A stretch of 64,000 bases of DNA. Origin: Sinimarinibacterium arenosum. GTDB taxonomy: Bacteria > Pseudomonadota > Gammaproteobacteria > Nevskiales > Nevskiaceae. The translations under genes were made by a program, and so were the position numbers. The notes beneath the pieces were generated by a model. The model was not told where the DNA came from. It saw only the letters and a list, made by a program, of their open reading frames with translations, and did no database searches. The first letter of the stretch is position 1; every line of letters begins with the position of its first letter. Of this stretch, positions 1 to 64,000 are shown one piece after another. The DNA is taken from assembly GCF_005047655.1 (NCBI RefSeq), contig NZ_SUKF01000005.1, forward strand, positions 62,001 through 126,000, read 5' to 3'.

Positions 1-413
1 CGCAACCGATGAATCACCACTCGCGTGATTTCGATCAGCGCGCCCGGAAACTGCCCGACCACTGCATACAGATGCTGGCTGGGTATGCGGACCAGAACGC
101 TGTCGCGCACCGCATGAACGCTGGCGCTGCGGGCTTCCTCGACCAGCGCACCGATTTCACCGATCGGTTCCAGCGGGCTGATCCAGCCGGCGATGGTGCC
201 GTCCTGCAGCACGGCACACAGGCGTCCGGTTGCGACGATGTAGATGTTGTCGGAGGGTCCGCCCGCCGAAAACAGTGCGCGGCCGCTGGGGATCTCGATC
301 AGCTCCGCCTGCTCCGCGAGTGCATCGAGCGCTGCCGCGTTGAGCCGTGCGAACAACGGGCACTCGGCCAGCACGGCGCGCGGGGTCAGGGTCGACGTCG
401 ATGCGGTGGACAT
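1..413 (-). CDS. Cyclic nucleotide-binding domain protein, C-terminus cut by window edge
   Basis: The reverse strand is open from an ATG at 413 to the left edge, giving the first ~137 residues of a protein with no stop inside the window. The visible part reads as a complete cNMP-binding (CRP-like) beta-roll. It has an N-terminal helix (VLAECPLFARL), the phosphate-cassette-like stretch PIGEIGALVEEARSASV and the closing strand DSVLVRIPSQ. No DNA-binding domain is visible, so it could be the sensor front end of an NTE/patatin-type phospholipase, a DUF294 protein or a regulator; the missing part decides. It begins 51 bp after the malic enzyme stop on the same strand and may be co-transcribed with it. 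The domain call is secure and the overall function unknown. Confidence 0.72.
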   Translation of the reverse strand, partial: MSTASTSTLTPRAVLAECPLFARLNAAALDALAEQAELIEIPSGRALFSAGGPSDNIYIVATGRLCAVLQDGTIAGWISPLEPIGEIGALVEEARSASVHAVRDSVLVRIPSQHLYAVVGQFPGALIEITRVVIHRL

Positions 414-464
414 TGGCGTCAGTCTTGCGCCGGACCGGTGGCGGCGGCAAGTGTCGGATGATCG

Positions 465-2762
465 TCAGCCGGACGCGCGTGCGGCATTGGCTTCCACCAC
501 CGTCAGTGCCGCCACATTGACGATGCGGCGCACCGTCGCCGACGGCGTCAGGATATTCGTTGCGGCAGCACATCCGAGCAGGATCGGCCCGATCGCGACA
601 TTGTTGCCGGCCGCGGTCTTCAGCAGGTTGTAGGCGATATTCGCTGCGTCGATGTTCGGGCACACCAGCAGATTGGCGGCGCCCTGCAGTCGGCTGTCCG
701 GGAGAATGGCCTTGCGCAAGGTCTCGTCGAGCGCACAGTCGCCATGCATTTCGCCGTCGACTTCGAGCTCCGGCGCCTGTTCGGCCAGCAGCGCCAACGC
801 GTCACGCATCTTCTGCGCCGAGGCCGAATCGCTGCTGCCGAAGTTCGAATGCGACAACAGGGCCGCGCGCGGCTCGATGCCGAAGCGGCGGATTTCCTCT
901 GCGGCCATGCGCGTGATCTCGGCGATCTCCGCGGCATTGGGGTCGACATTGACATGGGTATCGACAATGAACACCTGGCGCCCCGGCAGAATCAGGCCGT
1001 TCATCGCGGCGTAGACCTTGCACCCGGGGCGCTTGCCAATGATGCGATCGATGTAACGCAGATGGCGGTCGGTCGTGCTGACGGTCCCGCAGATCATGCC
1101 GTCGCCCTCGCCCTTGGCCAGCAGCATCGCGGCGATCAGGGTCGTGCGCCGCCGCAGCTCCAGCCGCGCGAACTGTGCGGTCACGCCACGGCGTGCCATC
1201 AGCCGGTGATAGTCCTGCCAGTACTCGCGATAGCGCGGATCGTCCTCGACATTGACGATGCGATAGTCGACATCCTCGCGCAGGCGCAGGCCCGCCTGGT
1301 GAATGCGCTTCTGGATCACCGCCGGACGCCCGACCAGAATCGGATTGGCGATGCGCTCGTCGACCAGCACCTGCACCGCGCGCAGCACGCGCTCCTCCTC
1401 GCCCTCGGCGAAAATGATGCGCTTGCGCTCAGGCTCGACCTTGCGCGCCGCAGCGATGATCGGCTTCATCATCGTGCCGCTGTGATGCACGAACTGCTGC
1501 AGGCGCTCGCGGTAAGCGTCGAAGTCTGTAATCGGACGCGTCGCCACGCCGCAGTCCATCGCCGCGCGCGCCACCGCTGGCGCGATCTGCACGATCAGAC
1601 GTGGATCGAATGGTTTCGGAATCAGGTATTCAGGACCGAACGTCAGATCCTGTACGCCGTAAGCGGTCGCCACCACGTCGCTCTGCTCCTGTCGCGCCAG
1701 ATCCGCAATGGCATCGACGACGGCAATCTCCATCTCACGCGTGATCGTCGTCGCGCCGGCATCGAGCGCACCGCGAAAGATGAACGGGAAGCACAGCACG
1801 TTGTTGACCTGATTCGGATAGTCCGTGCGCCCGGTCGCGATGACCGCATCGTCGCGCACGCTGCGCACCTCGTCCGGCGTGATCTCCGGCGTCGGATTCG
1901 CCAGCGCCAGAATCAGCGGCCGCGGCGCCATCTTCGCCACCATATCCGGCTTCAGAACCCCGCCCGCCGAAAGACCGAGAAAGATATCGGCGTCGCCGAT
2001 GACCTCACCCAGACTGCGGGCGGTGGTCGGCTGCGCATAGCGCGCCTTGCGCGGATCCATCAGCTCGGTGCGCCCGTCCCAGACCACGCCGGCGAGGTCG
2101 GTCAACCAGACGTTTTCGCGACGGATACCGAGATCGACCAGCAGATCGACGCAGGCCAGCGCCGCAGCGCCGGCGCCGCTGACCACCAGCTTGACCTGTT
2201 CCCAGGACTTACCGACCACCTGCAAGCCGTTGGTGACCGCGGCGCCAACGATGATCGCGGTGCCGTGCTGATCGTCGTGAAACACCGGAATCTTCATCCG
2301 GCTGCGCAGCTGCTCCTCGACGTGGAAGCATTCCGGCGCCTTGATGTCTTCCAGATTGATGCCGCCGAAGGTCGGTTCCAGCGCGGCGATGGTCTCGATC
2401 AGCTTGTCCGGATCGGGCTGATTGATCTCGATGTCGAAGACGTCGATGCCGGCAAACTTCTTGAACAGGACCGCCTTGCCCTCCATCACCGGCTTGGCCG
2501 CCAGTGGACCGATATTGCCCAGGCCGAGCACCGCGGTGCCGTTCGTAATCACTGCCACCAGGTTGCCGCGCGCGGTGTAGCGGAAGGCGTTGGCCGGATC
2601 GGCCACGATTTCTTCGCAGGCGGCTGCGACGCCGGGCGAATACGCCAGGGCCAGATCGTTCTGATTGACCAGCTGTTTGGTCGCAGTGACCTCCAGCTTT
2701 CCCGGCGTCGGAAACTCGTGATATTCGAGGGCAGCCTGACGCAGGCGTTCGCGCGTATTCAT
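465..2762 (-). CDS. maeB: NADP-dependent malic enzyme with phosphotransacetylase-like C-terminal domain
   Basis: This encodes oxidative decarboxylation of malate to pyruvate with NADPH formation, in the cytoplasm. The protein of about 765 residues has the two-part MaeB layout. The malic domain carries [12 protein letters not shown] near residue 41 and [11 protein letters not shown]. The Rossmann domain has [19 protein letters not shown]-like C-terminal half starts at about residue 430 ([15 protein letters not shown]); in MaeB proteins it is regulatory, sensing acetyl-CoA, not a working transacetylase. The frame stays open upstream to about 3206. I chose [16 protein letters not shown] because it matches the usual MaeB N-terminus and length and avoids overlap with the divergent gene. 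It ends 51 bp before the cNMP-binding gene. Confidence 0.93.
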
Positions 2763-2841
2763 CTTGAAGGTGTATCCGGACAATGAGTCAACAACGTCGA
2801 AGCGGCTGCACGCCGCTTCAGGCGCTGCGATGATAGCCGGT

Positions 2842-4662
2842 ATGCGTGCCTTGCTGATCGTCGGATTGCTGTTGAACTGCGCTACCGCCAGCGCGGTCGA
2901 GCGGATACAACTGACGATCGGTCGCCTGCAATCGGCTGCGGTCGAGGCGAGAGACGTCACGCTGGACTGGCAGGCGCGCGGCGGCACCAGCGTCAGCGCC
3001 GACCGCGTGCAGCTGCCGCAACTGCCGGGCACTTCACTGCGTGTCGATGGCCATTGCGCACGGCTGGACACCGCCGCAGCCCCCCGTTGCAGCGGCGGTC
3101 GCCTGCACGCAGCCGACGCGGCTCTGGGCGAGCTGACGGCGCGCTTTGACCTGCAGCTGGAACGCATTGACCGCTGGCAACTGCAGCTCAATGATGCCCG
3201 TGCCACCCTCAGCTACAACGCCACCGACGGTCGCATTGCCACCGATCAGCTGAAGGCGACGCTCAGAGCAACGCTGTCGCAGAACGGTCGCCGCACACGC
3301 TTTGACGCCACGCTGCAACTGCCCGCCGGACAGGCCTATGTCGAGCCGGTGTTTGTCGACTTCGGCGTCCAGCCGGCGACCTTGAAGGCCCGCGGGCAAT
3401 ACCGCAGCACCGGCGCGCTGCAGCTCGACAGCGTCGATTGGGAGCAGGACGGCATCGGTCAGCTGCATCTCGACGGCAAGCTCGACACGACCGCCGCGTC
3501 GCAGCGCCACCAGCTGACGCTGCAGCTGCGCAGCAATCACCTGGACGCACTGCTGGCGAGCTACGTGCAGCCCGCCTTGGCCGGCACCCCGATTCAAGGC
3601 CTGACGGCCGGCGGCGACGCCGCTCTGGACCTGACGTTGCTCAATGGAACAGTCGAAAAAGCCGCGCTGCAGCTGCATGCCCGGCAACTGCAGCTGCCCG
3701 GCTTCAATACCGAACTGACCGGACTGCGCGCTGACGCCCACTGGGCAACCGACACAGCGACAGCCACGCCGCCGACGAGGCTGTCGTGGCAATCCGCCCG
3801 GCTGGGCCGGGTGCCAGTAGGTGAAAGCCAGCTGGACCTGCAACTCGGTGGTCGCGCCCTGCGCCTGCTTGCACCCAGCCGCATCCCGGTTCTCGATGGC
3901 GCATTGCGTATCGACACCCTCGCACTCGATGCCCTCGGGTCTCCCGAGGTGCAGGCCAACTTCGCGGCGGCCATCGAGCCGATCGAACTGCCGGAACTGT
4001 GCCGTGCCCTGGGCTGGCCGGAGTTCAGCGGCCAGCTGTCCGGTGAGTTGCCCGGACTCAAACTGCGCAACCGCCGGATCGATGTCGACGGCACCTTGTC
4101 GGCAACCGCCTTCGACGGCCACATCGAAGTGCGCAAGCTGCAGGTGATTGAACCATTCAGCGTGCTGCCTCGGATCGCCGCCGACATCGAGCTGCGTCGG
4201 CTCGATCTTGCCGCGGTCACCGGCGCGTTCGACTTCGGCCGCATCGAAGGCCGACTCGACGGTGACATTGAAGGGCTGCGAGTGGTCGGCTGGGAGCCCG
4301 TGGCCATGAATGCGCGTCTGTACAGCAGCCCCGACGACCGCTCGCGTCACCGCATTTCACAACGCGCAATCGACAGCATCTCGTCAATCGGTGGCGGCCC
4401 CACCGGGCTGCTGTCGCGCGGATTCATGAGCTTCTTCGAGGACTTCGCCTACGATCGCATCGGCTGGCGCTGCGCACTCGACAATGGTGTGTGCCGCATG
4501 AGCGGGATCAAGCCCGGCCCCGACGGGCGCGGCTATGTGCTGGTCAAGGGCAAGGGTTTGCCGCGTATCGACGTCGTCGGCTATTCAACCCAGGTCAACT
4601 GGCGCACGTTCATGGCACAGCTGAAGGGCCTGGGCAGCAGCGGCCCGGCCCAGGTGCGCTGA
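2842..4662 (+). CDS. ydbH: YdbH-like (AsmA-superfamily) envelope protein
   Basis: About 606 residues: an N-terminal hydrophobic signal or anchor (MRALLIVGLLLNCATASA), then a long run of short amphipathic beta-strands with alternating LQL/DLQL patterns. This is typical of the AsmA-like beta-groove proteins that carry phospholipid between inner and outer membranes. The C-terminal block (SGIKPGPDGRGYVLVKGKG) resembles the end of YdbH/dicarboxylate-transport-family proteins. The assignment to YdbH rests mainly on the DUF1318/YdbL gene that follows directly, as in the E. coli ydbH-ynbE-ydbL operon. It is shorter than E. coli YdbH (about 880 residues). Upstream in-frame ATGs at 2764 and 2830 exist, but 2842 gives a proper signal sequence. 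No strong Shine-Dalgarno sequence is visible. Confidence 0.68.
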   Translation: MRALLIVGLLLNCATASAVERIQLTIGRLQSAAVEARDVTLDWQARGGTSVSADRVQLPQLPGTSLRVDGHCARLDTAAAPRCSGGRLHAADAALGELTARFDLQLERIDRWQLQLNDARATLSYNATDGRIATDQLKATLRATLSQNGRRTRFDATLQLPAGQAYVEPVFVDFGVQPATLKARGQYRSTGALQLDSVDWEQDGIGQLHLDGKLDTTAASQRHQLTLQLRSNHLDALLASYVQPALAGTPIQGLTAGGDAALDLTLLNGTVEKAALQLHARQLQLPGFNTELTGLRADAHWATDTATATPPTRLSWQSARLGRVPVGESQLDLQLGGRALRLLAPSRIPVLDGALRIDTLALDALGSPEVQANFAAAIEPIELPELCRALGWPEFSGQLSGELPGLKLRNRRIDVDGTLSATAFDGHIEVRKLQVIEPFSVLPRIAADIELRRLDLAAVTGAFDFGRIEGRLDGDIEGLRVVGWEPVAMNARLYSSPDDRSRHRISQRAIDSISSIGGGPTGLLSRGFMSFFEDFAYDRIGWRCALDNGVCRMSGIKPGPDGRGYVLVKGKGLPRIDVVGYSTQVNWRTFMAQLKGLGSSGPAQVR

Positions 4663-4699
4663 GGGCGCGCCGGTTCACACCGTATTCAGAACGCCGGCC

Positions 4700-4705
4700 T
4701 ATACT
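4700..4705 (+). promoter_or_regulatory. Possible -10 box before ydbL
   Basis: TATACT sits 37 bp before the ydbL ATG in the 79-bp gap. A TTCACA at 4674-4679 could be the -35, but the 20-bp spacing is long. Weak evidence; ydbL may simply be read through from ydbH. Confidence 0.25.
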
Positions 4706-4741
4706 GGCGCTCTATTCTGGTGCTGTTCCGGAGCCTTTCAC

Positions 4742-5359
4742 ATGCGCAATTTCAGACACGGTTTGTTTGGTCCGCTGCTGGCAACCACGGCACTGGTGAC
4801 CGCAGCCTGCGTCACGATCAATGTCTATTTCCCGGCCGCCGCCGCCGAGAAAGCGGCCGACCGCATCATCGATGACGTCTGGGGCGGCACGCCTCCACCC
4901 AGCGCACCGGCCTCGCCCCCGCCAACCTCGTCACTGCAGCGCCTCGACGCGCAGCAAGTCGCGGTCGCGCTGCTGGATCTGCTGATTCCGCCGGCCGCAG
5001 CGGGCGAACCGAATATCGATGCCTCGTCGCCCGAAATCACGCGAATCAAGACCCAGATGGAGCGCCGTTTCGCCGAGCTCAAACCGCAGCTCGACGCCGG
5101 CGTGATCGGTCTGGGTGCCGACGGCTATATCGCCGTGCGCGATCCCGCCGCCGTGCCGCTGGCCAGCCGCAACGCGGTGCGCACGATGGTCGCCAACGAG
5201 AACGCCGATCGCGCTGCGCTGTATCGCGAGATCGCCACGGTCAACGGTCAGCCACAATGGGAAGCGCAGATCCGTGAGGTGTTCGCCGGACGCTGGATCG
5301 CCAAGGCCGCTGCAGGCTGGTGGTATCAGGACGCCGGCGGGGCGTGGAAGCAGAAGTAA
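4742..5359 (+). CDS. ydbL: YdbL-family (DUF1318) lipoprotein
   Basis: 205 residues. The signal peptide ends in a lipobox (LVTAAC), so the mature protein should be a lipid-anchored envelope protein starting CVTINVYFPAAAAEKAADRI, a stretch I recognise as characteristic of DUF1318 proteins. A Pro-rich low-complexity segment (residues ~45-60) leads to the conserved C-terminal part: a helical region with LDAGVIGLGADGYIAV and the typical ending GRWIAKAAAGWWYQDAGGAWKQK. In E. coli YdbL is soluble and periplasmic, and works with YdbH and the lipoprotein YnbE in building the inter-membrane lipid bridge. Here no separate ynbE is seen and YdbL itself carries the lipid anchor. It lies 79 bp downstream of the YdbH-like gene. 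Confidence 0.82.
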   Translation: MRNFRHGLFGPLLATTALVTAACVTINVYFPAAAAEKAADRIIDDVWGGTPPPSAPASPPPTSSLQRLDAQQVAVALLDLLIPPAAAGEPNIDASSPEITRIKTQMERRFAELKPQLDAGVIGLGADGYIAVRDPAAVPLASRNAVRTMVANENADRAALYREIATVNGQPQWEAQIREVFAGRWIAKAAAGWWYQDAGGAWKQK

Positions 5360-5440
5360 GCGCGGAGCGCGTTGATTAACCGTCGCCCGCCGAAAAGCCA
5401 GAGCGCTCCGCCGGCCGGGACAAGTAACGGCAGATTGGAC

Positions 5441-5470
5441 AAAAAAGGCGGCACGCTCGCGCGTGCCGCC
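5441..5470 (-). terminator. Rho-independent terminator of the M2 peptidase gene
   Basis: Perfect 10-bp inverted repeat (5447-5456 with 5461-5470, four-base loop). On the minus strand it is followed by six T (A-run at 5441-5446). It sits 41 bp past the minus-strand stop at 5512. It lacks a T-run on the plus strand, so it serves the minus-strand transcript. Confidence 0.9.
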
Positions 5471-5511
5471 CGGACTCCCCCCAACATTGCAGCCGCCCCG
5501 GCTGCGCCCCT

Positions 5512-7455
5512 TTACTTCTCGCCGTCCCAACCGCAGGACAAGCCCTTGTTCTGCTCGGCCAGATAGCTCATCAGTGGCGCGAAGTATTCAATCAACGCAC
5601 TGCCGTCCATCTCGCGCGAGCCCGTGAGCTTCTCCAACGTGTCCTGCCACGGCTTGCTGGCGCCCTGTGCCAGCATGTCCATGAACTTCTTGCCGGCTTC
5701 CTTGTTGCTGTAGATGTCACACTCGTTCAGCGGGCCGTCAAAGCCGGCAGCCTCGCACAGCGCCTTCTGGAACTGGAACTGGATCACGAACGACAGGAAG
5801 TAGCGCGTGTACGGCGTATTGCCAGGAATGTGGTACTTGGCACCCGGATCGAAATCATCCTCGCTGCGCGCCAGCGGCGCAGCCACGCCCTGGTAAGCCT
5901 CACGCAGCTTCCACCAGCCTTCGTTGTAGTGATCCGGCGTGATCTCACCGGAGAACACCTTCCAGCGCCACTGATCGACCAGCTTGCCCCAGGGCAGGAA
6001 CACGATCTTGTCCAGTGCCAGCTTCATCTGCGCGTTGATCACCGACTTTTCGTCGAGCGTCTGCTCCGGCACCAGGCCAATCTTGTTCAGGTGCGCCGGC
6101 GTCAGCGACAGCGTCATGGTGTCGCCGATGGCTTCGTGGAAGCCGTCATGCGCGCCGGTCTGGAACAGCGGCGGCAGGCCGTTGTACATCAGGTAGTAAT
6201 AGATGTGCCCCATTTCGTGGTGGATGGTTTCCAGATGCTCGGATGTCGGCTCGATGCATTCCTTGATCCGCACATCGCCCTGCATGTTCATGTCCCAGGC
6301 GCTGGCGTGGCAGACCACGTCGCGATCGCGTGGCTGTACCAGCAGGGACTTCTCGTAGAACGACTCCGGCAGCGCCGGGAAGCCCAGCGAGGTGTAGAAG
6401 TCCTCGGAAATCTTGGACATCTTCACGGCCATTGCGGCATCGGCTTTGTGTTCCAGCTCGGCCAGGTCCACCGAGGTCGGCCGCCCCTTGAACTCGCCGA
6501 CCAGCTTCTTATATTCGTCATCGCGCCGCGCCCGCAGTGCACTGTCTACATCGAGGCTGCCGACACCGGCATACGGTTCGACCAGCGGATAGATATTGCC
6601 CCACTGCTGTGCCCACATGTTGCCGAGCAGATGCGCCGGAATCAGGCCGTCCTTGGGCACAACGTCGTCGCCGTACTTGGCATTGAGCTTTGCGCGCACA
6701 TTGCAGTGCAGCGCTTCGTACAACGGCCGCACCTGCGTCCACAAACGCTCGACTTCGGTATCGAATTCGGCGGGAGTCATGTCGTAACCGGCACGCCACA
6801 TCTCACCGAGATCGGCAAACCCGAGTTCCTTGGCGCCTTCGTTGCCGAGTTCGACAAAGCGCTGATAGTCCGCCTTGATCGGCTTCGAGGTCGCGTGCCA
6901 GCCGGCCCAGGCCTGTTCACGCGCTTCCGGCGTCGCATTCGGATCGTTGATGATCTTCTCGATTTCCGGAAGGGTCAGGCAATCGCCTTCGCTGCGGCAC
7001 CACTTGCCGGAACCGTAATTGGCTTCCATCTTCGACAGGATCTTGGCCAGCTCGGCGCGCTTGGTAGGGTCGCTGGGTGCCGGATTGGCGGTCGAAAGCT
7101 TCAGCTGCATCATGCCGCGCTGCGTATCCGGCGACATCTCGACCCCATTGAAGCGCTTGGCCTCCTGCACCTTGCCGCTGAGGTATTCCAGCCACTCCTC
7201 ATTGGCGCGCGACGCCAGCAGCTGGGTGTCATCGGTGATGTAGGTCGACTGCGCCCATTGCGCCGCATTCAGATACGGCAACAGCTTGCGGTAGTCGTCA
7301 TTGACGCCGGCAACAAAAGCGTCAGCTTCTGCTGCGGTCGGCTGCGCTGCCGCGGCGGGTGCGGGCGGCGGCGCTTCCTGCTTGCCACAGGCCGCCAACG
7401 CAAGAGTCGCCGCCGCGGCGAGCAGCGTTCGCGAATCGGTCAGTTTACGCATCAA
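5512..7455 (-). CDS. M2-family peptidyl-dipeptidase (ACE-like), lipoprotein
   Basis: Zinc metallopeptidase of the angiotensin-converting-enzyme family, releasing C-terminal dipeptides from oligopeptides. The 647-residue protein starts with a lipoprotein signal (TLALAACGKQ) and a Pro/Ala-rich linker, placing it in the periplasm or anchored to the outer membrane. The catalytic zinc site HEMGH is at residues 413-417, with the third zinc ligand glutamate 24 residues further on in HEAIGD. Other M2 signatures are visible, such as the NECDIYSNKEAGKKF region near the end. Its stop is followed by a strong terminator. The peptide transporter gene lies 63 bp upstream on the same strand, suggesting coupled breakdown and uptake of peptides. 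Confidence 0.93.
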   Translation of the reverse strand: MMRKLTDSRTLLAAAATLALAACGKQEAPPPAPAAAAQPTAAEADAFVAGVNDDYRKLLPYLNAAQWAQSTYITDDTQLLASRANEEWLEYLSGKVQEAKRFNGVEMSPDTQRGMMQLKLSTANPAPSDPTKRAELAKILSKMEANYGSGKWCRSEGDCLTLPEIEKIINDPNATPEAREQAWAGWHATSKPIKADYQRFVELGNEGAKELGFADLGEMWRAGYDMTPAEFDTEVERLWTQVRPLYEALHCNVRAKLNAKYGDDVVPKDGLIPAHLLGNMWAQQWGNIYPLVEPYAGVGSLDVDSALRARRDDEYKKLVGEFKGRPTSVDLAELEHKADAAMAVKMSKISEDFYTSLGFPALPESFYEKSLLVQPRDRDVVCHASAWDMNMQGDVRIKECIEPTSEHLETIHHEMGHIYYYLMYNGLPPLFQTGAHDGFHEAIGDTMTLSLTPAHLNKIGLVPEQTLDEKSVINAQMKLALDKIVFLPWGKLVDQWRWKVFSGEITPDHYNEGWWKLREAYQGVAAPLARSEDDFDPGAKYHIPGNTPYTRYFLSFVIQFQFQKALCEAAGFDGPLNECDIYSNKEAGKKFMDMLAQGASKPWQDTLEKLTGSREMDGSALIEYFAPLMSYLAEQNKGLSCGWDGEK

Positions 7456-7518
7456 ATTCTCCGGTTCTCATCATCGACAGGGCGCGCGGCATTGCTTCTG
7501 CCCAGAACGGTCCGCAAG

Positions 7519-9015
<1,497 letters not shown>

Positions 9016-9167
9016 CTATGGCTGCGAACTCGGTATCTGGTGGGTCCACCCGTGCCCACCATGCCGCGCGAGCTCCAGTGGGTCAATCGTGCGCTGCACT
9101 ATGCCGCCGTTGGCGCAACACGACCATGGGGAAAAACCCCCGCCCGTTCGCTGAACGTGGGCCTGAA

Positions 9168-9656
9168 TCAGGCATATCGCCATACGGCGATCAGCACTGC
9201 CGCCAGCAGCAACAGGGCGCCGGCCACCCAGATCCCGCCACGGCGCGAACGGGGCGTCGGTGTCTGCGGCGTCAGCACCCGGTCCAGGTGCTGGTCGAGC
9301 AATTGCGCATTGCGCTGATTGGATTTGAACGCGAAATCAGCCAGATCGCCGATCACCGGCACCAGGCCGATCAGCACATCAAACAGGACATTGCCCAGCA
9401 TCCGCAGCTGCAACCGCGTTGGTGCACCGATACGCGCGCCTTCGAACAAGAAATAGGCGCCCATCAACAGGCCGAACAGGTCCCCAACCACTGGCACCAG
9501 ACCGATCAGCCCGTCCACGCCGAAACGCCAGCGAGTGCCCGGAACACCGATGCCGCTGTCAAGGATTCGCGCCACTTTGTGCAAGCGCGCACGCAGGGCA
9601 TGCGCCTCCAAATGGTGCGTCGGAGGTGAAGCGGAAGGAGTGCTGGATGACGTCAT
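9168..9656 (-). CDS. DUF4112 small membrane protein
   Basis: 162 residues. After a polar N-terminus come two similar hydrophobic hairpins: DGLIGLVPVVGDLFGLLMG and DVLIGLVPVIGDLADFAF. The repeat of GLVPV(V/I)GDL is the signature of DUF4112. A third, well-defined membrane segment ends the protein (GIWVAGALLLLAAVLIAVW). Function unknown. The open frame extends far upstream, antisense to plsB; I chose ATG 9656 because the family starts close to the HALRARLHKVARILDS helix. It is divergent from plsB across about 100 bp. Confidence 0.85.
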   Translation of the reverse strand: MTSSSTPSASPPTHHLEAHALRARLHKVARILDSGIGVPGTRWRFGVDGLIGLVPVVGDLFGLLMGAYFLFEGARIGAPTRLQLRMLGNVLFDVLIGLVPVIGDLADFAFKSNQRNAQLLDQHLDRVLTPQTPTPRSRRGGIWVAGALLLLAAVLIAVWRYA

Positions 9657-9758
9657 TCGGTCAAAGGTCCTGCGGTACACTGGCTGCGATTCAATACAAC
9701 AAGATACGGCGAAAACTCGCCGATCGTCCCCGGGGGGATCAACGGACGTGCTCGACTC

Positions 9759-12242
9759 ATGCGTGATCTGATCAATCGCATCACTTATTCTCTGGTGTGG
9801 TGGCTGTTCCGACCCTTTTCGCGTTCGTTGCGGTATTCCACCGCGCCGCATCCTCTGATCGAGGGTATTGGCCTGGATCCGGAAAAGCCGGTCGTCTTTG
9901 TACTGGCCAATCGTTCCTGGGCCGATCTGTTCGTGCTGGATCGCATCTGCAAGGATCTGGACCTGCCGGCCCCCAGCCGCACGGGATCCAATTTTCCGAC
10001 GCCCAATCGGGCTGGCGTGGTCTATATGCCGGCACTGCTCGAAACCCGCGTGCGCAACACCGATCTGTTGCGCCTGATCGAGACCGGCGTCGCCACGCAA
10101 AGCTTCGACGCGCAAATCGTACCGGTTTCGATCTTCTGGGGACGCGATCCGGGCAAGGAGACCAGCTGGTTCAAGCTGATTTTCGCCGACAACGTCCAGG
10201 CCGGTCGCGTGCAGAAGCTGTTCATCATGCTGGCCAATGGCCGCAACATCTTCGCCAACTTCGGCCTGCCGCTGAACTTCCGCGAACAGATGGACAAGGG
10301 CGCGGACGCGACCACGTCGATCCGCAAGCTGGTCCGCGGCCTGCACTTCCACTTCCTGCGCGCGCGCACCGCGGCTCTGGGCCCCACGCTGCTGTCGCGG
10401 CACGTTGTGATCGATTCGCTGCTCAATGCACCGGGCGTGCTCAAGGCGATCCAGCAGGAAGCTGACGCCGGATCGGCGCAACTGAAAATGCGCGCCTATG
10501 CACGCAAGTGCGCCGAGGAGATTGCCGCGGACTACGCCACCGCGAGCATCAGTTTCCTCGAGCGGTTCCTCAGCGTCGTTGTATTCAAGCGCGTGTTTTC
10601 CGGCATTGACGTACGCGGCCTCGACCGCGTGCGGGACTGGGCCCAGCAATACGAGCTGATCTACATGCCGGCCCATCGCTCGCATGCGGATTACCTGCTG
10701 CTGTCGTACTCGTTGTACCGCGCCGGGCTGGTTCCGCCGCATATCGCTGCCGGCGTCAATCTGAACTTCTGGCCTATCGGCGGACTGCTGCGCCGCTGCG
10801 GCGCGTTCTACATGCGCCGCAGTTTCTCGGGCGATCGCATCTATACCGCCGTGTTCCGTGCCTATGTCGACTCGCTGATCCAGCGCGGCTATTCAATCGA
10901 ATTCTTCCCCGAAGGCGGCCGCAGCCGCACCGGCCGCCTGCTCGAACCGAAAACCGGATTGCTGTCGATGGTGGTCGAGGCCGGCCTGAAGCAGCGCACG
11001 CGCAAGGTCATGCTGGTGCCGGTCTATATCGGTTACGACCGCTGCTGGGAAGTCGGCAGCTATTCGAAGGAACTGCGTGGCGCCAAGAAGCAGAAGGAGT
11101 CCGCCGAAGGCCTGCTCAAGGCCGGCAAGATCCTTGGCAAATCCTATGGCAAGGCCTACATCAACTTCGGCGAACCGCTGCCGCTGCAGGAATTCGCCGA
11201 CGAGCGTCTGCCGGACTGGCGTTCGCGCTTCGCCGCTGACCAGACGCCCGAGGGCTTCAAGGCTTTCGTGGCCGATATCGCCCTCGAAAATTCACGCCGG
11301 ATCAATCGTGCGGCCGTCGCCAACCCGACCGGCCTGGCTGCAGTTGCGCTGCTGTCGTCGCCGGAACGCGTGGTCTCGCACGACGAACTGATCGAGCAGA
11401 TCGGACACCTGATCTGGCTGCTCAAGGGCAGTCCCGACAGCCCGGATCGCTACATTCCCGAACCCGCGCCGCAAGCGGTGGTCGAGTCCAGCGCACCGAT
11501 CGCCCGCATGTCCAAGGTGTCTCACCCCTGGGGCAACCTCTACGGCATCAGCGCGCGCGACGCCGTCGCTTTGACCTACAACCGCAACAACATCCAGCAT
11601 CTGTTCGCGATTCCGTCGCTGATCGCCAACCTGTTCCGGACCCGGCTGCTGCTCAGCGACGAGGCCATCCTGACCGGGGTGCGCGCCTTGTACCCGTTCC
11701 TGCGGCGCGAGTTCTTCCTGCGCCCCGGCGTCGACGAAATCGAGGGCGTCGCCCGCGAGTGGATCACGGTCATGGTGCAGCTGGGACTGCTGTCGCGCGA
11801 GGGCGAACATCTGCGCCGCCCGGACGCCAGTGCTGCCGCCTACTCGACCCTGGCGATGCTGGGCCGCGTCCTTGGCGAAACCCTGGAGCGTTACTGCATG
11901 ACCGCGCTGCTGCTGGCAGAAGAACGCAGGACCGCCGGCCCGCTGCAACGGGTGCGTTTTGAGGAAGACTGCCGCCTGTTGGCCGAGCGCATGGCAATCC
12001 TGACCGGACGCGATGCCCCTGAATTCTTCGACAAGGCGCTATTCAAGAGCTACCTGAACACGCTGATCGAGATCGGGTTGGTGACCGATTCCGGCGAACA
12101 GGGTCTGGTCGTGGACGCGCGGATCGAACGTATCGCCGAGCGCTCGCAGGAGCTGCTGTCGGACGAAAGCCGGCAGATGCTGTTGCAGCTGCTGACCCGG
12201 CGCAAACACACGGAACCCGCCGCCCAAACCGCGGTCCATTGA
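9759..12242 (+). CDS. plsB: Glycerol-3-phosphate 1-O-acyltransferase
   Basis: Inner-membrane enzyme that puts the first acyl chain on sn-glycerol-3-phosphate in phospholipid synthesis. It is 827 residues, close to E. coli PlsB (about 807). The acyltransferase motif I HRSHAD has its His at residue 306 and Asp at 311. Motif III, EFFPEGGRSRTGRLL, follows at about 385, then the helical C-terminal region. The long N-terminal domain typical of PlsB (not of the short PlsC/PlsY enzymes) is present. No operon partner; a 10-bp perfect hairpin lies just after the stop. Confidence 0.96.
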   Translation: MRDLINRITYSLVWWLFRPFSRSLRYSTAPHPLIEGIGLDPEKPVVFVLANRSWADLFVLDRICKDLDLPAPSRTGSNFPTPNRAGVVYMPALLETRVRNTDLLRLIETGVATQSFDAQIVPVSIFWGRDPGKETSWFKLIFADNVQAGRVQKLFIMLANGRNIFANFGLPLNFREQMDKGADATTSIRKLVRGLHFHFLRARTAALGPTLLSRHVVIDSLLNAPGVLKAIQQEADAGSAQLKMRAYARKCAEEIAADYATASISFLERFLSVVVFKRVFSGIDVRGLDRVRDWAQQYELIYMPAHRSHADYLLLSYSLYRAGLVPPHIAAGVNLNFWPIGGLLRRCGAFYMRRSFSGDRIYTAVFRAYVDSLIQRGYSIEFFPEGGRSRTGRLLEPKTGLLSMVVEAGLKQRTRKVMLVPVYIGYDRCWEVGSYSKELRGAKKQKESAEGLLKAGKILGKSYGKAYINFGEPLPLQEFADERLPDWRSRFAADQTPEGFKAFVADIALENSRRINRAAVANPTGLAAVALLSSPERVVSHDELIEQIGHLIWLLKGSPDSPDRYIPEPAPQAVVESSAPIARMSKVSHPWGNLYGISARDAVALTYNRNNIQHLFAIPSLIANLFRTRLLLSDEAILTGVRALYPFLRREFFLRPGVDEIEGVAREWITVMVQLGLLSREGEHLRRPDASAAAYSTLAMLGRVLGETLERYCMTALLLAEERRTAGPLQRVRFEEDCRLLAERMAILTGRDAPEFFDKALFKSYLNTLIEIGLVTDSGEQGLVVDARIERIAERSQELLSDESRQMLLQLLTRRKHTEPAAQTAVH

Positions 12243-12250
12243 CTCGTGCG

Positions 12251-12276
12251 CGGTGCCCGGCAGATTCCGGGCACCG
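12251..12276. repeat. Perfect inverted repeat after plsB
   Basis: CGGTGCCCGG and CCGGGCACCG separated by six bases, 9 bp after the plsB stop and directly before a TATAAT box. There is no T-run, so it is not a classical terminator. It covers the -35 position of the fkpA promoter and could be a terminator stem, an operator, or both. Confidence 0.6.
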
Positions 12277-12279
12277 CGC

Positions 12280-12285
12280 TATAAT
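12280..12285 (+). promoter_or_regulatory. Candidate -10 box of fkpA
   Basis: Perfect TATAAT, 46 bp before the fkpA ATG. The expected -35 position holds no match to TTGACA and is occupied by the right half of the inverted repeat 12251-12276, so the promoter may need an activator or be controlled through that repeat. Confidence 0.5.
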
Positions 12286-12293
12286 CTGCCGCC

Positions 12294-12315
12294 GGGGCAC
12301 TTCGCCCCATTTTTT
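12294..12315 (+). terminator. Small leader hairpin with T-run before fkpA
   Basis: GGGGC (12294-12298) pairs with GCCCC (12304-12308) over a five-base loop and is followed by TTTTTT (12310-12315). It lies between the candidate -10 box and the ATG. It may end plsB read-through or act as an attenuator. The five-pair stem is short, so the call is tentative. Confidence 0.4.
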
Positions 12316-12330
12316 GTATCCCGGGGAATC

Positions 12331-13080
12331 ATGAACACATCAATTCGTTATCTGGCCGTCGCCTGCGCGCTGACGCTGGTGGCGGCGTGCGCCAAGCAGG
12401 AAACCGCTTCGACCGACCAGGCCAGCACTAATGCAACGCTGGAATCTGACGCGCAGAAGTTCGGCTATGCCATCGGCATCGATCTGGGCAAGTCCCTGCA
12501 GCCGGTCAAGGAAGACGTCGACATCACCGCGCTGAAGGCGGGCCTGGATGACGCGTTCGCCGACGGCGAGCCGAAGATGGACGACGCCGCACGTGAAGAG
12601 ATCAAGAACACCATCTCGCGCAAGATGCAGGAGCGTCAGGTCAAGCTGCGCGCCGACCAGGCCGCCAAGGCCGGTGCCGAGGGCGAGAAGTTCCTGGCCG
12701 ATAACGGCAAGCGCGAAGGCGTCAAGACCACCGATTCGGGCCTGCAGTATGAAGTCCTGACCGAAGGCGACGGCAAGCACCCGACGGCCGAAGACACCGT
12801 GACCGTGCACTACAAGGGCACACTGATCAACGGCGAGGAATTCGACAGCTCGTACTCGCGCGGCCAGCCGGTGACGTTCCCGCTGAAGAACGTGATCCCG
12901 GGCTGGACCGAGGGCGTACAGCTGATGAGCACCGGCGCCAAGTACAAGTTCTACATCCCGGCCAAGCTCGGCTATGGCGAGCGTGGCGCCGGCGTCAAGA
13001 TCGGCCCCAACGAAACGCTGATCTTCGAAGTCGAACTGCTGTCGTTCGAAGCGCCGAAGGCGGAAGGCGACGCCAAGTAA
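12331..13080 (+). CDS. fkpA: FKBP-type peptidyl-prolyl cis-trans isomerase, lipoprotein (FkpA/Mip-like)
   Basis: 249 residues. The lipoprotein signal ends LTLVAAC, so it acts in the periplasm or at the outer membrane as a folding chaperone. The Mip-type helical dimerisation domain spans residues ~40-130 (FGYAIGIDLGKSL, then charged helices). The FKBP domain occupies about 140-240, with VTVHYKGTLINGEEFDSS, IPGWTEGVQLM and FYIPAKLGYGERG covering the binding pocket. The ATG at 12331 has GGGG seven bases upstream; the open frame further up has no signal peptide. Followed by a strong terminator. Confidence 0.94.
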   Translation: MNTSIRYLAVACALTLVAACAKQETASTDQASTNATLESDAQKFGYAIGIDLGKSLQPVKEDVDITALKAGLDDAFADGEPKMDDAAREEIKNTISRKMQERQVKLRADQAAKAGAEGEKFLADNGKREGVKTTDSGLQYEVLTEGDGKHPTAEDTVTVHYKGTLINGEEFDSSYSRGQPVTFPLKNVIPGWTEGVQLMSTGAKYKFYIPAKLGYGERGAGVKIGPNETLIFEVELLSFEAPKAEGDAK

Positions 13081-13119
13081 GCCTCCTCCGGCCCCGTTCG
13101 CGGGGTGGATCCCAGGTTC

Positions 13120-13147
13120 AAAACGGCCGGCGCAAGCCGGCCGTTTT
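13120..13147 (+). terminator. Terminator of fkpA
   Basis: Perfect 12-bp stem (13120-13131 with 13136-13147) closed by a GCAA tetraloop and ending in TTTT, 40 bp after the fkpA stop. Confidence 0.85.
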
Positions 13148-13312
13148 GCGTGTGTCGTCCGTAACGACAGGTGATGACCCGGTTGCGGCGCGCCATAGCC
13201 ATCGGACCACACTTGGCCGTGGATGCTGTTGTCTGGGTCTGTCCGACTGCGGGCTCGCGAATCTGGCACCCGAGCGCAGCAGCATCCTCGTCGCGCCCGA
13301 CCGGCACGCATG

Positions 13313-13335
13313 AAAAAGGGCGCCCGCAGGCGCCC
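13313..13335 (-). terminator. Terminator of the DUF1329 gene
   Basis: GGGCGCC/GGCGCCC seven-bp stem with a four-base loop, followed on the minus strand by TTTTT (A-run 13313-13317). It begins 26 bp after the minus-strand stop at 13361. The 165 bp between it and the fkpA terminator hold nothing I can assign. Confidence 0.88.
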
Positions 13336-13360
13336 TGAATCACTCAAATGCTGCAACGAC

Positions 13361-14713
13361 TTACTTGGTCGCCTGTTTCTGCACGTTGCTGGGATCGAAG
13401 TACGACGGCTCGAACACGCGCTCGGCGGATTCCTCATCCTCGTTATTCATCGCCTGCACCAGATAGCGATTGTTCTGCATGTCGTAGATCGTCTCGATTA
13501 CCGGCGCCAGATACGGCTTGTCGTAAGCCTGGGCGACATGCGCTTCCTGCCAGCGCCACAGTTGCCCGCGACGGTCGTAAATATCGACCAGCGCGATCTG
13601 CCAGCTGTCTTCGTCGAAATAGAAACGACGCTTGGCATAGATGTGCGTTGTCGTCGGCTTGACCTCACCTTCGACAATCCAGACGCGATGCAGCTCGTAA
13701 CGCGCCAGATTCTGGTCAATGTGCCCTTTCTGGATGATGTCGCTGTACTTGTACTTGTCACTGTGGATCACGTACGCGTTGTAAGGGATGTACATCTCCT
13801 TCTTGCCTACGATCTTCCAGGTGTAACGATCGGTCGCGCCGTTGAAGGTATCGGTCTGGTCGTTGGTGCGCAGACCGTCAGCGCCGGTACCGGGATTGTC
13901 GTAACCGACATTGGGCGCTCGGCGCAGCCGCCGCTGGCCCGGGTTGTACTGCCAGGCGCGGCGCGGTTCCTTGACCTGATCCATCGTTTCATGGACCAGC
14001 GTGATGGTGCCCGCAAGACGCGGCGGTGCGGTCACCAGCTGCAGGAAATAGATGATGACGTTGTCCAGCGACGCCGGCGTCGCACCCTGCTTGCTATAGG
14101 TAAAGGTGACGTCTTCGCGGATCTTGACCAGGTTGTAGTTGCCCGATGCAGTCACTGCAGCCTGGTTGTTCCAGCGACGTGTACCCTGACCGCGATAACG
14201 CACCTTGTGGTTCCAAACCGGCTCCACACCCGACTTCGGGACGGGAAACGGCACACCAACGATTGCATTGATCAGAGCCTCGCCATTGCCGCCAAGTTCG
14301 GCTTCGAGCGCATTCTTGTAGGTTGCATCGTAGTAGAACTGCGGATACGCAGCGGTACGCCGCGTCGGGTACACGTTCATCTTGTAGGTGCCGGGAAACT
14401 TCTCCAGCATCGCCAGCTGACCTTCGCTCAGCTTGGCCTTGTACTGCGCCATGTTCTGCGCGGTGATGGTGAATTCGGGCTTGTCATCCGGAAACGGATC
14501 GCAGTAGCGACTGCCTTCGCCCTTGAAACACGCTGGCGCGGTGCTCAGTCCGCCGTCCCATGCCGGAATGGTTCCGTCCTTGTTGCCAGCGCGCTCTGCG
14601 CCCACCGGCGTCAGACCGGACTTCAGCTTTTCAGCTTCTTCCGGACTGATCTTGGCCAGTACCGGAAGCGCCACGAACGCCATCAGCAGCGCGATACACG
14701 ATGCGCTTTTCAT
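13361..14713 (-). CDS. DUF1329 periplasmic/outer-membrane lipid-associated protein
   Basis: 450 residues with a Sec signal peptide (MKSASCIALLMAFVALPVLA). The rest matches the DUF1329 pattern: an early PVGAERAGNKDGTIPAWDGG, then NAYVIHSDKYKYSDIIQKGHID and the late block ARYELHRVWIVEGEVK..HIYAKRRFYFDEDSW. Such proteins are usually paired with a DUF1302 outer-membrane protein and occur beside catabolic genes for hydrophobic substrates. No DUF1302 gene is seen here. The gene follows the ketone-catabolic operon on the same strand after 123 bp that contain a pentanucleotide repeat. Exact function unknown. Confidence 0.85.
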   Translation of the reverse strand: MKSASCIALLMAFVALPVLAKISPEEAEKLKSGLTPVGAERAGNKDGTIPAWDGGLSTAPACFKGEGSRYCDPFPDDKPEFTITAQNMAQYKAKLSEGQLAMLEKFPGTYKMNVYPTRRTAAYPQFYYDATYKNALEAELGGNGEALINAIVGVPFPVPKSGVEPVWNHKVRYRGQGTRRWNNQAAVTASGNYNLVKIREDVTFTYSKQGATPASLDNVIIYFLQLVTAPPRLAGTITLVHETMDQVKEPRRAWQYNPGQRRLRRAPNVGYDNPGTGADGLRTNDQTDTFNGATDRYTWKIVGKKEMYIPYNAYVIHSDKYKYSDIIQKGHIDQNLARYELHRVWIVEGEVKPTTTHIYAKRRFYFDEDSWQIALVDIYDRRGQLWRWQEAHVAQAYDKPYLAPVIETIYDMQNNRYLVQAMNNEDEESAERVFEPSYFDPSNVQKQATK

Positions 14714-14777
14714 TGTTATCCCCTCTCCTCACGAGTCAGCGCCTTACGATAGTTCAGATGCGCGCGCCAGACCAGTC

Positions 14778-14817
14778 GGGACGGGACGGGACGGGACGGG
14801 ACGGGACGGGACGGGAC
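14778..14817. repeat. Pentanucleotide tandem repeat (GGGAC)x8
   Basis: Eight exact copies of GGGAC, 64 bp upstream of the DUF1329 start and 19 bp downstream of the ligase stop. The plus strand carries eight G-triplets with two-base spacers, a textbook G-quadruplex pattern. Tracts of this sort change length by slippage and could alter expression of the downstream gene. Confidence 0.97.
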
Positions 14818-14836
14818 GAACCATTATTCTGCTGTC

Positions 14837-16894
14837 TCAACCGCTGAGCATGGCCAGATGCCGTTCGCGAAATCGCACGAACCAGTCGATCGCCGCCGGA
14901 TTCATCGTTGAGTCACGGCTCATGGCCTGCGCAGGCGTTGCGCCCATCAGCAGGCGCCGCACCGGAACCTCCATCTTTTTTCCGGTCAAGGTGTAGGGAA
15001 TCTCGTCGACCGCATAGATCTGATCCGGCACGTGCCGCGGGCTGCAATCGCTGCGCAGCTGCGCGGCAATGCGCTCACGCAGCGTGACATCCAGCGAGCA
15101 ACCCGCACGTAATTTGACGAACATCGGGATGAACACGCGACCGCCGGCCATCTCGCAACATACGACCAGGCTGTCGAGCACTTCAGGCACACGCTCAACG
15201 CTGCGATAGATCTCGGACGTACCGATGCAGACCCCGTAGCGATTCAACATCGCATCGGAGCGGCCGTAGATGTAACAACCACCCCGGGCATTGAGCTTCA
15301 TGTAGTCGCCATGCCGCCATACCCCCGGATGCTGCGGGTACCCGGTGAAATAGGCATCGCGGTAGCGTCGTCCGTCCGCGTCATCGGCAAAACGCAAAGG
15401 CATCGACGGCATCGGACTGCGGATCACCAGTTCACCCACGCGATCGATCTGGGCTCTGCCCTGATCGTCCCAGACTTCCGCGTCGACCCCGAGCGCGCGG
15501 GTCTGGATCTCGCCGGCATAGACCGGGTGCGTCGGTGTCGCCGCCGCCAGCGCCGACGCCACTTCAGTACCTCCGCTCTGCGAGGTCACCCAGAGGTCCG
15601 CTTTGACTGCCTGGTAGAACCACGCAAAGGTTTCCGGCATGGATGGCGCACCGGCCAGCAGCACTGTATTCAGGCGTTCCAGCGCGAACTGCTTGCACGG
15701 CCGCACGCCACCGCGCTGCTGGATCTGCACGTAAGCCGGGCTGACCCCCAGCACATCGACCCCCGCCTGGTCCGCTATGCGCCACAAAACCAGCGGGTCG
15801 GGCTCGATCGGACTGCCGTCATACAGCACCGCCGTCGCGCCCTGCAGCAGCGACGCGATCAGCACGTTCCACATCATCCAGCCGGTGGTCGAGTGATACA
15901 GCACCCGCGAACCCTGACGCAGTCCGACGTGAAACGCCGTCAGTTTCAGATGCTCCACCAGCACACCGACATGACTGTGCACGATGGCTTTCGGCGGCCC
16001 GGTGGTCCCGGATGAGAACAACACCCAGAGCGGGTGATCGTGTGCAACCCGCTCGAAGCGGAAATCCTCTACCGGGCCGTCGGGGCTGCGCAGCAGCGTC
16101 GTCCATAACCGCACCTGCGCATGCACCGGCGGTGGGATCGCATCAGCGTCGAGATAGGGCAGCCAGACCAGCTGTTCGATGCTGTCCAGCTGTGCGCAGA
16201 TCCGCCGCACCTCCTCGACCCGCGAATAGTCCTGCCCCGCAAAGCGATAGCCATCGACCGCAAACAGCAGCTTTGGCCGGACCTGCCGCAGGCGGTCGAT
16301 CACGGCACTGGCGCCGAACTCCGGCGAAGCCGTCGACCAGATGGCACCGACGGCCACGGTCGCCATCATCGCAATCGCAGTCTGCGGAATGTTCGGCATG
16401 AAGGCAGCGACGTGGTCTCCAGGACCGATTCCGAGCGCACGAAGCTGCGTTGCCAGCTGGCGCACCTGACGGTCGAGTTCGCGCCACGACAGCCGACCCA
16501 GCACCCCGCGCTCGGACGCAAACATCAGGGCCGGTGCATCCGGTGCGAGCGTGGCGTGACGCAGCAGATGTTCGGCGTAGTTGACCCGCGCACCTTCGAA
16601 CCAGAGCGCTCCCGGCATGACGCGACGATCCAGCACGCACCGGTAGGGTGTCTCCGACCGCACCTCGAAATAGTCCCAGATCGCGGCCCAGAAGCCTTCG
16701 AGATCGGCCACCGACCAGGCCCATAACGCGTCATAGTCCGGCAGATCCATGCCACGGCGCGCATTCAGCCAACGGCGGAAATGCTCCACCGGCGCGTCAG
16801 CGACGAACGCGTCATGCGGCGACCACAGCCACTGGCCCTCGGCGATCGCCGGAGGCGTCACCACCGGCACTCTGAGTGAGCCCAACGAGGCCAC
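14837..16894 (-). CDS. Acetoacetyl-CoA synthetase-type ligase, copy 2 (Bal-like)
   Basis: 685-residue adenylate-forming acid-CoA ligase, ATP plus acid plus CoA to acyl-CoA. The N-terminus (PVEHFRRWLNARRG..DYDALWAWSV) is the specific cap of the acetoacetyl-CoA synthetase branch. The AMP-binding signature FSSGTTGPPKAIVHSH is near residue 290, TSQSGGTEV follows, and YTLTGKKMEVPVRRLLMG carries the C-terminal catalytic lysine. Benzoylacetate-CoA ligase of the acetophenone pathway belongs to the same branch. It is a clear paralogue of the ligase at 18879-20933. It is the last gene of the long operon, 18 bp after the DUF5938 gene. The substrate is presumably a beta-keto acid; which one cannot be read from the sequence. 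Confidence 0.9.
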   Translation of the reverse strand: MASLGSLRVPVVTPPAIAEGQWLWSPHDAFVADAPVEHFRRWLNARRGMDLPDYDALWAWSVADLEGFWAAIWDYFEVRSETPYRCVLDRRVMPGALWFEGARVNYAEHLLRHATLAPDAPALMFASERGVLGRLSWRELDRQVRQLATQLRALGIGPGDHVAAFMPNIPQTAIAMMATVAVGAIWSTASPEFGASAVIDRLRQVRPKLLFAVDGYRFAGQDYSRVEEVRRICAQLDSIEQLVWLPYLDADAIPPPVHAQVRLWTTLLRSPDGPVEDFRFERVAHDHPLWVLFSSGTTGPPKAIVHSHVGVLVEHLKLTAFHVGLRQGSRVLYHSTTGWMMWNVLIASLLQGATAVLYDGSPIEPDPLVLWRIADQAGVDVLGVSPAYVQIQQRGGVRPCKQFALERLNTVLLAGAPSMPETFAWFYQAVKADLWVTSQSGGTEVASALAAATPTHPVYAGEIQTRALGVDAEVWDDQGRAQIDRVGELVIRSPMPSMPLRFADDADGRRYRDAYFTGYPQHPGVWRHGDYMKLNARGGCYIYGRSDAMLNRYGVCIGTSEIYRSVERVPEVLDSLVVCCEMAGGRVFIPMFVKLRAGCSLDVTLRERIAAQLRSDCSPRHVPDQIYAVDEIPYTLTGKKMEVPVRRLLMGATPAQAMSRDSTMNPAAIDWFVRFRERHLAMLSG

Positions 16895-16912
16895 GCCCCC
16901 GGCTCCGTTCCG

Positions 16913-18049
16913 CTAGCAGCGAACCGCTGTAGCCGCATGCACCGTCAGCTGCGGAGCACTGACCAGTCCGAATGACTGCAGCACCCCCAGCAGCGGCCGG
17001 TGTCCAAACGCCTGACATCCGGATGCAAAGCCATAGCGCAGCGGCGGCGCCTGCAACAGATGGTAGGCCGCGTAGGCCTGCAGCAGGCCGGTCTGCTTGT
17101 AGTTGCAGTTGCCGTGAATCACGCAATGCGCACGCCCGAGCGGACCACTCGCGTGCACCGAATCGATCGAGGTGTTGATGCGCGGATTCTCGCGCGGCGG
17201 CATGCCGGCCTGCAGACTCGCCGCCATCTCGGACAGCTGTTTTTCCTGCTCGTCCTTCGGCAACGGTTTGATCTTTTCCTCGACCACCGCTGCGATCTGC
17301 ACCACGCCCTCCATCACGCTGCGTTCGAACACACCGCCCATGGCCTTGCAGGTGGCCACGCGCGGATCGTTCTTGAACCACACCGGATGCGCAGTCCCGC
17401 CCCAGGGCAGCGCCATCGCCGTCTCGTGCTGACCGGGCACCATGACCTCGGCCTTGGCGGTCGGCGCCCACTTCACGTACTGGTTCTGCTCCAGATGGAA
17501 GAACTCGGCGGTGAGGATGCTGAAGATCGTCTGCGTCGACGCATAGGTCGGAAACCCGCGCCACAGCACCAGAATGTCGAGCGTGTCCAGCCCCGGCGTT
17601 TCCAGGCACAGATTGGCCGCGATTTCTCCCGTGGTGTACATCTGCGCAATGCCGGGCGCCAGCAGCAGTTTGCGCTCGGCGAAGCGCGCGCCCCAGGTCG
17701 CCTCCGCATGCATCATCCAGTTCTGCTCACCGTTGGTGTCGGTGTAGTGCGCACCGGCGGCAAGGCAGGCCTCAACCGCTTCACCACCGTACTTCATGAA
17801 CGGACCGACCATGTTGCACATGACCTGACTGCCCTTCATCAGCCGAGTCAGTGCCTCGGTGCTGTGCTCCACCTCGGCGATGTCGTAGTCGGCGTTCTCG
17901 ATCCCGGGCACTTTCGACAGCACTTCGGCGATGCGCTTGGCATCGCGCCCCGCCGCCGTGAACGGCACGCGGTGTTCGCGAAGATATTCCGCCACCAGGC
18001 GCCCGGTGTATCCGGTGACACCGTAGACCACAACAGGCTTCTTGCTCAT
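16913..18049 (-). CDS. Saccharopine dehydrogenase-like NAD(P)-binding protein (DUF5938 type)
   Basis: 378 residues. The N-terminal Rossmann fold (VVVYGVTGYTGRLVAEYL, residues ~6-23) and MKGSQVMCNMVGPFMKYGGEAVEACLAAGAHYTDTNGE are typical of the saccharopine-dehydrogenase-like and trans-acting enoyl reductase family. The C-terminal half (KWAPTAKAEVMVPGQ, HCVIHGNCNYKQTGLLQAYAAYHLL) resembles DUF5938 proteins. A reductase or dehydrogenase role on a catabolic intermediate is an inference from the fold and from its place inside the operon, 32 bp after an SDR gene and 18 bp before a CoA ligase gene. Confidence 0.75.
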   Translation of the reverse strand: MSKKPVVVYGVTGYTGRLVAEYLREHRVPFTAAGRDAKRIAEVLSKVPGIENADYDIAEVEHSTEALTRLMKGSQVMCNMVGPFMKYGGEAVEACLAAGAHYTDTNGEQNWMMHAEATWGARFAERKLLLAPGIAQMYTTGEIAANLCLETPGLDTLDILVLWRGFPTYASTQTIFSILTAEFFHLEQNQYVKWAPTAKAEVMVPGQHETAMALPWGGTAHPVWFKNDPRVATCKAMGGVFERSVMEGVVQIAAVVEEKIKPLPKDEQEKQLSEMAASLQAGMPPRENPRINTSIDSVHASGPLGRAHCVIHGNCNYKQTGLLQAYAAYHLLQAPPLRYGFASGCQAFGHRPLLGVLQSFGLVSAPQLTVHAATAVRC

Positions 18050-18081
18050 TCCAGCTCTCCTCGTTGTTCGGTATTTTTTCG

Positions 18082-18852
18082 TTATGCAGTCATGCCGCCA
18101 TCGACGACCAGATCGGAGCCGGTGACGTAGCTGGATTCATCAGAGGCCAGAAACAGCACCGCGCTGGCAATCTCGTCGGGCCGCGCAAATCGTCCCAATG
18201 GAATGCGCGCCAGGGTGCGCTCGACAAAAGCCTGGGCCTGATCCGGCGGCAGTGTCGCTACTGCCGCTGCCACCATCTGCGTCTCGGCAAAGCCGGGGCA
18301 GACGCAGTTGACGCGGATGCCGTAACCGGCGCGGGCGCAGTGGATCGCGGCGGACTTGCTGAACAGGCGCACACCGCCCTTGCTGGCGTTGTAGGCCGGA
18401 ATCAGCGGCTCCCCGATCAGGCCTTCGATCGAGGCAATGTTGACGATCGACCCCCCGCCCGCCTTCATGCGCGCAATCGCCGCCTGCGTGCCGAGAAACA
18501 CGCCGTCCAGGTTCACGGCCAGCGTCGACTTCCACTGCGCCAGACGAGTGGCTTCGACATCCGACAAGGTTGCCACTCCGGCATTGTTGACGACGACATC
18601 GATCCTGCCCCAGGCCTTGATGACGGCGTCGAGCACCTCGGTCCACTGCCCCTCCTCGGTGACGTCCTGCGGCATGAAGCAGGCGTCGTGACCCTCGCTG
18701 CGCAAACGTGCCGCTTCGGTTTCACCGGTCGCACTGTCGCGGTCGGTCAGCATCACTTTCGCGCCCTCGGCCAGCAGCGCCTGCACCGCGGCCAGACCCA
18801 GACCGCGCGCGGCTCCGGTCACCAGACAGACCTTGTCCTTCACTCGATTCAT
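18082..18852 (-). CDS. Short-chain dehydrogenase/reductase, operon copy 2
   Basis: 256 residues, classical SDR. The cofactor loop is TGAARGLG (residues 12-19), NNAG is near 87, SIVNIAS precedes the active site, and YNASK supplies the catalytic Tyr and Lys. The C-terminal VTGSDLVVDGGMTA is the usual SDR ending. An acidic residue after beta-2 (LTDRDS) suggests NAD(H) preference. In the acetophenone pathway a related SDR oxidises 1-phenylethanol to the ketone, but substrate identity here is not readable. It sits 26 bp after the first ligase gene. Confidence 0.9.
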   Translation of the reverse strand: MNRVKDKVCLVTGAARGLGLAAVQALLAEGAKVMLTDRDSATGETEAARLRSEGHDACFMPQDVTEEGQWTEVLDAVIKAWGRIDVVVNNAGVATLSDVEATRLAQWKSTLAVNLDGVFLGTQAAIARMKAGGGSIVNIASIEGLIGEPLIPAYNASKGGVRLFSKSAAIHCARAGYGIRVNCVCPGFAETQMVAAAVATLPPDQAQAFVERTLARIPLGRFARPDEIASAVLFLASDESSYVTGSDLVVDGGMTA

Positions 18853-18878
18853 CGCCGTCTCTCCTCAAGACTCACGCG

Positions 18879-20933
18879 TCAGGCCGCGCGCCACTGATAG
18901 TCCGTTGATTCCTGCGCGAAGCGCACGAACCAGTCGATCGAATCCGGATTCATCATCGCGTCGCGGCTCGCGGCCTTCTCCAGCGGCAGACCCATCAGCA
19001 GCTTGCGCACCGGGATCTCCATCTTCTTGCCGGTCAAGGTGTACGGAATCGCCGGCACGGCATAAATCTGATCCGGAACGTGCCGCGGGCTGCAGTCGTC
19101 GCGCAGCTTGCGCCTGATGCGCGCCAGCAAGTCGTCGTCGAGCGCGATACCCGGCTTCAGCGTCACGAACAGGGGCATGAAGTAGTTTCCGCCGGGCAGT
19201 TCGCAGCAGACGATCAGACTGTCGGCCACCCCCTCGACCTGTTCGACCGCGCGATAGATCTCGGCGGTGCCGATGCGCACACCGTAGCGGTTCAAGGTCG
19301 AATCCGAGCGGCCGTAGATGTAGCAGCCGCCGCGCGCGTTGATCTTGATGAAGTCACCATGGCGCCACACCGGCGTGCCATCCGCGTGCTGGAACACATC
19401 GAAATAGGACTCGCGATAGCGCTTGTCACCGGCGTCGTTCCAGAAGCGGATCGGCATCGACGGAAATGGTGTCGTCACCACCAGCTCGCCGACGGCATCG
19501 ACCAGCTCCTCGCCATCGTCGCTCCAGGCGTGGACATCCATACCGAGCATGCGGGCCTGGATTTCGCCCGCATGCACCGGCAGCGTCGGCGAAGCGCCGA
19601 CAAAGCCGCTGCACAACTCGGTGCCGCCGGACTGCGAGGTCACCCACAGATCCGGCTTCACGCAGCGATAGAACCAGGCAAAGGTTTCCGGCGTCGACGG
19701 CGCCCCGGCAACCAGAATCGACTCCAGTGCGGCCAGATCGTACTGCTCTCCCGGCTTGAGGCCGGCCTTTTCCATCATCTGCACGAAGGTCGGACTGGCG
19801 CCGAAATTGGTCGCGCGGGTGCGCGCCGCCAGCTGCCACAGAAAATCCGGCTGCGGGTGGACCGGGTTGCCGTCATAGAGCACGATCGCACTGCCGGTGA
19901 CCAGCGCCGCCAACAGCAGATTCCACATCATCCAGCCGGTCGTGCTGTAGAAGAACATCACCGAATCCGGACTCAGATTCAGATGAAAGTGCATCAGCTT
20001 CAGATGTTCGATCAACGCGCCGATGTGGCTGTGGACAATCGCCTTGGGCAGTCCGGTGGTCCCGGACGAAAACACGATCCACAGCGGATGATCGTGCGCC
20101 ACGCGTGTGAACTCGAATGCGTCCCGCGATACGTCCGCATGGTCCAGCAGCTGCGCCCAGGTCATCAGGCCCGGCAGCGAAGGCGGCGGCGGTCCTGCGT
20201 GCAGATATGGCAACCAGATCACGTGCTGCAGACTCGGCAAGGCTGCGGCAATCTGTTCGACTTCGGCACCGCGGGCAAAGTCCTTGCCTCCGAAGCGATA
20301 ACCGTCCGCCGCGAACAGCACCTTCGGCTCGATCTGCGCATAGCGATCGATCACGGTCTTGACACCGAACTCCGGCGCCGCCGACGACCACACCGCGCCG
20401 ATCGCCGTGGTCGCGATCATCGCGATTGCCGTTTCCGGCACATTGGGCATGTACGACACCACCCGATCGCCCGGCTTCACCCCCAGCGCACGCAGCTGCG
20501 TCGCGACGATGCGCACCTGACGTCCGAGTTCGTTCCAGCTCATCGCCGCCAGCTCGCGGTTCTCGCTGAGGTGATGGAACACCGCCGCGTTGCCGCCCTC
20601 GGGCTCGTGACGCAGCAGGTGCTCGGCGTAGTTCACTCGCGAGCCTGCAAACCACTCGCAGCCCGGCATCTCACGCCGGTCGAGCACGCGGCTGTAAGGC
20701 GCATCCGAGAGTACGTCGAAGTAGTCCCAGATCGTGGCCCAGAACGCTTCCGGCTCGGCCACCGACCATTGCCACAGTTCGGAATAGTCGCTGACCCCGA
20801 CGCCGCGTGAGTCGACCAGCCAGCGGCGATAGCGCTCGACCTGCGACTTTGCGGCGAATTCGGGCCGCGGGGTCCACAGGCGTTCGCCCTCGCGCACGCT
20901 TTCGACGGTTTCAGCGGACCGCATAGACGTCAT
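18879..20933 (-). CDS. Acetoacetyl-CoA synthetase-type ligase, copy 1 (Bal-like)
   Basis: About 684 residues. Same architecture as the copy at 14837: the AACS cap (QVERYRRWLVDSRGVGVSDYSELWQWSV), FSSGTTGLPKAIVHSH near residue 284, TSQSGGTELCSGF, and YTLTGKKMEIPVRKLLMG near the C-terminus. Start chosen at ATG 20933 because GAGG lies six bases upstream; the open frame begins at 20969, and an ATG at 20924 is an alternative. It overlaps the end of the DUF3237 gene by 23 bp, implying translational coupling. In Aromatoleum the ligase gene bal follows apcE, and this copy holds nearly that position. Expected reaction: beta-keto acid to beta-ketoacyl-CoA. Confidence 0.9.
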   Translation of the reverse strand: MTSMRSAETVESVREGERLWTPRPEFAAKSQVERYRRWLVDSRGVGVSDYSELWQWSVAEPEAFWATIWDYFDVLSDAPYSRVLDRREMPGCEWFAGSRVNYAEHLLRHEPEGGNAAVFHHLSENRELAAMSWNELGRQVRIVATQLRALGVKPGDRVVSYMPNVPETAIAMIATTAIGAVWSSAAPEFGVKTVIDRYAQIEPKVLFAADGYRFGGKDFARGAEVEQIAAALPSLQHVIWLPYLHAGPPPPSLPGLMTWAQLLDHADVSRDAFEFTRVAHDHPLWIVFSSGTTGLPKAIVHSHIGALIEHLKLMHFHLNLSPDSVMFFYSTTGWMMWNLLLAALVTGSAIVLYDGNPVHPQPDFLWQLAARTRATNFGASPTFVQMMEKAGLKPGEQYDLAALESILVAGAPSTPETFAWFYRCVKPDLWVTSQSGGTELCSGFVGASPTLPVHAGEIQARMLGMDVHAWSDDGEELVDAVGELVVTTPFPSMPIRFWNDAGDKRYRESYFDVFQHADGTPVWRHGDFIKINARGGCYIYGRSDSTLNRYGVRIGTAEIYRAVEQVEGVADSLIVCCELPGGNYFMPLFVTLKPGIALDDDLLARIRRKLRDDCSPRHVPDQIYAVPAIPYTLTGKKMEIPVRKLLMGLPLEKAASRDAMMNPDSIDWFVRFAQESTDYQWRAA

Positions 20934-21372
20934 AACGCACCTCGAAAGTTTGCAGATCTGCCTCGCCAACGCCGAGCAGCTGCAGGCGGTTCATCCAGAG
21001 ATAGTCCGGGTGCGCCGTGCGCACCCGCGGCACTGTTCGCAAGCTCAGCTTTGGCGGCAGTTCTCCGCGCAGAAAGCCTGCATAGCCGTCCTCACCGAGA
21101 TCACCGACACCCTGGTAGGCGATTTCGATCAGCGCATCGTCGTGGGTCTCGATGGTCGCGCGGACATCGAGGATGCCGACGCCGTCTTCGCGCACCGTCA
21201 TCCAGTCGCCGCCGACCGCACGCAGCCTTCCGCGCAGACGCGGCCCCTCGACCTCGCCACCGGTGACATAGAAATTCACGCGCGCCCCGCCGGGCACGGG
21301 CCCGATCACTTCCGGCGGCGCCTGCAATTGCGCCCGGTACGAGCACAGATAGTCGAGTTGGTACGGCAACAT
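20911..21372 (-). CDS. DUF3237 (UPF0311) family protein
   Basis: 153 residues, no signal peptide. The pattern is the DUF3237 beta-barrel: PGGARVNFYVTGGEVEGPRLRGRLRAVGGDWMTVREDGVGILDVRATIETHDDALIEI, followed by FRGELPPKLSLRTVPRVRTAHPDYLWMNRLQLLGVG and a final strand. Function is unknown for the family, although members turn up in aromatic and terpenoid degradation clusters. It lies 14 bp after the possible apcE and overlaps the ligase start, so it is certainly part of the operon. Confidence 0.85.
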   Translation of the reverse strand: MLPYQLDYLCSYRAQLQAPPEVIGPVPGGARVNFYVTGGEVEGPRLRGRLRAVGGDWMTVREDGVGILDVRATIETHDDALIEIAYQGVGDLGEDGYAGFLRGELPPKLSLRTVPRVRTAHPDYLWMNRLQLLGVGEADLQTFEVRYDVYAVR

Positions 21373-21386
21373 CGGCGTTCTCCAGA

Positions 21387-22241
21387 TCAGGCGCGTAACG
21401 CAGCCAGCCGCGCGAGCACCGTCTCGGGCTGCGCGTCCGCCGGAATAGCCGCATAGCGAAAGTCCGCGGCGCCCGGCACTGCGGCAGTGTCCGCGGACCA
21501 GAACGCCGGCTCGATGAGCCGTCCGTGCAGCCCGGCCTGAGCTGGCAGTGCGGAAGACGGCGCAATGACGAAGCCGATGCCGTCGGCATCCAGAGGGGCC
21601 GCCGGCGCCGCATCCAGACGCAGGCCCAGGTCCCAGCGGTAGTGCGCAGCGACGTTCAGCACCGGCCGATACCATTCCAGCTCGCCGGCAGCCGCCGGCA
21701 GATCGCCCGCGTCTTCGCTCATCAGCAGGACATCAATGCCAGACTCGCCAAAATGCCGTAGAAAGTCCGCCAGCTGCACGGCGGCGGAATCGATTTCGTC
21801 CTCACCGATCTCGATCCCGGCATCGGCGCCGAAGGCCTGTGCATAGCTTTCACGCAACCAGCGCCGCGGCGATGGCATCACCAGTGCCAGCGGCGTCGAG
21901 GCAAAACTGCCGCGCAGGCCCGACAGCAGCTCATCAAGCCCCTGGCGCAGGCCGGCATCGGCTACCAATGTCTTCAGCGGCGCGACCGCACGCCGTTTCT
22001 GCGTCATGGCAGCGCGCAGTGCCGGCCGCGCATCGAGCACTGCACCCACCATCGTTGCCACGTCCAGCGCCACCACATCAGAGCGCAGCAGACCCTGCGC
22101 CTTGCGCTGCATTGCGACGTATTCCGCCGCCTGCAGCAGTTGCCGCGCATCGCCGCCGAACAGCCGCCATGCATACGCGTCGCTGTCCAGCCACAGCAGT
22201 TGCCCGGGTCGCTGGCGTACACCGTCGAGGAATCCGCTCAT
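21387..22241 (-). CDS. Unrecognised protein in the apcE position of the operon
   Basis: 284 residues, about 31 kDa, soluble, no motif I can name. The N-terminus MSGFLDGVRQRPGQLLWLDSDAYAWRLF is followed by an Ala/Leu-rich helical body and a C-terminal half with several short beta-strands. In Aromatoleum aromaticum the acetophenone carboxylase operon runs apcA-B-C-D-E-bal, and ApcE is an extra subunit of about 34 kDa required for activity. This gene has a similar size and lies between the apcD-like gene and the first ligase, so it is the best candidate for the equivalent subunit. That is an inference from position and size, not from recognised homology. Start at 22241 is supported by GGAAGG upstream. 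Confidence 0.5.
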   Translation of the reverse strand: MSGFLDGVRQRPGQLLWLDSDAYAWRLFGGDARQLLQAAEYVAMQRKAQGLLRSDVVALDVATMVGAVLDARPALRAAMTQKRRAVAPLKTLVADAGLRQGLDELLSGLRGSFASTPLALVMPSPRRWLRESYAQAFGADAGIEIGEDEIDSAAVQLADFLRHFGESGIDVLLMSEDAGDLPAAAGELEWYRPVLNVAAHYRWDLGLRLDAAPAAPLDADGIGFVIAPSSALPAQAGLHGRLIEPAFWSADTAAVPGAADFRYAAIPADAQPETVLARLAALRA

Positions 22242-22254
22242 GCTCGATCCTTCC

Positions 22255-23052
22255 TCACGCCGCCGTATAACCGCCGTCGACCACCAGCTCGGCACCGGTC
22301 ACCCAGCGCGCCGCATCGGAGGCCAGATACAGCACCGCGCAGGCCACATCCTCGACACGGCCAAAGCCAAGCGGATGTGCGGCCTCGAATGCCGCATGCG
22401 CTGTCGCGGCGTCAGGAACCAGGCCCAGATCAACAAAGTCCTGCACGAACTTGTCACCCATGTCGGTCTGCACGATCGCCGGGTGTATCGAGTTGACGCG
22501 CACACCGTTCTTCAGCTGCGCGCACTCGATGGCCGCTGCCTTGGTCATCGAACGTACCGCGCCCTTGGAGCTGTGATATGCGGCATGCGCCGTGGTGCCG
22601 ATCAGGCCGGCGACCGACGACAGATTGACGATGGCGCCACCCGCCTCCCCCATCGTGCGCAGCGCATGCTTGATCCCGAGAAACACTCCCGTCACGTTGA
22701 CATCGAGCACCTTGCGAAAATCCGCGACCTCGCACTGTGCGAACAACGCTGCGGTTTCAATTCCGGCGTTGTTCACCAGAATGTCGTAACGCCCGAAGTG
22801 CTGCAGCATCGCAGCGCTGGCCATGGCCCACCCGGCTTCATCCGTGACGTCGTGATGCTGAAACTCGGCGCGCCCACCAGCGGCACGAACACGCGCCACG
22901 GTTTCCCTACCCGCACCATCGTTCACATCGGTGACCAGCACCGCGGCGCCGGACTGCGCGAGCGCCATCGCGATCTCGGCGCCAATGCCCCTTGCAGCAC
23001 CGCTGACCAGCGCGGCCTTGCCGTCAAGTCTGAAAACCTTCGTGTAATCCAT
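22255..23052 (-). CDS. Short-chain dehydrogenase/reductase, operon copy 1
   Basis: 265 residues. The classical SDR elements are visible: SGAARGIG cofactor loop (residues 17-24), ILVNNAG, IVNLSSVAG, the catalytic YHSSK and the C-terminal WVTGAELVVDGGYTAA. An Asp after beta-2 (VTDVND) favours NAD(H). Start chosen at ATG 23052, which has AGAGGAG upstream; the frame is open further to 23172 without a family-like N-terminus. It is inserted between the apcD-like and apcE-like genes. The likely role is a secondary alcohol/ketone interconversion feeding the carboxylase, by analogy with phenylethanol dehydrogenase. Confidence 0.9.
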   Translation of the reverse strand: MDYTKVFRLDGKAALVSGAARGIGAEIAMALAQSGAAVLVTDVNDGAGRETVARVRAAGGRAEFQHHDVTDEAGWAMASAAMLQHFGRYDILVNNAGIETAALFAQCEVADFRKVLDVNVTGVFLGIKHALRTMGEAGGAIVNLSSVAGLIGTTAHAAYHSSKGAVRSMTKAAAIECAQLKNGVRVNSIHPAIVQTDMGDKFVQDFVDLGLVPDAATAHAAFEAAHPLGFGRVEDVACAVLYLASDAARWVTGAELVVDGGYTAA

Positions 23053-23147
23053 GCACCGCTCTCCTCTTGACCTGCTGCGCCCAGACCGCGTCCCACGGTT
23101 ATCCGTACATCCCGCGCCTTGAACCCGATGGGCCAGGCGTACCGCAG

Positions 23148-25406
23148 CTACGCCGCGGTCTTCGCCATGCACGCTTCCAGCTGCGCTTCAAGCTCGGCGA
23201 TACGCACGTCCTTGGGATTGGGCATGAACACACCCTGCAACTGATCGGCCGGCATCGTGATGCGCTGACCGGCGCTGGTGGCGTAGATCACCGTGGTGTC
23301 GTCCCAGCTGCCGAAGTACGGCAGGTTCCTCGGCGGTTCAGGGGTGACCCACTCCTTGCAGAACTGGTCAAACGGCTTGCCGCGCCTGATGCGCTCCAGT
23401 CGATAGGCTGCACGCAGTTCCGCCGTCGCCTCGGCGTCGACAATCAGGGTTTTCTCGTCGTAGACGACTTTGTAGATGTCGCGCGCGTTCTCGTGAGAAA
23501 TCAGATCCTCGGCCAGATCCTTCATCACCAGCGCCGGCTCGCGCTCCAGCACATCGCCATAGCCGCCACCGGAGCCCTGACAGATCATGTAGAGCTCGCC
23601 TTCGTTGCACAGCTCGAAGGTCATGCCCATGTCCTGCGAGGTGTACTTGCCGCCAGGAATCGGGCGTTCGTTCATCAGACGCACGATGTCGAATTCCTCG
23701 ATCGCCTTGGGCGTTTCACGCAGCACGTCGAAGACATTGATGCCCTTGATCTTGCACAACTGGTACGACGGACACGAATAGCCGCCGAACAGACCCTGCG
23801 CCGATGGAAACTTCGACCCCTCACAGCCGGTCATGAAGCCCCACATCAGCGAACCGCGCATCGTCGCGATCTGCTCGTAACCCATGCCACCGCGGTACTT
23901 GCCCCAACCGACGCGGTCCTTGGCCAGCCGCTGCGCGCCGAGACGGATGATCGGCGTGTCCTCTTCGTTGATCTCATGTTCGCCGGAGTCGCACATGAAA
24001 CCGAATACCGGCGACACCGAATGCTCACCGTCAGCGTGCGAACGCGCGCCCTGACCGTTGCCGTTGATATCCGCGCAGAAATTGCCGGTGACATCGCCAT
24101 GCTGGGTCAGACCGCCGTAGATCAGGGTCGCCGCCTGGTCATATTGCGACGCGATCACCGCCGAATACTTGTGCGGCAGGCTGTAGCTGAACTTGTTCAT
24201 CGGAATGGTCCAGACCACGCAGCCCTTGAACAGCGGCATCAGACTCATGGCCTGCGGCATTTCGCCTTCGGCATCGATGATCGAATTGCGGTCGGTGATG
24301 ACCTCGATCGGAGACAGCACGGCCATCGTGTGCGGCAGATCCGGCCAGATGTTCTGCAGCAGTCCGGTACACAGGGCCGCCTTGAATGAGGCGATGTTGG
24401 TGTTGACCGAACGGTTCATGAACTGCGGCGCGGTGCCGCGGAAATCCATAATCAGACGGTCGCCCTTGATCGTGATCGCCAGCGATATTTTCTGCAGGCA
24501 GTTCTCGCGCAGGGATGAATCCATGAACTGCAGTACGCGGGTGGTGCCGTCCGGCATTTCGCGAATGCGGCGCCGCATCTCGGTCTCGACGTCTTCCAGA
24601 TGCGAACGCAAGGTTCCCAAGACGGCTTCCTTGCCGAACTGGTCGAGGATCGAAATCATGCGCTCGCGCAGCCGCATGACCGCGTGCAGCTTGACCTTCA
24701 TGTCTTCCAGCTGCAGCTTCGGATCGCGTACCGAGTTCTGCAGGAAGGTCACCAGATCGCGCTTGAGCTGGAAGTTCTCGACGACCTTGAACGGCGACAT
24801 CTTGATGCCTTCGTCGTACTTGCTCTCCGCTGCGGCCGGCATGCCGCCCGGCTCGCAGGCGCCGTTCTCGCCTTCGTGAATCGTCGACGACAGCCAGCAC
24901 ACCAGCTCGCCCTTGTAGAACAGCGGCATCATCATCGACTGGTCGGTGTTGTGGATGCCGCCATAGCGCGCGTCGTTGTGAATGAAGCCGTCGCCGTCGT
25001 TGACGCCGACGGTCGGGTCGTTGACCCAGTTCTTGATGATGAACTTGATCGGATAGAAGCAGCACGCCGCGAACGCGATGATGCCGTGCGGCGCGATCAT
25101 CGCCAGGTCGCCGCTGTTGGTGTAGACCCCTGTGACCAGATCCCCCCACTTGGCACCGGGAGCCGCACCCATCTGATTAACCATTTCGAAGGCTTCGGAC
25201 AGGGCCGCGTTGATCAGGCCCCGGATATGGTGGGTCTGATGCGGGTCGAGTCCCTTCGTCAGGACTTCATTCTCGAACGGCGTGCGCGGCGCCAGTGTGT
25301 GGTCGCGCATGATCTCCGGATCAGGTCCGAGAAACAGTTTGTTCTCGGCCAGAAACTGATCGAGCAGGACTTTGTCTTCTGCAGAAAGCTGGGTCATATC
25401 ATTCAT
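23148..25406 (-). CDS. apcD: Hydantoinase B/acetone carboxylase alpha-type subunit (ApcD-like)
   Basis: 752 residues. HyuB-family large subunit, which in acetone and acetophenone carboxylases forms the carboxylation core with HyuA-type subunits. Family features include an early MRDHTLAPRTPFENEVLTKGLDPHQ, DPTVGVNDGDGFIHNDARYGGIHNTDQS (the metal- and substrate-site region with conserved Asp and His), a central HGDVTGNFCADINGNGQGARSHADGEHS and a late QGSGGGYGDVLEREP. This N-terminus and length (about 750-780) fit the acetone/acetophenone carboxylase branch better than true hydantoinases or 5-oxoprolinases. It starts 12 bp after the preceding HyuA-like gene. The symbol reflects gene order (A-B-C-D) and remains provisional. 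Confidence 0.85.
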   Translation of the reverse strand: MNDMTQLSAEDKVLLDQFLAENKLFLGPDPEIMRDHTLAPRTPFENEVLTKGLDPHQTHHIRGLINAALSEAFEMVNQMGAAPGAKWGDLVTGVYTNSGDLAMIAPHGIIAFAACCFYPIKFIIKNWVNDPTVGVNDGDGFIHNDARYGGIHNTDQSMMMPLFYKGELVCWLSSTIHEGENGACEPGGMPAAAESKYDEGIKMSPFKVVENFQLKRDLVTFLQNSVRDPKLQLEDMKVKLHAVMRLRERMISILDQFGKEAVLGTLRSHLEDVETEMRRRIREMPDGTTRVLQFMDSSLRENCLQKISLAITIKGDRLIMDFRGTAPQFMNRSVNTNIASFKAALCTGLLQNIWPDLPHTMAVLSPIEVITDRNSIIDAEGEMPQAMSLMPLFKGCVVWTIPMNKFSYSLPHKYSAVIASQYDQAATLIYGGLTQHGDVTGNFCADINGNGQGARSHADGEHSVSPVFGFMCDSGEHEINEEDTPIIRLGAQRLAKDRVGWGKYRGGMGYEQIATMRGSLMWGFMTGCEGSKFPSAQGLFGGYSCPSYQLCKIKGINVFDVLRETPKAIEEFDIVRLMNERPIPGGKYTSQDMGMTFELCNEGELYMICQGSGGGYGDVLEREPALVMKDLAEDLISHENARDIYKVVYDEKTLIVDAEATAELRAAYRLERIRRGKPFDQFCKEWVTPEPPRNLPYFGSWDDTTVIYATSAGQRITMPADQLQGVFMPNPKDVRIAELEAQLEACMAKTAA

Positions 25407-25418
25407 GGCTGTCTCCGA

Positions 25419-27551
25419 TCAGTGTCCGCCGCGGGTGAACCAGACGGCGTTCTGTGCTGCCGCGTAGTAGCGCCAGCCGGGATTGACGAGGTAGGTGGTT
25501 GCGCGCGTGGTCACCAGCGCAGGCCCTTCGATGCGGGTGCCTTCTGCCAGCGCGCGGTCGTCGTAGATGCGGGTTTCGATCGCGCCGTCATACCCGGGGA
25601 AGTGGCACTCGCGCGTGCCGACCGGTTCGACGCTGTGGCCCTCGCGGCCATCGTCCTCGATGCCGGCGAAGCGCACCGTCGACTGCTCGACGTAGGAACA
25701 CACGCGGATGGTATTGATGCGCACGCCGGTTTCCGGCGACTGACTGCCCTTGCCGAAGCGCTCGCCATAGCGGGTGTGGAACTGGTTGATCAGCTTGATC
25801 ACGTCGGCCTGCGACTGCAGCCGGGTCTGATCGGCCACCACAGCGGTCTGCACGCGCTGATTGCCGTAGCGCATGTCCAGCTCCAGGCGGTAGCGGATGT
25901 CCTCGGCCGCAAAGCCCTGGCGCAGCAAATCCTCGCGCCCGCGCGACTCCAGTGCCTCGACATGAGCATTGAACGCGTTGTAGTCGGCGTAGAAGCGCTT
26001 GAGGTTGGCGTCGAACAGCACGGTCCAGGTGCTGGTCTCGTGAATGTGCATCTGATTCATGTTGCCGGCACCGACGGCCGAGAACACCGACGAGAACGGT
26101 GGCGCCAGCACCCGATCCACACCGAGCACCTCGGCGATACCGCAGGCATGCAGCGGACCGTTGCCGCCATAGGCCAGCACCGTGAAGTCACTGGGTTCAT
26201 AGCCACGCGTACGCAGCTCGGTCGCGATACCGTTCGCCATGTTGGCATCGACCGTGCGTTTGATCAGTTTGGCCGCTTCGATGGTGTCGACATCCAGCTC
26301 GTCGCACAGGTCTTCCATCGCCTGGCGCGCGCGCTTCGGGTTCAGCTTGATGTGGCCGGCGGCGTAGTTCGCCGGGTCCAGATATCCCAGCAGCAGATCG
26401 GCGTCGGTCACGGTCGGGTTCAGGCCGCCGCGGTCGTAACACGCCGGTCCCGGATCGGAACCGGCTGAGGCCGGTCCGCATTTGACCGTGCGGAACATGC
26501 GGTCGTAACTGCAGATCGAACCGCCGCCGGCGCCGAGCGTGACCAGATGCACCATCGGGATCGACACCAGCCAGCGGTCGATCACCGGATTGAAGTCGTA
26601 GTGCTTGACCCCGCCCTGATCGACGATGCCGATGTCGAAACTGGTACCGCCCATGTCGGTGGCGACGACGTTGCCCAGGCCGGTCTGCTGCATCAGATGT
26701 TCGCTGGCGGCGATGCCGGATACCGGTCCCGAGTGCACCGTCTGCAGCGCGTCGGTGGAGTTCAGCTGCGCCATGCCACCGGAGTTGTGATTGACCAGCA
26801 TCGGCCGCTCGTACCCCTGGCCTCGCAGGTTCAGTTCCAGCGTGCCGAGTCCGTGATACATGGTCTGGTGCAGGAAGGCGTCCATGATCGCCGACATGCC
26901 GCGCGCATACTCACCCTTGCGCCCGGCGACCTGGTGCGACAGCAGCATCGGAATCGCGCCGAGCAGATGACCCGGATACTCCTCCAGGAAGATCTCGCGC
27001 ACGCGCAGCTCGTGTGCCGGATTGACCACACTGTTGGTGAACAGCACCACCAGCGCCTCGGCGCCGGCGTCGACCAGTTCGCGAATGCGCAGGCGCACAT
27101 CGTCCTCGTCCAGACGCAGGAACTCGGCGCCCAGATAGTCCACGCGCTCGCGAATTTCGCGAATCATCGGGATCGGCACGATCGGTTCCGGACGCTGTGC
27201 GTTGGGAATATCCATCTGCCGTTCTTCCGGCAGTCCCTCGCCATAGCCGCGCGCACGCGACAGCGGAATCGTGCTCTTGAAGCCCGCGGTGACCAGTACG
27301 CCGATGCGCGGACCCTTGCGCTCGATCAGCGCGTTGGTTCCCAGCGTCGTGGCATAGCGCACCGAATCGACGCCGGACAGCAGGGTGTGGACATCCAGCG
27401 CCAGCTGTTCGCAGGCGTTGCTCAGCGCCTCGTTGAAGCCCAGCGCCAGGTTGTGATGCGTGGTCAGTGCCTTGCCTTCGATGCTGCGTTCGTCCCAGAC
27501 CACGAAGCAGTCGGTGAAGGTCCCGCCGATATCGACCGATACTCGTCTCAT
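25419..27551 (-). CDS. apcC: Hydantoinase A/acetone carboxylase beta-type subunit (ApcC-like)
   Basis: 710 residues. ASKHA-fold, ATP-using HyuA subunit. The phosphate loop DIGGTFTD is at residues 7-14, RYATTLGTNALIERKGPRIG is the second conserved block, TDMGGTSFDIGI the third, and GGGSICSYDR then YGGNGPLHACGIAEVLG the fourth. In carboxylases of this family it hydrolyses ATP to activate bicarbonate and/or the ketone enol as phosphate esters. It begins 15 bp after the small zinc subunit gene. The second HyuA-like gene at 28055 shows that the enzyme has two different HyuA subunits, as in acetophenone carboxylase and unlike acetone carboxylase. Confidence 0.87.
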   Translation of the reverse strand: MRRVSVDIGGTFTDCFVVWDERSIEGKALTTHHNLALGFNEALSNACEQLALDVHTLLSGVDSVRYATTLGTNALIERKGPRIGVLVTAGFKSTIPLSRARGYGEGLPEERQMDIPNAQRPEPIVPIPMIREIRERVDYLGAEFLRLDEDDVRLRIRELVDAGAEALVVLFTNSVVNPAHELRVREIFLEEYPGHLLGAIPMLLSHQVAGRKGEYARGMSAIMDAFLHQTMYHGLGTLELNLRGQGYERPMLVNHNSGGMAQLNSTDALQTVHSGPVSGIAASEHLMQQTGLGNVVATDMGGTSFDIGIVDQGGVKHYDFNPVIDRWLVSIPMVHLVTLGAGGGSICSYDRMFRTVKCGPASAGSDPGPACYDRGGLNPTVTDADLLLGYLDPANYAAGHIKLNPKRARQAMEDLCDELDVDTIEAAKLIKRTVDANMANGIATELRTRGYEPSDFTVLAYGGNGPLHACGIAEVLGVDRVLAPPFSSVFSAVGAGNMNQMHIHETSTWTVLFDANLKRFYADYNAFNAHVEALESRGREDLLRQGFAAEDIRYRLELDMRYGNQRVQTAVVADQTRLQSQADVIKLINQFHTRYGERFGKGSQSPETGVRINTIRVCSYVEQSTVRFAGIEDDGREGHSVEPVGTRECHFPGYDGAIETRIYDDRALAEGTRIEGPALVTTRATTYLVNPGWRYYAAAQNAVWFTRGGH

Positions 27552-27566
27552 CGTTCGTTCCTCGGC

Positions 27567-28007
27567 TCAGTGCTGATGGTCGTGGCCATGCGCCTGCGCA
27601 TGCAGCGCACGCCCATGCTTGACCTTTTCCAGCGCCAGATCGGGTCCGATCACCGGCTCGAGCACCTCTTCGCGATCGACCCACTGAGCCTTCAGCGCGT
27701 CGATGTCGAGTTCGATGTCATGCACTGGCGGATGGCCAGGCGGCAGGTATTCGGCCTCGACCAGCGTTCCGCACTTGGAGCAGTAGTACTCCAGAATCCG
27801 GCACCACTGCGGGTCAGGCGAATAGGTGCGCTCGTAGAGCGTGGTATCCAGCAGCGGCTTGTGGATCTCGCGCGGATCGCGGTCATACACCAGCAGACCG
27901 CGTTTGTAGTTCTCGCGCGCCGAGATGTGCTCGTGACCGCAGCGGCGGCATTCCCACATCTCAGTATCCAGATTGATGCGCAGGTATTCAGTAATCAGTA
28001 CTTTCAT
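27567..28007 (-). CDS. apcB: Small zinc-ribbon carboxylase subunit with His-rich tail (ApcB/AcxC-like)
   Basis: 146 residues. The zinc-ribbon pairs are C20-x2-C23 (ECRRCGHEH) and C76-x2-C79 (YYCSKCGTLVEAEYLPPGHP). Between them lies RENYKRGLLVYDRDPREIH, which I recognise from the gamma subunit of acetone and acetophenone carboxylases. The protein ends HGRALHAQAHGHDHQH, an extra His-rich tail that may bind a metal. Start taken at ATG 28007 with GAGG nine bases upstream; an ATG at 28016 lies directly on that GAGG and is unlikely. Flanked by the two HyuA-like genes, exactly the position of apcB. Confidence 0.86.
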   Translation of the reverse strand: MKVLITEYLRINLDTEMWECRRCGHEHISARENYKRGLLVYDRDPREIHKPLLDTTLYERTYSPDPQWCRILEYYCSKCGTLVEAEYLPPGHPPVHDIELDIDALKAQWVDREEVLEPVIGPDLALEKVKHGRALHAQAHGHDHQH

Positions 28008-28054
28008 TGACGACATCCTCGAAACAGATCTCGACGCAAACTCGATGGGTAGGC

Positions 28055-30031
28055 TCAGCCGGCGCGCGACAGCAGAATGTCGCCGGCTTCATTGATTTCG
28101 AAACGCCAGCCGGCCTCGACGCGACAGGTGAAAAAGGCTTCCTCCAGCACGCAGGGCCCCTGCGCCTGACAGCCGCCGCTCTGCGCCTCGATCCGGTACA
28201 GCGGCAGCTCCTGCCACTTGCCACCGCAGAGCGTGCGTCGGCTGCCGTCGCGCGCCGCGGGCTTGTCGGCGCTGCCGAAGCGGCCCGTGATCCGGGCGTG
28301 TGCAATGGGCTTCACCACTTCCAGCTGCAACACCAGACGCGCGTCCGCAGCCAGGCCGGCCGGCGGCGTCACGCCGTCGCAGGGCATCACGCGCTCGCCG
28401 TCCGCATCGCTGACCAGCACGCTGAACCGCTGCGCGCACTCTTCAAGTCGCGCGGCCTCGGCAAACATGCCGCGCTGTGCTTGCAGCAGCAGCACCTCGC
28501 GCGCTGCCGCCATCGCCGCCGCATCAGTGCCATCGAGCGCCTGCTCGAAGGTATGCCCGATATCCGAAAAGCCGATGCCGAACGCCGAAAACACGGCCGC
28601 AAGACCCGGCACGATCACGCGCGAGATCCCCGCAGCCTCGGCAACCTTGCACGCCACAAACGGTCCGGCGCCGCCGAACGCCGCCAGCGTGGTCTCAGGC
28701 GTGATCTTGCTGAACTTCTTCAGGCTGTCGGCGATCTTCGACACCCATGCGGCTTCCATGTCCTGAGCCGCCTCGTCCGCGCTTACACCCAGCGGACGCC
28801 CGACGTGCTCGGCAATGGCAGAACGCGCGCGTTCGACATCGATCTTCAGCTCGCCGCCGAAGTAGGACACCGGATCGAGCAGACCCATCTGCAGAAACGC
28901 GTCGGTGATCGTGGCCAGTGTGCCGCCGAGACCGAAGCACGCCGGCCCCGGCGCACCACCGACGCTTTCCGGACCGACCTGAATCCGCTTGCCGTCGGCC
29001 TTGATGATGGAGCTGCCGCCGACGCCGACACTGATCACGTCGCACAGCGGGAACGAGGTTTCAACGCCTTCGACACGTCCACGCGGATCCAGCCGCACAT
29101 GGCCGTCGTCGACGACGCCGATGTCGGTGGTGGTGCCGCCGACATCCATCGACAGCAGATGCTTGAAGCCGTAATGCGCCGCCAGCGCCTTGACGCCTTC
29201 GGCTCCGCCACGCGGCCCGGAGCTGTACGTCTTGATCGCGACGGTCCGTGCCACGCGCGCGGCATTGCCGTCATTGCGGAAAATCAGCAGCGGGTTGCGC
29301 GTCTTGTACTCGCGCAAGCGATGCTCGGCGGTGTACAGAAAGCGTTCCATCGCCGGATGCAGGAATGCATTGAACAATGCCGTCCACGTACGGCGAGCGT
29401 CATCCGCATCGTCGACCAGTTCGTGCGAGTACAGGATCGGCAACGCGCCGAGCAGGTGCGGTGGAAAGCGGCGCAGCAGGATCTTCTTGACCTGGGTTTC
29501 ACCGTCGACGCGGGCATCGCCGCCGAACACGACGACGACGCGATTGGCGCCGGCGGAGGCGAGACTGGTCACGGCGTGGGTCACCGCCGCATCCAGCGCT
29601 TCGCCTTCGAGACCGCCGGGCAAAGCCTGTACGCGTGTGCCGACCAGCGCGTCCAGCAGCCCGGAGGCATCGGCGTCGCGCCGCAGCGCATCGACGGTCA
29701 GGCCGCCGCCGGCAATCAGCCCCAGACGCGGGCCCTTGCGCTCCACCAGGGCATTGGTGCCCTGCGTGGTGGAGTAACGGATGTACTCGGTCGACAGCAG
29801 CAGCTGCTGCACGTCGTCGTCGCCATAGATCAGCCGGGAGGCCTTCTTCAGTCCGTCGAACAGACACTTCGACAGATCGTACGGCGTGGTCACGGTCTTG
29901 GTGCGGTAGACCTGCGCTCCATCGATCACGCAGATGTCGGTCAAGGTGCCGCCGTTGTCGATGTTGATCAGCTTGCCGGATGAGGTGGCCGGCACTGCCG
30001 CGGTGTCCACACAGGGTGCAGGTACAGACAT
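28055..30031 (-). CDS. apcA: Hydantoinase A-type subunit, first operon gene (ApcA-like)
   Basis: 658 residues (about 70 kDa, the size known for ApcA). The N-terminal DNGGTLTD phosphate loop (residues 25-32) has Asn where the paralogue has Gly. STTQGTNALVERKGPRLGLI, SMDVGGTTTDIGVVDDG, VGVGGSSIIKADG and AFGGAGPFVACKVAEAAGISRVIVPG follow in the HyuA order. The C-terminal part differs from the 710-residue paralogue, as expected for a distinct alpha/alpha-prime pair. It is the first gene of the operon, preceded by a 393-bp gap after the regulator gene and followed by the zinc subunit 47 bp downstream. Confidence 0.84.
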   Translation of the reverse strand: MSVPAPCVDTAAVPATSSGKLINIDNGGTLTDICVIDGAQVYRTKTVTTPYDLSKCLFDGLKKASRLIYGDDDVQQLLLSTEYIRYSTTQGTNALVERKGPRLGLIAGGGLTVDALRRDADASGLLDALVGTRVQALPGGLEGEALDAAVTHAVTSLASAGANRVVVVFGGDARVDGETQVKKILLRRFPPHLLGALPILYSHELVDDADDARRTWTALFNAFLHPAMERFLYTAEHRLREYKTRNPLLIFRNDGNAARVARTVAIKTYSSGPRGGAEGVKALAAHYGFKHLLSMDVGGTTTDIGVVDDGHVRLDPRGRVEGVETSFPLCDVISVGVGGSSIIKADGKRIQVGPESVGGAPGPACFGLGGTLATITDAFLQMGLLDPVSYFGGELKIDVERARSAIAEHVGRPLGVSADEAAQDMEAAWVSKIADSLKKFSKITPETTLAAFGGAGPFVACKVAEAAGISRVIVPGLAAVFSAFGIGFSDIGHTFEQALDGTDAAAMAAAREVLLLQAQRGMFAEAARLEECAQRFSVLVSDADGERVMPCDGVTPPAGLAADARLVLQLEVVKPIAHARITGRFGSADKPAARDGSRRTLCGGKWQELPLYRIEAQSGGCQAQGPCVLEEAFFTCRVEAGWRFEINEAGDILLSRAG

Positions 30032-30351
30032 GGTGACTCTCCCTACTGAATGGGACCGCCCGACACTGCGCGCGGCACAGCCGCGCAGCGCGCATCAGGG
30101 CGATGGGGTGACAAAGAAAATCGGGCACAGACATCGCGGCTTGCGCCGCAGACACGGCGACGACAGCGCAGCGCATCGGCGCGGACTGCAGACATCCCAG
30201 CTCCTCCTGTTCGGTCTTGTCGCCGTGGCATCGGGCACTGCAACGGCGCTGCGGATCGAGCCGCCCCGGAGTGTTCCGGTGACGGTCTGTGCCCGCGTTG
30301 GATCAGGTCTCAAACTGGAGTCAGGTTAGGCGTGCCAGTGGGTGGCTGCCG

Positions 30352-30372
30352 CTACCCTTGCGGGTAGTTTTT
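30352..30372. promoter_or_regulatory. Palindrome CTACCC-N4-GGGTAG, possible operator
   Basis: Six-bp arms (30352-30357, 30362-30367) with a four-base spacer and TTTTT on the plus-strand side. LuxR/NarL-type helix-turn-helix domains favour symmetric sites with TACC-like half-sites, so this is a candidate binding site for the adjacent MalT-like regulator. On the plus strand it could also form a short terminator, but no plus-strand gene ends here. Confidence 0.4.
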
Positions 30373-30378
30373 GTCGAT

Positions 30379-30405
30379 GCTGCAGTGCGATTCACGCACT
30401 GCAGC
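30379..30405. repeat. 11-bp perfect inverted repeat downstream of the regulator gene
   Basis: GCTGCAGTGCG and CGCACTGCAGC separated by five bases, 20 bp past the regulator stop. No T-run follows on the minus strand. It may be a factor-dependent terminator stem for the regulator gene or a second protein-binding site. Confidence 0.5.
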
Positions 30406-30424
30406 GGCGCTCGAATTCCGGGCC

Positions 30425-33160
30425 CTATAGCAGACCCATCTGGCGCGCGGCGTTGATCGCCTGCAGCCGGCTGTTGACCGCCAGCTTGGAGTAGATGTTT
30501 TTCAGGTGAAACTTGACGGTGTTTTCGGAAACGAACAGCTTGGCCGCCATTTCCTTGTTGGAAACCCCGTTGCCGAGATAGACCAGCATCTCTTTTTCGC
30601 GCTCGGTCAGTGGCTCCAGCGGCTGGAAACCACCATCACCGAACGCGCCACGTGTTCCTGGTTCGATGCCCGCCCCTGCGGCACGCAACAGGGTCTCGAC
30701 AAAAGTCCGTTGCTGCTGCGCGGCAGGATCGGCATCCTGCACCGTGGCGTGGATCTGCTGCAGCAGCCGCACCACCACGTCCCCCTCGTCGATGATGCTG
30801 CGCACGTAGCCGCCCGGCCGCGCCAGCTGCAGTGCGCGATGCAGACTGCGCAGCGCCAGATTGTCCGAATTCCGGCTCGCATGCGCGCAGGCTTCCAGCA
30901 CCAGCAGTTTGATCTCCCGGTGCACACGGCCATCGGCGTGCGCGCGGCTCAGCTCAACGCCGATCCGCTCGAGCGCCTCGACCGCCTGGCCGTCGTGAAT
31001 CGCCAGCCGCAGCGCACCGATGCCGTGCGCCTCCTGGCTTTCGGAGAACGTCATCCAGCCCTCGGCGAAATCCGGCTGGCCACCCTGTGGCAGCCGGCTG
31101 GCCAGCGTTTTGGCTCGCTCGATGTCACCGTCCAGCAAGGCCAGCCGTACCCGCTCCCAACCGCCAATACGCACCAGCCGCGGCCAGCCGGCGCCATGCC
31201 CGATGTCCTCGCATTCATCCAGGACCTGCAGCGCCACCGCGGTGCGTCCCTGGGCAATCTGAATCCGCGCCATGGCGATATAGGCGACCGCGAGAAAATC
31301 CAGCAGCACGGCATCGCTGATGACATCGTGAAACTGCTTGAACATCGACTCGGCCGCGTCGAGCCGGTTCGCCTCATACAGCGTCCAGATGTAACACGAC
31401 ACCAGCGAACCGGACGCCATGGACTCATCCAGGTCTGGCCGCTGTTCGGAAAAGCCACTGCGAAAGCGTTCGAGCGCCTCTGCCAGGCGGCCCTGCGCCA
31501 GGCAATTGATACCTGCCAGCGCCACCGTATAGCCCCCGCTGAACGCTGAGCTGCCGGTGGTGCCATACGCCCGCGCCAACCCCAGGAATTCGCGCGCAGC
31601 GTCGTAGTTGCCGGCAATCTGCGCACGATACGCCGCGACGTTGGCCGCGGCACCGAGCTCGAACGCCCAGAACCCTTCCGGCGACTGATCGGAGACCGGG
31701 ATCCGATCGAGAATGTCGAACGACAGGCGCAAATCGTCATGCGCCACCGCCAGCATCACATTGACGACATCGCCGCTGGTGGTTTTGCGGATATCGGCTT
31801 CGGCACCCAGGCGCATCGGAATATCGATGATCGGCCGCAGCTTCTGATTGCGGCGCATGAAGGTCAGCGCCCAGGCGATCTTGACCGCCAGATCGGGCCG
31901 CCGTTCGATCTGCTCCAGTGGCAGACGATCCGACCAGCGTTCGACCGTGGTCAGCAGAGCGTCCGGGATCAGGCTGTTGGCCCACTGGTTGAGAATGTCG
32001 GCGGCGAAGCTGTGGTCGCGTGCCGCAACGGCGTGATGCATCGCCTCCTCGAACTGCTCGTGCGCGTAAAACCATTGCGCCGCAGCACGGTGGATCGCGA
32101 TCACCGCTTCGGCATCCTGCTCGCGGAGCTGCTCCGTCATGAATGATGAGAACAGCGTGTGGTACTTGAACCAGCGCAGATCCGAATCGAGGCTGCGCAG
32201 AAACAGCCCCGATCGCTCCAGATACAGCAGGATGCTCTGCGAGTCCTGCCAACCGGTGACGTGATCGCACAGCTCGGCCGACAGCCGGCTCAGCATGGAT
32301 GTACGCAGCAGAAATTCCTGAATCCGTGGCGGCTGCAGCGCCAGCACATTGTCGGCCAGGTATTCGGCGAGTTCGCCGGGCCGCCCAGCGTTGAGATCGG
32401 CCAGCGAGCGTCGCACCGAAGTGCTGCCCAGCCCCAATCGGAACAGCTGCACCGCGGCCGGCCAGCCTTCCGTGCGGCGAAAGATCGCATCGATCTCATC
32501 CGCGCTGACTTGCAGATCCTTGGATTCGGCGAAGAACTGCTGCACCTCGGTTGCGGTGAAGCGCAGATCCTGTGCGCGTAGCACCAGCGCCTGATGATTG
32601 ACGACCAGCCGCGCCAGCCCGATCTCCGGCATCGCGCGCGAACCGATATAGATCGTCACCGTTTCCGGCAGGTGCTGCAGCAGGTCGCGGAACACCGCCA
32701 GCACCGGCTTGCGGTTCAGGGTCTGGAATTCGTCGATAAACAGATCGACCCGGCGCTCCAGCTGCACCAGCCGACGGATCAGCCAGTCATTCAGCCGGCG
32801 CCGCCCGATGTCGCCGTCCACATCCCCGGAGCTGGCCAGTTCATCGCTGCCACCGAGCCGCAGGATCAATCCCTGCAGATGCCCGGCCAGACGCCGCATG
32901 TCGTTGTCGGCCTCGTCCAGGGTCAACCACGCAGTCAGCGCCATCTGGGATTCTGCAGCCGACTTCATCTGCTGCAGCAAGGTGGATTTGCCATGCCCGG
33001 CCGGCGCCTGCACCACGATCAGGCGCAGCGTCGACTCCTGCTGCAGCTGCGCCATCAACGCGCTGCGCTGGATCGCGCCTTCGTAAACCGGAGGCGGGAA
33101 AAACTTGTGTTCGTAAACGTCCGTCACACCGCGTGCGACGACCGAGCTCTCGTGGCCCAT
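30425..33160 (-). CDS. MalT/AlkS-like LuxR-family ATP-dependent transcriptional regulator
   Basis: 911 residues in the STAND-type layout. The Walker A AGHGKST is in residues 54-60, the Walker B-like VDLFIDEFQTL near 140, and a winged-helix/arm region follows. A long helical TPR-like sensor covers the middle. The C-terminal LuxR helix-turn-helix is LTEREKEMLVYLGNGVSNKE..AAKLFVSENTVKFHLKNIY. Regulators of this type (MalT, AlkS, AcoK) bind an inducer in the TPR region and activate catabolic promoters. It lies directly upstream of the carboxylase operon on the same strand, so it is the probable activator. Confidence 0.88.
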   Translation of the reverse strand: MGHESSVVARGVTDVYEHKFFPPPVYEGAIQRSALMAQLQQESTLRLIVVQAPAGHGKSTLLQQMKSAAESQMALTAWLTLDEADNDMRRLAGHLQGLILRLGGSDELASSGDVDGDIGRRRLNDWLIRRLVQLERRVDLFIDEFQTLNRKPVLAVFRDLLQHLPETVTIYIGSRAMPEIGLARLVVNHQALVLRAQDLRFTATEVQQFFAESKDLQVSADEIDAIFRRTEGWPAAVQLFRLGLGSTSVRRSLADLNAGRPGELAEYLADNVLALQPPRIQEFLLRTSMLSRLSAELCDHVTGWQDSQSILLYLERSGLFLRSLDSDLRWFKYHTLFSSFMTEQLREQDAEAVIAIHRAAAQWFYAHEQFEEAMHHAVAARDHSFAADILNQWANSLIPDALLTTVERWSDRLPLEQIERRPDLAVKIAWALTFMRRNQKLRPIIDIPMRLGAEADIRKTTSGDVVNVMLAVAHDDLRLSFDILDRIPVSDQSPEGFWAFELGAAANVAAYRAQIAGNYDAAREFLGLARAYGTTGSSAFSGGYTVALAGINCLAQGRLAEALERFRSGFSEQRPDLDESMASGSLVSCYIWTLYEANRLDAAESMFKQFHDVISDAVLLDFLAVAYIAMARIQIAQGRTAVALQVLDECEDIGHGAGWPRLVRIGGWERVRLALLDGDIERAKTLASRLPQGGQPDFAEGWMTFSESQEAHGIGALRLAIHDGQAVEALERIGVELSRAHADGRVHREIKLLVLEACAHASRNSDNLALRSLHRALQLARPGGYVRSIIDEGDVVVRLLQQIHATVQDADPAAQQQRTFVETLLRAAGAGIEPGTRGAFGDGGFQPLEPLTEREKEMLVYLGNGVSNKEMAAKLFVSENTVKFHLKNIYSKLAVNSRLQAINAARQMGLL

Positions 33161-33225
33161 CCGTCAGCTCCTCGCATCGGGCCGAGACTATAGCGCAGCG
33201 CCCGGCTCGCGACGCCGGCACCCAA

Positions 33226-33690
33226 TCAGTCGGTTGCGAACTCCCGACGCAATCGCACGCCGTCGCAGCCGTCCTCGTAGTAGTGCTCCAGGACTTGTGT
33301 TTCCACGTAGCCCAGATCTCGGTACAGCGTCCGCGCCGCTGTATTGTCGACGCGCACTTCCAGACTCAGGCCACGCAGCTTGAGCGAACGCGCATCGCGC
33401 TCGGCATATCGCAGCAACTGCCGCGCCAGACCCCGCCCGCGACACTGCGGCGCAACCACGACTGAGTAGATGCGGCCGTAATAGCTGCCTCGGCGCAGCA
33501 GCACGATCGCTGCTGCCACCACCTGCCGCTGCTGTGCGATCACCCACACGCGTGCGGTTGGCGCACTCAGCAGATGGCGCAGGCTACGCCGCGACATGCG
33601 GTCACCGGGGAAATTCGCTTCCAGTGCCAGCAGATCTTCGACATCGCCGGAGCGCCCGGCCCGGACACGCAGCGGCTGCGATGCACTCAT
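33226..33690 (-). CDS. GNAT-family N-acetyltransferase
   Basis: 154 residues, one GNAT domain. The acetyl-CoA pyrophosphate loop is VVAPQCRGRGLARQLLRYAE (Q/RxxGxG/A type), preceded by strands around RGSYYGRIYSVVV and followed by GLSLEVRVDNTAARTLYRDLGYVE. It resembles RimI, but the target is unknown. Its ATG overlaps the stop of the RimK-like gene (ATGA), so the two are co-translated. RimK-like ATP-grasp ligases with an RLAN domain are known to travel with a GNAT partner, so a shared small-molecule or peptide-modifying pathway is more likely than ribosomal protein acetylation. Confidence 0.85.
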   Translation of the reverse strand: MSASQPLRVRAGRSGDVEDLLALEANFPGDRMSRRSLRHLLSAPTARVWVIAQQRQVVAAAIVLLRRGSYYGRIYSVVVAPQCRGRGLARQLLRYAERDARSLKLRGLSLEVRVDNTAARTLYRDLGYVETQVLEHYYEDGCDGVRLRREFATD

Positions 33691-35147
33691 GTGCGTGTAC
33701 GCGCTTCGAGCCGCTTGAGGAAGTACGCCATGATCTTCTTGTAGAGCTCGGCCTTGAGGACCAGATCCTCAACGCCGTGGTCGATATTCGGGTTGTCGTT
33801 GACCTCGATGACCTTGACCACCTTGCCGAACTGTTTCAGGTCGACGCCATACAGTCCGGTCCCGATCGCGCGCGCCGCCTGCAGCGCGATGCTCAGAACC
33901 TTTTGCGGCACATCCTCGACCGCAAGGGTCTCGTGGTTGCCCTCGATCTTGCCACCGGACTCGCCGTGCTTGACCACCTGCCAGTGATCCTTGGCCATGA
34001 AGTACCGGCAGGCGTACAGCGGCTGTCCGTCGAGCACGCCAATGCGCCAGTCGTATTCGGTCGGCTCGAAGCTCTGCCCGATGATCAGATCCGAGCGCTC
34101 CAGCATGTCCCCGGCCACACGCTTGAGTTCAGCGGGCGTATCCACCTTGATCACGCCCTTGGAGAACTGCGAGTCCGGTTGCTTCAGCACAAAGGGGAAG
34201 CCGAGCACATCGGCGACCTCGCGCACGTTGCGCGAGTGGATCAGCAGCGTCTTCGGCTGCGGAATCCGGTGGCGTTCCATCAACTGCGCGAGAAAGACCT
34301 TGTTCGCCGCACGCAGGATCGACAGCGGATCGTCGACCACGATCAGCCCCTCACGCGCGGCGCGGCGCGCAAAGCGATAGGTGTGATGATTGACCGCGGT
34401 GGTTTCACGGATGAACAGCGCGTCAAACTCGGCGACGTGACCGTAGTCACTCTTGTCGAGGAATTCGACGTCGAAACCCAGATCCTCGGCGGCCTTCTCG
34501 AACATCTTCAGCGCGCGCGGATTCGACGGCGGATCCTTTTCATTTTCGTTGACCAGAATCGCCAGGTCATAGCGCGCCGACTCGCGCCGCGTGCGCGGGC
34601 TGCGCCGCAGCTCGAAATAGTCGCGCGCGGCCTCGAACAGGAACTCCATGTGCGACGCCGGCACTTCACCCAGGGCGATCGGACCCAGTGACTCGACCCG
34701 CCATTCGTCGCCCTTGTACGCAAACTTGACCTGCAGCAACGGCGCCGGGAACAGATTGAACAAAGCCCGCGCCAGACGCTCATGCCGGCGCGCCAGGTTC
34801 TCGCCGAAGTAGATGTTCATTACATACTGCGACGACTCGATCCGCCCCAACGAGCGCTCGATCAGCGCCTCGATCTCGTCGTTGATGATGCTCGGCGATT
34901 CCGCCAGCTTCAGATCCTGGATCGTGGTGATTTCGGGCAACGCCTTGTGCCCGCGGGCACCGGCGAGCAGCGATACGTAATACCCGATCGACTGGTACGC
35001 AAACGAGCGGCACAGGTTATAGACACGCAGGCGACGCGCGCGAGTGTGCAGTTCCTGCGTCAGGTATTCCCACGCGGTAACCACCTCCAGCCCGGGAATG
35101 TCCACCGGCCAGTCGGCACGCTGATCGACAACGACGATGCCGCTCAT
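33687..35147 (-). CDS. RimK-like ATP-grasp ligase with RLAN N-terminal domain
   Basis: 486 residues. The N-terminal RLAN-type domain includes VVDQRADWPVDI, YNLCRSFAYQSIGYYVSLLAGARGHKALP and YFGENLARRHERLA. The ATP-grasp domain follows: KTLLIHSRNVREVADVLGFPFVLKQPDSQFSKGV (nucleotide and lysine loops), FEPTEYDWRIGVLDGQPLYACRYFMA and VIEVNDNPNIDHGVED with the metal-binding Glu/Asn. Family members ligate amino acids, often glutamate, to a carboxylate. The substrate here is unknown. Start at ATG 35147 chosen for the family-like beginning MSGIVVVDQRAD; the frame is open to 35192. Confidence 0.85.
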   Translation of the reverse strand: MSGIVVVDQRADWPVDIPGLEVVTAWEYLTQELHTRARRLRVYNLCRSFAYQSIGYYVSLLAGARGHKALPEITTIQDLKLAESPSIINDEIEALIERSLGRIESSQYVMNIYFGENLARRHERLARALFNLFPAPLLQVKFAYKGDEWRVESLGPIALGEVPASHMEFLFEAARDYFELRRSPRTRRESARYDLAILVNENEKDPPSNPRALKMFEKAAEDLGFDVEFLDKSDYGHVAEFDALFIRETTAVNHHTYRFARRAAREGLIVVDDPLSILRAANKVFLAQLMERHRIPQPKTLLIHSRNVREVADVLGFPFVLKQPDSQFSKGVIKVDTPAELKRVAGDMLERSDLIIGQSFEPTEYDWRIGVLDGQPLYACRYFMAKDHWQVVKHGESGGKIEGNHETLAVEDVPQKVLSIALQAARAIGTGLYGVDLKQFGKVVKVIEVNDNPNIDHGVEDLVLKAELYKKIMAYFLKRLEARTRT

Positions 35148-35405
35148 GGGTGCCCGACGGCCGCAATCCCGCGGCCACTGCAATGGGCACAATCAACAGT
35201 ACACATGCCGCACCGGGCGGCTTGGGGAGGTTCGGGCATAGGGGCGGCGATAGTGGTTTGGAGTACCGCGGCGGCATCGTAGCACCGGGCCCGCAAGTCC
35301 ACGAGGGGTGTCGTTTTCTTCGACATCGCGGCGCTGAACCCCTACCCTTTGCACCGGGCAATCACGACAGTGGCAACGACGCCACCGGTCGACGGGAGAA
35401 CATAG

Positions 35406-36446
35406 ATGATGGGATTCGCGAAGTGCGGGCGGGGCGTGTTGGCGCTGGCCGTATTCGCCGGCATGGCCGGTTCAGCGCACGCCGCCAGCGGCACCCGCCT
35501 CGATATCGTGCGGCTCAGCGGGGACGTGCTGCGCGAACAGGCCAGCGTGGCGCGCGCACTTGAGGTTCCGGAACCGCTCAATTCCGGCGATCGTGTCCAT
35601 ACCGGTCGTGCCTCGCACGTCGCGCTGCAGGTCGGCCGCACCGGACTGGCGACATTGGGACCGGACTCGACCCTGCGCATCCACAGCCTGTTTCCGCCGG
35701 AGCCGCCCACGCGGATGCAATTGTCGAAACTGGTGCTCGAACAGGGCAGCATCAACATCGACACCCGCCCCAAGGACGCCTCGCAACCCCCGTCGGATGT
35801 CCGTCTGAATGCGGGCGTGCTGAAGCTGCGCATCTTCGGCGCTGCCGCGTGGATTCGTCACGACGATGCGGCCGACGAGGTGTGCCTGCTCCACGGCGCA
35901 ATTGAAGTCGGTACTCCGGATGGCCCGCAGCGGCTGGATGAGCCCGGCAGCTGCCTGCTCGCCAGCGGCGCCGGCACAGCACTCAGTTCTGCCCGTCAGG
36001 TCGGCTCGCTTGCCGCCCGCCTGCAACTGACCGCCTTCCCGAACGACGACGCCCTGCGCGACGAGATTCTGCAACGCGCCCAGGCCCAGGCCCGGCCGCA
36101 GCCGGCGTTCCCGGTCGCGCCGCAGACTGAGCCCGCGCCGCCCAAGCCTGCCGCAGCCGCGCCCGTCGCCGCTGCAACACCGAACACCGCGGCTGCAGCG
36201 CAGACCGGAGGCGGCTGGGGCATCGTATTGGGCTCGGTCAGTGATGCCCAGCGTGCCGCCGCCGAAGCCGAGCGTTTCAGTGCGGAGGGACTGCAGGCGC
36301 GTGTCGTTCCGGCCAAGCTCGGCGGCGGCACCACCTACCGCATCGTCAGCGGCCATTTCGCGACCAAGGACGAAGCTGACGCCATGCTGCCAGCAGTGCG
36401 TGCACGTCGCGATCTGCAGGGTGCCTGGATCGTCGCCACGCCGTGA
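35406..36446 (+). CDS. FecR-domain protein with C-terminal SPOR domain
   Basis: 346 residues, secreted (signal ALAVFAGMAGSAHA). The FecR-like domain covers residues ~30-190, with LSGDVLREQ, LNSGDRVHTGRASHVALQV and LEQGSINIDTRP. An Ala/Pro-rich linker (~220-260) leads to a SPOR-type peptidoglycan-binding domain (WGIVLGSVSDAQRAAAEAERFSAEGLQARVV..TTYRIVSGHFATKDEADAML). Probably periplasmic or wall-associated, with an unknown ligand. Its stop overlaps the GTG start of the glycosyltransferase gene by 4 bp. Confidence 0.83.
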   Translation: MMGFAKCGRGVLALAVFAGMAGSAHAASGTRLDIVRLSGDVLREQASVARALEVPEPLNSGDRVHTGRASHVALQVGRTGLATLGPDSTLRIHSLFPPEPPTRMQLSKLVLEQGSINIDTRPKDASQPPSDVRLNAGVLKLRIFGAAAWIRHDDAADEVCLLHGAIEVGTPDGPQRLDEPGSCLLASGAGTALSSARQVGSLAARLQLTAFPNDDALRDEILQRAQAQARPQPAFPVAPQTEPAPPKPAAAAPVAAATPNTAAAAQTGGGWGIVLGSVSDAQRAAAEAERFSAEGLQARVVPAKLGGGTTYRIVSGHFATKDEADAMLPAVRARRDLQGAWIVATP

Positions 36447-37462
36447 CCCCGGCGGCGCAGCTGTCGGTCATCATTCCGACGCTGAACGAGGCCGCGGCCT
36501 TGCCTTCGTTGCTGGCGCAGCTGCGCCGGCAACGGGGCATCGAACTGGAGCTGATCGTCGCCGACGGCGGTTCCGATGACGCCACCGCGGACATCGCCGT
36601 CGCGCACGGTGCCGTTGTCGTGCACAGCGTACGCGGTCGCGGCCGCCAGATGAATGCCGCCGCCTACAGCGCCGATGCCGGGCATCTGCTGTTCCTGCAT
36701 GCCGATTCGCGACTGGATCACGACGAACAGCTGCGACAGGCGCTCGACGCGGTCGTCACCGCCGACACCGGGGACGGCCCGATCGCCGGCCACTTCGCGC
36801 TGCAGTTCGAGCGCAGCCAGCCGGGCCACGAGTCGCTGTACCGCTTCATGCAGGGCAAAACCGCGAGCAACCGCCGCTACACCATCAACGGCGATCAGGG
36901 CCTGCTGATCAGTCGGCAGCACTTCGTCGATCTGGGCGGTTTTGACGAAAGCCTGAGCATCCTTGAAGACCAGCGCATCGCCGCGCGAATCTTCGAGCGG
37001 GGCCGCTGGCTGCTGCTGCCCGGCGTCTTGCACACCTCGGCCCGTCGCTTTGAAAGCGAAGGTCACGTCCCGCGCTACCAGCTGATGGCGGTCATGATGG
37101 CGCTGCACGACGCCGGACTGCTCGAGTTCTTCAGCGCAGCGCCGGAGGTCTACGCCCAGCAGCGCCACGCCCGGACCCTTGACCTCACTCCGTTCCGCCG
37201 CCTGATCCTGCAGCTGCTGCGCGCCCGCGGCGCCGCGGGCGCCATTGCGGTGATCTACCGCTGTGGTCGCTTTACCCGGCGCAATGCCTGGCAACTGGCC
37301 TACGCCCTGGATCTGCGTCGCGACGACGGCCGCACGCCCCGGCTGCACGCTTTCGACCGCTACATCGCACCGCTGATCAATCATCCTCCGGCAGATGCCA
37401 TCACCGGTCTGCTGATTGCAGGGTGGTTTTTCGGTCTCCTGCCGCTGCAACGCGGCCTTTGA
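36443..37462 (+). CDS. GT2-family glycosyltransferase (TIGR04283-like) with C-terminal extension
   Basis: 339 residues starting at GTG 36443 inside the end of the FecR gene. The N-terminal ~230 residues are a GT-A glycosyltransferase: LSVIIPTLNEAAALPSLL, ELIVADGGSDDATADIA, RGRGRQMNAAA, the DxD-like FLHADSRLD and NGDQGLLISRQHF. This reads like the TIGR04283 subfamily. The remaining ~105 residues (from EVYAQQRHARTLDL) are outside that usual length and end in a hydrophobic segment (ITGLLIAGWFFGLLPL), perhaps a membrane attachment. Acceptor unknown. Confidence 0.82.
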   Translation: MTPAAQLSVIIPTLNEAAALPSLLAQLRRQRGIELELIVADGGSDDATADIAVAHGAVVVHSVRGRGRQMNAAAYSADAGHLLFLHADSRLDHDEQLRQALDAVVTADTGDGPIAGHFALQFERSQPGHESLYRFMQGKTASNRRYTINGDQGLLISRQHFVDLGGFDESLSILEDQRIAARIFERGRWLLLPGVLHTSARRFESEGHVPRYQLMAVMMALHDAGLLEFFSAAPEVYAQQRHARTLDLTPFRRLILQLLRARGAAGAIAVIYRCGRFTRRNAWQLAYALDLRRDDGRTPRLHAFDRYIAPLINHPPADAITGLLIAGWFFGLLPLQRGL

Positions 37463-37647
37463 GCCTGCCTTTCTCTGGCGCCCCGGCGCCGGCTGTCTGC
37501 CGCGCGCAGCCTTCGATCCTGGTGCAACGCAACAGGGCGCGTCGGCGGCTGTGACGAACGGATCGACGGTATTCCCGCCGCCCCCGCAAGTGCCGATGAT
37601 CGGACTGAGGCGCTACCGAGGTGGCAGCGCCGTGGCAGGAGGACGCC

Positions 37648-38304
37648 ATGCGGAGACAGCCGACACAGCGCTCGAACCGGCCCGGACCCGGGTTCGGACC
37701 CTGCCTGCTCTGTGCCTGCCTGCTGATGCTGGCGTCGCCGCTGCGTGCCGCCTGCGACAGCGTCGAATGCCTGAGCCTCAGCCCACACGCCCCCCTGCTG
37801 CCCAAACTGACCCTTTCACCACCGCAGGTTCTGGGGGCGCCGGTCATGCTGCAATCCCGGGTCCCGCTGCTGGACTGGTCGCGCCCGACCAATGGCACCC
37901 TGCAGATCCAGATCGATCAGCGCCTGGATACGGAACGCGCGCTGCGCCAATGGCGCTACGGCCTCGGCTTCGACCTGGACCTGCCCGGCTCGGGCCAGTT
38001 GCACGCCACGCTCTATACCCGCAGCAGCCGCCTGAACGAGGGTCGGCGATACCACCTGCAGGGCTCGAACCCGGCATTTGAAGACAACCGCTGGTCGCTG
38101 GGACTTTACGCGGCGCCGATTGAACGCTACGACGGTTCGCACGGCATCGCGCTGGTGCCGCAGCTGCGCCTGCGCGCCGACCGCTGGGTTCATCTGCCGA
38201 TGCGTACCGAGATTACCGTGGAATACGCGCCGTGGCAGACCACGAACGGTGACACCACCAGCCGTGCGGTGCCGCAGGTCGCGCTCCGGATGCTGCGTCA
38301 CTAG
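37648..38304 (+). CDS. Hypothetical secreted protein
   Basis: 218 residues, not recognised. A signal peptide is clear (CLLCACLLMLASPLRAA after an Arg-rich start). The mature part contains two early Cys and an all-beta look: PLLDWSRPTNGTLQIQIDQRL, YGLGFDLDLPGSGQLHATLYTRSSRL and IALVPQLRLRADRWVHLPMRTEITVEYAPW. The alternating pattern could be an outer-membrane or periplasmic beta-barrel. AGGAGG five bases upstream of ATG 37648 decides the start over 37621. The 185 bp before it show no other feature. Confidence 0.65.
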   Translation: MRRQPTQRSNRPGPGFGPCLLCACLLMLASPLRAACDSVECLSLSPHAPLLPKLTLSPPQVLGAPVMLQSRVPLLDWSRPTNGTLQIQIDQRLDTERALRQWRYGLGFDLDLPGSGQLHATLYTRSSRLNEGRRYHLQGSNPAFEDNRWSLGLYAAPIERYDGSHGIALVPQLRLRADRWVHLPMRTEITVEYAPWQTTNGDTTSRAVPQVALRMLRH

Positions 38305-38467
38305 TTCCCGTTGTTCGTGATACCGAGGCCTGCAAAAACTGTCGCCGGATGCGCGATCGGCCGCACAGGAAGCCGCACATTCCGACGGCGATCACTGAAG
38401 CCAGCGATGTAGGCCCAATCGTGATCCGCAAGAGAAGTCGCGCAGTGAAAAACAGTGCTCGCAGGGT

Positions 38468-38989
38468 TCAGTGCGTATCAAGCTTGGTGCCGAATTCCAC
38501 CGCAGCCTCCTGCACGGTCCTGCGCGCCACCACCATCATGTCGCTACCAATGAATAGCCCGCGACGAAGCTTGCCCTCGCCGTGCGTGGCATACACCACC
38601 TGACCGCTGCGACGGTCACGCAAGGTCATGTCCACCGTCGCCTTGCCCGACCCCGCACCGAACATTCCGAAGAACAGGCGCAGCGCACGCTTGCCGTAAA
38701 TTACATCGATGCGAGTCTCAACGATCAGCGGCGATCCGGCGGCGATATTGATCGAATGCGCTTTCAGGACCTTGGTCAGTTCCTGCTGCGACAGCGCCTT
38801 GAGCTCACGGTCGTAGGCATCGGCATCCGCATTGTCTTCCAGTGATGTGATGGTCGCAGGCTTCAGCTCCACCGACTTGACCACCAGCCCCTGCTGCAGC
38901 GGCATCGAGTTGACCTCGCGTACGCGGCCACATCCACTCAGCAACAACAGCGCACAGCACACCGCCAGCCACGCCTTCGAATTCGTCAT
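38468..38989 (-). CDS. Small lipoprotein, DUF4410-like
   Basis: 173 residues with a lipoprotein signal (LLLLSGCGRV). The mature protein has SVELKPATITSLEDNADADAYDRELKALSQQEL, SPLIVETRIDVIYGKRALRLFFGMFGAGSGKATVDMTLRDRRSGQVV and a C-terminal helix. The glycine-rich FGMFGAGSGKATVDMTLRD stretch is the hallmark of DUF4410 proteins. Function unknown; presumably anchored to the outer membrane. It is followed within 51 bp by the upstream CorA gene on the same strand, so the two may be co-transcribed. Confidence 0.68.
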   Translation of the reverse strand: MTNSKAWLAVCCALLLLSGCGRVREVNSMPLQQGLVVKSVELKPATITSLEDNADADAYDRELKALSQQELTKVLKAHSINIAAGSPLIVETRIDVIYGKRALRLFFGMFGAGSGKATVDMTLRDRRSGQVVYATHGEGKLRRGLFIGSDMMVVARRTVQEAAVEFGTKLDTH

Positions 38990-39040
38990 ACCGCCCTCGA
39001 TTTGCGCACGGCACCCTCGGACGGCGATTCACTGCTCCGC

Positions 39041-40003
39041 CTAGATCAGGTGTCTGCGCTTGAAGTAACGCCAGAGACTGGCCGCGATCACAACCAGCAG
39101 ACCCAGCGCCACGAAGTAGCCGTAACGCCAGTGCAGCTCGGGCATATTGTCGAAGTTCATGCCGTAGATGCCAACGACCAGGGTCAACGGGAAGAAGATG
39201 GCTGACAGCACGGTCAGTGTTTGCATGACCTGGTTGGTCCGGTGCGACACTGCGGCAAAGTGCAACTGCACCGCCGACTCGATGTCGTGCTCCAGACTGA
39301 CCGCATGATTCAACACCCGTCCGACGTGCCCGGACAGATCGCGGTAGCGCACCTCATCCACCTGCTTCCAGTCGTAGCGACTGTTGCGCCGCCACAGCTC
39401 CAGTGCGTCGAGCTGGGATTCGCACAACCCCTGCAACCGCCGCATCTGGCGCCGCGCGCTCAGCAGCTCACGCCAGTCATCCAGCGGCTCATGGGGATCG
39501 ATCAAGTCGTCCTGCAACGCCGTCAGCTGCTGATCCATCGGCTCGCGGATCGCCAGAAAGCGGTCCACCATGGTGTCGAGAAACAGATACATCAGCCGCA
39601 TCGGTGAGGTCGGCGGTTTGGCACGGCCATCGAGCAACCGCTGCCGCACCCGTTCGATACTGAGACTGTCGGCGGACCGCACCGTCACCAGCATGCGGTC
39701 GAACGCGAAGAACGCCGAACTGCGCGTTTCCAGCGGCAACGGTGCCGGCTTCGGACCCAGCCCCTGGAAGATCATCATGTCGTAGTCCGAGGTTCCATCG
39801 AAGAACGACGGATGCTGCGCATTCAGGCTGTCCTCCACATGCTGGGAATCGATCGCCGCGCCCACCTTCGGCTCCACCCAGCACGGCCAGTCCGCCGCCT
39901 CCCCGCGCTCGAAGTCCGCCCACAGAAAACCGGTATGCGGCAGCTCCGCAGTCGCATCGATCAGACACGGGCGCTGGCGTTCGTTGAAGTGGTAGAGATT
40001 CAT
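39041..40003 (-). CDS. CorA/ZntB-family divalent cation transporter
   Basis: 320 residues. A long cytoplasmic N-terminal domain and helix are followed by two C-terminal membrane segments. The first (VLSAIFFPLTLVVGIYGMNF) ends in the invariant YGMN motif; NFDNMPELHWRYGYF is the periplasmic loop, and VALGLLVVIAASLWRYF the second segment. It transports Mg, Zn or similar ions as a pentamer; which ion is not clear. The neighbouring EamA transporter has a His-rich tail, so metal handling may be a shared theme. Confidence 0.9.
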   Translation of the reverse strand: MNLYHFNERQRPCLIDATAELPHTGFLWADFERGEAADWPCWVEPKVGAAIDSQHVEDSLNAQHPSFFDGTSDYDMMIFQGLGPKPAPLPLETRSSAFFAFDRMLVTVRSADSLSIERVRQRLLDGRAKPPTSPMRLMYLFLDTMVDRFLAIREPMDQQLTALQDDLIDPHEPLDDWRELLSARRQMRRLQGLCESQLDALELWRRNSRYDWKQVDEVRYRDLSGHVGRVLNHAVSLEHDIESAVQLHFAAVSHRTNQVMQTLTVLSAIFFPLTLVVGIYGMNFDNMPELHWRYGYFVALGLLVVIAASLWRYFKRRHLI

Positions 40004-40040
40004 GCGGCAACGATAGCAGTCGGCTCAGGCTCTGACATGC

Positions 40041-41087
40041 TTAGTGCGCATGCCGGTGATGGACGTCGGGATAATGCGCATGACTGTGGGTCAGGGGTTC
40101 GTGCCGGTGCGGGTGCGTATGCGGCTCTGAACCATCCCACTGGAAGTCATGCGTGTGCTGGTGATGTTCGTCATGCACATGTACGTGTTCGTGCTCGGTC
40201 GGCTCGTGCGTGTGTTGATGCGCGTGCCGCTCCATCAGATGCAGCGCAACACCCAGTGCCATCAGCCCGGACGCCCACCAGAACATCGGCGTGGTCGGCT
40301 CGTGGAATCCCAGCACCGCGATGACCGCGCCCATGAACGGAGCCGTCGAAAAATAGGCCCCTGTGCGCGCCGCCCCCAAGCCACGCAAGGCCAGGACAAA
40401 CAGCACCAGACTCAGGCCGTATCCCGCCAGACCAACCATCATCGCGCCAGCAAAAATACCGGGGGCCGGCCAATGAGCGCCCAGTACCAGCGCCAGCGCA
40501 CAGTTCGTACCCCCTGCAACCAGGCCCTTGGTTCCGGCGATGAACACCGCATCCGAGGCCGAAACCTTGCGGGTCAGATTGTTATCGAGCGCCCAGCACA
40601 GGCACGCCGCCGCGATGGCCAGCGGCCCCATCAGGCCACTCAGACTCAGATGATCCTGCGGCCACGCCAGCACCGCCCCCCCGGCGACGATGAGCGCCAT
40701 GCCGAGCACCACACGTCGATCCGCATTCTCCCGAAAGACCACCCAGGCCATCGTCGCGGTGAACACCGCTTCCAGATTGAGCAGCAGCGAGGCACTCCCC
40801 GCAGAAGTCCGGGTCAAGCCGTACATCAACAGAACCGGCCCGAGCACACCACCCGATGCGATGGCGCCGAGCAGCCACGGCCACTCGCCTTTCGGCAGTT
40901 TCACCCAGGCGAAACCCCGGTCGCGGATCAGCCGGATCACCCACAGCCCGATCCCGCTGCCCAGGTACAGCAAACCGGCCAGCAGGATCGGCGACACATC
41001 GCCCGCCAGGGCCTTGGCAAACGGGGTGCTGCCGCCGAACAGCAACGCAGCGGCGAGAGCAGCAAGGATGGATGTGCGCGCAATCAT
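40041..41087 (-). CDS. EamA/DMT-family transporter with His-rich C-terminal tail
   Basis: 348 residues. Ten hydrophobic segments form two EamA repeats (LLFGGSTPFAKALAG..., then AIAAACLCWALDNNLTRKVS...). After the last segment (residue ~285) comes a tail of about 60 residues with around 20 His, in patterns like HAHQHTH, HEHVHVHDEHHQHTH and HSHAHYPDVHHRHAH. DMT exporters usually carry metabolites. The tail suggests metal binding, as in cation-efflux proteins, so a metal or metal-chelate substrate is possible. It lies 37 bp upstream of the CorA gene on the same strand. Confidence 0.85.
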   Translation of the reverse strand: MIARTSILAALAAALLFGGSTPFAKALAGDVSPILLAGLLYLGSGIGLWVIRLIRDRGFAWVKLPKGEWPWLLGAIASGGVLGPVLLMYGLTRTSAGSASLLLNLEAVFTATMAWVVFRENADRRVVLGMALIVAGGAVLAWPQDHLSLSGLMGPLAIAAACLCWALDNNLTRKVSASDAVFIAGTKGLVAGGTNCALALVLGAHWPAPGIFAGAMMVGLAGYGLSLVLFVLALRGLGAARTGAYFSTAPFMGAVIAVLGFHEPTTPMFWWASGLMALGVALHLMERHAHQHTHEPTEHEHVHVHDEHHQHTHDFQWDGSEPHTHPHRHEPLTHSHAHYPDVHHRHAH

Positions 41088-41379
41088 GATCGGCGCATCT
41101 TAACCCCCGGCGGCCACGCGTTCTGCAGTGACCAGGCAGAGCCATTGGGCGCGGCAATTCGTCGAGCGTTGATCGCGGCGATGGAGCGAATTCCGCTACG
41201 CAAGACCACGCATCGGCAGATCCATCCCTGACGCGCCAGCATCCGCAGCCGCAAGCCGTTTGCACCGCACCCGCATTGAGCGACGGACGGTTCACATGAT
41301 CGTCCATCGACTTTTCGACACAGCGCCCTGAAGTTCGACTTACACTGAGATCCGACCTGACCCCGGAACGAGCTCGAAC

Positions 41380-41658
41380 ATGAACTGCAAATTCCCACTT
41401 CGTACCCTGCTGGTCGCCCTGCCGATAATGGTGACTTCCGTTCCCGCCGCGGCAAACAACGGCCAGGAATTGCATGACACCAACTGCACGTCCTGTCATG
41501 ACACCAGTGTCTACACGCGCGACAACCGCCGCGTGAAAGATCTCGACGGATTGCACAAGCAGGTGCTGCACTGCGAGCAGGCCAACAGCCTGGCCTGGTC
41601 CGAACAGGACGTCGACGCTGTGGCCTCCTTTCTCAACAAGAACTACTACAAGTTCTGA
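41380..41658 (+). CDS. Small periplasmic c-type cytochrome
   Basis: 92 residues. The signal peptide ends VPAAA, then the heme-binding motif CTSCH at residues 36-40. The C-terminal part (LDGLHKQVLHCEQANSLAWSEQDVDAVASFLNKNYYKF) is conserved in related small cytochromes. There is no Met after the heme motif, so the sixth heme ligand cannot be the usual methionine; a His (for example in LHKQVLHC) or an open site is likely. The electron partner is unknown. Monocistronic by appearance, divergent from the EamA gene over 292 bp that contain no other gene. Confidence 0.85.
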   Translation: MNCKFPLRTLLVALPIMVTSVPAAANNGQELHDTNCTSCHDTSVYTRDNRRVKDLDGLHKQVLHCEQANSLAWSEQDVDAVASFLNKNYYKF

Positions 41659-41770
41659 GTCGCCGACAGCGTCCGCGCGAATTGTCCGGCCTTTCATCCC
41701 GCCAGCTGCAACGGGAAAGGGGCGTGCGGGCGCGGCGGAGCACCGCCATTCGCATCGTCCAGGATGACGG

Positions 41771-41810
41771 CTGACGACACTGCCCCTGCGGCTGTGCCGT
41801 CAGCAATTTT
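41771..41810 (+). terminator. Candidate terminator after the cytochrome gene
   Basis: Imperfect 14-bp stem (41771-41784 with 41790-41803, two mismatches), then CAATTTT. It lies in the 233 bp between the cytochrome and the alcohol dehydrogenase genes, 112 bp past the stop. The T-run is short, so this is moderate evidence. Confidence 0.45.
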
Positions 41811-41891
41811 GCGGCGCATGGCCTCCACGCAGATGCCACATCGTGCAAACGCATCTGCCGTGCGCAATTCATTGAATCCAGGAATCTGCAT

Positions 41892-42941
41892 ATGAAGACC
41901 ATGGGCTACGCGGCGCAATCCGCCGACACCCCGCTCGCTCCGTTCGCATTCGAGCGACGTGCGCTGCGCCCGAACGATGTTGCGATGGAAATCCTCTATT
42001 GCGGCATCTGCCATTCTGACCTGCATCAGGCGCGCAATGACTGGGGCTGGACGGTTTACCCGATCGTTCCCGGGCATGAAATCGTCGGTCGCGTGACTGA
42101 GGTCGGCAGCGCAGTCGCGCGGTACAAGCCTGGTGACGCGGTCGCGGTCGGCTGCATGGTGGACTCCTGTCAGCAGTGCGATCAGTGCCGTAAAGGCGAG
42201 GAACAGTTATGCCGGCAGGGCAACACGCAGACCTATAACAGCAAAGATCGCGTCACCGGCGAGATCACCTACGGCGGCTACTCCAAACATCTGGTCGTGC
42301 GCGAAGAGTTCGTATTGCGTGTGCCAGACGGTCTGGACCTGTCTCGCGCAGCCCCGCTGCTGTGTGCAGGCATCACGACCTACTCACCGCTCCGCACCTG
42401 GAACGTCGGGCCCGGAAGCCGCGTCGGCGTTATCGGCCTCGGCGGTCTCGGCCACATGGCCGTGAAGCTGGCTGCCGGCCTTGGCGCGCACGTCACGGTG
42501 CTGAGTCGCACTGCGGACAAGCAAGCCGACACGCTGGCGCTCGGGGCCGATCGCTTGCTGGTGTCGACGGACAAGGAAGCCATAAAGCAGGCACGGTCGA
42601 GCTTCGATCTGATCGTCGACACGGTGCCGGTCAAGCACGACCTGAATCCCTACCTGTCGCTGCTGGATGTGGATGGCACTCTGGTGCTGGTCGGGCAGAT
42701 CGGGCCGCTGGCGGAGCCGACCACGGTGCCGCTGATCATGGGGCGCCGCCGCATCGCCGGATCGCCGATTGGCGGCATCGCCGAGACGCAGGAAATGCTC
42801 GACTTTTGCGCGAAGAAAAACATTCTCCCGGACTGCGAGATGATCCGCATCGAACAGATCAACGACGCCTTTGAGCGCATGGAACTCGCGGATGTGCGCT
42901 ACCGCTTCGTGATCGACATGGCGTCGCTGCCGGCACCGTAG
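41892..42941 (+). CDS. Zinc-dependent NAD(P) alcohol dehydrogenase (YahK/cinnamyl-type)
   Basis: 349 residues, medium-chain dehydrogenase. The catalytic zinc ligands are in YCGICHSDLHQARNDWG and PGHEIVGRV. The structural zinc is bound by the four Cys of CQQCDQCRKGEEQLC. The cofactor fold has VGVIGLGGLGHMAVKLAAGLGA with Ser-Arg-Thr after beta-2, which favours NADPH. Such enzymes reduce a broad range of aldehydes. Single gene, no obvious link to neighbours. Confidence 0.93.
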   Translation: MKTMGYAAQSADTPLAPFAFERRALRPNDVAMEILYCGICHSDLHQARNDWGWTVYPIVPGHEIVGRVTEVGSAVARYKPGDAVAVGCMVDSCQQCDQCRKGEEQLCRQGNTQTYNSKDRVTGEITYGGYSKHLVVREEFVLRVPDGLDLSRAAPLLCAGITTYSPLRTWNVGPGSRVGVIGLGGLGHMAVKLAAGLGAHVTVLSRTADKQADTLALGADRLLVSTDKEAIKQARSSFDLIVDTVPVKHDLNPYLSLLDVDGTLVLVGQIGPLAEPTTVPLIMGRRRIAGSPIGGIAETQEMLDFCAKKNILPDCEMIRIEQINDAFERMELADVRYRFVIDMASLPAP

Positions 42942-43109
42942 GTTCATTCTCGCAGCGGGCGCCTTCGATTCGGCGGCGGATTGCCGGCACGACACACCCC
43001 AACAGCGAATGAAAAAATGCTCCGCTCAGACGCCTGCCGACGGTCTGCTCGGCACGGGTAGCCGGAACACCTTTCCTGCCACTGCACTACGCATTCATGC
43101 AGGCAATTG

Positions 43110-43130
43110 GGCCTGATCAATGATCAGGCC
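43110..43130. repeat. 21-bp perfect palindrome upstream of regB
   Basis: Arms GGCCTGATCA and TGATCAGGCC (10 bp each) around a single A. Without a T-run on the plus strand it looks more like an operator than a terminator. Confidence 0.55.
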
Positions 43131-43197
43131 GAAGGCGGCGTCATCCGCGCCAGCGCAGAACGCGCACGCAGTCGCTTGAAACGCCCCCAAAGCAACA

Positions 43198-43238
43198 GCC
43201 ACATGGCGTCTGATCCAGTCGCTCCGTCGCCATGTGGC
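43198..43238. repeat. 11-bp inverted repeat with 19-base loop upstream of regB
   Basis: GCCACATGGCG (43198-43208) and CGCCATGTGGC (43228-43238) match perfectly. Role unknown; it would form a stable stem-loop in RNA from either strand. Confidence 0.55.
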
Positions 43239-43472
43239 CAGCATTGCCGTCACGCTCGGACGTGTCGGATGCGGTCCGGACCGGCGTCTTACCCCGTCGG
43301 CTCCATGACTTCGCGGATGAGTTCGACCAAGGCCCGCGAGCCCGCCCGTTGCTGGCGACTCGGCGGACGAGGGCGGTGCGCCCGCGCGTTGATGTGCCAT
43401 GCACACGGACCGACGTATGCTTCGCGACCAAGCCCTACACCGCGCGCCCGCCGCGCCGCCGATGTCGCACCC

Positions 43473-44747
43473 ATGTTTGGCAACAGCGAACCGAACAGTT
43501 ACCGCATCCTCCGCGTCCTAGCGCGGCTGCGCCTCGCAGTCGTACTGCTCCAGGCCGCAACGGTGGTGGCGGTCGGCCGCTACTTCACCGGTGATATTCC
43601 GGTGACGGCCATGCTGTCGATCCCGGCGAGCCTGCTCGGATGGAATGTGCTGGTGTGGTGGCGTCTGGGACGTTGGCGCTACGCTGCGCAGATCGAGGTC
43701 GTGGCCCATCTCGCAGTGGACATCGCCGCACTGACGGCGCTGCTGTGGCTGTCCGGCGGGCCCGGCAACCCCTTCGTTTCGCTGTACCTCCTGCCAATCG
43801 CACTGGCAGCAGCCAGTCTGTCGGCGCCCTATGCGTGGACCGTCATGGCGCTGTGCACCGGCGCCTACACGGGCATGCTGTGGGCCCATATTCACCCGAT
43901 GGATCTGCCGGGGGGTGAATTCTTCCACTGGCATGTTGTAGGTATGTGGGTCAATTTCGTGCTGGGAGCAGCGCTGCTGACCGGCACGCTGGGCGCGCTC
44001 GCAGCAGCACTGCGGCGGCGCGAGGCCGATCTGGCCACCGCACGCGAATCCGCCCTCCAGGACGAACGCATTCTCGCCACCGGCGCTCTGGCCGCGGGAA
44101 CGGCTCACGAGCTCAACACGCCGCTGTCGACGATGGCGGTCCTGATCGAGGAGCTGCGGCAGACCCAGCCGCAGGACGCCGACCTGCAGGACGACCTCGG
44201 GCTGCTTGCCGATCAGATCGAGCATTGCCGGCGCAGCCTGCGCAACATGCTGTCCGCCGCAGATCCGGCGCGGCATGGCCCGGAAGCGGCGAAATCCCTG
44301 CGCGAGTTTCTGCGCGCGACCTTCGATCGCTGGCGCCTGATTCGGCCCGAGCCGGACGTCGACGTGATCTTCGAGGATGACTTCCACGATCCGCGCGTGA
44401 TCCCGCAGCCGACGCTGGCGCAGGCACTGACGAACCTGCTCAACAACGCGGCCGATGCATCGGCCGCTCGCGGCAGCAACCACGTCGGCGTGCGTTGCCG
44501 GGCGAGCCGGGACTGGCTGAGCGTGACCATCGACGACGATGGCCCCGGCCTTCCGGAGCATCAACTCGAGTCCGCAGCGCGGGGACTGGCATCAACCAAA
44601 CCGGAGGGTTTCGGGCTCGGCCTGGTGCTGTCCAATACCAGCATCGCCCGGCTCGGCGGCGAGGTGCAGTTGTTCACCCGGCCGGAGGGCGGCCTGCGCA
44701 CACAGGTCCGGGTTCCGCTGTCGGCATTGCAGCAGACGCAGGGATGA
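43473..44747 (+). CDS. regB: RegB/PrrB-type redox sensor histidine kinase
   Basis: 424 residues, inner-membrane kinase of the RegB/PrrB/ActS family that responds to the ubiquinone pool and respiratory redox state. Six hydrophobic segments come first. The quinone-binding heptapeptide GGPGNPF is at residues 95-101, in a membrane loop. The H-box LAAGTAHELNTPLST has the phospho-accepting His at 212; Asn replaces the Gly more usual after HEL. The ATPase N-box LTNLLNNAADAS, the G-box DDGPGLP and FGLGLVLSN follow. Start taken at ATG 43473, where the membrane domain begins; the frame is open to 43107. The stop overlaps the regA start (ATGA). Confidence 0.93.
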   Translation: MFGNSEPNSYRILRVLARLRLAVVLLQAATVVAVGRYFTGDIPVTAMLSIPASLLGWNVLVWWRLGRWRYAAQIEVVAHLAVDIAALTALLWLSGGPGNPFVSLYLLPIALAAASLSAPYAWTVMALCTGAYTGMLWAHIHPMDLPGGEFFHWHVVGMWVNFVLGAALLTGTLGALAAALRRREADLATARESALQDERILATGALAAGTAHELNTPLSTMAVLIEELRQTQPQDADLQDDLGLLADQIEHCRRSLRNMLSAADPARHGPEAAKSLREFLRATFDRWRLIRPEPDVDVIFEDDFHDPRVIPQPTLAQALTNLLNNAADASAARGSNHVGVRCRASRDWLSVTIDDDGPGLPEHQLESAARGLASTKPEGFGLGLVLSNTSIARLGGEVQLFTRPEGGLRTQVRVPLSALQQTQG

Positions 44748-45283
44748 AGCCGCAGATCGATCCCATTCTGCTGGTCGAGGACGACCCGGTGTTCGCATCG
44801 GTACTTGCGCGCGCACTGCGTCGCCGCGGCTACACCGTCAGCATCGCCACCGATGTTGCACAGGCCCTGGTGATCATGCGTGAGACGTCACCGCGTTCGG
44901 CGGTCGTTGACCTGAAACTCGGCGAGGACTCCGGGCTCGCACTGATTCCGCAGCTGCAGGCACTCGCACCGCAGACCCGCATCCTGATGCTGACCGGCTA
45001 TGCCAGCATCGCGACCGCCGTCAGTGCGATCAAGAAAGGGGCATTCGACTACCTGCCGAAACCGGCCGGCGCCGACGCGGTGATTGCCGCGCTCACCGGC
45101 ACTGAGCGAACCGAGCCCGAGCCAGACGAACAGAGCGCTCTGTCGCCGCGCCGCCTGATGTGGGAGCACATCCAGCGCGTGCTCGCCGAACACGACGGCA
45201 ACATCTCCGCAGCGGCGCGCGCGATGGGCATGCACCGCCGCAGCCTGCAACGCCGGCTGGCCAAGCGCCCGGTCCAGCGCTAG
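44744..45283 (+). CDS. regA: RegA/PrrA-type response regulator
   Basis: 179 residues. Receiver domain with acidic pocket VEDD (11-14), phospho-acceptor Asp56 in VVDLKLGEDSG, and Thr/Lys in MLTGYAS and LPKPAGAD. A short linker leads to a Fis-type helix-turn-helix (HDGNISAAARAMGMHRRSLQRRLAKRP), nearly invariant in RegA/PrrA/ActR. It binds GCGNC-spacer-GNCGC sites. A 17-bp palindrome of exactly that pattern begins 15 bp after its stop. Co-translated with regB. Confidence 0.95.
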   Translation: MKPQIDPILLVEDDPVFASVLARALRRRGYTVSIATDVAQALVIMRETSPRSAVVDLKLGEDSGLALIPQLQALAPQTRILMLTGYASIATAVSAIKKGAFDYLPKPAGADAVIAALTGTERTEPEPDEQSALSPRRLMWEHIQRVLAEHDGNISAAARAMGMHRRSLQRRLAKRPVQR

Positions 45284-45298
45284 CGCCGTCACGGCGCT
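45282..45298. repeat. Palindrome at the regA stop codon
   Basis: AGCGCCGT-C-ACGGCGCT, 8-bp arms, beginning inside the TAG stop and abutting the next palindrome. Possible short terminator stem for regBA; no T-run. Confidence 0.5.
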
Positions 45299-45314
45299 GC
45301 GACAATTTGTCGCA
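45298..45314. promoter_or_regulatory. Predicted RegA/PrrA binding site
   Basis: TGCGACAATTTGTCGCA is a perfect palindrome (8-bp arms, one central T). It contains GCGAC-N5-GTCGC, matching the known RegA/PrrA pattern GCGNC-spacer-GNCGC. It lies between regA and the TonB receptor gene, 206 bp before the receptor's likely start, so it could control the receptor-chelatase operon. Confidence 0.7.
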
Positions 45315-45519
45315 TTCCGAACGGGAACCCGGACTGCCAGCATACGCCCGCGATTTCGACAGCGGTCCGCGCATGCGTCGCGGGGGAAACGGTCCGCCAT
45401 TCCGAAACAGGGTGCGCTGTTGCGCACCGGGACTGCGGCGGCCGGATGTTGGGGAGCTCGAATGGGCACCGGTGCCAGCAGCTTTTGGCCCACTGATCAA
45501 TCCGACGCTCAACAACCCA

Positions 45520-47688
45520 GTGAACATCGAATCTTCCAAACGCCGCGCCGGGCACCCCCGGCGCGCCGGCATCTCTCGGCGCTCGCCCTGGATGGGCGCG
45601 GCCGCGCTCACGCTCATCGCCGGTCTGGCGCATGGTCAGGAACTGCCCGCCGACACCGAGGCGGCAGCGGAGACGCCGGCCACGTCCCTCGACACCGTCA
45701 CCGTCACCGCCACGCGCAGCGAGCGCTACAGCCGCGAGGTCACCGAGTCGATTGCGGTGATCGACGAAGCGCGCATAGAGGCGGCCCCGATGTTCAACGT
45801 CTCCGACGCATTGCGCGGCACCCCCGGAGTGCTGATCGAATCGATGAACGGCGGCTACGACGCGCGCATCTTCATCCGCGGTGCCGGCCTCAAGGCGAAC
45901 TACGGCGTGCGCGAACTGATGCTGCTGCGCGACGGCGTACCGGTGACCGATCCCGACAGCTTCACTCGGCTCGACTTCGTCGACACCCAGGACATCCAGC
46001 GGATCGAGGTGGTCAAGGGGCCGGGCAACATCTACGCCACCGGCTCGGCCGGCGGTGTCATTCACCTGATCAGCCGCTCCGTCTTCGACCGCGGTGCTGA
46101 CCAGATCAAGCTCGGCATCGGCGACTACGGCGCGCGCAACCTGCACGCGCGTATCGGTCGCGATATCGGATCGCGGCAGGCGATGTCGCTCACGCTGTCC
46201 TATCGCGAGAAGAACAACGACTGGCGCCCGCAGAATGCGTTCGAGACCGTCAATGCCGCACTCAAGCACGGAATCACGTTCGACGACGGCGCCGTGCTCG
46301 AATCCGAACTCGCTTACAACGACGCCAGCCTCGAACTGCCCGGCTCGATGAACCAGGCCCAGTACGACGAGTATCGTCGCACCGGCGAGCAGACCGACAA
46401 CAACACCGCGTTCGACGACAGCGGTCGCTATTCGGAGACGTGGTCGTTCAACAGCCGTTACCTGAAGCCCGTCGGCGCGGCGCTCGTGTTCAGACCGCGC
46501 GTGTACGCCGCCTATTGGCAGCATCTGCATCCGATCACCGGCCAGATCAGCGAGGTGCCGCGCAACCTGATGCTCGGCACCGATCTGGAATTCGCACACC
46601 GTCACCAGCTCCTCGGCCTGTCCGAACTCGTCGCCGGCGTCACGCTGCGGCGCGATGACGGTGACAGCCGCAGCTACGAGTACGGTGACGTCCAGACCAT
46701 CCCGTCGGGCCGCATCATCGCGACGCGCTCCGACCGCAGGGGCGATCTCGCCGGCACCAGCCAGACCACCAACGACGTTCGCGGCATCTTTGCCCAGGAA
46801 ACGGTACGCCCCGCCGACGGCTGGCTGATCGACCTAGGCTTCCGGCTGGACCGTATCAGCATCAACGAGGACGCCGACGAGCGCTCGACCTACGACTTCG
46901 TATCCGGAACCTATGTCGACGGCGCCGGCACCACCCGGCTGAATCAGGCCTTCGACCTGTTCAACGCCCGCCTCGGCGCGAACTACGCATTGAGCGAGAC
47001 GCTCAATCTGTTCGGTGTCGTCGCCCAGGGAGAGCAGGTGCCGTACTCCAGCGAACTGGCGGACAACCCGGCGCTCAACCCGGCCACCGTGCGCAACGTC
47101 GAGATCGGTCTAAAGGGGCGCGCCCGACACTGGGCCTTCGACATCTCGATGTTCCAGATGAAGGTCGAGGACGAGATCATCCAGGTCCTCGAGGACGTCA
47201 ACGACACCAGCTTTCAGAACGCAGGACGCACCGACAAATCCGGCGTCGAGCTGGCCAGCAACTTCGAACTGACCGACGGACTCTGGGCCGGGTTCAACTA
47301 CACCTACAGCGACTTCCGCTACGACGATTTCGTCGAAGTCGTCAGCGGCACCGAGTTCGACCGCTCCGGCAACCGCCTGCCGCAGATTCCGCGCCACCAG
47401 TACAGCGTGTTCGCCAGCTACCGGCACCCGATCGGCGTCAGCGCGCGCGTCCAGACTGATACCTGGGGCGAGTACGAAGTCGACAACGCCAACAGCGAGA
47501 CCTTCGACGGCTACGACTGGGTCACCAGTCTGGACCTGGCCTACGAGACCGGACCGCACAAGGTGTCGGCGCATGCGCAGAACCTGTTCGACGAGCGCTA
47601 CGCGGTCCGCGTCACCAAGTCGCGCGAGCTCGCGTACACCCCGGGAGCGCCACGCTCGCTCCTGATCAGCTACCGCTACCAGTTCTGA
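45520..47688 (+). CDS. TonB-dependent outer-membrane receptor
   Basis: About 722 residues. The TonB box/plug begins DTVTVTATRSERYSREVTESIAVI; the plug continues through LRGTPGVLIESMNGGYDARIFIRGAGLK and IERIEVVKGPGNIYATGSAGGVIHLI-type sequence (here IQRIEVVKGPG). The barrel ends in aromatic SYRYQF. The signal peptide is clear (MGAAALTLIAGLAHGQE), but the start is not. GTG 45520 supplies the needed Arg/Lys-rich n-region, whereas ATG 45592 would leave it without positive charges. No clear Shine-Dalgarno. It is the first gene of a four-gene unit with its own ExbB-like motor, a DUF2149 protein and a CobN-like protein. The ligand is probably a tetrapyrrole, cobalamin or other metal chelate. Confidence 0.88.
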   Translation: MNIESSKRRAGHPRRAGISRRSPWMGAAALTLIAGLAHGQELPADTEAAAETPATSLDTVTVTATRSERYSREVTESIAVIDEARIEAAPMFNVSDALRGTPGVLIESMNGGYDARIFIRGAGLKANYGVRELMLLRDGVPVTDPDSFTRLDFVDTQDIQRIEVVKGPGNIYATGSAGGVIHLISRSVFDRGADQIKLGIGDYGARNLHARIGRDIGSRQAMSLTLSYREKNNDWRPQNAFETVNAALKHGITFDDGAVLESELAYNDASLELPGSMNQAQYDEYRRTGEQTDNNTAFDDSGRYSETWSFNSRYLKPVGAALVFRPRVYAAYWQHLHPITGQISEVPRNLMLGTDLEFAHRHQLLGLSELVAGVTLRRDDGDSRSYEYGDVQTIPSGRIIATRSDRRGDLAGTSQTTNDVRGIFAQETVRPADGWLIDLGFRLDRISINEDADERSTYDFVSGTYVDGAGTTRLNQAFDLFNARLGANYALSETLNLFGVVAQGEQVPYSSELADNPALNPATVRNVEIGLKGRARHWAFDISMFQMKVEDEIIQVLEDVNDTSFQNAGRTDKSGVELASNFELTDGLWAGFNYTYSDFRYDDFVEVVSGTEFDRSGNRLPQIPRHQYSVFASYRHPIGVSARVQTDTWGEYEVDNANSETFDGYDWVTSLDLAYETGPHKVSAHAQNLFDERYAVRVTKSRELAYTPGAPRSLLISYRYQF

Positions 47689-47696
47689 GGCCGGTC

Positions 47697-48275
47697 ATGT
47701 TCGAGTTGGCTCACCAAACCGCGCAGATTCTGCTGTGGCCGACGCTGCTGGCGATCGACGTGCTGTTCGCGTACGCCCTGGTCGAGGCGGGACGCTTCGC
47801 CGTGCAGAGCGTCCAACGCCGTCGCGCCCGCGCCGACTGGCAGCGCTTCGTCGACACCGGCGGCCCCGGCGCGATTCCGATCCGCGGCTATCCCGTTGCG
47901 GCCCTGTTCGCATCCGACACCGGCCTGCGCCTGCACCAGGCCGAGGTCTTCGCGCTCAAGCGACTCGAAGCGGTCCGCGTCGTCACCCGCGTCACGCCGA
48001 TGCTCGGGCTGGTCGCCACGCTGATCCCGATGGGCCCCGCGCTGATCGCGCTGAGCGAGAACAACGTCTATGCGATGGGCGAACACATGCGCACCGCGTT
48101 CACCGCGGTGATCCTGGGGCTGGCCACGTCGGTGATCACCTTCTGGATCGCCAGCGTGCGCAAGCGCTGGTACGCCGAGGAGATCGTCGCGCTGGAGCCG
48201 CTGCTCAAACGCACCGGGGACACGCCCGCAAGGACCGCAACCGAAGGGCGGCACCCGCACAGGGAGGCCGCCTGA
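47697..48275 (+). CDS. MotA/TolQ/ExbB-like proton channel protein
   Basis: 192 residues. One N-terminal membrane segment (LLWPTLLAIDVLFAYALVEAG), a cytoplasmic stretch, then two more (RVTPMLGLVATLIPMGPALIAL and HMRTAFTAVILGLATSVITFWIASVRKRW). The TPMLGLVATLIPMGPAL and AFTAVILGLATSV segments are the pore helices of the ExbB/TolQ family. It starts 9 bp after the receptor stop and overlaps the next gene by 1 bp (TGATG). It probably pairs with the DUF2149 protein, which would take the ExbD role, to energise the receptor or the chelatase. Confidence 0.88.
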   Translation: MFELAHQTAQILLWPTLLAIDVLFAYALVEAGRFAVQSVQRRRARADWQRFVDTGGPGAIPIRGYPVAALFASDTGLRLHQAEVFALKRLEAVRVVTRVTPMLGLVATLIPMGPALIALSENNVYAMGEHMRTAFTAVILGLATSVITFWIASVRKRWYAEEIVALEPLLKRTGDTPARTATEGRHPHREAA

Positions 48276-48589
48276 TGACCCTGCGCATTCTCGACGAGGA
48301 CGAGGAGCTCAATCCGATTCTCTCGGTGGTCAATCTCATCGATGTCTTTCTGGTGCTGGTGGCGGCACTGCTGATCATTATCGCCCGCAATCCGCTGAAC
48401 CCCTTCAGCAGCGACGACGTGACGGTGATCAAGAACCCGAACACCCCGCAGATGGAGATGCTGGTCAAGAAGGGCGAGAAGATCGAGCGCTATACCGCCA
48501 GCGAGGCGATCGGCCAGGGCGAGGGCAGCCGGGCCGGCGTCGCCTACCGGCTGAAGGACGGGTCCTTCATCTACGTTCCGGAGCAATGA
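48275..48589 (+). CDS. DUF2149 small membrane protein
   Basis: 104 residues. A short cytoplasmic N-terminus (DEDEELNPILSVVNLIDVF) runs into a single membrane helix (FLVLVAALLIIIA) and a C-terminal domain outside (VTVIKNPNTPQMEMLVKKGEKIERYTASE..SRAGVAYRLKDGSFIYVPE). One helix with an Asp at its start is the ExbD/TolR layout, so a motor partner for the ExbB-like protein is plausible. DUF2149 genes are known beside MotA/TolQ/ExbB and CobN-like genes. Confidence 0.82.
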   Translation: MTLRILDEDEELNPILSVVNLIDVFLVLVAALLIIIARNPLNPFSSDDVTVIKNPNTPQMEMLVKKGEKIERYTASEAIGQGEGSRAGVAYRLKDGSFIYVPEQ

Positions 48590-48593
48590 GCCA

Positions 48594-48624
48594 TCCGGCC
48601 CGTCCGGCCCACGGACGGGCCGGA
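48594..48624. repeat. 13-bp perfect hairpin between DUF2149 and CobN-like genes
   Basis: TCCGGCCCGTCCG pairs with CGGACGGGCCGGA over a five-base loop. It starts 4 bp after the DUF2149 stop and ends 39 bp before the chelatase ATG. No T-run. It may protect or partly stop the upstream message, lowering chelatase output. Confidence 0.65.
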
Positions 48625-48663
48625 CGCAGTCGTTTGAACATTGACCGATATCGAGGTTCTTCC

Positions 48664-51600
48664 ATGCGTCTTCTGATCGCCCTGGCCTGCCTGTGCCTGC
48701 CACTGCTCACCTGGGGCGCCGAACCACCCAGCGTGCTGATCGTCGCCGGGTCGGCCAGCGAGCCGGCGAAGCTGCGCATGCTGCTCGAGCTGGGCCGCGA
48801 CGCCGGCCTGCGGGTCGACACCGTCAACACCGCCGGCCAGGATCCCGAACGTCTCGGCCAGCGCATGCTCGGCTACGACGCCGTGCTGCTGGATTACGTC
48901 TACATGGGCGCGCTGATGCCGGTGATCAACAGCTATCGCGGCGTGCTGGCGCGGCATCCCGGCATAGTCTTTCCCGGCCTGATGTGGCGTGACCCCAGCC
49001 TGGTCCGCGGACTGTCGCCGGAGCAGGCACGGACGCTGTTCGCGTACTACGACAACGGCGGCCGCGAAAACTACCGCCGCATGTATGCCTGGATGCGGCA
49101 CACGCTGCTCGGACAGGGGGACGCGGCGGCGCCGCCGATCGTCTATCCGGACGCCGGCTACTACCACCCGGACTATCCGCAGCGCGTCTTCGCGAGTCTG
49201 GAGGCACTGCTGGCGTGGCGCGCGCCCGCCGGCGGCCAGCCGGTGATCGGCGTCGGCCTGCACCGCACGGTGCTGGCGGCCGACACCACGATGAGCGTCG
49301 ATGCCGTGATCCACGGGCTCGAAGCCAGCGGTGTCTATGCCTTCGGCTACTACCACGACACCACCCAGCCGATGGCGCCGATGATGCGGCGCGACGGCGC
49401 CGTCTTTCCCGACCTGCTGATCAGCTTCCGCGGCATCATGACCAGCCCGGACCTGCGCGCCGCCGAACTCGCCGAACTCGACGTGCCGATGCTCGATGCC
49501 CTGGACGTGCGCATGGATTCGCTGGAGCAGTGGATGGCGGACGATCAGGGCTTCCCCATGTTCGCGATGGGGCCCTGGTTCGTCCAGGCCGAGATGGCCG
49601 GCATGATCGACCCGACGGTGATCTCGACCCGCACCCTCGACGACGGCCATGTACTGGTGCCCGGACATCTCGAGTCGCTGGTACAGCGCAGCCTCAACTA
49701 CATCAAGCTGCGGCGCACGCCCAATGCCGACAAGCGCCTGGCGATGCTGGTATGGAACTCCCCGGAGGGCGAGGAGAACTTCAGCGCCTCGTTCCTCAAC
49801 CTGCCGGAGTCGATCGTCGGCATCGAGACCGCACTGCAGCAGGCCGGCTACCGCATCGAACCGCGCGACGGCGAGCAGATCGTCCAGGCCCTGCAGTCGA
49901 TGATGCGGCCGTACTACCGCGTGCACAGCGAGACCGCGATGCGCGAACTGCTGGCGCAGGATCTGGCCGAGGCCGTGCCGGTCGCCGAATACCGGGCATG
50001 GTTCGAGTCGCTGCCCGAATCGGTCCGCAGCGAAACCATGGCCGCCTGGGGCGACCCGGCGCAGACGTATCTGAACCTCGATCTCGACGGCAAGCGGGTG
50101 TTCGTGATCCCACGACTGAAACTCGGCAATCTGCTGCTGCTGCCGCAGCCGCTGCGCGGCGACAAGCGCGACCGCGAGAAGGACATCCTCCACGACAAGC
50201 GTGTGCCGGTGCACCACGCCTACCGCGCGGTCTATCACTATCTGGTCCACCACTACCGCGCCGACGCGATCATTCACCTCGGCACGCACGGCACCCAGGA
50301 GTGGCTGCCCGGCAAGGAGCTCGGGACCTGGAAGTACGACGACACGCAGACCACGGTTGGCAACGTCCCGGTGATCTACCCGTACAACGTGCAGAACGTC
50401 GGCGAGGCCCAGATCGCCAAGCGCCGCGGCCGCGCGGTCGTGATCTCGCACAACACCCCGCCGTTCGCGCCGGCCGGTCTCTACGACGAGCTCACCGTGC
50501 TGCACGAACTGACCCACAACTACCGTCTGCTCGAAGACGGCCAGGTCCGGCAGAACACCGCCGGCGAGATCCTCGACAAGCTGGTCGAGCTCGAACTGGA
50601 CCAGGATCTGGCGCTGGACGTCGCACGCGAGCGCGAGGCACTGCTGGCCGATTTCCAGCCGGTGTTCGAGCGCGTGCACGCCTACCTGGAGCAGATCGCC
50701 GGCATGGCGCAGCCGCTGGGCATGCATACCTATGGCGAGGTCGCTGAGACCGACCACGTCCTGCTGACAATCCTGCAGATCCTGGGCCCCGACTACATCG
50801 CCGCCGCCGAGCGCAGCGCTGGCGTCTCCGCCGGCAGCGACGGCTTCTTCACACGCCCGTATGCCGAGATCCTGGAAACCGCGAGCTTCCGGTTGCTCAA
50901 GCGCGCACTGACCGGCGATGAATCGCTGGATGCCTTCGATCCGGCGATCCGCGATCAGCTCGCTGAGGGGCGGCGCCATTACGCCAACTTCCTCGGCGAA
51001 CGCGAGATGGAGCATCTGCTGGCGGCACTCGAAGCGCGTTACATCCCCACCGGCACCGGAAACGACCCGCTGCGCAATCCCGACGCGGTTCCGACCGGAC
51101 GCAACGTTTTCGCGTTCGATCCCGACAAGATCCCGACCCGGGCCGCGTGGAACGCCGGCCAGACGCTGGCGCAGGATCTGATCGATACCTACAAGGCCAA
51201 GCACGGCGTCTATCCGGACAAGCTCGCGTTTTCGCTGTGGTCCACCGAGACGCTGAAGCACTACGGCGTGCTCGAAGCCGAGGTTCTGTACCTGCTCGGC
51301 GTGCGCCCGGTGTGGAACCGGCGCGACGACGTGGTCGACGTCGAGGTCATTCCGATGAGCGAGCTCAAACGGCCGCGCGTCGATGTGGTGCTGTCGGCCA
51401 CCGGCCTCTATCGGGACAATCTCTCGCCGGTGATGGACCGGTTGTCGCGCGCGGTGCTCAAGGTCGCCGCGCTGGCCGAGCCGGACAATCCCCTGCACGC
51501 CAACGCCGAAGCCCTGCGCCGGCAGCTGATCGAACGGGGGCTCGCGCCCGAACAGGCCGAGCGCCTGTCGCGCGTGCGCATGTTTGCCAATCAGTCCGGG

Positions 51601-52584
51601 GTCTACGGCACCCAGCTGCCCGACGCGACCCTGGCGTCCGACACCTGGGAGGACGAAACGCCGCTGGCGCAGACCTACCTGTCGCGCATGGGCTACCTGT
51701 ACGGCGCCGAGGACGGCACCCGCAACGTCAAGCTCGACGACATCGACCTGTATGCCGAGAACCTGCGCGGTACCAAGGCCGCGGTGTTCTCGCGCTCGTC
51801 CAACCTGCACGGCATCCTGTCGATCGACCATCCCTTCGAGTATCTCGGGGGCATCGGCCTCGCAGTCCGCCACCTCGACGGCAGCACTCCGGACATGTAC
51901 ATCTCCGACCTGCGCAACAGCCGCGACTTCCGCAACGACACCGTCGCCGACTTCATCAGCAAGGAACTGCGCACCCGCTACTACCATCCACGCTGGGTTG
52001 CCGAGATGATGGCCGACGGCTACTCCGGCGCCAACGAGATCCTCGACGTGGTCAACAACTTCTGGGGCTGGAACGTCATGGATCGTGACAGCGTGCGCGC
52101 CGACCAGTGGCAGGCGCTCTACGAGATCTACGTCGAGGACCGGCTCGAGCTCGGCGTCGACGAATGGTTCAAGCAGGTGCATCCTGCAGCCCGCGCACAG
52201 ATCGCCGAACGCATGCTCGAGGCCGTGCGCAAAGGCTACTGGGATGCCCCGGACGCAGTCGTCCGGCGCCTGACCGAGGTCTGGCTGGAGATCGCCGAGA
52301 ACCGCGACCTCTATACCGAGAATCAGGTGTTCAAGGACTACGTCGCCGCCACCGCCGCGGGCTTCGGCCTCGACCCCGGCCCCGCCCGGCGCGATCCACA
52401 GTCCAGCGCCGAAGCGGCGCCCGAGTCGACTCAAACAGTCGAGGGCATCCGACTGGAACGCACCGCATCGACCGAGACCGAGCCGGAGCCGCGGCACTGG
52501 CTGCTGCTCGCGCTGCTGCTCGGTCTGTTCCTGATCGGCGCCATGCACGAACACTGGCGCGGACGCCCAGTGGCGCCGGTCTGA
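48664..52584 (+). CDS. CobN-like metal chelatase, exported and membrane-anchored
   Basis: About 1306 residues, the size of CobN/BchH large chelatase subunits. The core carries the family motifs IIHLGTHGTQEWLPGKELG near residue 536 and PTGRNVFAFDPDKIPTRAAW near 808. Unlike cytoplasmic CobN it begins with a signal peptide (MRLLIALACLCLPLLTWGAE). It ends with a linker and one membrane helix (WLLLALLLGLFLIGAM, ~1280-1295) followed by a short basic tail, so the large domain should face the periplasm. No CobS/CobT or BchI/BchD ATPase genes are nearby. With the receptor and ExbB-like genes it resembles the HmuS-type proteins of Bacteroidetes heme loci, which I recall being linked to iron removal from heme. 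Start chosen for the signal peptide and GAGG eight bases upstream; the frame is open from 48586. Confidence 0.87.
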   Translation: MRLLIALACLCLPLLTWGAEPPSVLIVAGSASEPAKLRMLLELGRDAGLRVDTVNTAGQDPERLGQRMLGYDAVLLDYVYMGALMPVINSYRGVLARHPGIVFPGLMWRDPSLVRGLSPEQARTLFAYYDNGGRENYRRMYAWMRHTLLGQGDAAAPPIVYPDAGYYHPDYPQRVFASLEALLAWRAPAGGQPVIGVGLHRTVLAADTTMSVDAVIHGLEASGVYAFGYYHDTTQPMAPMMRRDGAVFPDLLISFRGIMTSPDLRAAELAELDVPMLDALDVRMDSLEQWMADDQGFPMFAMGPWFVQAEMAGMIDPTVISTRTLDDGHVLVPGHLESLVQRSLNYIKLRRTPNADKRLAMLVWNSPEGEENFSASFLNLPESIVGIETALQQAGYRIEPRDGEQIVQALQSMMRPYYRVHSETAMRELLAQDLAEAVPVAEYRAWFESLPESVRSETMAAWGDPAQTYLNLDLDGKRVFVIPRLKLGNLLLLPQPLRGDKRDREKDILHDKRVPVHHAYRAVYHYLVHHYRADAIIHLGTHGTQEWLPGKELGTWKYDDTQTTVGNVPVIYPYNVQNVGEAQIAKRRGRAVVISHNTPPFAPAGLYDELTVLHELTHNYRLLEDGQVRQNTAGEILDKLVELELDQDLALDVAREREALLADFQPVFERVHAYLEQIAGMAQPLGMHTYGEVAETDHVLLTILQILGPDYIAAAERSAGVSAGSDGFFTRPYAEILETASFRLLKRALTGDESLDAFDPAIRDQLAEGRRHYANFLGEREMEHLLAALEARYIPTGTGNDPLRNPDAVPTGRNVFAFDPDKIPTRAAWNAGQTLAQDLIDTYKAKHGVYPDKLAFSLWSTETLKHYGVLEAEVLYLLGVRPVWNRRDDVVDVEVIPMSELKRPRVDVVLSATGLYRDNLSPVMDRLSRAVLKVAALAEPDNPLHANAEALRRQLIERGLAPEQAERLSRVRMFANQSGVYGTQLPDATLASDTWEDETPLAQTYLSRMGYLYGAEDGTRNVKLDDIDLYAENLRGTKAAVFSRSSNLHGILSIDHPFEYLGGIGLAVRHLDGSTPDMYISDLRNSRDFRNDTVADFISKELRTRYYHPRWVAEMMADGYSGANEILDVVNNFWGWNVMDRDSVRADQWQALYEIYVEDRLELGVDEWFKQVHPAARAQIAERMLEAVRKGYWDAPDAVVRRLTEVWLEIAENRDLYTENQVFKDYVAATAAGFGLDPGPARRDPQSSAEAAPESTQTVEGIRLERTASTETEPEPRHWLLLALLLGLFLIGAMHEHWRGRPVAPV

Positions 52585-52616
52585 GGAATCCCGGATTTGC
52601 CCGCTCCACCGTCAGA

Positions 52617-52647
52617 CAGGTCCGCCACTGCCGCAGTGGCGGACCTG
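52617..52647. repeat. 14-bp perfect hairpin after the CobN-like gene
   Basis: CAGGTCCGCCACTG and CAGTGGCGGACCTG with a three-base loop, 32 bp past the stop. No T-run follows; likely the end-of-operon stem (RNA 3'-end protection or factor-dependent termination). Confidence 0.6.
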
Positions 52648-52728
52648 CGAATGCGCCACCGCATCAGCGCCGGGATAATCGCCGGCCATTGAGCGCGCCT
52701 TCGCGCGTGACCCTGCAAGTTCGTTCCA

Positions 52729-53796
52729 ATGACCACCCTCTCCCGCCGGCACGTGCCCGGACGCGTGCTGCGCAACCTGCACGACCGCATCCGCAAACCG
52801 CACAGCCTGAGCCGCGCCGGACAGACCCCGTTCGACGTGATCGCCGAAGACGAGATCGTCAGCCTGCGTCACTACCCGCCGACCGGACCGGCACGCGCCG
52901 ACCGACAGCCGATCGTGATCGTGCCGCCGCTGGCGGTGAACATGCTGATCTACGACCTGTTCCCGGAGCGCAGCCTGGTCGCGTTCCTGCGCGATCTGGG
53001 GCATCCGCTGTATCTGATCGACTGGGGCCGGCCGACGCGTCAGCAGTCAGACTATCGGCTCGCAACCTACCTGACCCGCTTCATGCCGGCGATGCTGAAC
53101 CGCGTGCGGGCACACAGCGGCCAGCAGCGCCTGACCCTGCACGGCTGGAGCATCGGCGCGATGCTGAGCTACGCCTATGCGGCGCTGGGCGATCCGGACA
53201 TCGAACGCCTGGTGCTGGTCGGGCCGCCCTGCGACTACCACGCCAAGGGCATGCAGAACCGCCGCCTCGCCGCGCCGCTGAAGGCACTGCAGAACACCAC
53301 CGGCTGGGGCGTGCATCGCTCGCCGCAGGTGCTGTGGCACGTCCCGGGCTGGGCCAACGCACTGGGGTTCAAATTGATGAGTCCGGGCACGACGCTGCGC
53401 GGCTACACGCAGCTGCTGCGACGTCTGGACGATCGCGATTTCGTTGCCGCGCACGCCACCAATGCCGCCTTCCTTGACGACATGGTTGCCTACCCCGGCG
53501 GCGTCATGCAGGACATCGTGCAGTTTCTGGTCACCGACAACGTGCTCGCGCACGGCCGCCTGCCGATCCGCGGCTGCCAGGCACGGCTGGCCGACATCCG
53601 GGCCAAGGTGCTGATGGTGATCGGCGACAAGGATCCGATCATCACGCCGCTGGCAAGCCGCCGCCTGATCGAGCTGATGGATCACGCCGATTGCGAGATG
53701 ATCGAAGTACCGGGCGGACACGTGAGCATCGTCAGCGGCAGCAACGCCCCCACCGAGATCTGGCCACGTATCGCCGCGTGGCTCGCGTCAGACTAG
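52729..53796 (+). CDS. PhaC-like alpha/beta hydrolase with serine nucleophile
   Basis: 355 residues. The fold and wording follow PHA synthase-related proteins: PIVIVPPLAVNMLIYDLFPERSLVAFLRDLGHPLYLIDWG. The nucleophile elbow reads HGWSIGAM with Ser141, where true PHA synthases have Cys (GxCxG). Asp in VIGDKDPIITPL and His in VPGGHVSIVSG complete a triad. A hydrolase or acyltransferase acting on hydroxyacyl chains is likely; polymer synthesis is not supported, and no phaA, phaB, phaE or phasin gene is nearby. Ends 25 bp before a bidirectional terminator. Confidence 0.8.
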   Translation: MTTLSRRHVPGRVLRNLHDRIRKPHSLSRAGQTPFDVIAEDEIVSLRHYPPTGPARADRQPIVIVPPLAVNMLIYDLFPERSLVAFLRDLGHPLYLIDWGRPTRQQSDYRLATYLTRFMPAMLNRVRAHSGQQRLTLHGWSIGAMLSYAYAALGDPDIERLVLVGPPCDYHAKGMQNRRLAAPLKALQNTTGWGVHRSPQVLWHVPGWANALGFKLMSPGTTLRGYTQLLRRLDDRDFVAAHATNAAFLDDMVAYPGGVMQDIVQFLVTDNVLAHGRLPIRGCQARLADIRAKVLMVIGDKDPIITPLASRRLIELMDHADCEMIEVPGGHVSIVSGSNAPTEIWPRIAAWLASD

Positions 53797-53821
53797 CCTC
53801 AAATTCTTCTGCTGAACCAAC

Positions 53822-53855
53822 AAAAAACCCGCCGGCTACCGCCGGCGGGTTTTTT
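53822..53855. terminator. Bidirectional terminator between the PhaC-like gene and mdh
   Basis: Nine-bp GC stem (53828-53836 with 53841-53849, loop TACC) flanked by AAAAAA before and TTTTTT after, so it works for both converging transcripts. Confidence 0.95.
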
Positions 53856-53878
53856 CGATACAGGCATTGCAGCCGGGC

Positions 53879-54865
53879 TCAGCCCTGCAGCAGCTCCTCG
53901 ATCGCGGCGCGCTCTTCACGCAGCTCGGTCTCGGTCGCGGTCATGCGGCTACGCGAGAACTCGTCAACGCTGAGGCCCTGCACGATCTCGTACTGGCCGT
54001 CCTTGCAGATGCAGGGATAGCCATAAACGATGCCGGGGGCGATGCCGTAGCTGCCGTCGGACGGAACGCCCATCGACACCCACTTGCCGTTGCTGCCCAG
54101 CGCCCAGTTGCGCATGTGGTCCACCGCAGCCGATGCGGCCGAAGCCGCCGACGACAGGCCACGCGCCTTGATGATGGCGGCGCCGCGCTGCTGCACGGTC
54201 GGGATGAAGTCGTTCTCGATCCAGTTCTGGTCGACCAGGCTCTTGGCCGGCTTGCCCTGCACGGTGCAGTGGCTGATGTCCGGGTACTGCGTGGAGCTGT
54301 GGTTGCCCCAGATGATCATGTTGTCGATTTCGGTGTGATGCGCACCGGTCTTGGCGCCGAGCTGCGACAGCGCACGGTTGTGATCCAGACGCACCATGGC
54401 GTGGAACTGCTTGGGGTCGAGGCCCTTGGCGGCGGTCGCGGCGATCAGCGCATTGGTGTTGGCCGGGTTGCCGACGACGAGCACGCGCACGTCCTTCGAC
54501 GCCTTGGCGGCGATGGCCTTGCCCTGCGGTCCAAAGATGCCGCCATTGGCGGTCAGCAGGTCCTTGCGCTCCATGCCGGGGCCGCGCGGGCGCGCGCCAA
54601 CGAGCAGGGCGTAGTCGGTGCCGGCGAAGCCTTCCATCGGGTCGGAGTGCATCTCGATACCGGCGACCAGCGGGAACGCGCAGTCGTCGATCTCCATCAC
54701 GGTGCCTTTCAACTTTTCCTGCACTTCCGGCACCGGCACTTCGAGCAGCTGCAGGATGACCGGCTGGTCAGGGCCCAGCATCGAGCCGCTGGCAACACGG
54801 AAAATGAGCGAATAGGCGATCTGGCCGGCGGCACCGGTGATGGCGACCTTGACGGGCTGTTTCAT
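53879..54865 (-). CDS. mdh: Malate dehydrogenase (NAD)
   Basis: 328 residues, TCA-cycle oxidation of malate to oxaloacetate. NAD-binding [12 protein letters not shown] at residues 9-20, [18 protein letters not shown] (mobile loop with substrate-binding Arg), [25 protein letters not shown] and the catalytic-His region [14 protein letters not shown]. This is the cytosolic-type bacterial MDH found in many proteobacteria with about 328 residues, not the 312-residue enteric type. Single gene, ending at a bidirectional terminator. Confidence 0.96.
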
Positions 54866-55006
54866 AACGGACGAGCTCCCAAAAGACGGTCAAGCGGGAT
54901 TAAGGGGGCGCAATTTTAACCATTTCAGGCCGAAATTGCGGGTTTCCCCCCAAAAGTCGAAACCCGCGCGGCCTGAACCACGCCGATCGGGCACCGCTTG
55001 CCTCCG

Positions 55007-57487
55007 TTACTGCAACACCTGCCGCGGCGGTGTGCGCATCACACGGCGCAGCGACCATGTTCCCAGCGCCGCGACGATGACCGCGCCCGCCAGGGTGCCG
55101 CCCACCCACAACAACGGCCGCGGACCGTAGGGAATGCGAAAAACCTGCTCTGCCAGCACCCAGGCCACGGTCTGCGCGGCAATCGCCGCGACCAGCCCGG
55201 CGAGGCCACCGAGCACGGCGTACTCGGCGATCAGACCGCGCAGGATCAGACCCGAGCGCGCACCCAGCGCACGCAGCAGCGCGGTCTCGCGCTCACGCTC
55301 GGTACGGGTCCCCTCGATCGCCGCCAGCAACACGGTGAGTCCGGCCGCCAGCGTGAACAGGAAAATGAATTCCACCGCCTTGATGATCCGATCGACGATG
55401 CCGCGCACCTGGTCCATCATCGCCTCGATATCCAGCGCAGTGATGTTGGGGAAGCGGTCGACCAGCGCCCGCAGCAACGCACGGTTGTCCTTCGGCAGGT
55501 AGAAGCTGGTCAGCCACTGCGCCGGCACGCTGTCCGGCACGGCGCCGGGCGGTGCCAGCAGAAAGAAATTGGGACGGAAGCTGTCCCATTCCACCGTACG
55601 GAAGTTGCTGACCGTGAAGGTGTACTGCTCGCCAGCGAAATCCAGGGTCAGGGTGTCGCCCAGCTTCAGCTTCAGGCGTTCGATCGCGTATTCGTCGGCG
55701 GACAGCAGACGCTGGCCGCGCCCGGCCTCGCCCCACCATTCGCCCTGGGTGATGCGGTTGTCGGGATTCAGCTGCGCGCTCCACGACAGATTGAAGTCGC
55801 GGTTGATCCAGCGCTGGGTTTCCGGATCGGGGAACGAATCCGCTGTGACCGCGTCGCCATTGAGTGCAACCAGGCGCCCGCGCGCCATCGGCCACAGCTC
55901 AAGGTCCGGGTAGCCGCGTTCGGCAAAGAACGCGCGCAGCGGCTCGACCTGATCAGCCTGGATGTTGATCAGAAACTGGTTCGGCGTATCCGGCGGCAGC
56001 TTCTTCTGCCAGCTCAGCAGCAGGTCCTGCCGCACAACCGAAATCAGCAGCAACGCCAGCAGTGCCAGACCGAGTGCAGTGACCTGGGCCACGGTCGAGG
56101 CGCGGCGGCGCGCGACGTTGCCGATGCCGAAGCGCCAGCTCATGCCGACACTGCGACGCAGCGGCGTCAGCGCCTGTACCAGCAATGTCGCCAGCAAGGC
56201 CAGACTCGCCAGGGTCAGAGCGGCACCGACCAGGACGATCACGGCCAATTTGGCATCGCCCGTTGCCAGCCACAGCAGCGCACCGCCGGCAGCAACGCCC
56301 GCGAGCCAGACCCCGCGCGAGGCCCCGGTGACATCCTCACTGCGCTGGAACACGCGCAGCGGCGGTGTGCGCCGTGCCACCAGCATCGGTGGCGCGGCAA
56401 AGCCCAGCAACATCAGGCAGCCCAGCGCCGCTGCCGCAGCCAGCGGCCACAACGGCGGCGGCGGCAAAGCCAACTGCAGCAGTTCACCCAGCAGATTCGC
56501 AAGCAGTGCCTGCGCGCCATAGCCCACCACGCCGCCGACGGCGGAGCCTGCCACCCCGAGCAGGCCCAGCTGCAGCAACAGCGCCCGGGCCAGAAAGCCC
56601 TGGCGCGCCCCCATGCATTTGAGCAGCGCGATTTCGTCCTTGAGCTTCTCGCCGTACTGGCGCGCGGACAGCGCCACCGCGGCGGCGGCCAACAGGGTCA
56701 CCGCGAGTACGGCAACGTCGAGGAACTGCCCCGAGCGCTGCAGCGCGTTGCGCACTTCGCGGCGCGCGTCGGTGGGCGCAATGCGACGGACGTTCTCACC
56801 CATCTCCTGCGTGCTCAGCGCGGCAATCGTGTCGGGCGGGCCCGCGACCATCGTGGTGTACTGCACGCGGCTGCCCGGCCCGATCAAGCCGGAAGCCGCC
56901 AGATCCGCCGAGTTGATCATCAGGCGCGGCGCCAGATCGGCAAAGCCATTGCCGCGATCCGGCTCGTCGGCAATCACGGCATCCACACTGACTTCAATGC
57001 GGCCGATCTTCACCGCGGTACCGGGCTGCAGCCGCAGTTCCTGCCACAGCCGCGCATCGGCCCAGGCGTGGCCCGGTGCCGGCACGGTGTCGGTGGGCGT
57101 TGCCGGCTCGAACAACTGCGGCGAGACACGCAGCTGCCCGCGCAGCGGATAGCCCGGCGCCACCGCCTTGACCGAAGCCAGCGCACTGGCTTCGCCGACG
57201 AAGGCGACGCTGGCAAACTGCACCAGCGGCAGCTGCTTCACGCCGGCTGCATCGAGCTGCGCGGTCAGTTCCGGCGGCAACGGCGCCCGGCTGACGTAGA
57301 GCAGATCGGCACCCAACATGTCGCCGGTCTGCTGCGACAACGCATTACGCACGCGCTCGGTAAACAGATCCACCGAACCCACCGCGGCCACCGCGATCGC
57401 CAGTGCCAGACTCAGGATGAACAGTTCGCCCGAGCGCCAACCGCGGCGCAGGCGGCGGCTGGCGTAACCCAGCGCGCTAGCAGTCAT
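55007..57487 (-). CDS. ybbP: FtsX-like ABC permease (YbbP-like)
   Basis: 826 residues, inner-membrane protein. An N-terminal segment (LFILSLALAIAVAAVGSVDLF) is followed by a large periplasmic domain, then grouped membrane helices (FLDVAVLAVTLLAAAAVALSARQYGEKLKDEIALLKCMGARQGF), a second periplasmic domain, and the final FtsX block (TERERETALLRALGARSGL). That gives two FtsX-type repeats as in YbbP. It overlaps the ATPase gene by 11 bp. The pair sits beside tesA, as in E. coli. The exact substrate is unknown; lipid or lipoprotein handling is likely. Confidence 0.92.
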   Translation of the reverse strand: MTASALGYASRRLRRGWRSGELFILSLALAIAVAAVGSVDLFTERVRNALSQQTGDMLGADLLYVSRAPLPPELTAQLDAAGVKQLPLVQFASVAFVGEASALASVKAVAPGYPLRGQLRVSPQLFEPATPTDTVPAPGHAWADARLWQELRLQPGTAVKIGRIEVSVDAVIADEPDRGNGFADLAPRLMINSADLAASGLIGPGSRVQYTTMVAGPPDTIAALSTQEMGENVRRIAPTDARREVRNALQRSGQFLDVAVLAVTLLAAAAVALSARQYGEKLKDEIALLKCMGARQGFLARALLLQLGLLGVAGSAVGGVVGYGAQALLANLLGELLQLALPPPPLWPLAAAAALGCLMLLGFAAPPMLVARRTPPLRVFQRSEDVTGASRGVWLAGVAAGGALLWLATGDAKLAVIVLVGAALTLASLALLATLLVQALTPLRRSVGMSWRFGIGNVARRRASTVAQVTALGLALLALLLISVVRQDLLLSWQKKLPPDTPNQFLINIQADQVEPLRAFFAERGYPDLELWPMARGRLVALNGDAVTADSFPDPETQRWINRDFNLSWSAQLNPDNRITQGEWWGEAGRGQRLLSADEYAIERLKLKLGDTLTLDFAGEQYTFTVSNFRTVEWDSFRPNFFLLAPPGAVPDSVPAQWLTSFYLPKDNRALLRALVDRFPNITALDIEAMMDQVRGIVDRIIKAVEFIFLFTLAAGLTVLLAAIEGTRTERERETALLRALGARSGLILRGLIAEYAVLGGLAGLVAAIAAQTVAWVLAEQVFRIPYGPRPLLWVGGTLAGAVIVAALGTWSLRRVMRTPPRQVLQ

Positions 57488-58154
57488 GCAGTGTGCCCTC
57501 GCGCAATGTAACGGTGCGGTCGCAGCGCTGTGCCAGACTGACGTCGTGGGTCACCAGAATCAGCGTGGTGGACTGTGCGAGATTCATGTTGAACAGCAGA
57601 TCGATGATGCGTGAGCCGGTCGCAGTGTCGAGATTGCCGGTGGGCTCATCAGCAAACAGGATGCTGGGCTGTCCGCAGAACGCACGGGCAATTGCCACGC
57701 GCTGCTGTTCGCCGCCAGACAGCTGATGCGGATAGTGCGTCATGCGTTCGGCCAGACCGACCTGATCCAGTGCCTGACGTGCACGCCCCTGCGGGTCGGA
57801 CAGCCCTGCCAGCTCAGCCGGCAGCATCACGTTTTCCAGCGCGGTGAAGCCGGCCAGCAGCTGAAACGACTGGAACACGAAACCGACGCGGCCGGCGCGC
57901 AAACCCGCGCGCGCGTCCTCGTCCAGACCATTGAGACTCTTTCCGTCCAGCCACACTTCACCGGCGCTCGGCAGGTCGAGTCCGGCCAGCAGCGACAGCA
58001 GCGTTGTCTTGCCCGAACCGCTGGCGCCAACGATGGCCAGCGTCTGCCCGGCTGGAACTTCCAGATCAACGCCGGTCAAAATGCCTAACATCGCACCACC
58101 ACTGCTGACGTCCTTGCGCACTGCGCGCGCACTGACTGCACTCACCTGACTCAT
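57477..58154 (-). CDS. ybbA: ABC transporter ATP-binding protein (YbbA-like)
   Basis: 225 residues of the LolD/MacB-type ATPase group. Walker A GASGSGKTT, Q-loop FVFQSFQLLAG, signature LSGGEQQRVAIARAF, Walker B SILFADEPTGNLD and H-loop LVTHDVSLAQRCD are all visible, and ILTGVDLEVPAGQ matches YbbA. Start at ATG 58154; the frame is open to 58199, but that would extend into tesA. The start shares the CATG at 58152-58155 with the divergent tesA. Confidence 0.93.
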   Translation of the reverse strand: MSQVSAVSARAVRKDVSSGGAMLGILTGVDLEVPAGQTLAIVGASGSGKTTLLSLLAGLDLPSAGEVWLDGKSLNGLDEDARAGLRAGRVGFVFQSFQLLAGFTALENVMLPAELAGLSDPQGRARQALDQVGLAERMTHYPHQLSGGEQQRVAIARAFCGQPSILFADEPTGNLDTATGSRIIDLLFNMNLAQSTTLILVTHDVSLAQRCDRTVTLREGTLHDC

Positions 58155-58821
58155 GATCCGATCCTGCTTACGTGTATTGATGCTGGCGGTCTGCGCCATC
58201 GCCCTGCCGGCCCTGGCAGACGGTGACCTGCGCGACTTTGCCGCTCAGAAAAATCCTGCTGCCGCCAATGCGCCGGTCATCCTGGTCCTTGGCGACAGTC
58301 TCAGTGCGGCTTACGGGGTGCCGCTGTCGCAGGGTTGGGTCGCCCTGCTGCAGCAGCGTCTGGAACAACGAGGCTATCCGGACCGTGTCGTCAACGCCAG
58401 CGTCAGCGGCGAGACCAGCGCCGGCGGGCTGCGTCGGTTGCCTGAGCTGTTGGACCGTCACCATCCCCAATTCGTTCTGATCGAGCTGGGCGCGAATGAC
58501 GGTCTGCGCGGCCTGCCGTTGCCACAACTGCAGGCCAATCTGCGCCAGATGGCCACGGCCGCGACAAACGCCGGGGCCCAGCCCATAGTGTTCGAGATGT
58601 ACATACCCACCAATTACGGTGTGGACTATGCAGATGGATTCCGCGCCAGCTTCCATCAGGTTGCCGGCGAGATGAAATTGCCGCTGGTGCCGTTCTTCCT
58701 CGGTGCGATCGCCACCGACCCCTCGGCGTTCCAGGACGACGGCATCCACCCGAATCTGCAGTCCCAGCCCAAGCTGCTGGATGCGGTGTGGCCGACGCTG
58801 GAGCCGCTGCTGAAACCCTGA
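58153..58821 (+). CDS. tesA: Periplasmic SGNH-family acyl-CoA thioesterase/esterase
   Basis: 222 residues. Signal peptide MIRSCLRVLMLAVCAIALPALA. SGNH blocks are LVLGDSLSAAYGV (nucleophile Ser), NASVSGETSAGG, IELGANDGLRGLP and DDGIHPN (catalytic Asp/His). It has thioesterase, arylesterase and lysophospholipase activity in the periplasm in E. coli. The start codon overlaps that of ybbA by 2 bp in opposite direction; a downstream ATG at 58180 would lose the positively charged part of the signal peptide, so 58153 is preferred. Confidence 0.94.
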   Translation: MIRSCLRVLMLAVCAIALPALADGDLRDFAAQKNPAAANAPVILVLGDSLSAAYGVPLSQGWVALLQQRLEQRGYPDRVVNASVSGETSAGGLRRLPELLDRHHPQFVLIELGANDGLRGLPLPQLQANLRQMATAATNAGAQPIVFEMYIPTNYGVDYADGFRASFHQVAGEMKLPLVPFFLGAIATDPSAFQDDGIHPNLQSQPKLLDAVWPTLEPLLKP

Positions 58822-58931
58822 GTTTCCGGCTGCAGCTATGCGGCACACTGTTCACTGCATCCTGATGGGCGCGGCCCTCGTATAGAGCGGTAAGACCGGC
58901 GACGTCCGGTCACTCTTGAACGAGGGATCAC

Positions 58932-60206
58932 ATGAAGATTGCCGTCATCGGCTCGGGCATTTCCGGGCTATCCGCCGCGTATTACCTGGCGCAGCGCCAC
59001 GAAGTCGTGTTGTTCGAGCGCGACAGCCGCGCCGGCGGCCATACCAATACCGTCACTATCGATTCCGCCAACGGTCCGCTGGCCATCGATACCGGATTCA
59101 TCGTCTGCAATCCGGTCAACTATCCGAACTTCTACCCGTTTCTCGACGACCTCGGCGTTGCGCGTCAGGACACCGACATGTCACTCGGGGTGTCGGTCGA
59201 GAACGGCCGCATCGAGTGGGCCGGCGACGAACAATTATTCAAGGTTTTCGCACAGCCATCCCTGATGTTCTCACCGACGCACATCGGCATGCTGCTGGCG
59301 GTGATGCGCTTCAACAAGCAGGTCAAGCAGCTGCTGGCCGAAGACCGCCTGCCGAACATCACGCTCGGCGAATTCCTGGAGCTGAATCACTATCCGATGA
59401 GTCTGCGGCTGCGTTACGTCGCGGCCATGGCCGGCCCGATCTGGAGCAGCTCGACCCGCGGCGTGATGGAGTTCCCGTTTCCGGCCTTTGCGCGCTTCTT
59501 CGAGTCGCACGGCCTGCTCAATGTCTATGAGCGACCGCAATGGCAAACCGTCACCGGCGGCTCGCAGACTTACGTCGAGGCGCTGCTGTCGCGCTTCGCT
59601 GGGAACCTGCGCCTGGGCGTCGGCGTCGACACCCTGCGCCGCAACGCCGATGGCGTCGAGATCACCACCGCGGGCGAACAGGAGCGCTTTGACGCCGTGG
59701 TCTGCGCCGCCCATTCGGACCAGGCGCTACACATGCTCGGCGATGCCTCGGAAGCCGAGGCCGATGTTCTCGGCAACGTGCCGTACGCCGAGAACGTGGC
59801 GTTCCTGCACACCGATCCCAGCCTGATGCCGAAACGGCGCGCGGCATGGTCGAGCTGGAATGCGTTGCTGACCCGGGACGCGCTCAGCGACGATCCGATC
59901 GGGGTCAGCTACTGGATGAACAAACTGCAGAAGCTGGATCTGGAGACGCAGTACATCGTCACGCTGAATCCGGCGCAGCCGCCGCGGGCCGAGACGATTC
60001 TCTACACCACCACCTATCAGCATCCGCAGTACACGCCGGCGACGATCCGCGCACAGACCGCATTGGCCGAAATTCAGGGCCGCAACCGCATCTGGTGGGC
60101 CGGCGCGTGGACCGGCTACGGCTTTCACGAAGACGGTCTCAAGTCCGGTCTGCGCTGTGTGGCGGGCATCGATCCGCAAGCGCTGCCGTCCTGGGCCAGG
60201 CTCTAG
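58932..60206 (+). CDS. FAD-dependent oxidoreductase (amine-oxidase fold)
   Basis: 424 residues. FAD-binding IGSGISGLSAAYYLAQRHEVVLFE at the N-terminus with RAGGHTNTV, a long substrate domain, and the closing WWAGAWTGYGFHEDGLKSGL. The family, often labelled NAD/FAD-binding protein or amine oxidase, is regularly found in front of DUF1365 and a cyclopropane-synthase-like gene, as here. It then probably desaturates or oxidises a membrane fatty acid rather than an amine. GAGGGA eight bases before the ATG. The stop is 2 bp before the DUF1365 gene. Confidence 0.88.
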   Translation: MKIAVIGSGISGLSAAYYLAQRHEVVLFERDSRAGGHTNTVTIDSANGPLAIDTGFIVCNPVNYPNFYPFLDDLGVARQDTDMSLGVSVENGRIEWAGDEQLFKVFAQPSLMFSPTHIGMLLAVMRFNKQVKQLLAEDRLPNITLGEFLELNHYPMSLRLRYVAAMAGPIWSSSTRGVMEFPFPAFARFFESHGLLNVYERPQWQTVTGGSQTYVEALLSRFAGNLRLGVGVDTLRRNADGVEITTAGEQERFDAVVCAAHSDQALHMLGDASEAEADVLGNVPYAENVAFLHTDPSLMPKRRAAWSSWNALLTRDALSDDPIGVSYWMNKLQKLDLETQYIVTLNPAQPPRAETILYTTTYQHPQYTPATIRAQTALAEIQGRNRIWWAGAWTGYGFHEDGLKSGLRCVAGIDPQALPSWARL

Positions 60207-60208
60207 CC

Positions 60209-61000
60209 ATGACTGCGATCTCGGAGCGAAACGCGCCGGGTTGCCTGTATCCGGCCACAGTGATGCACCGGCGCCGCATCGCGCCGCTGTACCGTTTTGT
60301 CTATCGCGTGTTCTATCTGCTGGTCGATGTCGATCGACTCGACGAACTCGCCCGCGGTCTGCGCTGGCTGTCGCTGGACCGCTTCAATCTGCTGTCGCTG
60401 CGAACACGCGACTACGGCGGCAGCCAGGGTCTGCGCGGCTGGGCCGAGTCGGTGCTGGCCACGCAGGCGATCGATCTGGACGGCGGCCGCATCCGCCTGC
60501 TGACGATGCCGCGCGTACTCGGCCATGCCTTCAATCCGATCAATCTCTGGTACTGCGACGGACGCGGCGGCGTGCTGCGGGCGGTGATTGCCGAGGTCAA
60601 CAACACCTTCGGCGAGAAACATTGCTACGTGCTCGCATCCGATGGCGCGGCACTGCCGTATGGACAAGTGATCGAGAAGGACAAGCGCTTTCATGTATCG
60701 CCCTTTCTGGATCGCCGCGGCCGCTACCGTTTCGTTCTGGGCGAGCCGGCCGAAAAGATTCGGGTGGCGATTCACGAATACGGCCTGGATGAAAGCGGCG
60801 AAGGCCAAGCGATCCTCGACGCGACGCTCAGCGGCTACCGCCAGGCACTGAACGACCGCGCCGTGCTGGGACAGGTCCTGCGGATGCCGTGGATGACGCT
60901 GAAAGTCGTCGCGGCAATTCACTGGCAGGCCCTGAAGATCTGGATTCGCGGCGCGCGACTGTTCCGAAAGCCCGAACCGCTGTCACCCGACGTCAGCTGA
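60209..61000 (+). CDS. DUF1365 family protein
   Basis: 263 residues. DUF1365 hallmarks: an early LYPATVMHRRRIAPLYRFVYRVFYLLVDVD, the central MPRVLGHAFNPINLWYCD, AEVNNTFGEKHCYVL, and FHVSPFLDRRGRYRF. A membrane-lipid-related role is inferred from constant linkage with the FAD oxidase and the CFA-like methyltransferase. Likely translated together with the oxidase (2-bp gap). Confidence 0.92.
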   Translation: MTAISERNAPGCLYPATVMHRRRIAPLYRFVYRVFYLLVDVDRLDELARGLRWLSLDRFNLLSLRTRDYGGSQGLRGWAESVLATQAIDLDGGRIRLLTMPRVLGHAFNPINLWYCDGRGGVLRAVIAEVNNTFGEKHCYVLASDGAALPYGQVIEKDKRFHVSPFLDRRGRYRFVLGEPAEKIRVAIHEYGLDESGEGQAILDATLSGYRQALNDRAVLGQVLRMPWMTLKVVAAIHWQALKIWIRGARLFRKPEPLSPDVS

Positions 61001-61071
61001 AACGCGTCGGCCCGCTGAACACACCACCCGGTCAGGCGCAATCCCGCACCGACCAGACTGCCGAGCATGCA

Positions 61072-62352
61072 ATGAGCGAAAACGATCTGCAGCGCAAACC
61101 CGACGTCGACCGCATCCTGACCCGCGACGGCTTCTCGCCAGACCTTCCCGCCGCACTGACGCCGACCGCCGGTCTTGGCTGGAAGCTGCGGCTGATGCTG
61201 TACATGCTCAAGGGCCTGCGCATCGGCAGCCTCGACGTGATGCTTCCCAATGGCCAGTCGCGCCAGTTTCGCGGCAGCGAGCCCGGCCCGCACGGTGTGC
61301 TGATCATCCGCAACGCGTCGCTGATCGGGCATGTGCTGCGCAACGGCGAAGTCGGCTTCGGCGAGGCCTACATGGACGGCTGCTGGGATACGCCGGACCT
61401 GACCCGGCTACTGATGGTGCTGTATCGCAACGAGCCGTATCTGCAGGGCCCCTACGAGAAGAACCTGCTCGGTCGCTTCTGGGGCTGGCTGCAGCACCAG
61501 CGTCGCGCCAACACCAAGCGTCAGGCGCGCGAGAACATCGAGCATCATTACGATCTGGGCAATGCTTTCTACAAGCTGTGGCTCGACGACACCATGGCCT
61601 ACTCGTCGGGCGTGTTCGAGCAACCGAAGGATTCGCTTGAAGACTCGCAGCTGGCCAAGTTCCGCCGCATGTTCGAGCGGCTGGAACTGAAGCCGGAGCA
61701 CCATCTGCTGGAAATCGGTTCCGGTTGGGGCGGCTTCGCCATCTACGCCGCACAGAACAGTGGCTGCCGCGTCACCAGCATCACCCTGAGCAGCGAGCAG
61801 CTGGCGGAAGCCCGCATTCGCGCGAAAGCCGCCGGCGTCGCCGATCGCGTGCAGTTCGAACTGCGCGACTATCGCGACGTCGACCAGACCTACGACCGCG
61901 TGGTGTCGATCGAGATGTACGAAGCCGTCGGCGAGGAATACTGGCGCGGCTATTTCGAGGCGATCCATCGCGCGCTCAAGCCCGGCGGCCGTGCCGCCAT
62001 CCAGGGCATCACGATCAATCCGGCGATCTTCGATCAGTACCGCGGCAAGCGCGACTTCATTCAGAAGTACATTTTTCCGGGCGGCATGCTGTGCCCACCG
62101 GGCCTGTTCCAGGACATTGCGCTCCGCGCGGGTCTGCAGCCGGAAGGCGCACTGTTCTACGCCGGGGACTATGCCGACACGCTGGCACACTGGCACCGCA
62201 ACGTCATGACCCAGCGCGATGCGATCGTGAAGCAGTTCGACGAACGCTTCCTGCGCATGTGGCGCTATTACCTTGCGTACTGTGAGTGTGGCTTCCGCAC
62301 CGGCAGCATCGACCTGATGCAGATCACGCTGCGACGCGATCCGGTGCGCTAA
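61072..62352 (+). CDS. Cyclopropane-fatty-acyl-phospholipid synthase family methyltransferase
   Basis: 426 residues. An N-terminal lipid-binding domain (RNASLIGHVLRNGEVGFGEAYMDGCWDTPDL) precedes the SAM domain: NIEHHYDLGNAFYKLWLDDTMAYSSGVF, LEIGSGWGGFAIYAA (SAM loop), YDRVVSIEMYEAVGEEYW, QKYIFPGGMLC and CECGFRTGSIDLMQI. It transfers a methylene or methyl group to unsaturated chains of membrane phospholipids. ATG 61072 fits the family N-terminus better than the open frame back to 60889. Third gene of the lipid operon, 71 bp after DUF1365. Confidence 0.92.
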   Translation: MSENDLQRKPDVDRILTRDGFSPDLPAALTPTAGLGWKLRLMLYMLKGLRIGSLDVMLPNGQSRQFRGSEPGPHGVLIIRNASLIGHVLRNGEVGFGEAYMDGCWDTPDLTRLLMVLYRNEPYLQGPYEKNLLGRFWGWLQHQRRANTKRQARENIEHHYDLGNAFYKLWLDDTMAYSSGVFEQPKDSLEDSQLAKFRRMFERLELKPEHHLLEIGSGWGGFAIYAAQNSGCRVTSITLSSEQLAEARIRAKAAGVADRVQFELRDYRDVDQTYDRVVSIEMYEAVGEEYWRGYFEAIHRALKPGGRAAIQGITINPAIFDQYRGKRDFIQKYIFPGGMLCPPGLFQDIALRAGLQPEGALFYAGDYADTLAHWHRNVMTQRDAIVKQFDERFLRMWRYYLAYCECGFRTGSIDLMQITLRRDPVR

Positions 62353-62428
62353 GCGTCCAGCCGCTTTCAACCTCCACCCGTCGGCACGGACCACGCCATT
62401 CCGCGCCGACGGCTAAAATGGCGCCCCG

Positions 62429-62764
62429 ATGATGACCTCGTCCCTGAAGATCGTGTTTTCGCTGTTTCTGCTGACCATTGTCGCCGCGACCAGCTGGGCC
62501 GGCGCGCAGGTCGCGATCTGGGACACCCCGCGCGAGGTCGTGACCCATCCGTGGTTCATCGCCACGCTGACCGATACCTACCTGGCGTTCCTGACGTTCT
62601 GGCTGTGGGTGGCATATAAGGAAACGTCGTGGACCGCCCGGCTGGTCTGGCTGGCCCTGATCTGCCTGACTGGCAACATGGCAATGGCCGTTTACGTGCT
62701 GTGGCAACTGTGGCGCCTGCCCCAGGGCGCGAAAGCCGAACACCTGCTGTTGCGTCAAGCATGA
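62429..62764 (+). CDS. Small membrane protein, DUF1475-like
   Basis: 111 residues with three hydrophobic segments (IVFSLFLLTIVAATSWAG, YLAFLTFWLWVAYK and WLALICLTGNMAMAVYVLW). The sequence between them (DTPREVVTHPWFIATLTDTY) looks like DUF1475 proteins, which I recall near DUF1365/CFA genes. Function unknown. It overlaps the next gene's start by 4 bp (ATGA) and follows the methyltransferase by 76 bp. Confidence 0.75.
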   Translation: MMTSSLKIVFSLFLLTIVAATSWAGAQVAIWDTPREVVTHPWFIATLTDTYLAFLTFWLWVAYKETSWTARLVWLALICLTGNMAMAVYVLWQLWRLPQGAKAEHLLLRQA

Positions 62765-63255
62765 ACGCCGTCGTCGAAACTCCCAGTGGCAATCTGATAC
62801 AGCGCTACCTGCTGACGCCGGTCCTGAACCAGCTGCGCCAGGGCATCACACCGGAAAAGATTGCGCTGACCCTGGCACTGGGCGCGGTCTGCAGCGTGTT
62901 CCCGATCCTTGGCATGACAACCGTGCTGTGCGGCATTCTCGGAGTCTGGCTGCGTCTCAACCAGGCACTGATTCAGAGCCTGAACTATCTGCTGACGCCG
63001 CTGCACGTCGCACTGCTGCTGCCGTTCTACCGTGCCGGTGAAACCCTGTTTGGCCAGCCGCATGTGCCGATCTTCTCGATCACCGATCTGATCGAACGCT
63101 TTCGCGAAGGTCCGCTGCAGTTCTTCGCCGACTACGGCATGGTCGGGCTGTACGGCGTCACTGTGTGGGCGCTGACCGCGCCGATCGTCAGCCTGCTGCT
63201 GTACCTGTCGCTGCGACCACTGATCCTGCGTCTGGCGCGCGTTTCGGCAGACTAG
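62761..63255 (+). CDS. DUF2062 membrane protein
   Basis: 164 residues. DUF2062 features: GITPEKIALTLALGAVCSVFPILGMTTVLCGILGVWLRLNQALIQSLNYLLTPLHVALLLPFYRAGETLFG, then an amphipathic stretch and a last pair of hydrophobic helices (GLYGVTVWALTAPIVSLLLYLSL). Function unknown. Translationally coupled to the preceding small membrane protein. Confidence 0.85.
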   Translation: MNAVVETPSGNLIQRYLLTPVLNQLRQGITPEKIALTLALGAVCSVFPILGMTTVLCGILGVWLRLNQALIQSLNYLLTPLHVALLLPFYRAGETLFGQPHVPIFSITDLIERFREGPLQFFADYGMVGLYGVTVWALTAPIVSLLLYLSLRPLILRLARVSAD

Positions 63256-63334
63256 GCCGGCCGCACATCCGGTTCGACCTCTGCACGCGAACTGCGTACA
63301 TCCCGATCAGACGCCGATATCGCAACGCCGGCAT

Positions 63335-63685
63335 TCACAACAGCGTCAGCACGTTCTCAGGCGGCCGCCCGATCGCGGCACGCCCGCGATAGATCACGAT
63401 CGGCCGCTCCAGCAGCTTGGGATGACTGGCCAGCACGTCGATCCATTGCTCGTCGCTGTAGCCGTTGTCCTTGGACAATCCCAGCTCGGCGAACAACGCT
63501 TCCTTGGTGCGCATGATCTCCAGCGGCTTCTTGCCCAGCAGGGCACACACCTCACGTAGCTGAACCTTCGACAAGGGCTGCTGCAGATACTCGACCACCT
63601 CGAGTTCGACGCCTCGATCGGTCAGCAGTTTCAACGTTTCGCGGCTCTTGGAACAACGGGGGTTGTGCAAAATCAGATCACGCAT
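63335..63685 (-). CDS. ArsC-family reductase (arsenate reductase/YfgD type)
   Basis: About 116 residues. Thioredoxin-like fold with the single active-site Cys in ILHNPRCSKSRETLKLL, IMRTKEALFAELG in the middle and LLERPIVIYRGRAAIGRPPENVLTLL at the end (the Arg residues of the anion site). It matches the glutaredoxin-linked ArsC/YfgD group. Lacking ars genes nearby, a general thiol-reductase role is as likely as arsenate reduction. ATG 63685 gives the common N-terminus; ATG 63694 in frame is the alternative. Confidence 0.9.
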   Translation of the reverse strand: MRDLILHNPRCSKSRETLKLLTDRGVELEVVEYLQQPLSKVQLREVCALLGKKPLEIMRTKEALFAELGLSKDNGYSDEQWIDVLASHPKLLERPIVIYRGRAAIGRPPENVLTLL

Positions 63686-64000
63686 CGGGACCATGCTGGA
63701 TTCAAACCGGCCCGCATTATCGCACCCTGCCCCCGGCCGTCACGGTCCATTGAGTCACCACAAACCCCAACCCCGAACCCAACCTGCGACCCCACCCTGC
63801 CGCGCCTCCGCCGTGTAATCCCGAACTTCAGGTGGGCGCACCTGGACGCTCGCACCGGGAAGATGTCGGCTGCCGAACACGCCGGCGCCGCACACTCGAG
63901 AGACGGATGTTGCAGGGATACCGATTCGAAACGTTGACGGATTTCGTCGGCAAGCCGCTGGGCCTCACGCAATGGCACGACGTCACGCAGGAACAGATCC
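63673..64000 (-). CDS. Possible C-terminus of a gene cut by the right edge
   Basis: The reverse strand is open from the right edge to a stop at 63673. The first part visible (DVVPLREAQRLADEIRQRFESVSLQHPS) looks like real helical protein, perhaps the end of a GGDEF-type domain. The following sequence is Arg/Gly/Cys-rich and unlike a folded protein, and the frame overlaps the ArsC-like gene by about 13 bp. It may be a decayed or frameshifted C-terminus or chance. Low confidence. Confidence 0.25.
   Translation of the reverse strand, partial: DLFLRDVVPLREAQRLADEIRQRFESVSLQHPSLECAAPACSAADIFPVRASRCAHLKFGITRRRRGRVGSQVGFGVGVCGDSMDRDGRGQGAIMRAGLNPAWSRCVI

Follow-up and report, generated by a model that had tools for sequence, protein, structure and literature searches.

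The window, as the whole 64,000-nucleotide stretch of DNA analysed here is called, carries at positions 45520-52584 a module of four forward-strand genes, for a TonB receptor, one protein each of the ExbB and DUF2149 families and a CobN-like protein of 1,306 aa. The first gene (45520..47688, +) begins with GTG and specifies a 722-aa TonB-dependent outer-membrane receptor with plug and beta-barrel (PF00593, 1e-37; PF07715, 9.1e-21), whose residues 58-64, DTVTVTA, resemble a TonB box. It is followed by the gene for a 192-aa inner-membrane protein of the MotA/TolQ/ExbB family (47697..48275, +; PF01618, 9.8e-8, 32.2 bits against a cut-off of 22.9), whose stop codon is overlapped by the ATG of the gene for the 104-aa DUF2149 protein (48275..48589, +; PF09919, 6.9e-29). 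The CobN-like gene (48664..52584, +; PF02514, CobN-Mg_chel, 3e-298, 993 bits) has an alternative upstream ATG at 48586, and its product is predicted to be a periplasmic chelatase with a C-terminal membrane anchor. An operon of this composition had been proposed in a sequence-only reading of the window, and the Pfam matches place its four genes at these positions. The grouping is kept across the 50 of 80 related loci that had enough flank to be scored: counting presence anywhere in the locus, ExbB was found in 50/50, CobN in 48/50 and the TonB receptor in 46/50. A search of the genome found a single CobN-family gene and a single DUF2149 gene, both in the window. The host of the module is an environmental bacterium.

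The CobN-like protein starts with MRLLIALACLCLPLLTWGAEPP; its signal-peptide-like N-terminus, MRLLIALACLCLPLLTWGA, spans residues 1-19 (48664..48720, +; sequence and hydrophobicity), and hydrophobicity places a C-terminal membrane helix at residues 1278-1294 (52495..52545, +). By one simple hydrophobicity cut, the N-terminal segment and the C-terminal helix are each present in 6/7 rows of the window's clade and in 0/12 rows of CobN (CobNST) and ChlH, which share the fold and the GTHG/GKHG histidine but are cytoplasmic and ATPase-dependent. The active-site motifs are intact. In the structure-search alignment and the motif table, His542 of the GTHG motif (50287..50289, +) and Glu581 (50404..50406, +) correspond to HmuS His538 and Glu577, and Asp1055-His1056-Pro-Phe-Glu1059 (51826..51840, +) appears in the motif table as the HmuS-type second active-site motif, DHxxE. 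Export signal, CobN motifs and terminal helix had all been noticed from the letters alone, as had the lack of a neighbouring AAA ATPase partner, and no such partner was seen by eye among the open reading frames at 40-58 kb of the window. A genome search with the AAA_lid_2 model alone returned two matches, both on other contigs; both are read as putative MoxR genes adjoining DUF58-like genes. The AlphaFold model of the CobN-like protein (pLDDT 87.8, pTM 0.85) finds HmuS 9d26 as its top Foldseek match (2.2e-78), and its TM of 0.81 to HmuS against 0.82 to CobN 7c6o makes the fold non-discriminating.

A phylogeny including HmuS and CobN, which had been suggested as a check, separates the membrane-anchored CobN-like proteins from cytoplasmic CobN/ChlH across a supported branch in two trees, with 54/67 rows (support 98) and 24/32 rows (support 99) on the membrane-anchored side. 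The canonical rows also lie on one side in a third tree (98), but three divergent rows from B12 operons weakly join the canonical CobN/ChlH side (76). The combination of PF02514, export signal, anchor and adjacent ExbB/DUF2149 genes assigns the window protein to the membrane-anchored, DUF2149-linked (BtuS/HmuS) kind. This kind is already known from HmuS and from PA1922-1925 of Pseudomonas aeruginosa, and to judge from its sequence the window protein is a separate branch of it, not simply an HmuS: it falls in a mainly proteobacterial branch apart from HmuS and is 25-26% identical to three Bacteroidota HmuS rows. The BtuS family, a third CobN type studied in Bacteroides (Rodionov 2003, as cited in PMC6460266), is likewise exported and membrane-anchored, with a predicted role in metalloporphyrin salvage, but the window's clade is distinct from it.

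HmuS has been demonstrated to be an NADH-dependent heme de-chelatase of Bacteroidota that does not need ATP, heme de-chelation having been established only recently, for that phylum (PMC12583661). Its operon, hmuYRSTUV (B. thetaiotaomicron, P. gingivalis; BtuS2 in B. fragilis), has in common with the window the anchored periplasmic CobN-like protein, the TonB receptor, the ExbB-family protein and DUF2149. It is incomplete in the window, where R-, S-, U- and V-like genes are present and one Bacteroides query each for HmuY and HmuT gave no match at 1e-8; HmuY, HmuT and HmuV are treated in PMC10100974 as diagnostic of heme transport. At the positions of HmuS His538, Glu577, Asp1208, His1209 and Glu1212, the window protein and 7/7 clade I rows have H, E, D, H and E. 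The histidine at the His1056 position is shared by 7/7 clade I rows (the window and 6/6 relatives) and 3/3 HmuS rows, and DHxxE is also found in loci L034, L145 and L150. However, the methionine-rich insertion in domain IV, part of the definition of HmuS in PMC12583661, is absent: the GTHG-PTGRN stretch of the window protein counts 270 residues, 3 of them Met, whereas in three HmuS rows it runs to 323-510 residues with 11-35 Met. Met79 and His254 (His-Gly-Arg), which bind heme at the head/neck site of HmuS, are V and G in the window, either ligand being present in 0/7 clade I rows, and the receptor is of another class. One of the three HmuS rows, L115, lacks M79 in the same alignment. The other conserved cleft residues of HmuS (Ser1014, Ser1067, Gln1198, Ser1199, Trp1202) read S, T, S, S and H, 2/5 being identical. 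The earlier comparison with HmuS is supported, with the correction that the branch, the insertion and the head/neck site set the window protein apart.

Taken together, the locus very probably encodes a module for metalation or demetalation in the periplasm; the receptor in the operon, the export signal and the anchor agree with the uptake and periplasmic metal handling that had been proposed. Metal removal is probably its chemistry rather than insertion, and we lean slightly towards uptake coupled to periplasmic metal removal, whichever the metal. The TonB receptor would bring a metal-macrocycle complex, most likely an iron porphyrin, through the outer membrane, powered by the ordinary TonB/ExbB/ExbD systems of the genome. 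The CobN-like protein would then strip the metal in the periplasm, as HmuS does, and the freed ferrous iron would enter via FeoB; a FeoB-like gene is present in the genome, and PF01126 heme oxygenase, the one heme-degrading family searched, is not. Finally, the ExbB-DUF2149 pair may pass proton-motive force to the CobN-like protein, replacing the AAA+ ATPases of cytoplasmic chelatases.

This last step competes with the assignment made in the literature, where the HmuU/HmuV pair is given to TonB energisation of the receptor (PMC10100974, PMC12583661). That ExbB-DUF2149 energises only the operon's own receptor via TonB, leaving the chelatase to work without a motor, is a serious contender, falling somewhat short of an even chance. 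Recombinant HmuS from heterologous expression is reported to convert heme alone with NADH (PMC12583661), so that conversion in vitro does not depend on a motor. On the other hand, two operons, L116 and L134, hold a complete TonB-ExbB-ExbD set alongside ExbB-DUF2149, and the pair may therefore drive the chelatase itself. Further arguments against a receptor-only role are the 10 ExbD-family matches elsewhere in the genome, some of them fragments, and the presence of DUF2149 in an archaeon, Methanosarcina acetivorans. Archaea have no outer membrane. HmuV has also been recorded in Methanomicrobia and described as similar to ExbD (PMC10100974), but DUF2149 gave no significant profile match to ExbD here, with an hhalign probability of 4.2 over 26 membrane-helix columns. 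The window's DUF2149 protein consists of one membrane helix (model residues 14-38) and a small beta domain; two alignments show invariant N20 and L21 and a near-invariant D23 in the helix, and the AlphaFold model is weak overall (pLDDT 68.6), reaching about 96 at residues 21-30. Distances of CobN correlate better with those of ExbB (Pearson 0.88) than with those of the receptor (0.77), the value for DUF2149 (0.765) being no better than that of the receptor (0.772), and these mirror-tree differences may reflect receptor swapping alone. That ExbB-DUF2149 drives the chelatase is a doubtful but real possibility; if so, an ExbB-type channel would be serving a purpose that was not expected of it, and it would become possible to test what powers de-chelation without ATP. 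The wider proposal, that the pair is a dedicated proton-driven motor of a periplasmic chelatase that has been paired with a range of receptors, regulons and metals (iron, cobalt, zinc, perhaps nickel), in archaea too, with the window's clade having reached the HmuS-type bis-histidine site by its own path, is unlikely as a whole. These alternatives, and those that follow, are not mutually exclusive.

As regards the substrate, a non-tetrapyrrole metal chelate of siderophore or zincophore type, from which the CobN-like protein would extract the metal, is rather improbable. It would suit the receptor, whose best solved relatives are YncD (9.5e-30) and PqqU (2.3e-29) and whose top NCBIfam model is TonB-siderophore (158.7 bits, under the cut-off of 223.5), matches to heme and B12 receptors being far weaker. 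It would also suit PA1922-1925, reported as Zur-regulated and of unknown function (PMC4542158, PMC8531726). They comprise a receptor, a CobN-like gene and two more, PA1924 being labelled ExbD and PA1925 hypothetical in PMC4542158; judging by how the genes are arranged in Pseudomonas loci, L056 among them, they are taken to be of the window's four types. The Pseudomonas relatives sampled (L056, L058, L067, L068) fall in clade III with DDxxQ, as opposed to DHxxE in the window, PA1923 itself lying outside the sample. However, tetrapyrroles are the substrates of the CobN-fold enzymes characterised in the cited literature, the window protein retains the active-site histidines of HmuS, and Zur-like sites are not enriched (4/75 against 6 expected at ≤3 mismatches, for a consensus scanned without positive control).

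Less likely still is a corrinoid, with cobalt moved in or out in the periplasm during cobalamin or cobinamide salvage in a BtuS-like role. Relatives do lie in B12 loci: the T. lovleyi operon has two cobalamin riboswitches, L134 has one together with a CbiZ fusion and CbiK, and L128 and L130-L132 adjoin CbiA and CobO genes, with riboswitches in L128 and L130. Nevertheless, no cobalamin riboswitch was found in the window, the ten loci L032-L041 or L042, no CobB/CobQ exceeded the cut-off in the genome (GATase_3 scored under it), and BtuB models score the receptor far under their cut-offs. Heme or another iron porphyrin related to it is tentatively favoured because DHxxE resembles HmuS while the residue matching His1056 is Asp in the six B12-linked rows (L116, L128, L130-L132, L134), so that of the "metal-tetrapyrrole or corrinoid" first suggested the former half has gained and the latter lost ground. 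Asp occupies this position in 20/20 clade II and 22/22 clade III rows (42/42), the clades in which Fur-like sites lie, and the residue alone therefore does not name the metal. Such sites, scored against a consensus sequence at ≤3 mismatches, occur at 27/75 related promoters against 2.6 expected and in 0/7 loci of the window's clade; at the promoter of L032, the window's near-identical sister, there is none, the best having 6 mismatches.

That the protein works in the periplasm to load metal into a free macrocycle arriving from outside is very unlikely: CobN and ChlH insert metals and share the fold and His542 with the window protein, but HmuS, the anchored relative with biochemistry, takes iron out, the searches turned up no ATPase partner that could power insertion, and the operon contains an import receptor. 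The protein is almost certainly not a conventional cobaltochelatase subunit of the B12 pathway, although annotation pipelines would name it so, since it passes NCBIfam NF004644 "cobaltochelatase subunit CobN" (1304 bits, cut-off 1248): no AAA partner was seen beside the gene and none of CobS/ChlI type in the AAA_lid_2 search of the genome, no CobB/CobQ exceeds the cut-off and the tree separates the protein from CobN/ChlH, to which the export signal and anchor may be added.

The locus and its kin, whose contexts involve iron (Fur), cobalamin riboswitches, zinc and hydrogenase maturation, suggest that one type of periplasmic metal-stripping machine has been reused for several metals across Proteobacteria. 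PMC10100974 also records cobalamin riboswitches at a small number of Hmu-like operons, and L116 and L134, riboswitch operons from outside Bacteroidota, add weight to the view that DUF2149/HmuV is not specific to heme. Also in favour of metal removal, two operons of the window type include redox genes: in L034, genes for Fer4_5 and PepSY_TM proteins separate the receptor from CobN, and in L174 a Fer4_5 gene follows CobN and the receptor. Neither L034 redox protein matched within the window, and two PepSY_TM proteins over cut-off are encoded elsewhere in the genome.

At the level of gene organization, the module at 45520-52584 (+) is a real and conserved operon, of the same kind as the known HmuS/BtuS-like periplasmic chelatase modules. 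Pfam matches and the related loci bear out the four-gene arrangement proposed in the sequence-only reading. The operon encodes, in close spacing, a TonB-dependent receptor (45520-47688), a MotA/TolQ/ExbB-family protein (47697-48275), a DUF2149 protein whose start overlaps the ExbB stop (48275-48589) and a CobN-like protein of 1306 aa (48664-52584), all on the forward strand and all matching Pfam above cut-off. Past the CobN-like gene, at 52620-52644, lies a hairpin whose 11-bp stem is free of mismatches. Both the only CobN-family match and the only DUF2149 match of the S. arenosum genome lie within it. Of 481 confirmed relatives from a search with a DUF2149 profile, the best 80 were retained; among these, ExbB was found in 79 loci, CobN in 70 and a TonB receptor in 64. 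In the 50 of these 80 with flanks of at least 9 kb to the left and 6.5 kb to the right the counts were 50/50, 48/50 and 46/50, respectively, receptors being detected by 13 chosen queries, with some possibly missed. The nearest named relative is L032, a Nevskiales MAG. DUF2149 occurred in 17 of 398 genomes sampled across the phylum, and a CobN-family protein in 2 of 11 genomes of the sampled genus, the own genome counted.

The N-terminus of the CobN-like protein resembles an export signal, and a helix lies at its C-terminal end, in agreement with the signal peptide and membrane helix ascribed to the protein earlier. With one hydrophobicity cut-off for all rows, an N-terminal hydrophobic segment was scored in 6/7 rows of clade I, the branch holding the window's protein, in all rows of its sister clades II (20/20) and III (22/22), in the Runella and T. 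lovleyi proteins (1/1 each) and in HmuS (3/3), the Bacteroidota periplasmic heme de-chelatase; the corresponding figures for a C-terminal helix were 6/7, 15/20, 20/22, 1/1, 1/1 and 3/3. Under this cut-off neither segment was scored in CobN (0/7), ChlH (0/5) or L013 (0/1), the last being a long-branch CobN-family protein (G011, same family as the window) without membrane ends and with 31% identity to the window's. For the CobN tree, three loci (L001, L011 and L014; duplicates or pieces) and ORFs below 1000 aa were left out, and collapsing at 80% identity or more reduced 84 rows to 67. A supported branch (98) parts 54 membrane-anchored rows from 13 on the cytoplasmic CobN/ChlH side, L013 included, and a second tree recovered the same split with 24 versus 8 rows (support 99). 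When four further loci (L128, L130, L131 and L134) were added, CobN/ChlH stayed on one side (98) and L128, L130 and L131 joined weakly beside them (76), so that the anchored group need not have arisen only once. Clade I comprises seven rows (support 100) from the window, Methylococcales, Chromatiales and other MAGs, and Rhodoplanes. Both the window protein (48586-52581) and that of the related locus L035 pass the NCBIfam model NF004644 'cobaltochelatase subunit CobN', and automatic annotation will therefore probably misname this family.

Sequence search placed HmuS first (3.5e-139), ahead of ChlH (1.6e-113) and CobN (1.2e-106). The AlphaFold model of residues 22-1217 (pLDDT 87.8, pTM 0.85) matched, among solved structures, HmuS 9d26 (2.2e-78, TM 0.81) and CobN 7c6o (4.6e-76, TM 0.82) best and almost equally, and the fold by itself is thus not decisive. 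Equivalents of HmuS His538 and Glu577 are present in 67/67 aligned rows. The second active-site motif of HmuS type, DHxxE, occurs in clade I (7/7), HmuS (3/3) and also L034, L145 and L150, and its His is replaced by Asp in clade II (20/20), clade III (22/22), Runella, T. lovleyi, CobN (7/7) and L013; ChlH rows have His (3/5) or Thr (2/5). In a class sample, 7 of 369 genomes (own counted) exceeded 890 bits against the window protein, the next best reaching 321, and DHxxE is found in three of them (own, L145, L150) and DDxxQ in four. A single clade uniting clade I and HmuS, by which descent would account for the common DHxxE, was rejected (p-AU 0.00025, for a grouping picked after the trait was seen), and the residue at the His position requires at least four changes over 27 rows, a count blind to gain versus loss; accordingly, sister-group descent does not explain the common His. 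The phylogeny with HmuS and CobN placed the window protein away from cytoplasmic CobN/ChlH. The window protein shares the catalytic histidines of HmuS but lacks its head/neck ligands and methionine-rich insertion, and its clade is a distinct one that falls outside HmuS by the features that define HmuS. The most likely reading, which we infer for substrate, direction and energy coupling alike, is that the module works like HmuS, on iron porphyrin. No paper on this clade was found in the literature within reach, which excludes most subscription journals; P. gingivalis HmuS is treated in PMC13227078, BtuS1/BtuS2 in PMC6460266, and further related work is found in PMC7857532 and PMC10434189. Among seven additional rows, Asp was seen in L128-L132 and L134, with B12 genes near all six except L129. 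The seventh, the membrane-anchored protein of L133 (7919-11866), has Met at the DHxxE His position and lacks the first active-site histidine too in this alignment, and may be either a degenerate member that only binds or an artefact of misalignment.

Regarding energy coupling, HmuU and HmuV, the ExbB-family and DUF2149 neighbours of HmuS, have been assigned to TonB energisation (PMC10100974, PMC12583661), a role that would extend to the ExbB-DUF2149 pair. As a full account, however, this is opposed by the apparent T. lovleyi and L134 operons, which already hold TonB-ExbB-ExbD, by ten ExbD-family matches in the S. arenosum genome, some of them fragments, and by the finding of DUF2149/HmuV in archaea. 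Archaea have no outer membrane. Their DUF2149/HmuV occurrence comes from one match in Methanosarcina acetivorans, the sole one among 14 control genomes, and from HmuV in Methanomicrobia in a table of PMC10100974; for Methanosarcina barkeri, two BtuS proteins are reported, the rest of the operon being absent according to the authors (PMC10846266). Across 44 loci, CobN distances correlate with those of ExbB (Pearson 0.88, Spearman 0.77), DUF2149 (0.765, 0.66) and the receptor (0.772, 0.54). The pair may instead drive the periplasmic chelatase itself, an idea for which no paper was found in the same literature, most subscription journals lying outside it. Against such a motor count a profile comparison that gave no link between DUF2149 and ExbD, a DUF2149 structure model too weak for fold search, and the reported conversion of heme by recombinant HmuS with NADH (PMC12583661).

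An iron context is indicated by HmuS operons and by Fur-like promoters of related loci. Using a Fur consensus, sites with at most three mismatches were found in 27/75 loci (2.6 expected) and with at most two in 12 of 75 (0.3 expected), the shuffles preserving base but not dinucleotide content. The scan covered 75 of 80 loci, five with a gene start less than 200 bases from the locus end being excluded; starts were assigned by rule, a later gene being used where the genes were parted by a gap of over 1200 bases, as in L034, which was scored at CobN. No Fur site with at most three mismatches was present in the 7 window-clade loci, nor a good one in the sister locus promoter, and Zur sites (consensus scan, no positive control) were not enriched at related promoters. 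No cobalamin riboswitch was detected in the window, the ten loci L032-L041 or L042. Window-type operons of L034 and L174 include an added Fer4_5 protein, together with PepSY_TM in L034, which fits the likeness to HmuS because HmuS de-chelation is NADH-dependent; the window holds no match to either L034 redox protein. The operon is preceded on its strand by genes for a histidine kinase and a response regulator (44744-45283); the regulator's best NCBIfam model, ActR/PrrA/RegA, scores 182.6 bits, below the cut-off of 250. Such RegB/RegA-like genes adjoin the module (about 43434-45283), and in L175, a DHxxE-type locus, they are separated from that locus's module by about 2.5 kb and run on the opposite strand (3291-5146). 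Directly after the RegA-like gene, the palindrome TGCGACAATTTGTCGCA (45298-45314), a candidate operator or terminator, falls in a stretch that the sister genome shares. As evidence for a RegA-type operator it was dropped, since the pattern by itself is not enriched, with 5 occurrences per strand genome-wide versus 4 for the reversed control.

Related modules occur in other metal contexts. PA1922-1925 of P. aeruginosa is Zur-regulated, that is, in a zinc context (PMC4542158, PMC8531726, PMC13083405). In L114 (Runella slithyformis pRUNSL01), receptor, ExbB, DUF2149 and CobN (5197-13231) lie inside a hydrogenase-maturation cluster, preceded by hypA, hypB and hypF and followed by hypC, hypD and hypE, a position suggesting that this is possibly a nickel version. 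Hydrogenase-maturation matches also lie near a clade III module in L060 (14004-17373); these were not counted as a nickel link, as they begin about 4 kb away and HypD, the sole hyp ORF listed, is on the other strand. In the cobalamin context, the T. lovleyi plasmid operon carries two riboswitches, and its authors already remarked on the absence of CobS/CobT homologues (PMC3403914). L134 (G314, 508-14095) holds on one strand a riboswitch, receptor, DUF2162, ExbB, DUF2149, a periplasmic-binding-CbiZ fusion and CobN, followed by CbiK, a periplasmic-binding protein, ExbB, ExbD and TonB, and so two ExbB-type pairs within one apparent operon. The L128 and L130-L132 modules adjoin CbiA and CobO genes, with riboswitches in L128 and L130, and L128-L132 share a divergent DUF2149 subtype ending in GKLILI and longer CobN-like ORFs of 1433-1568 aa.
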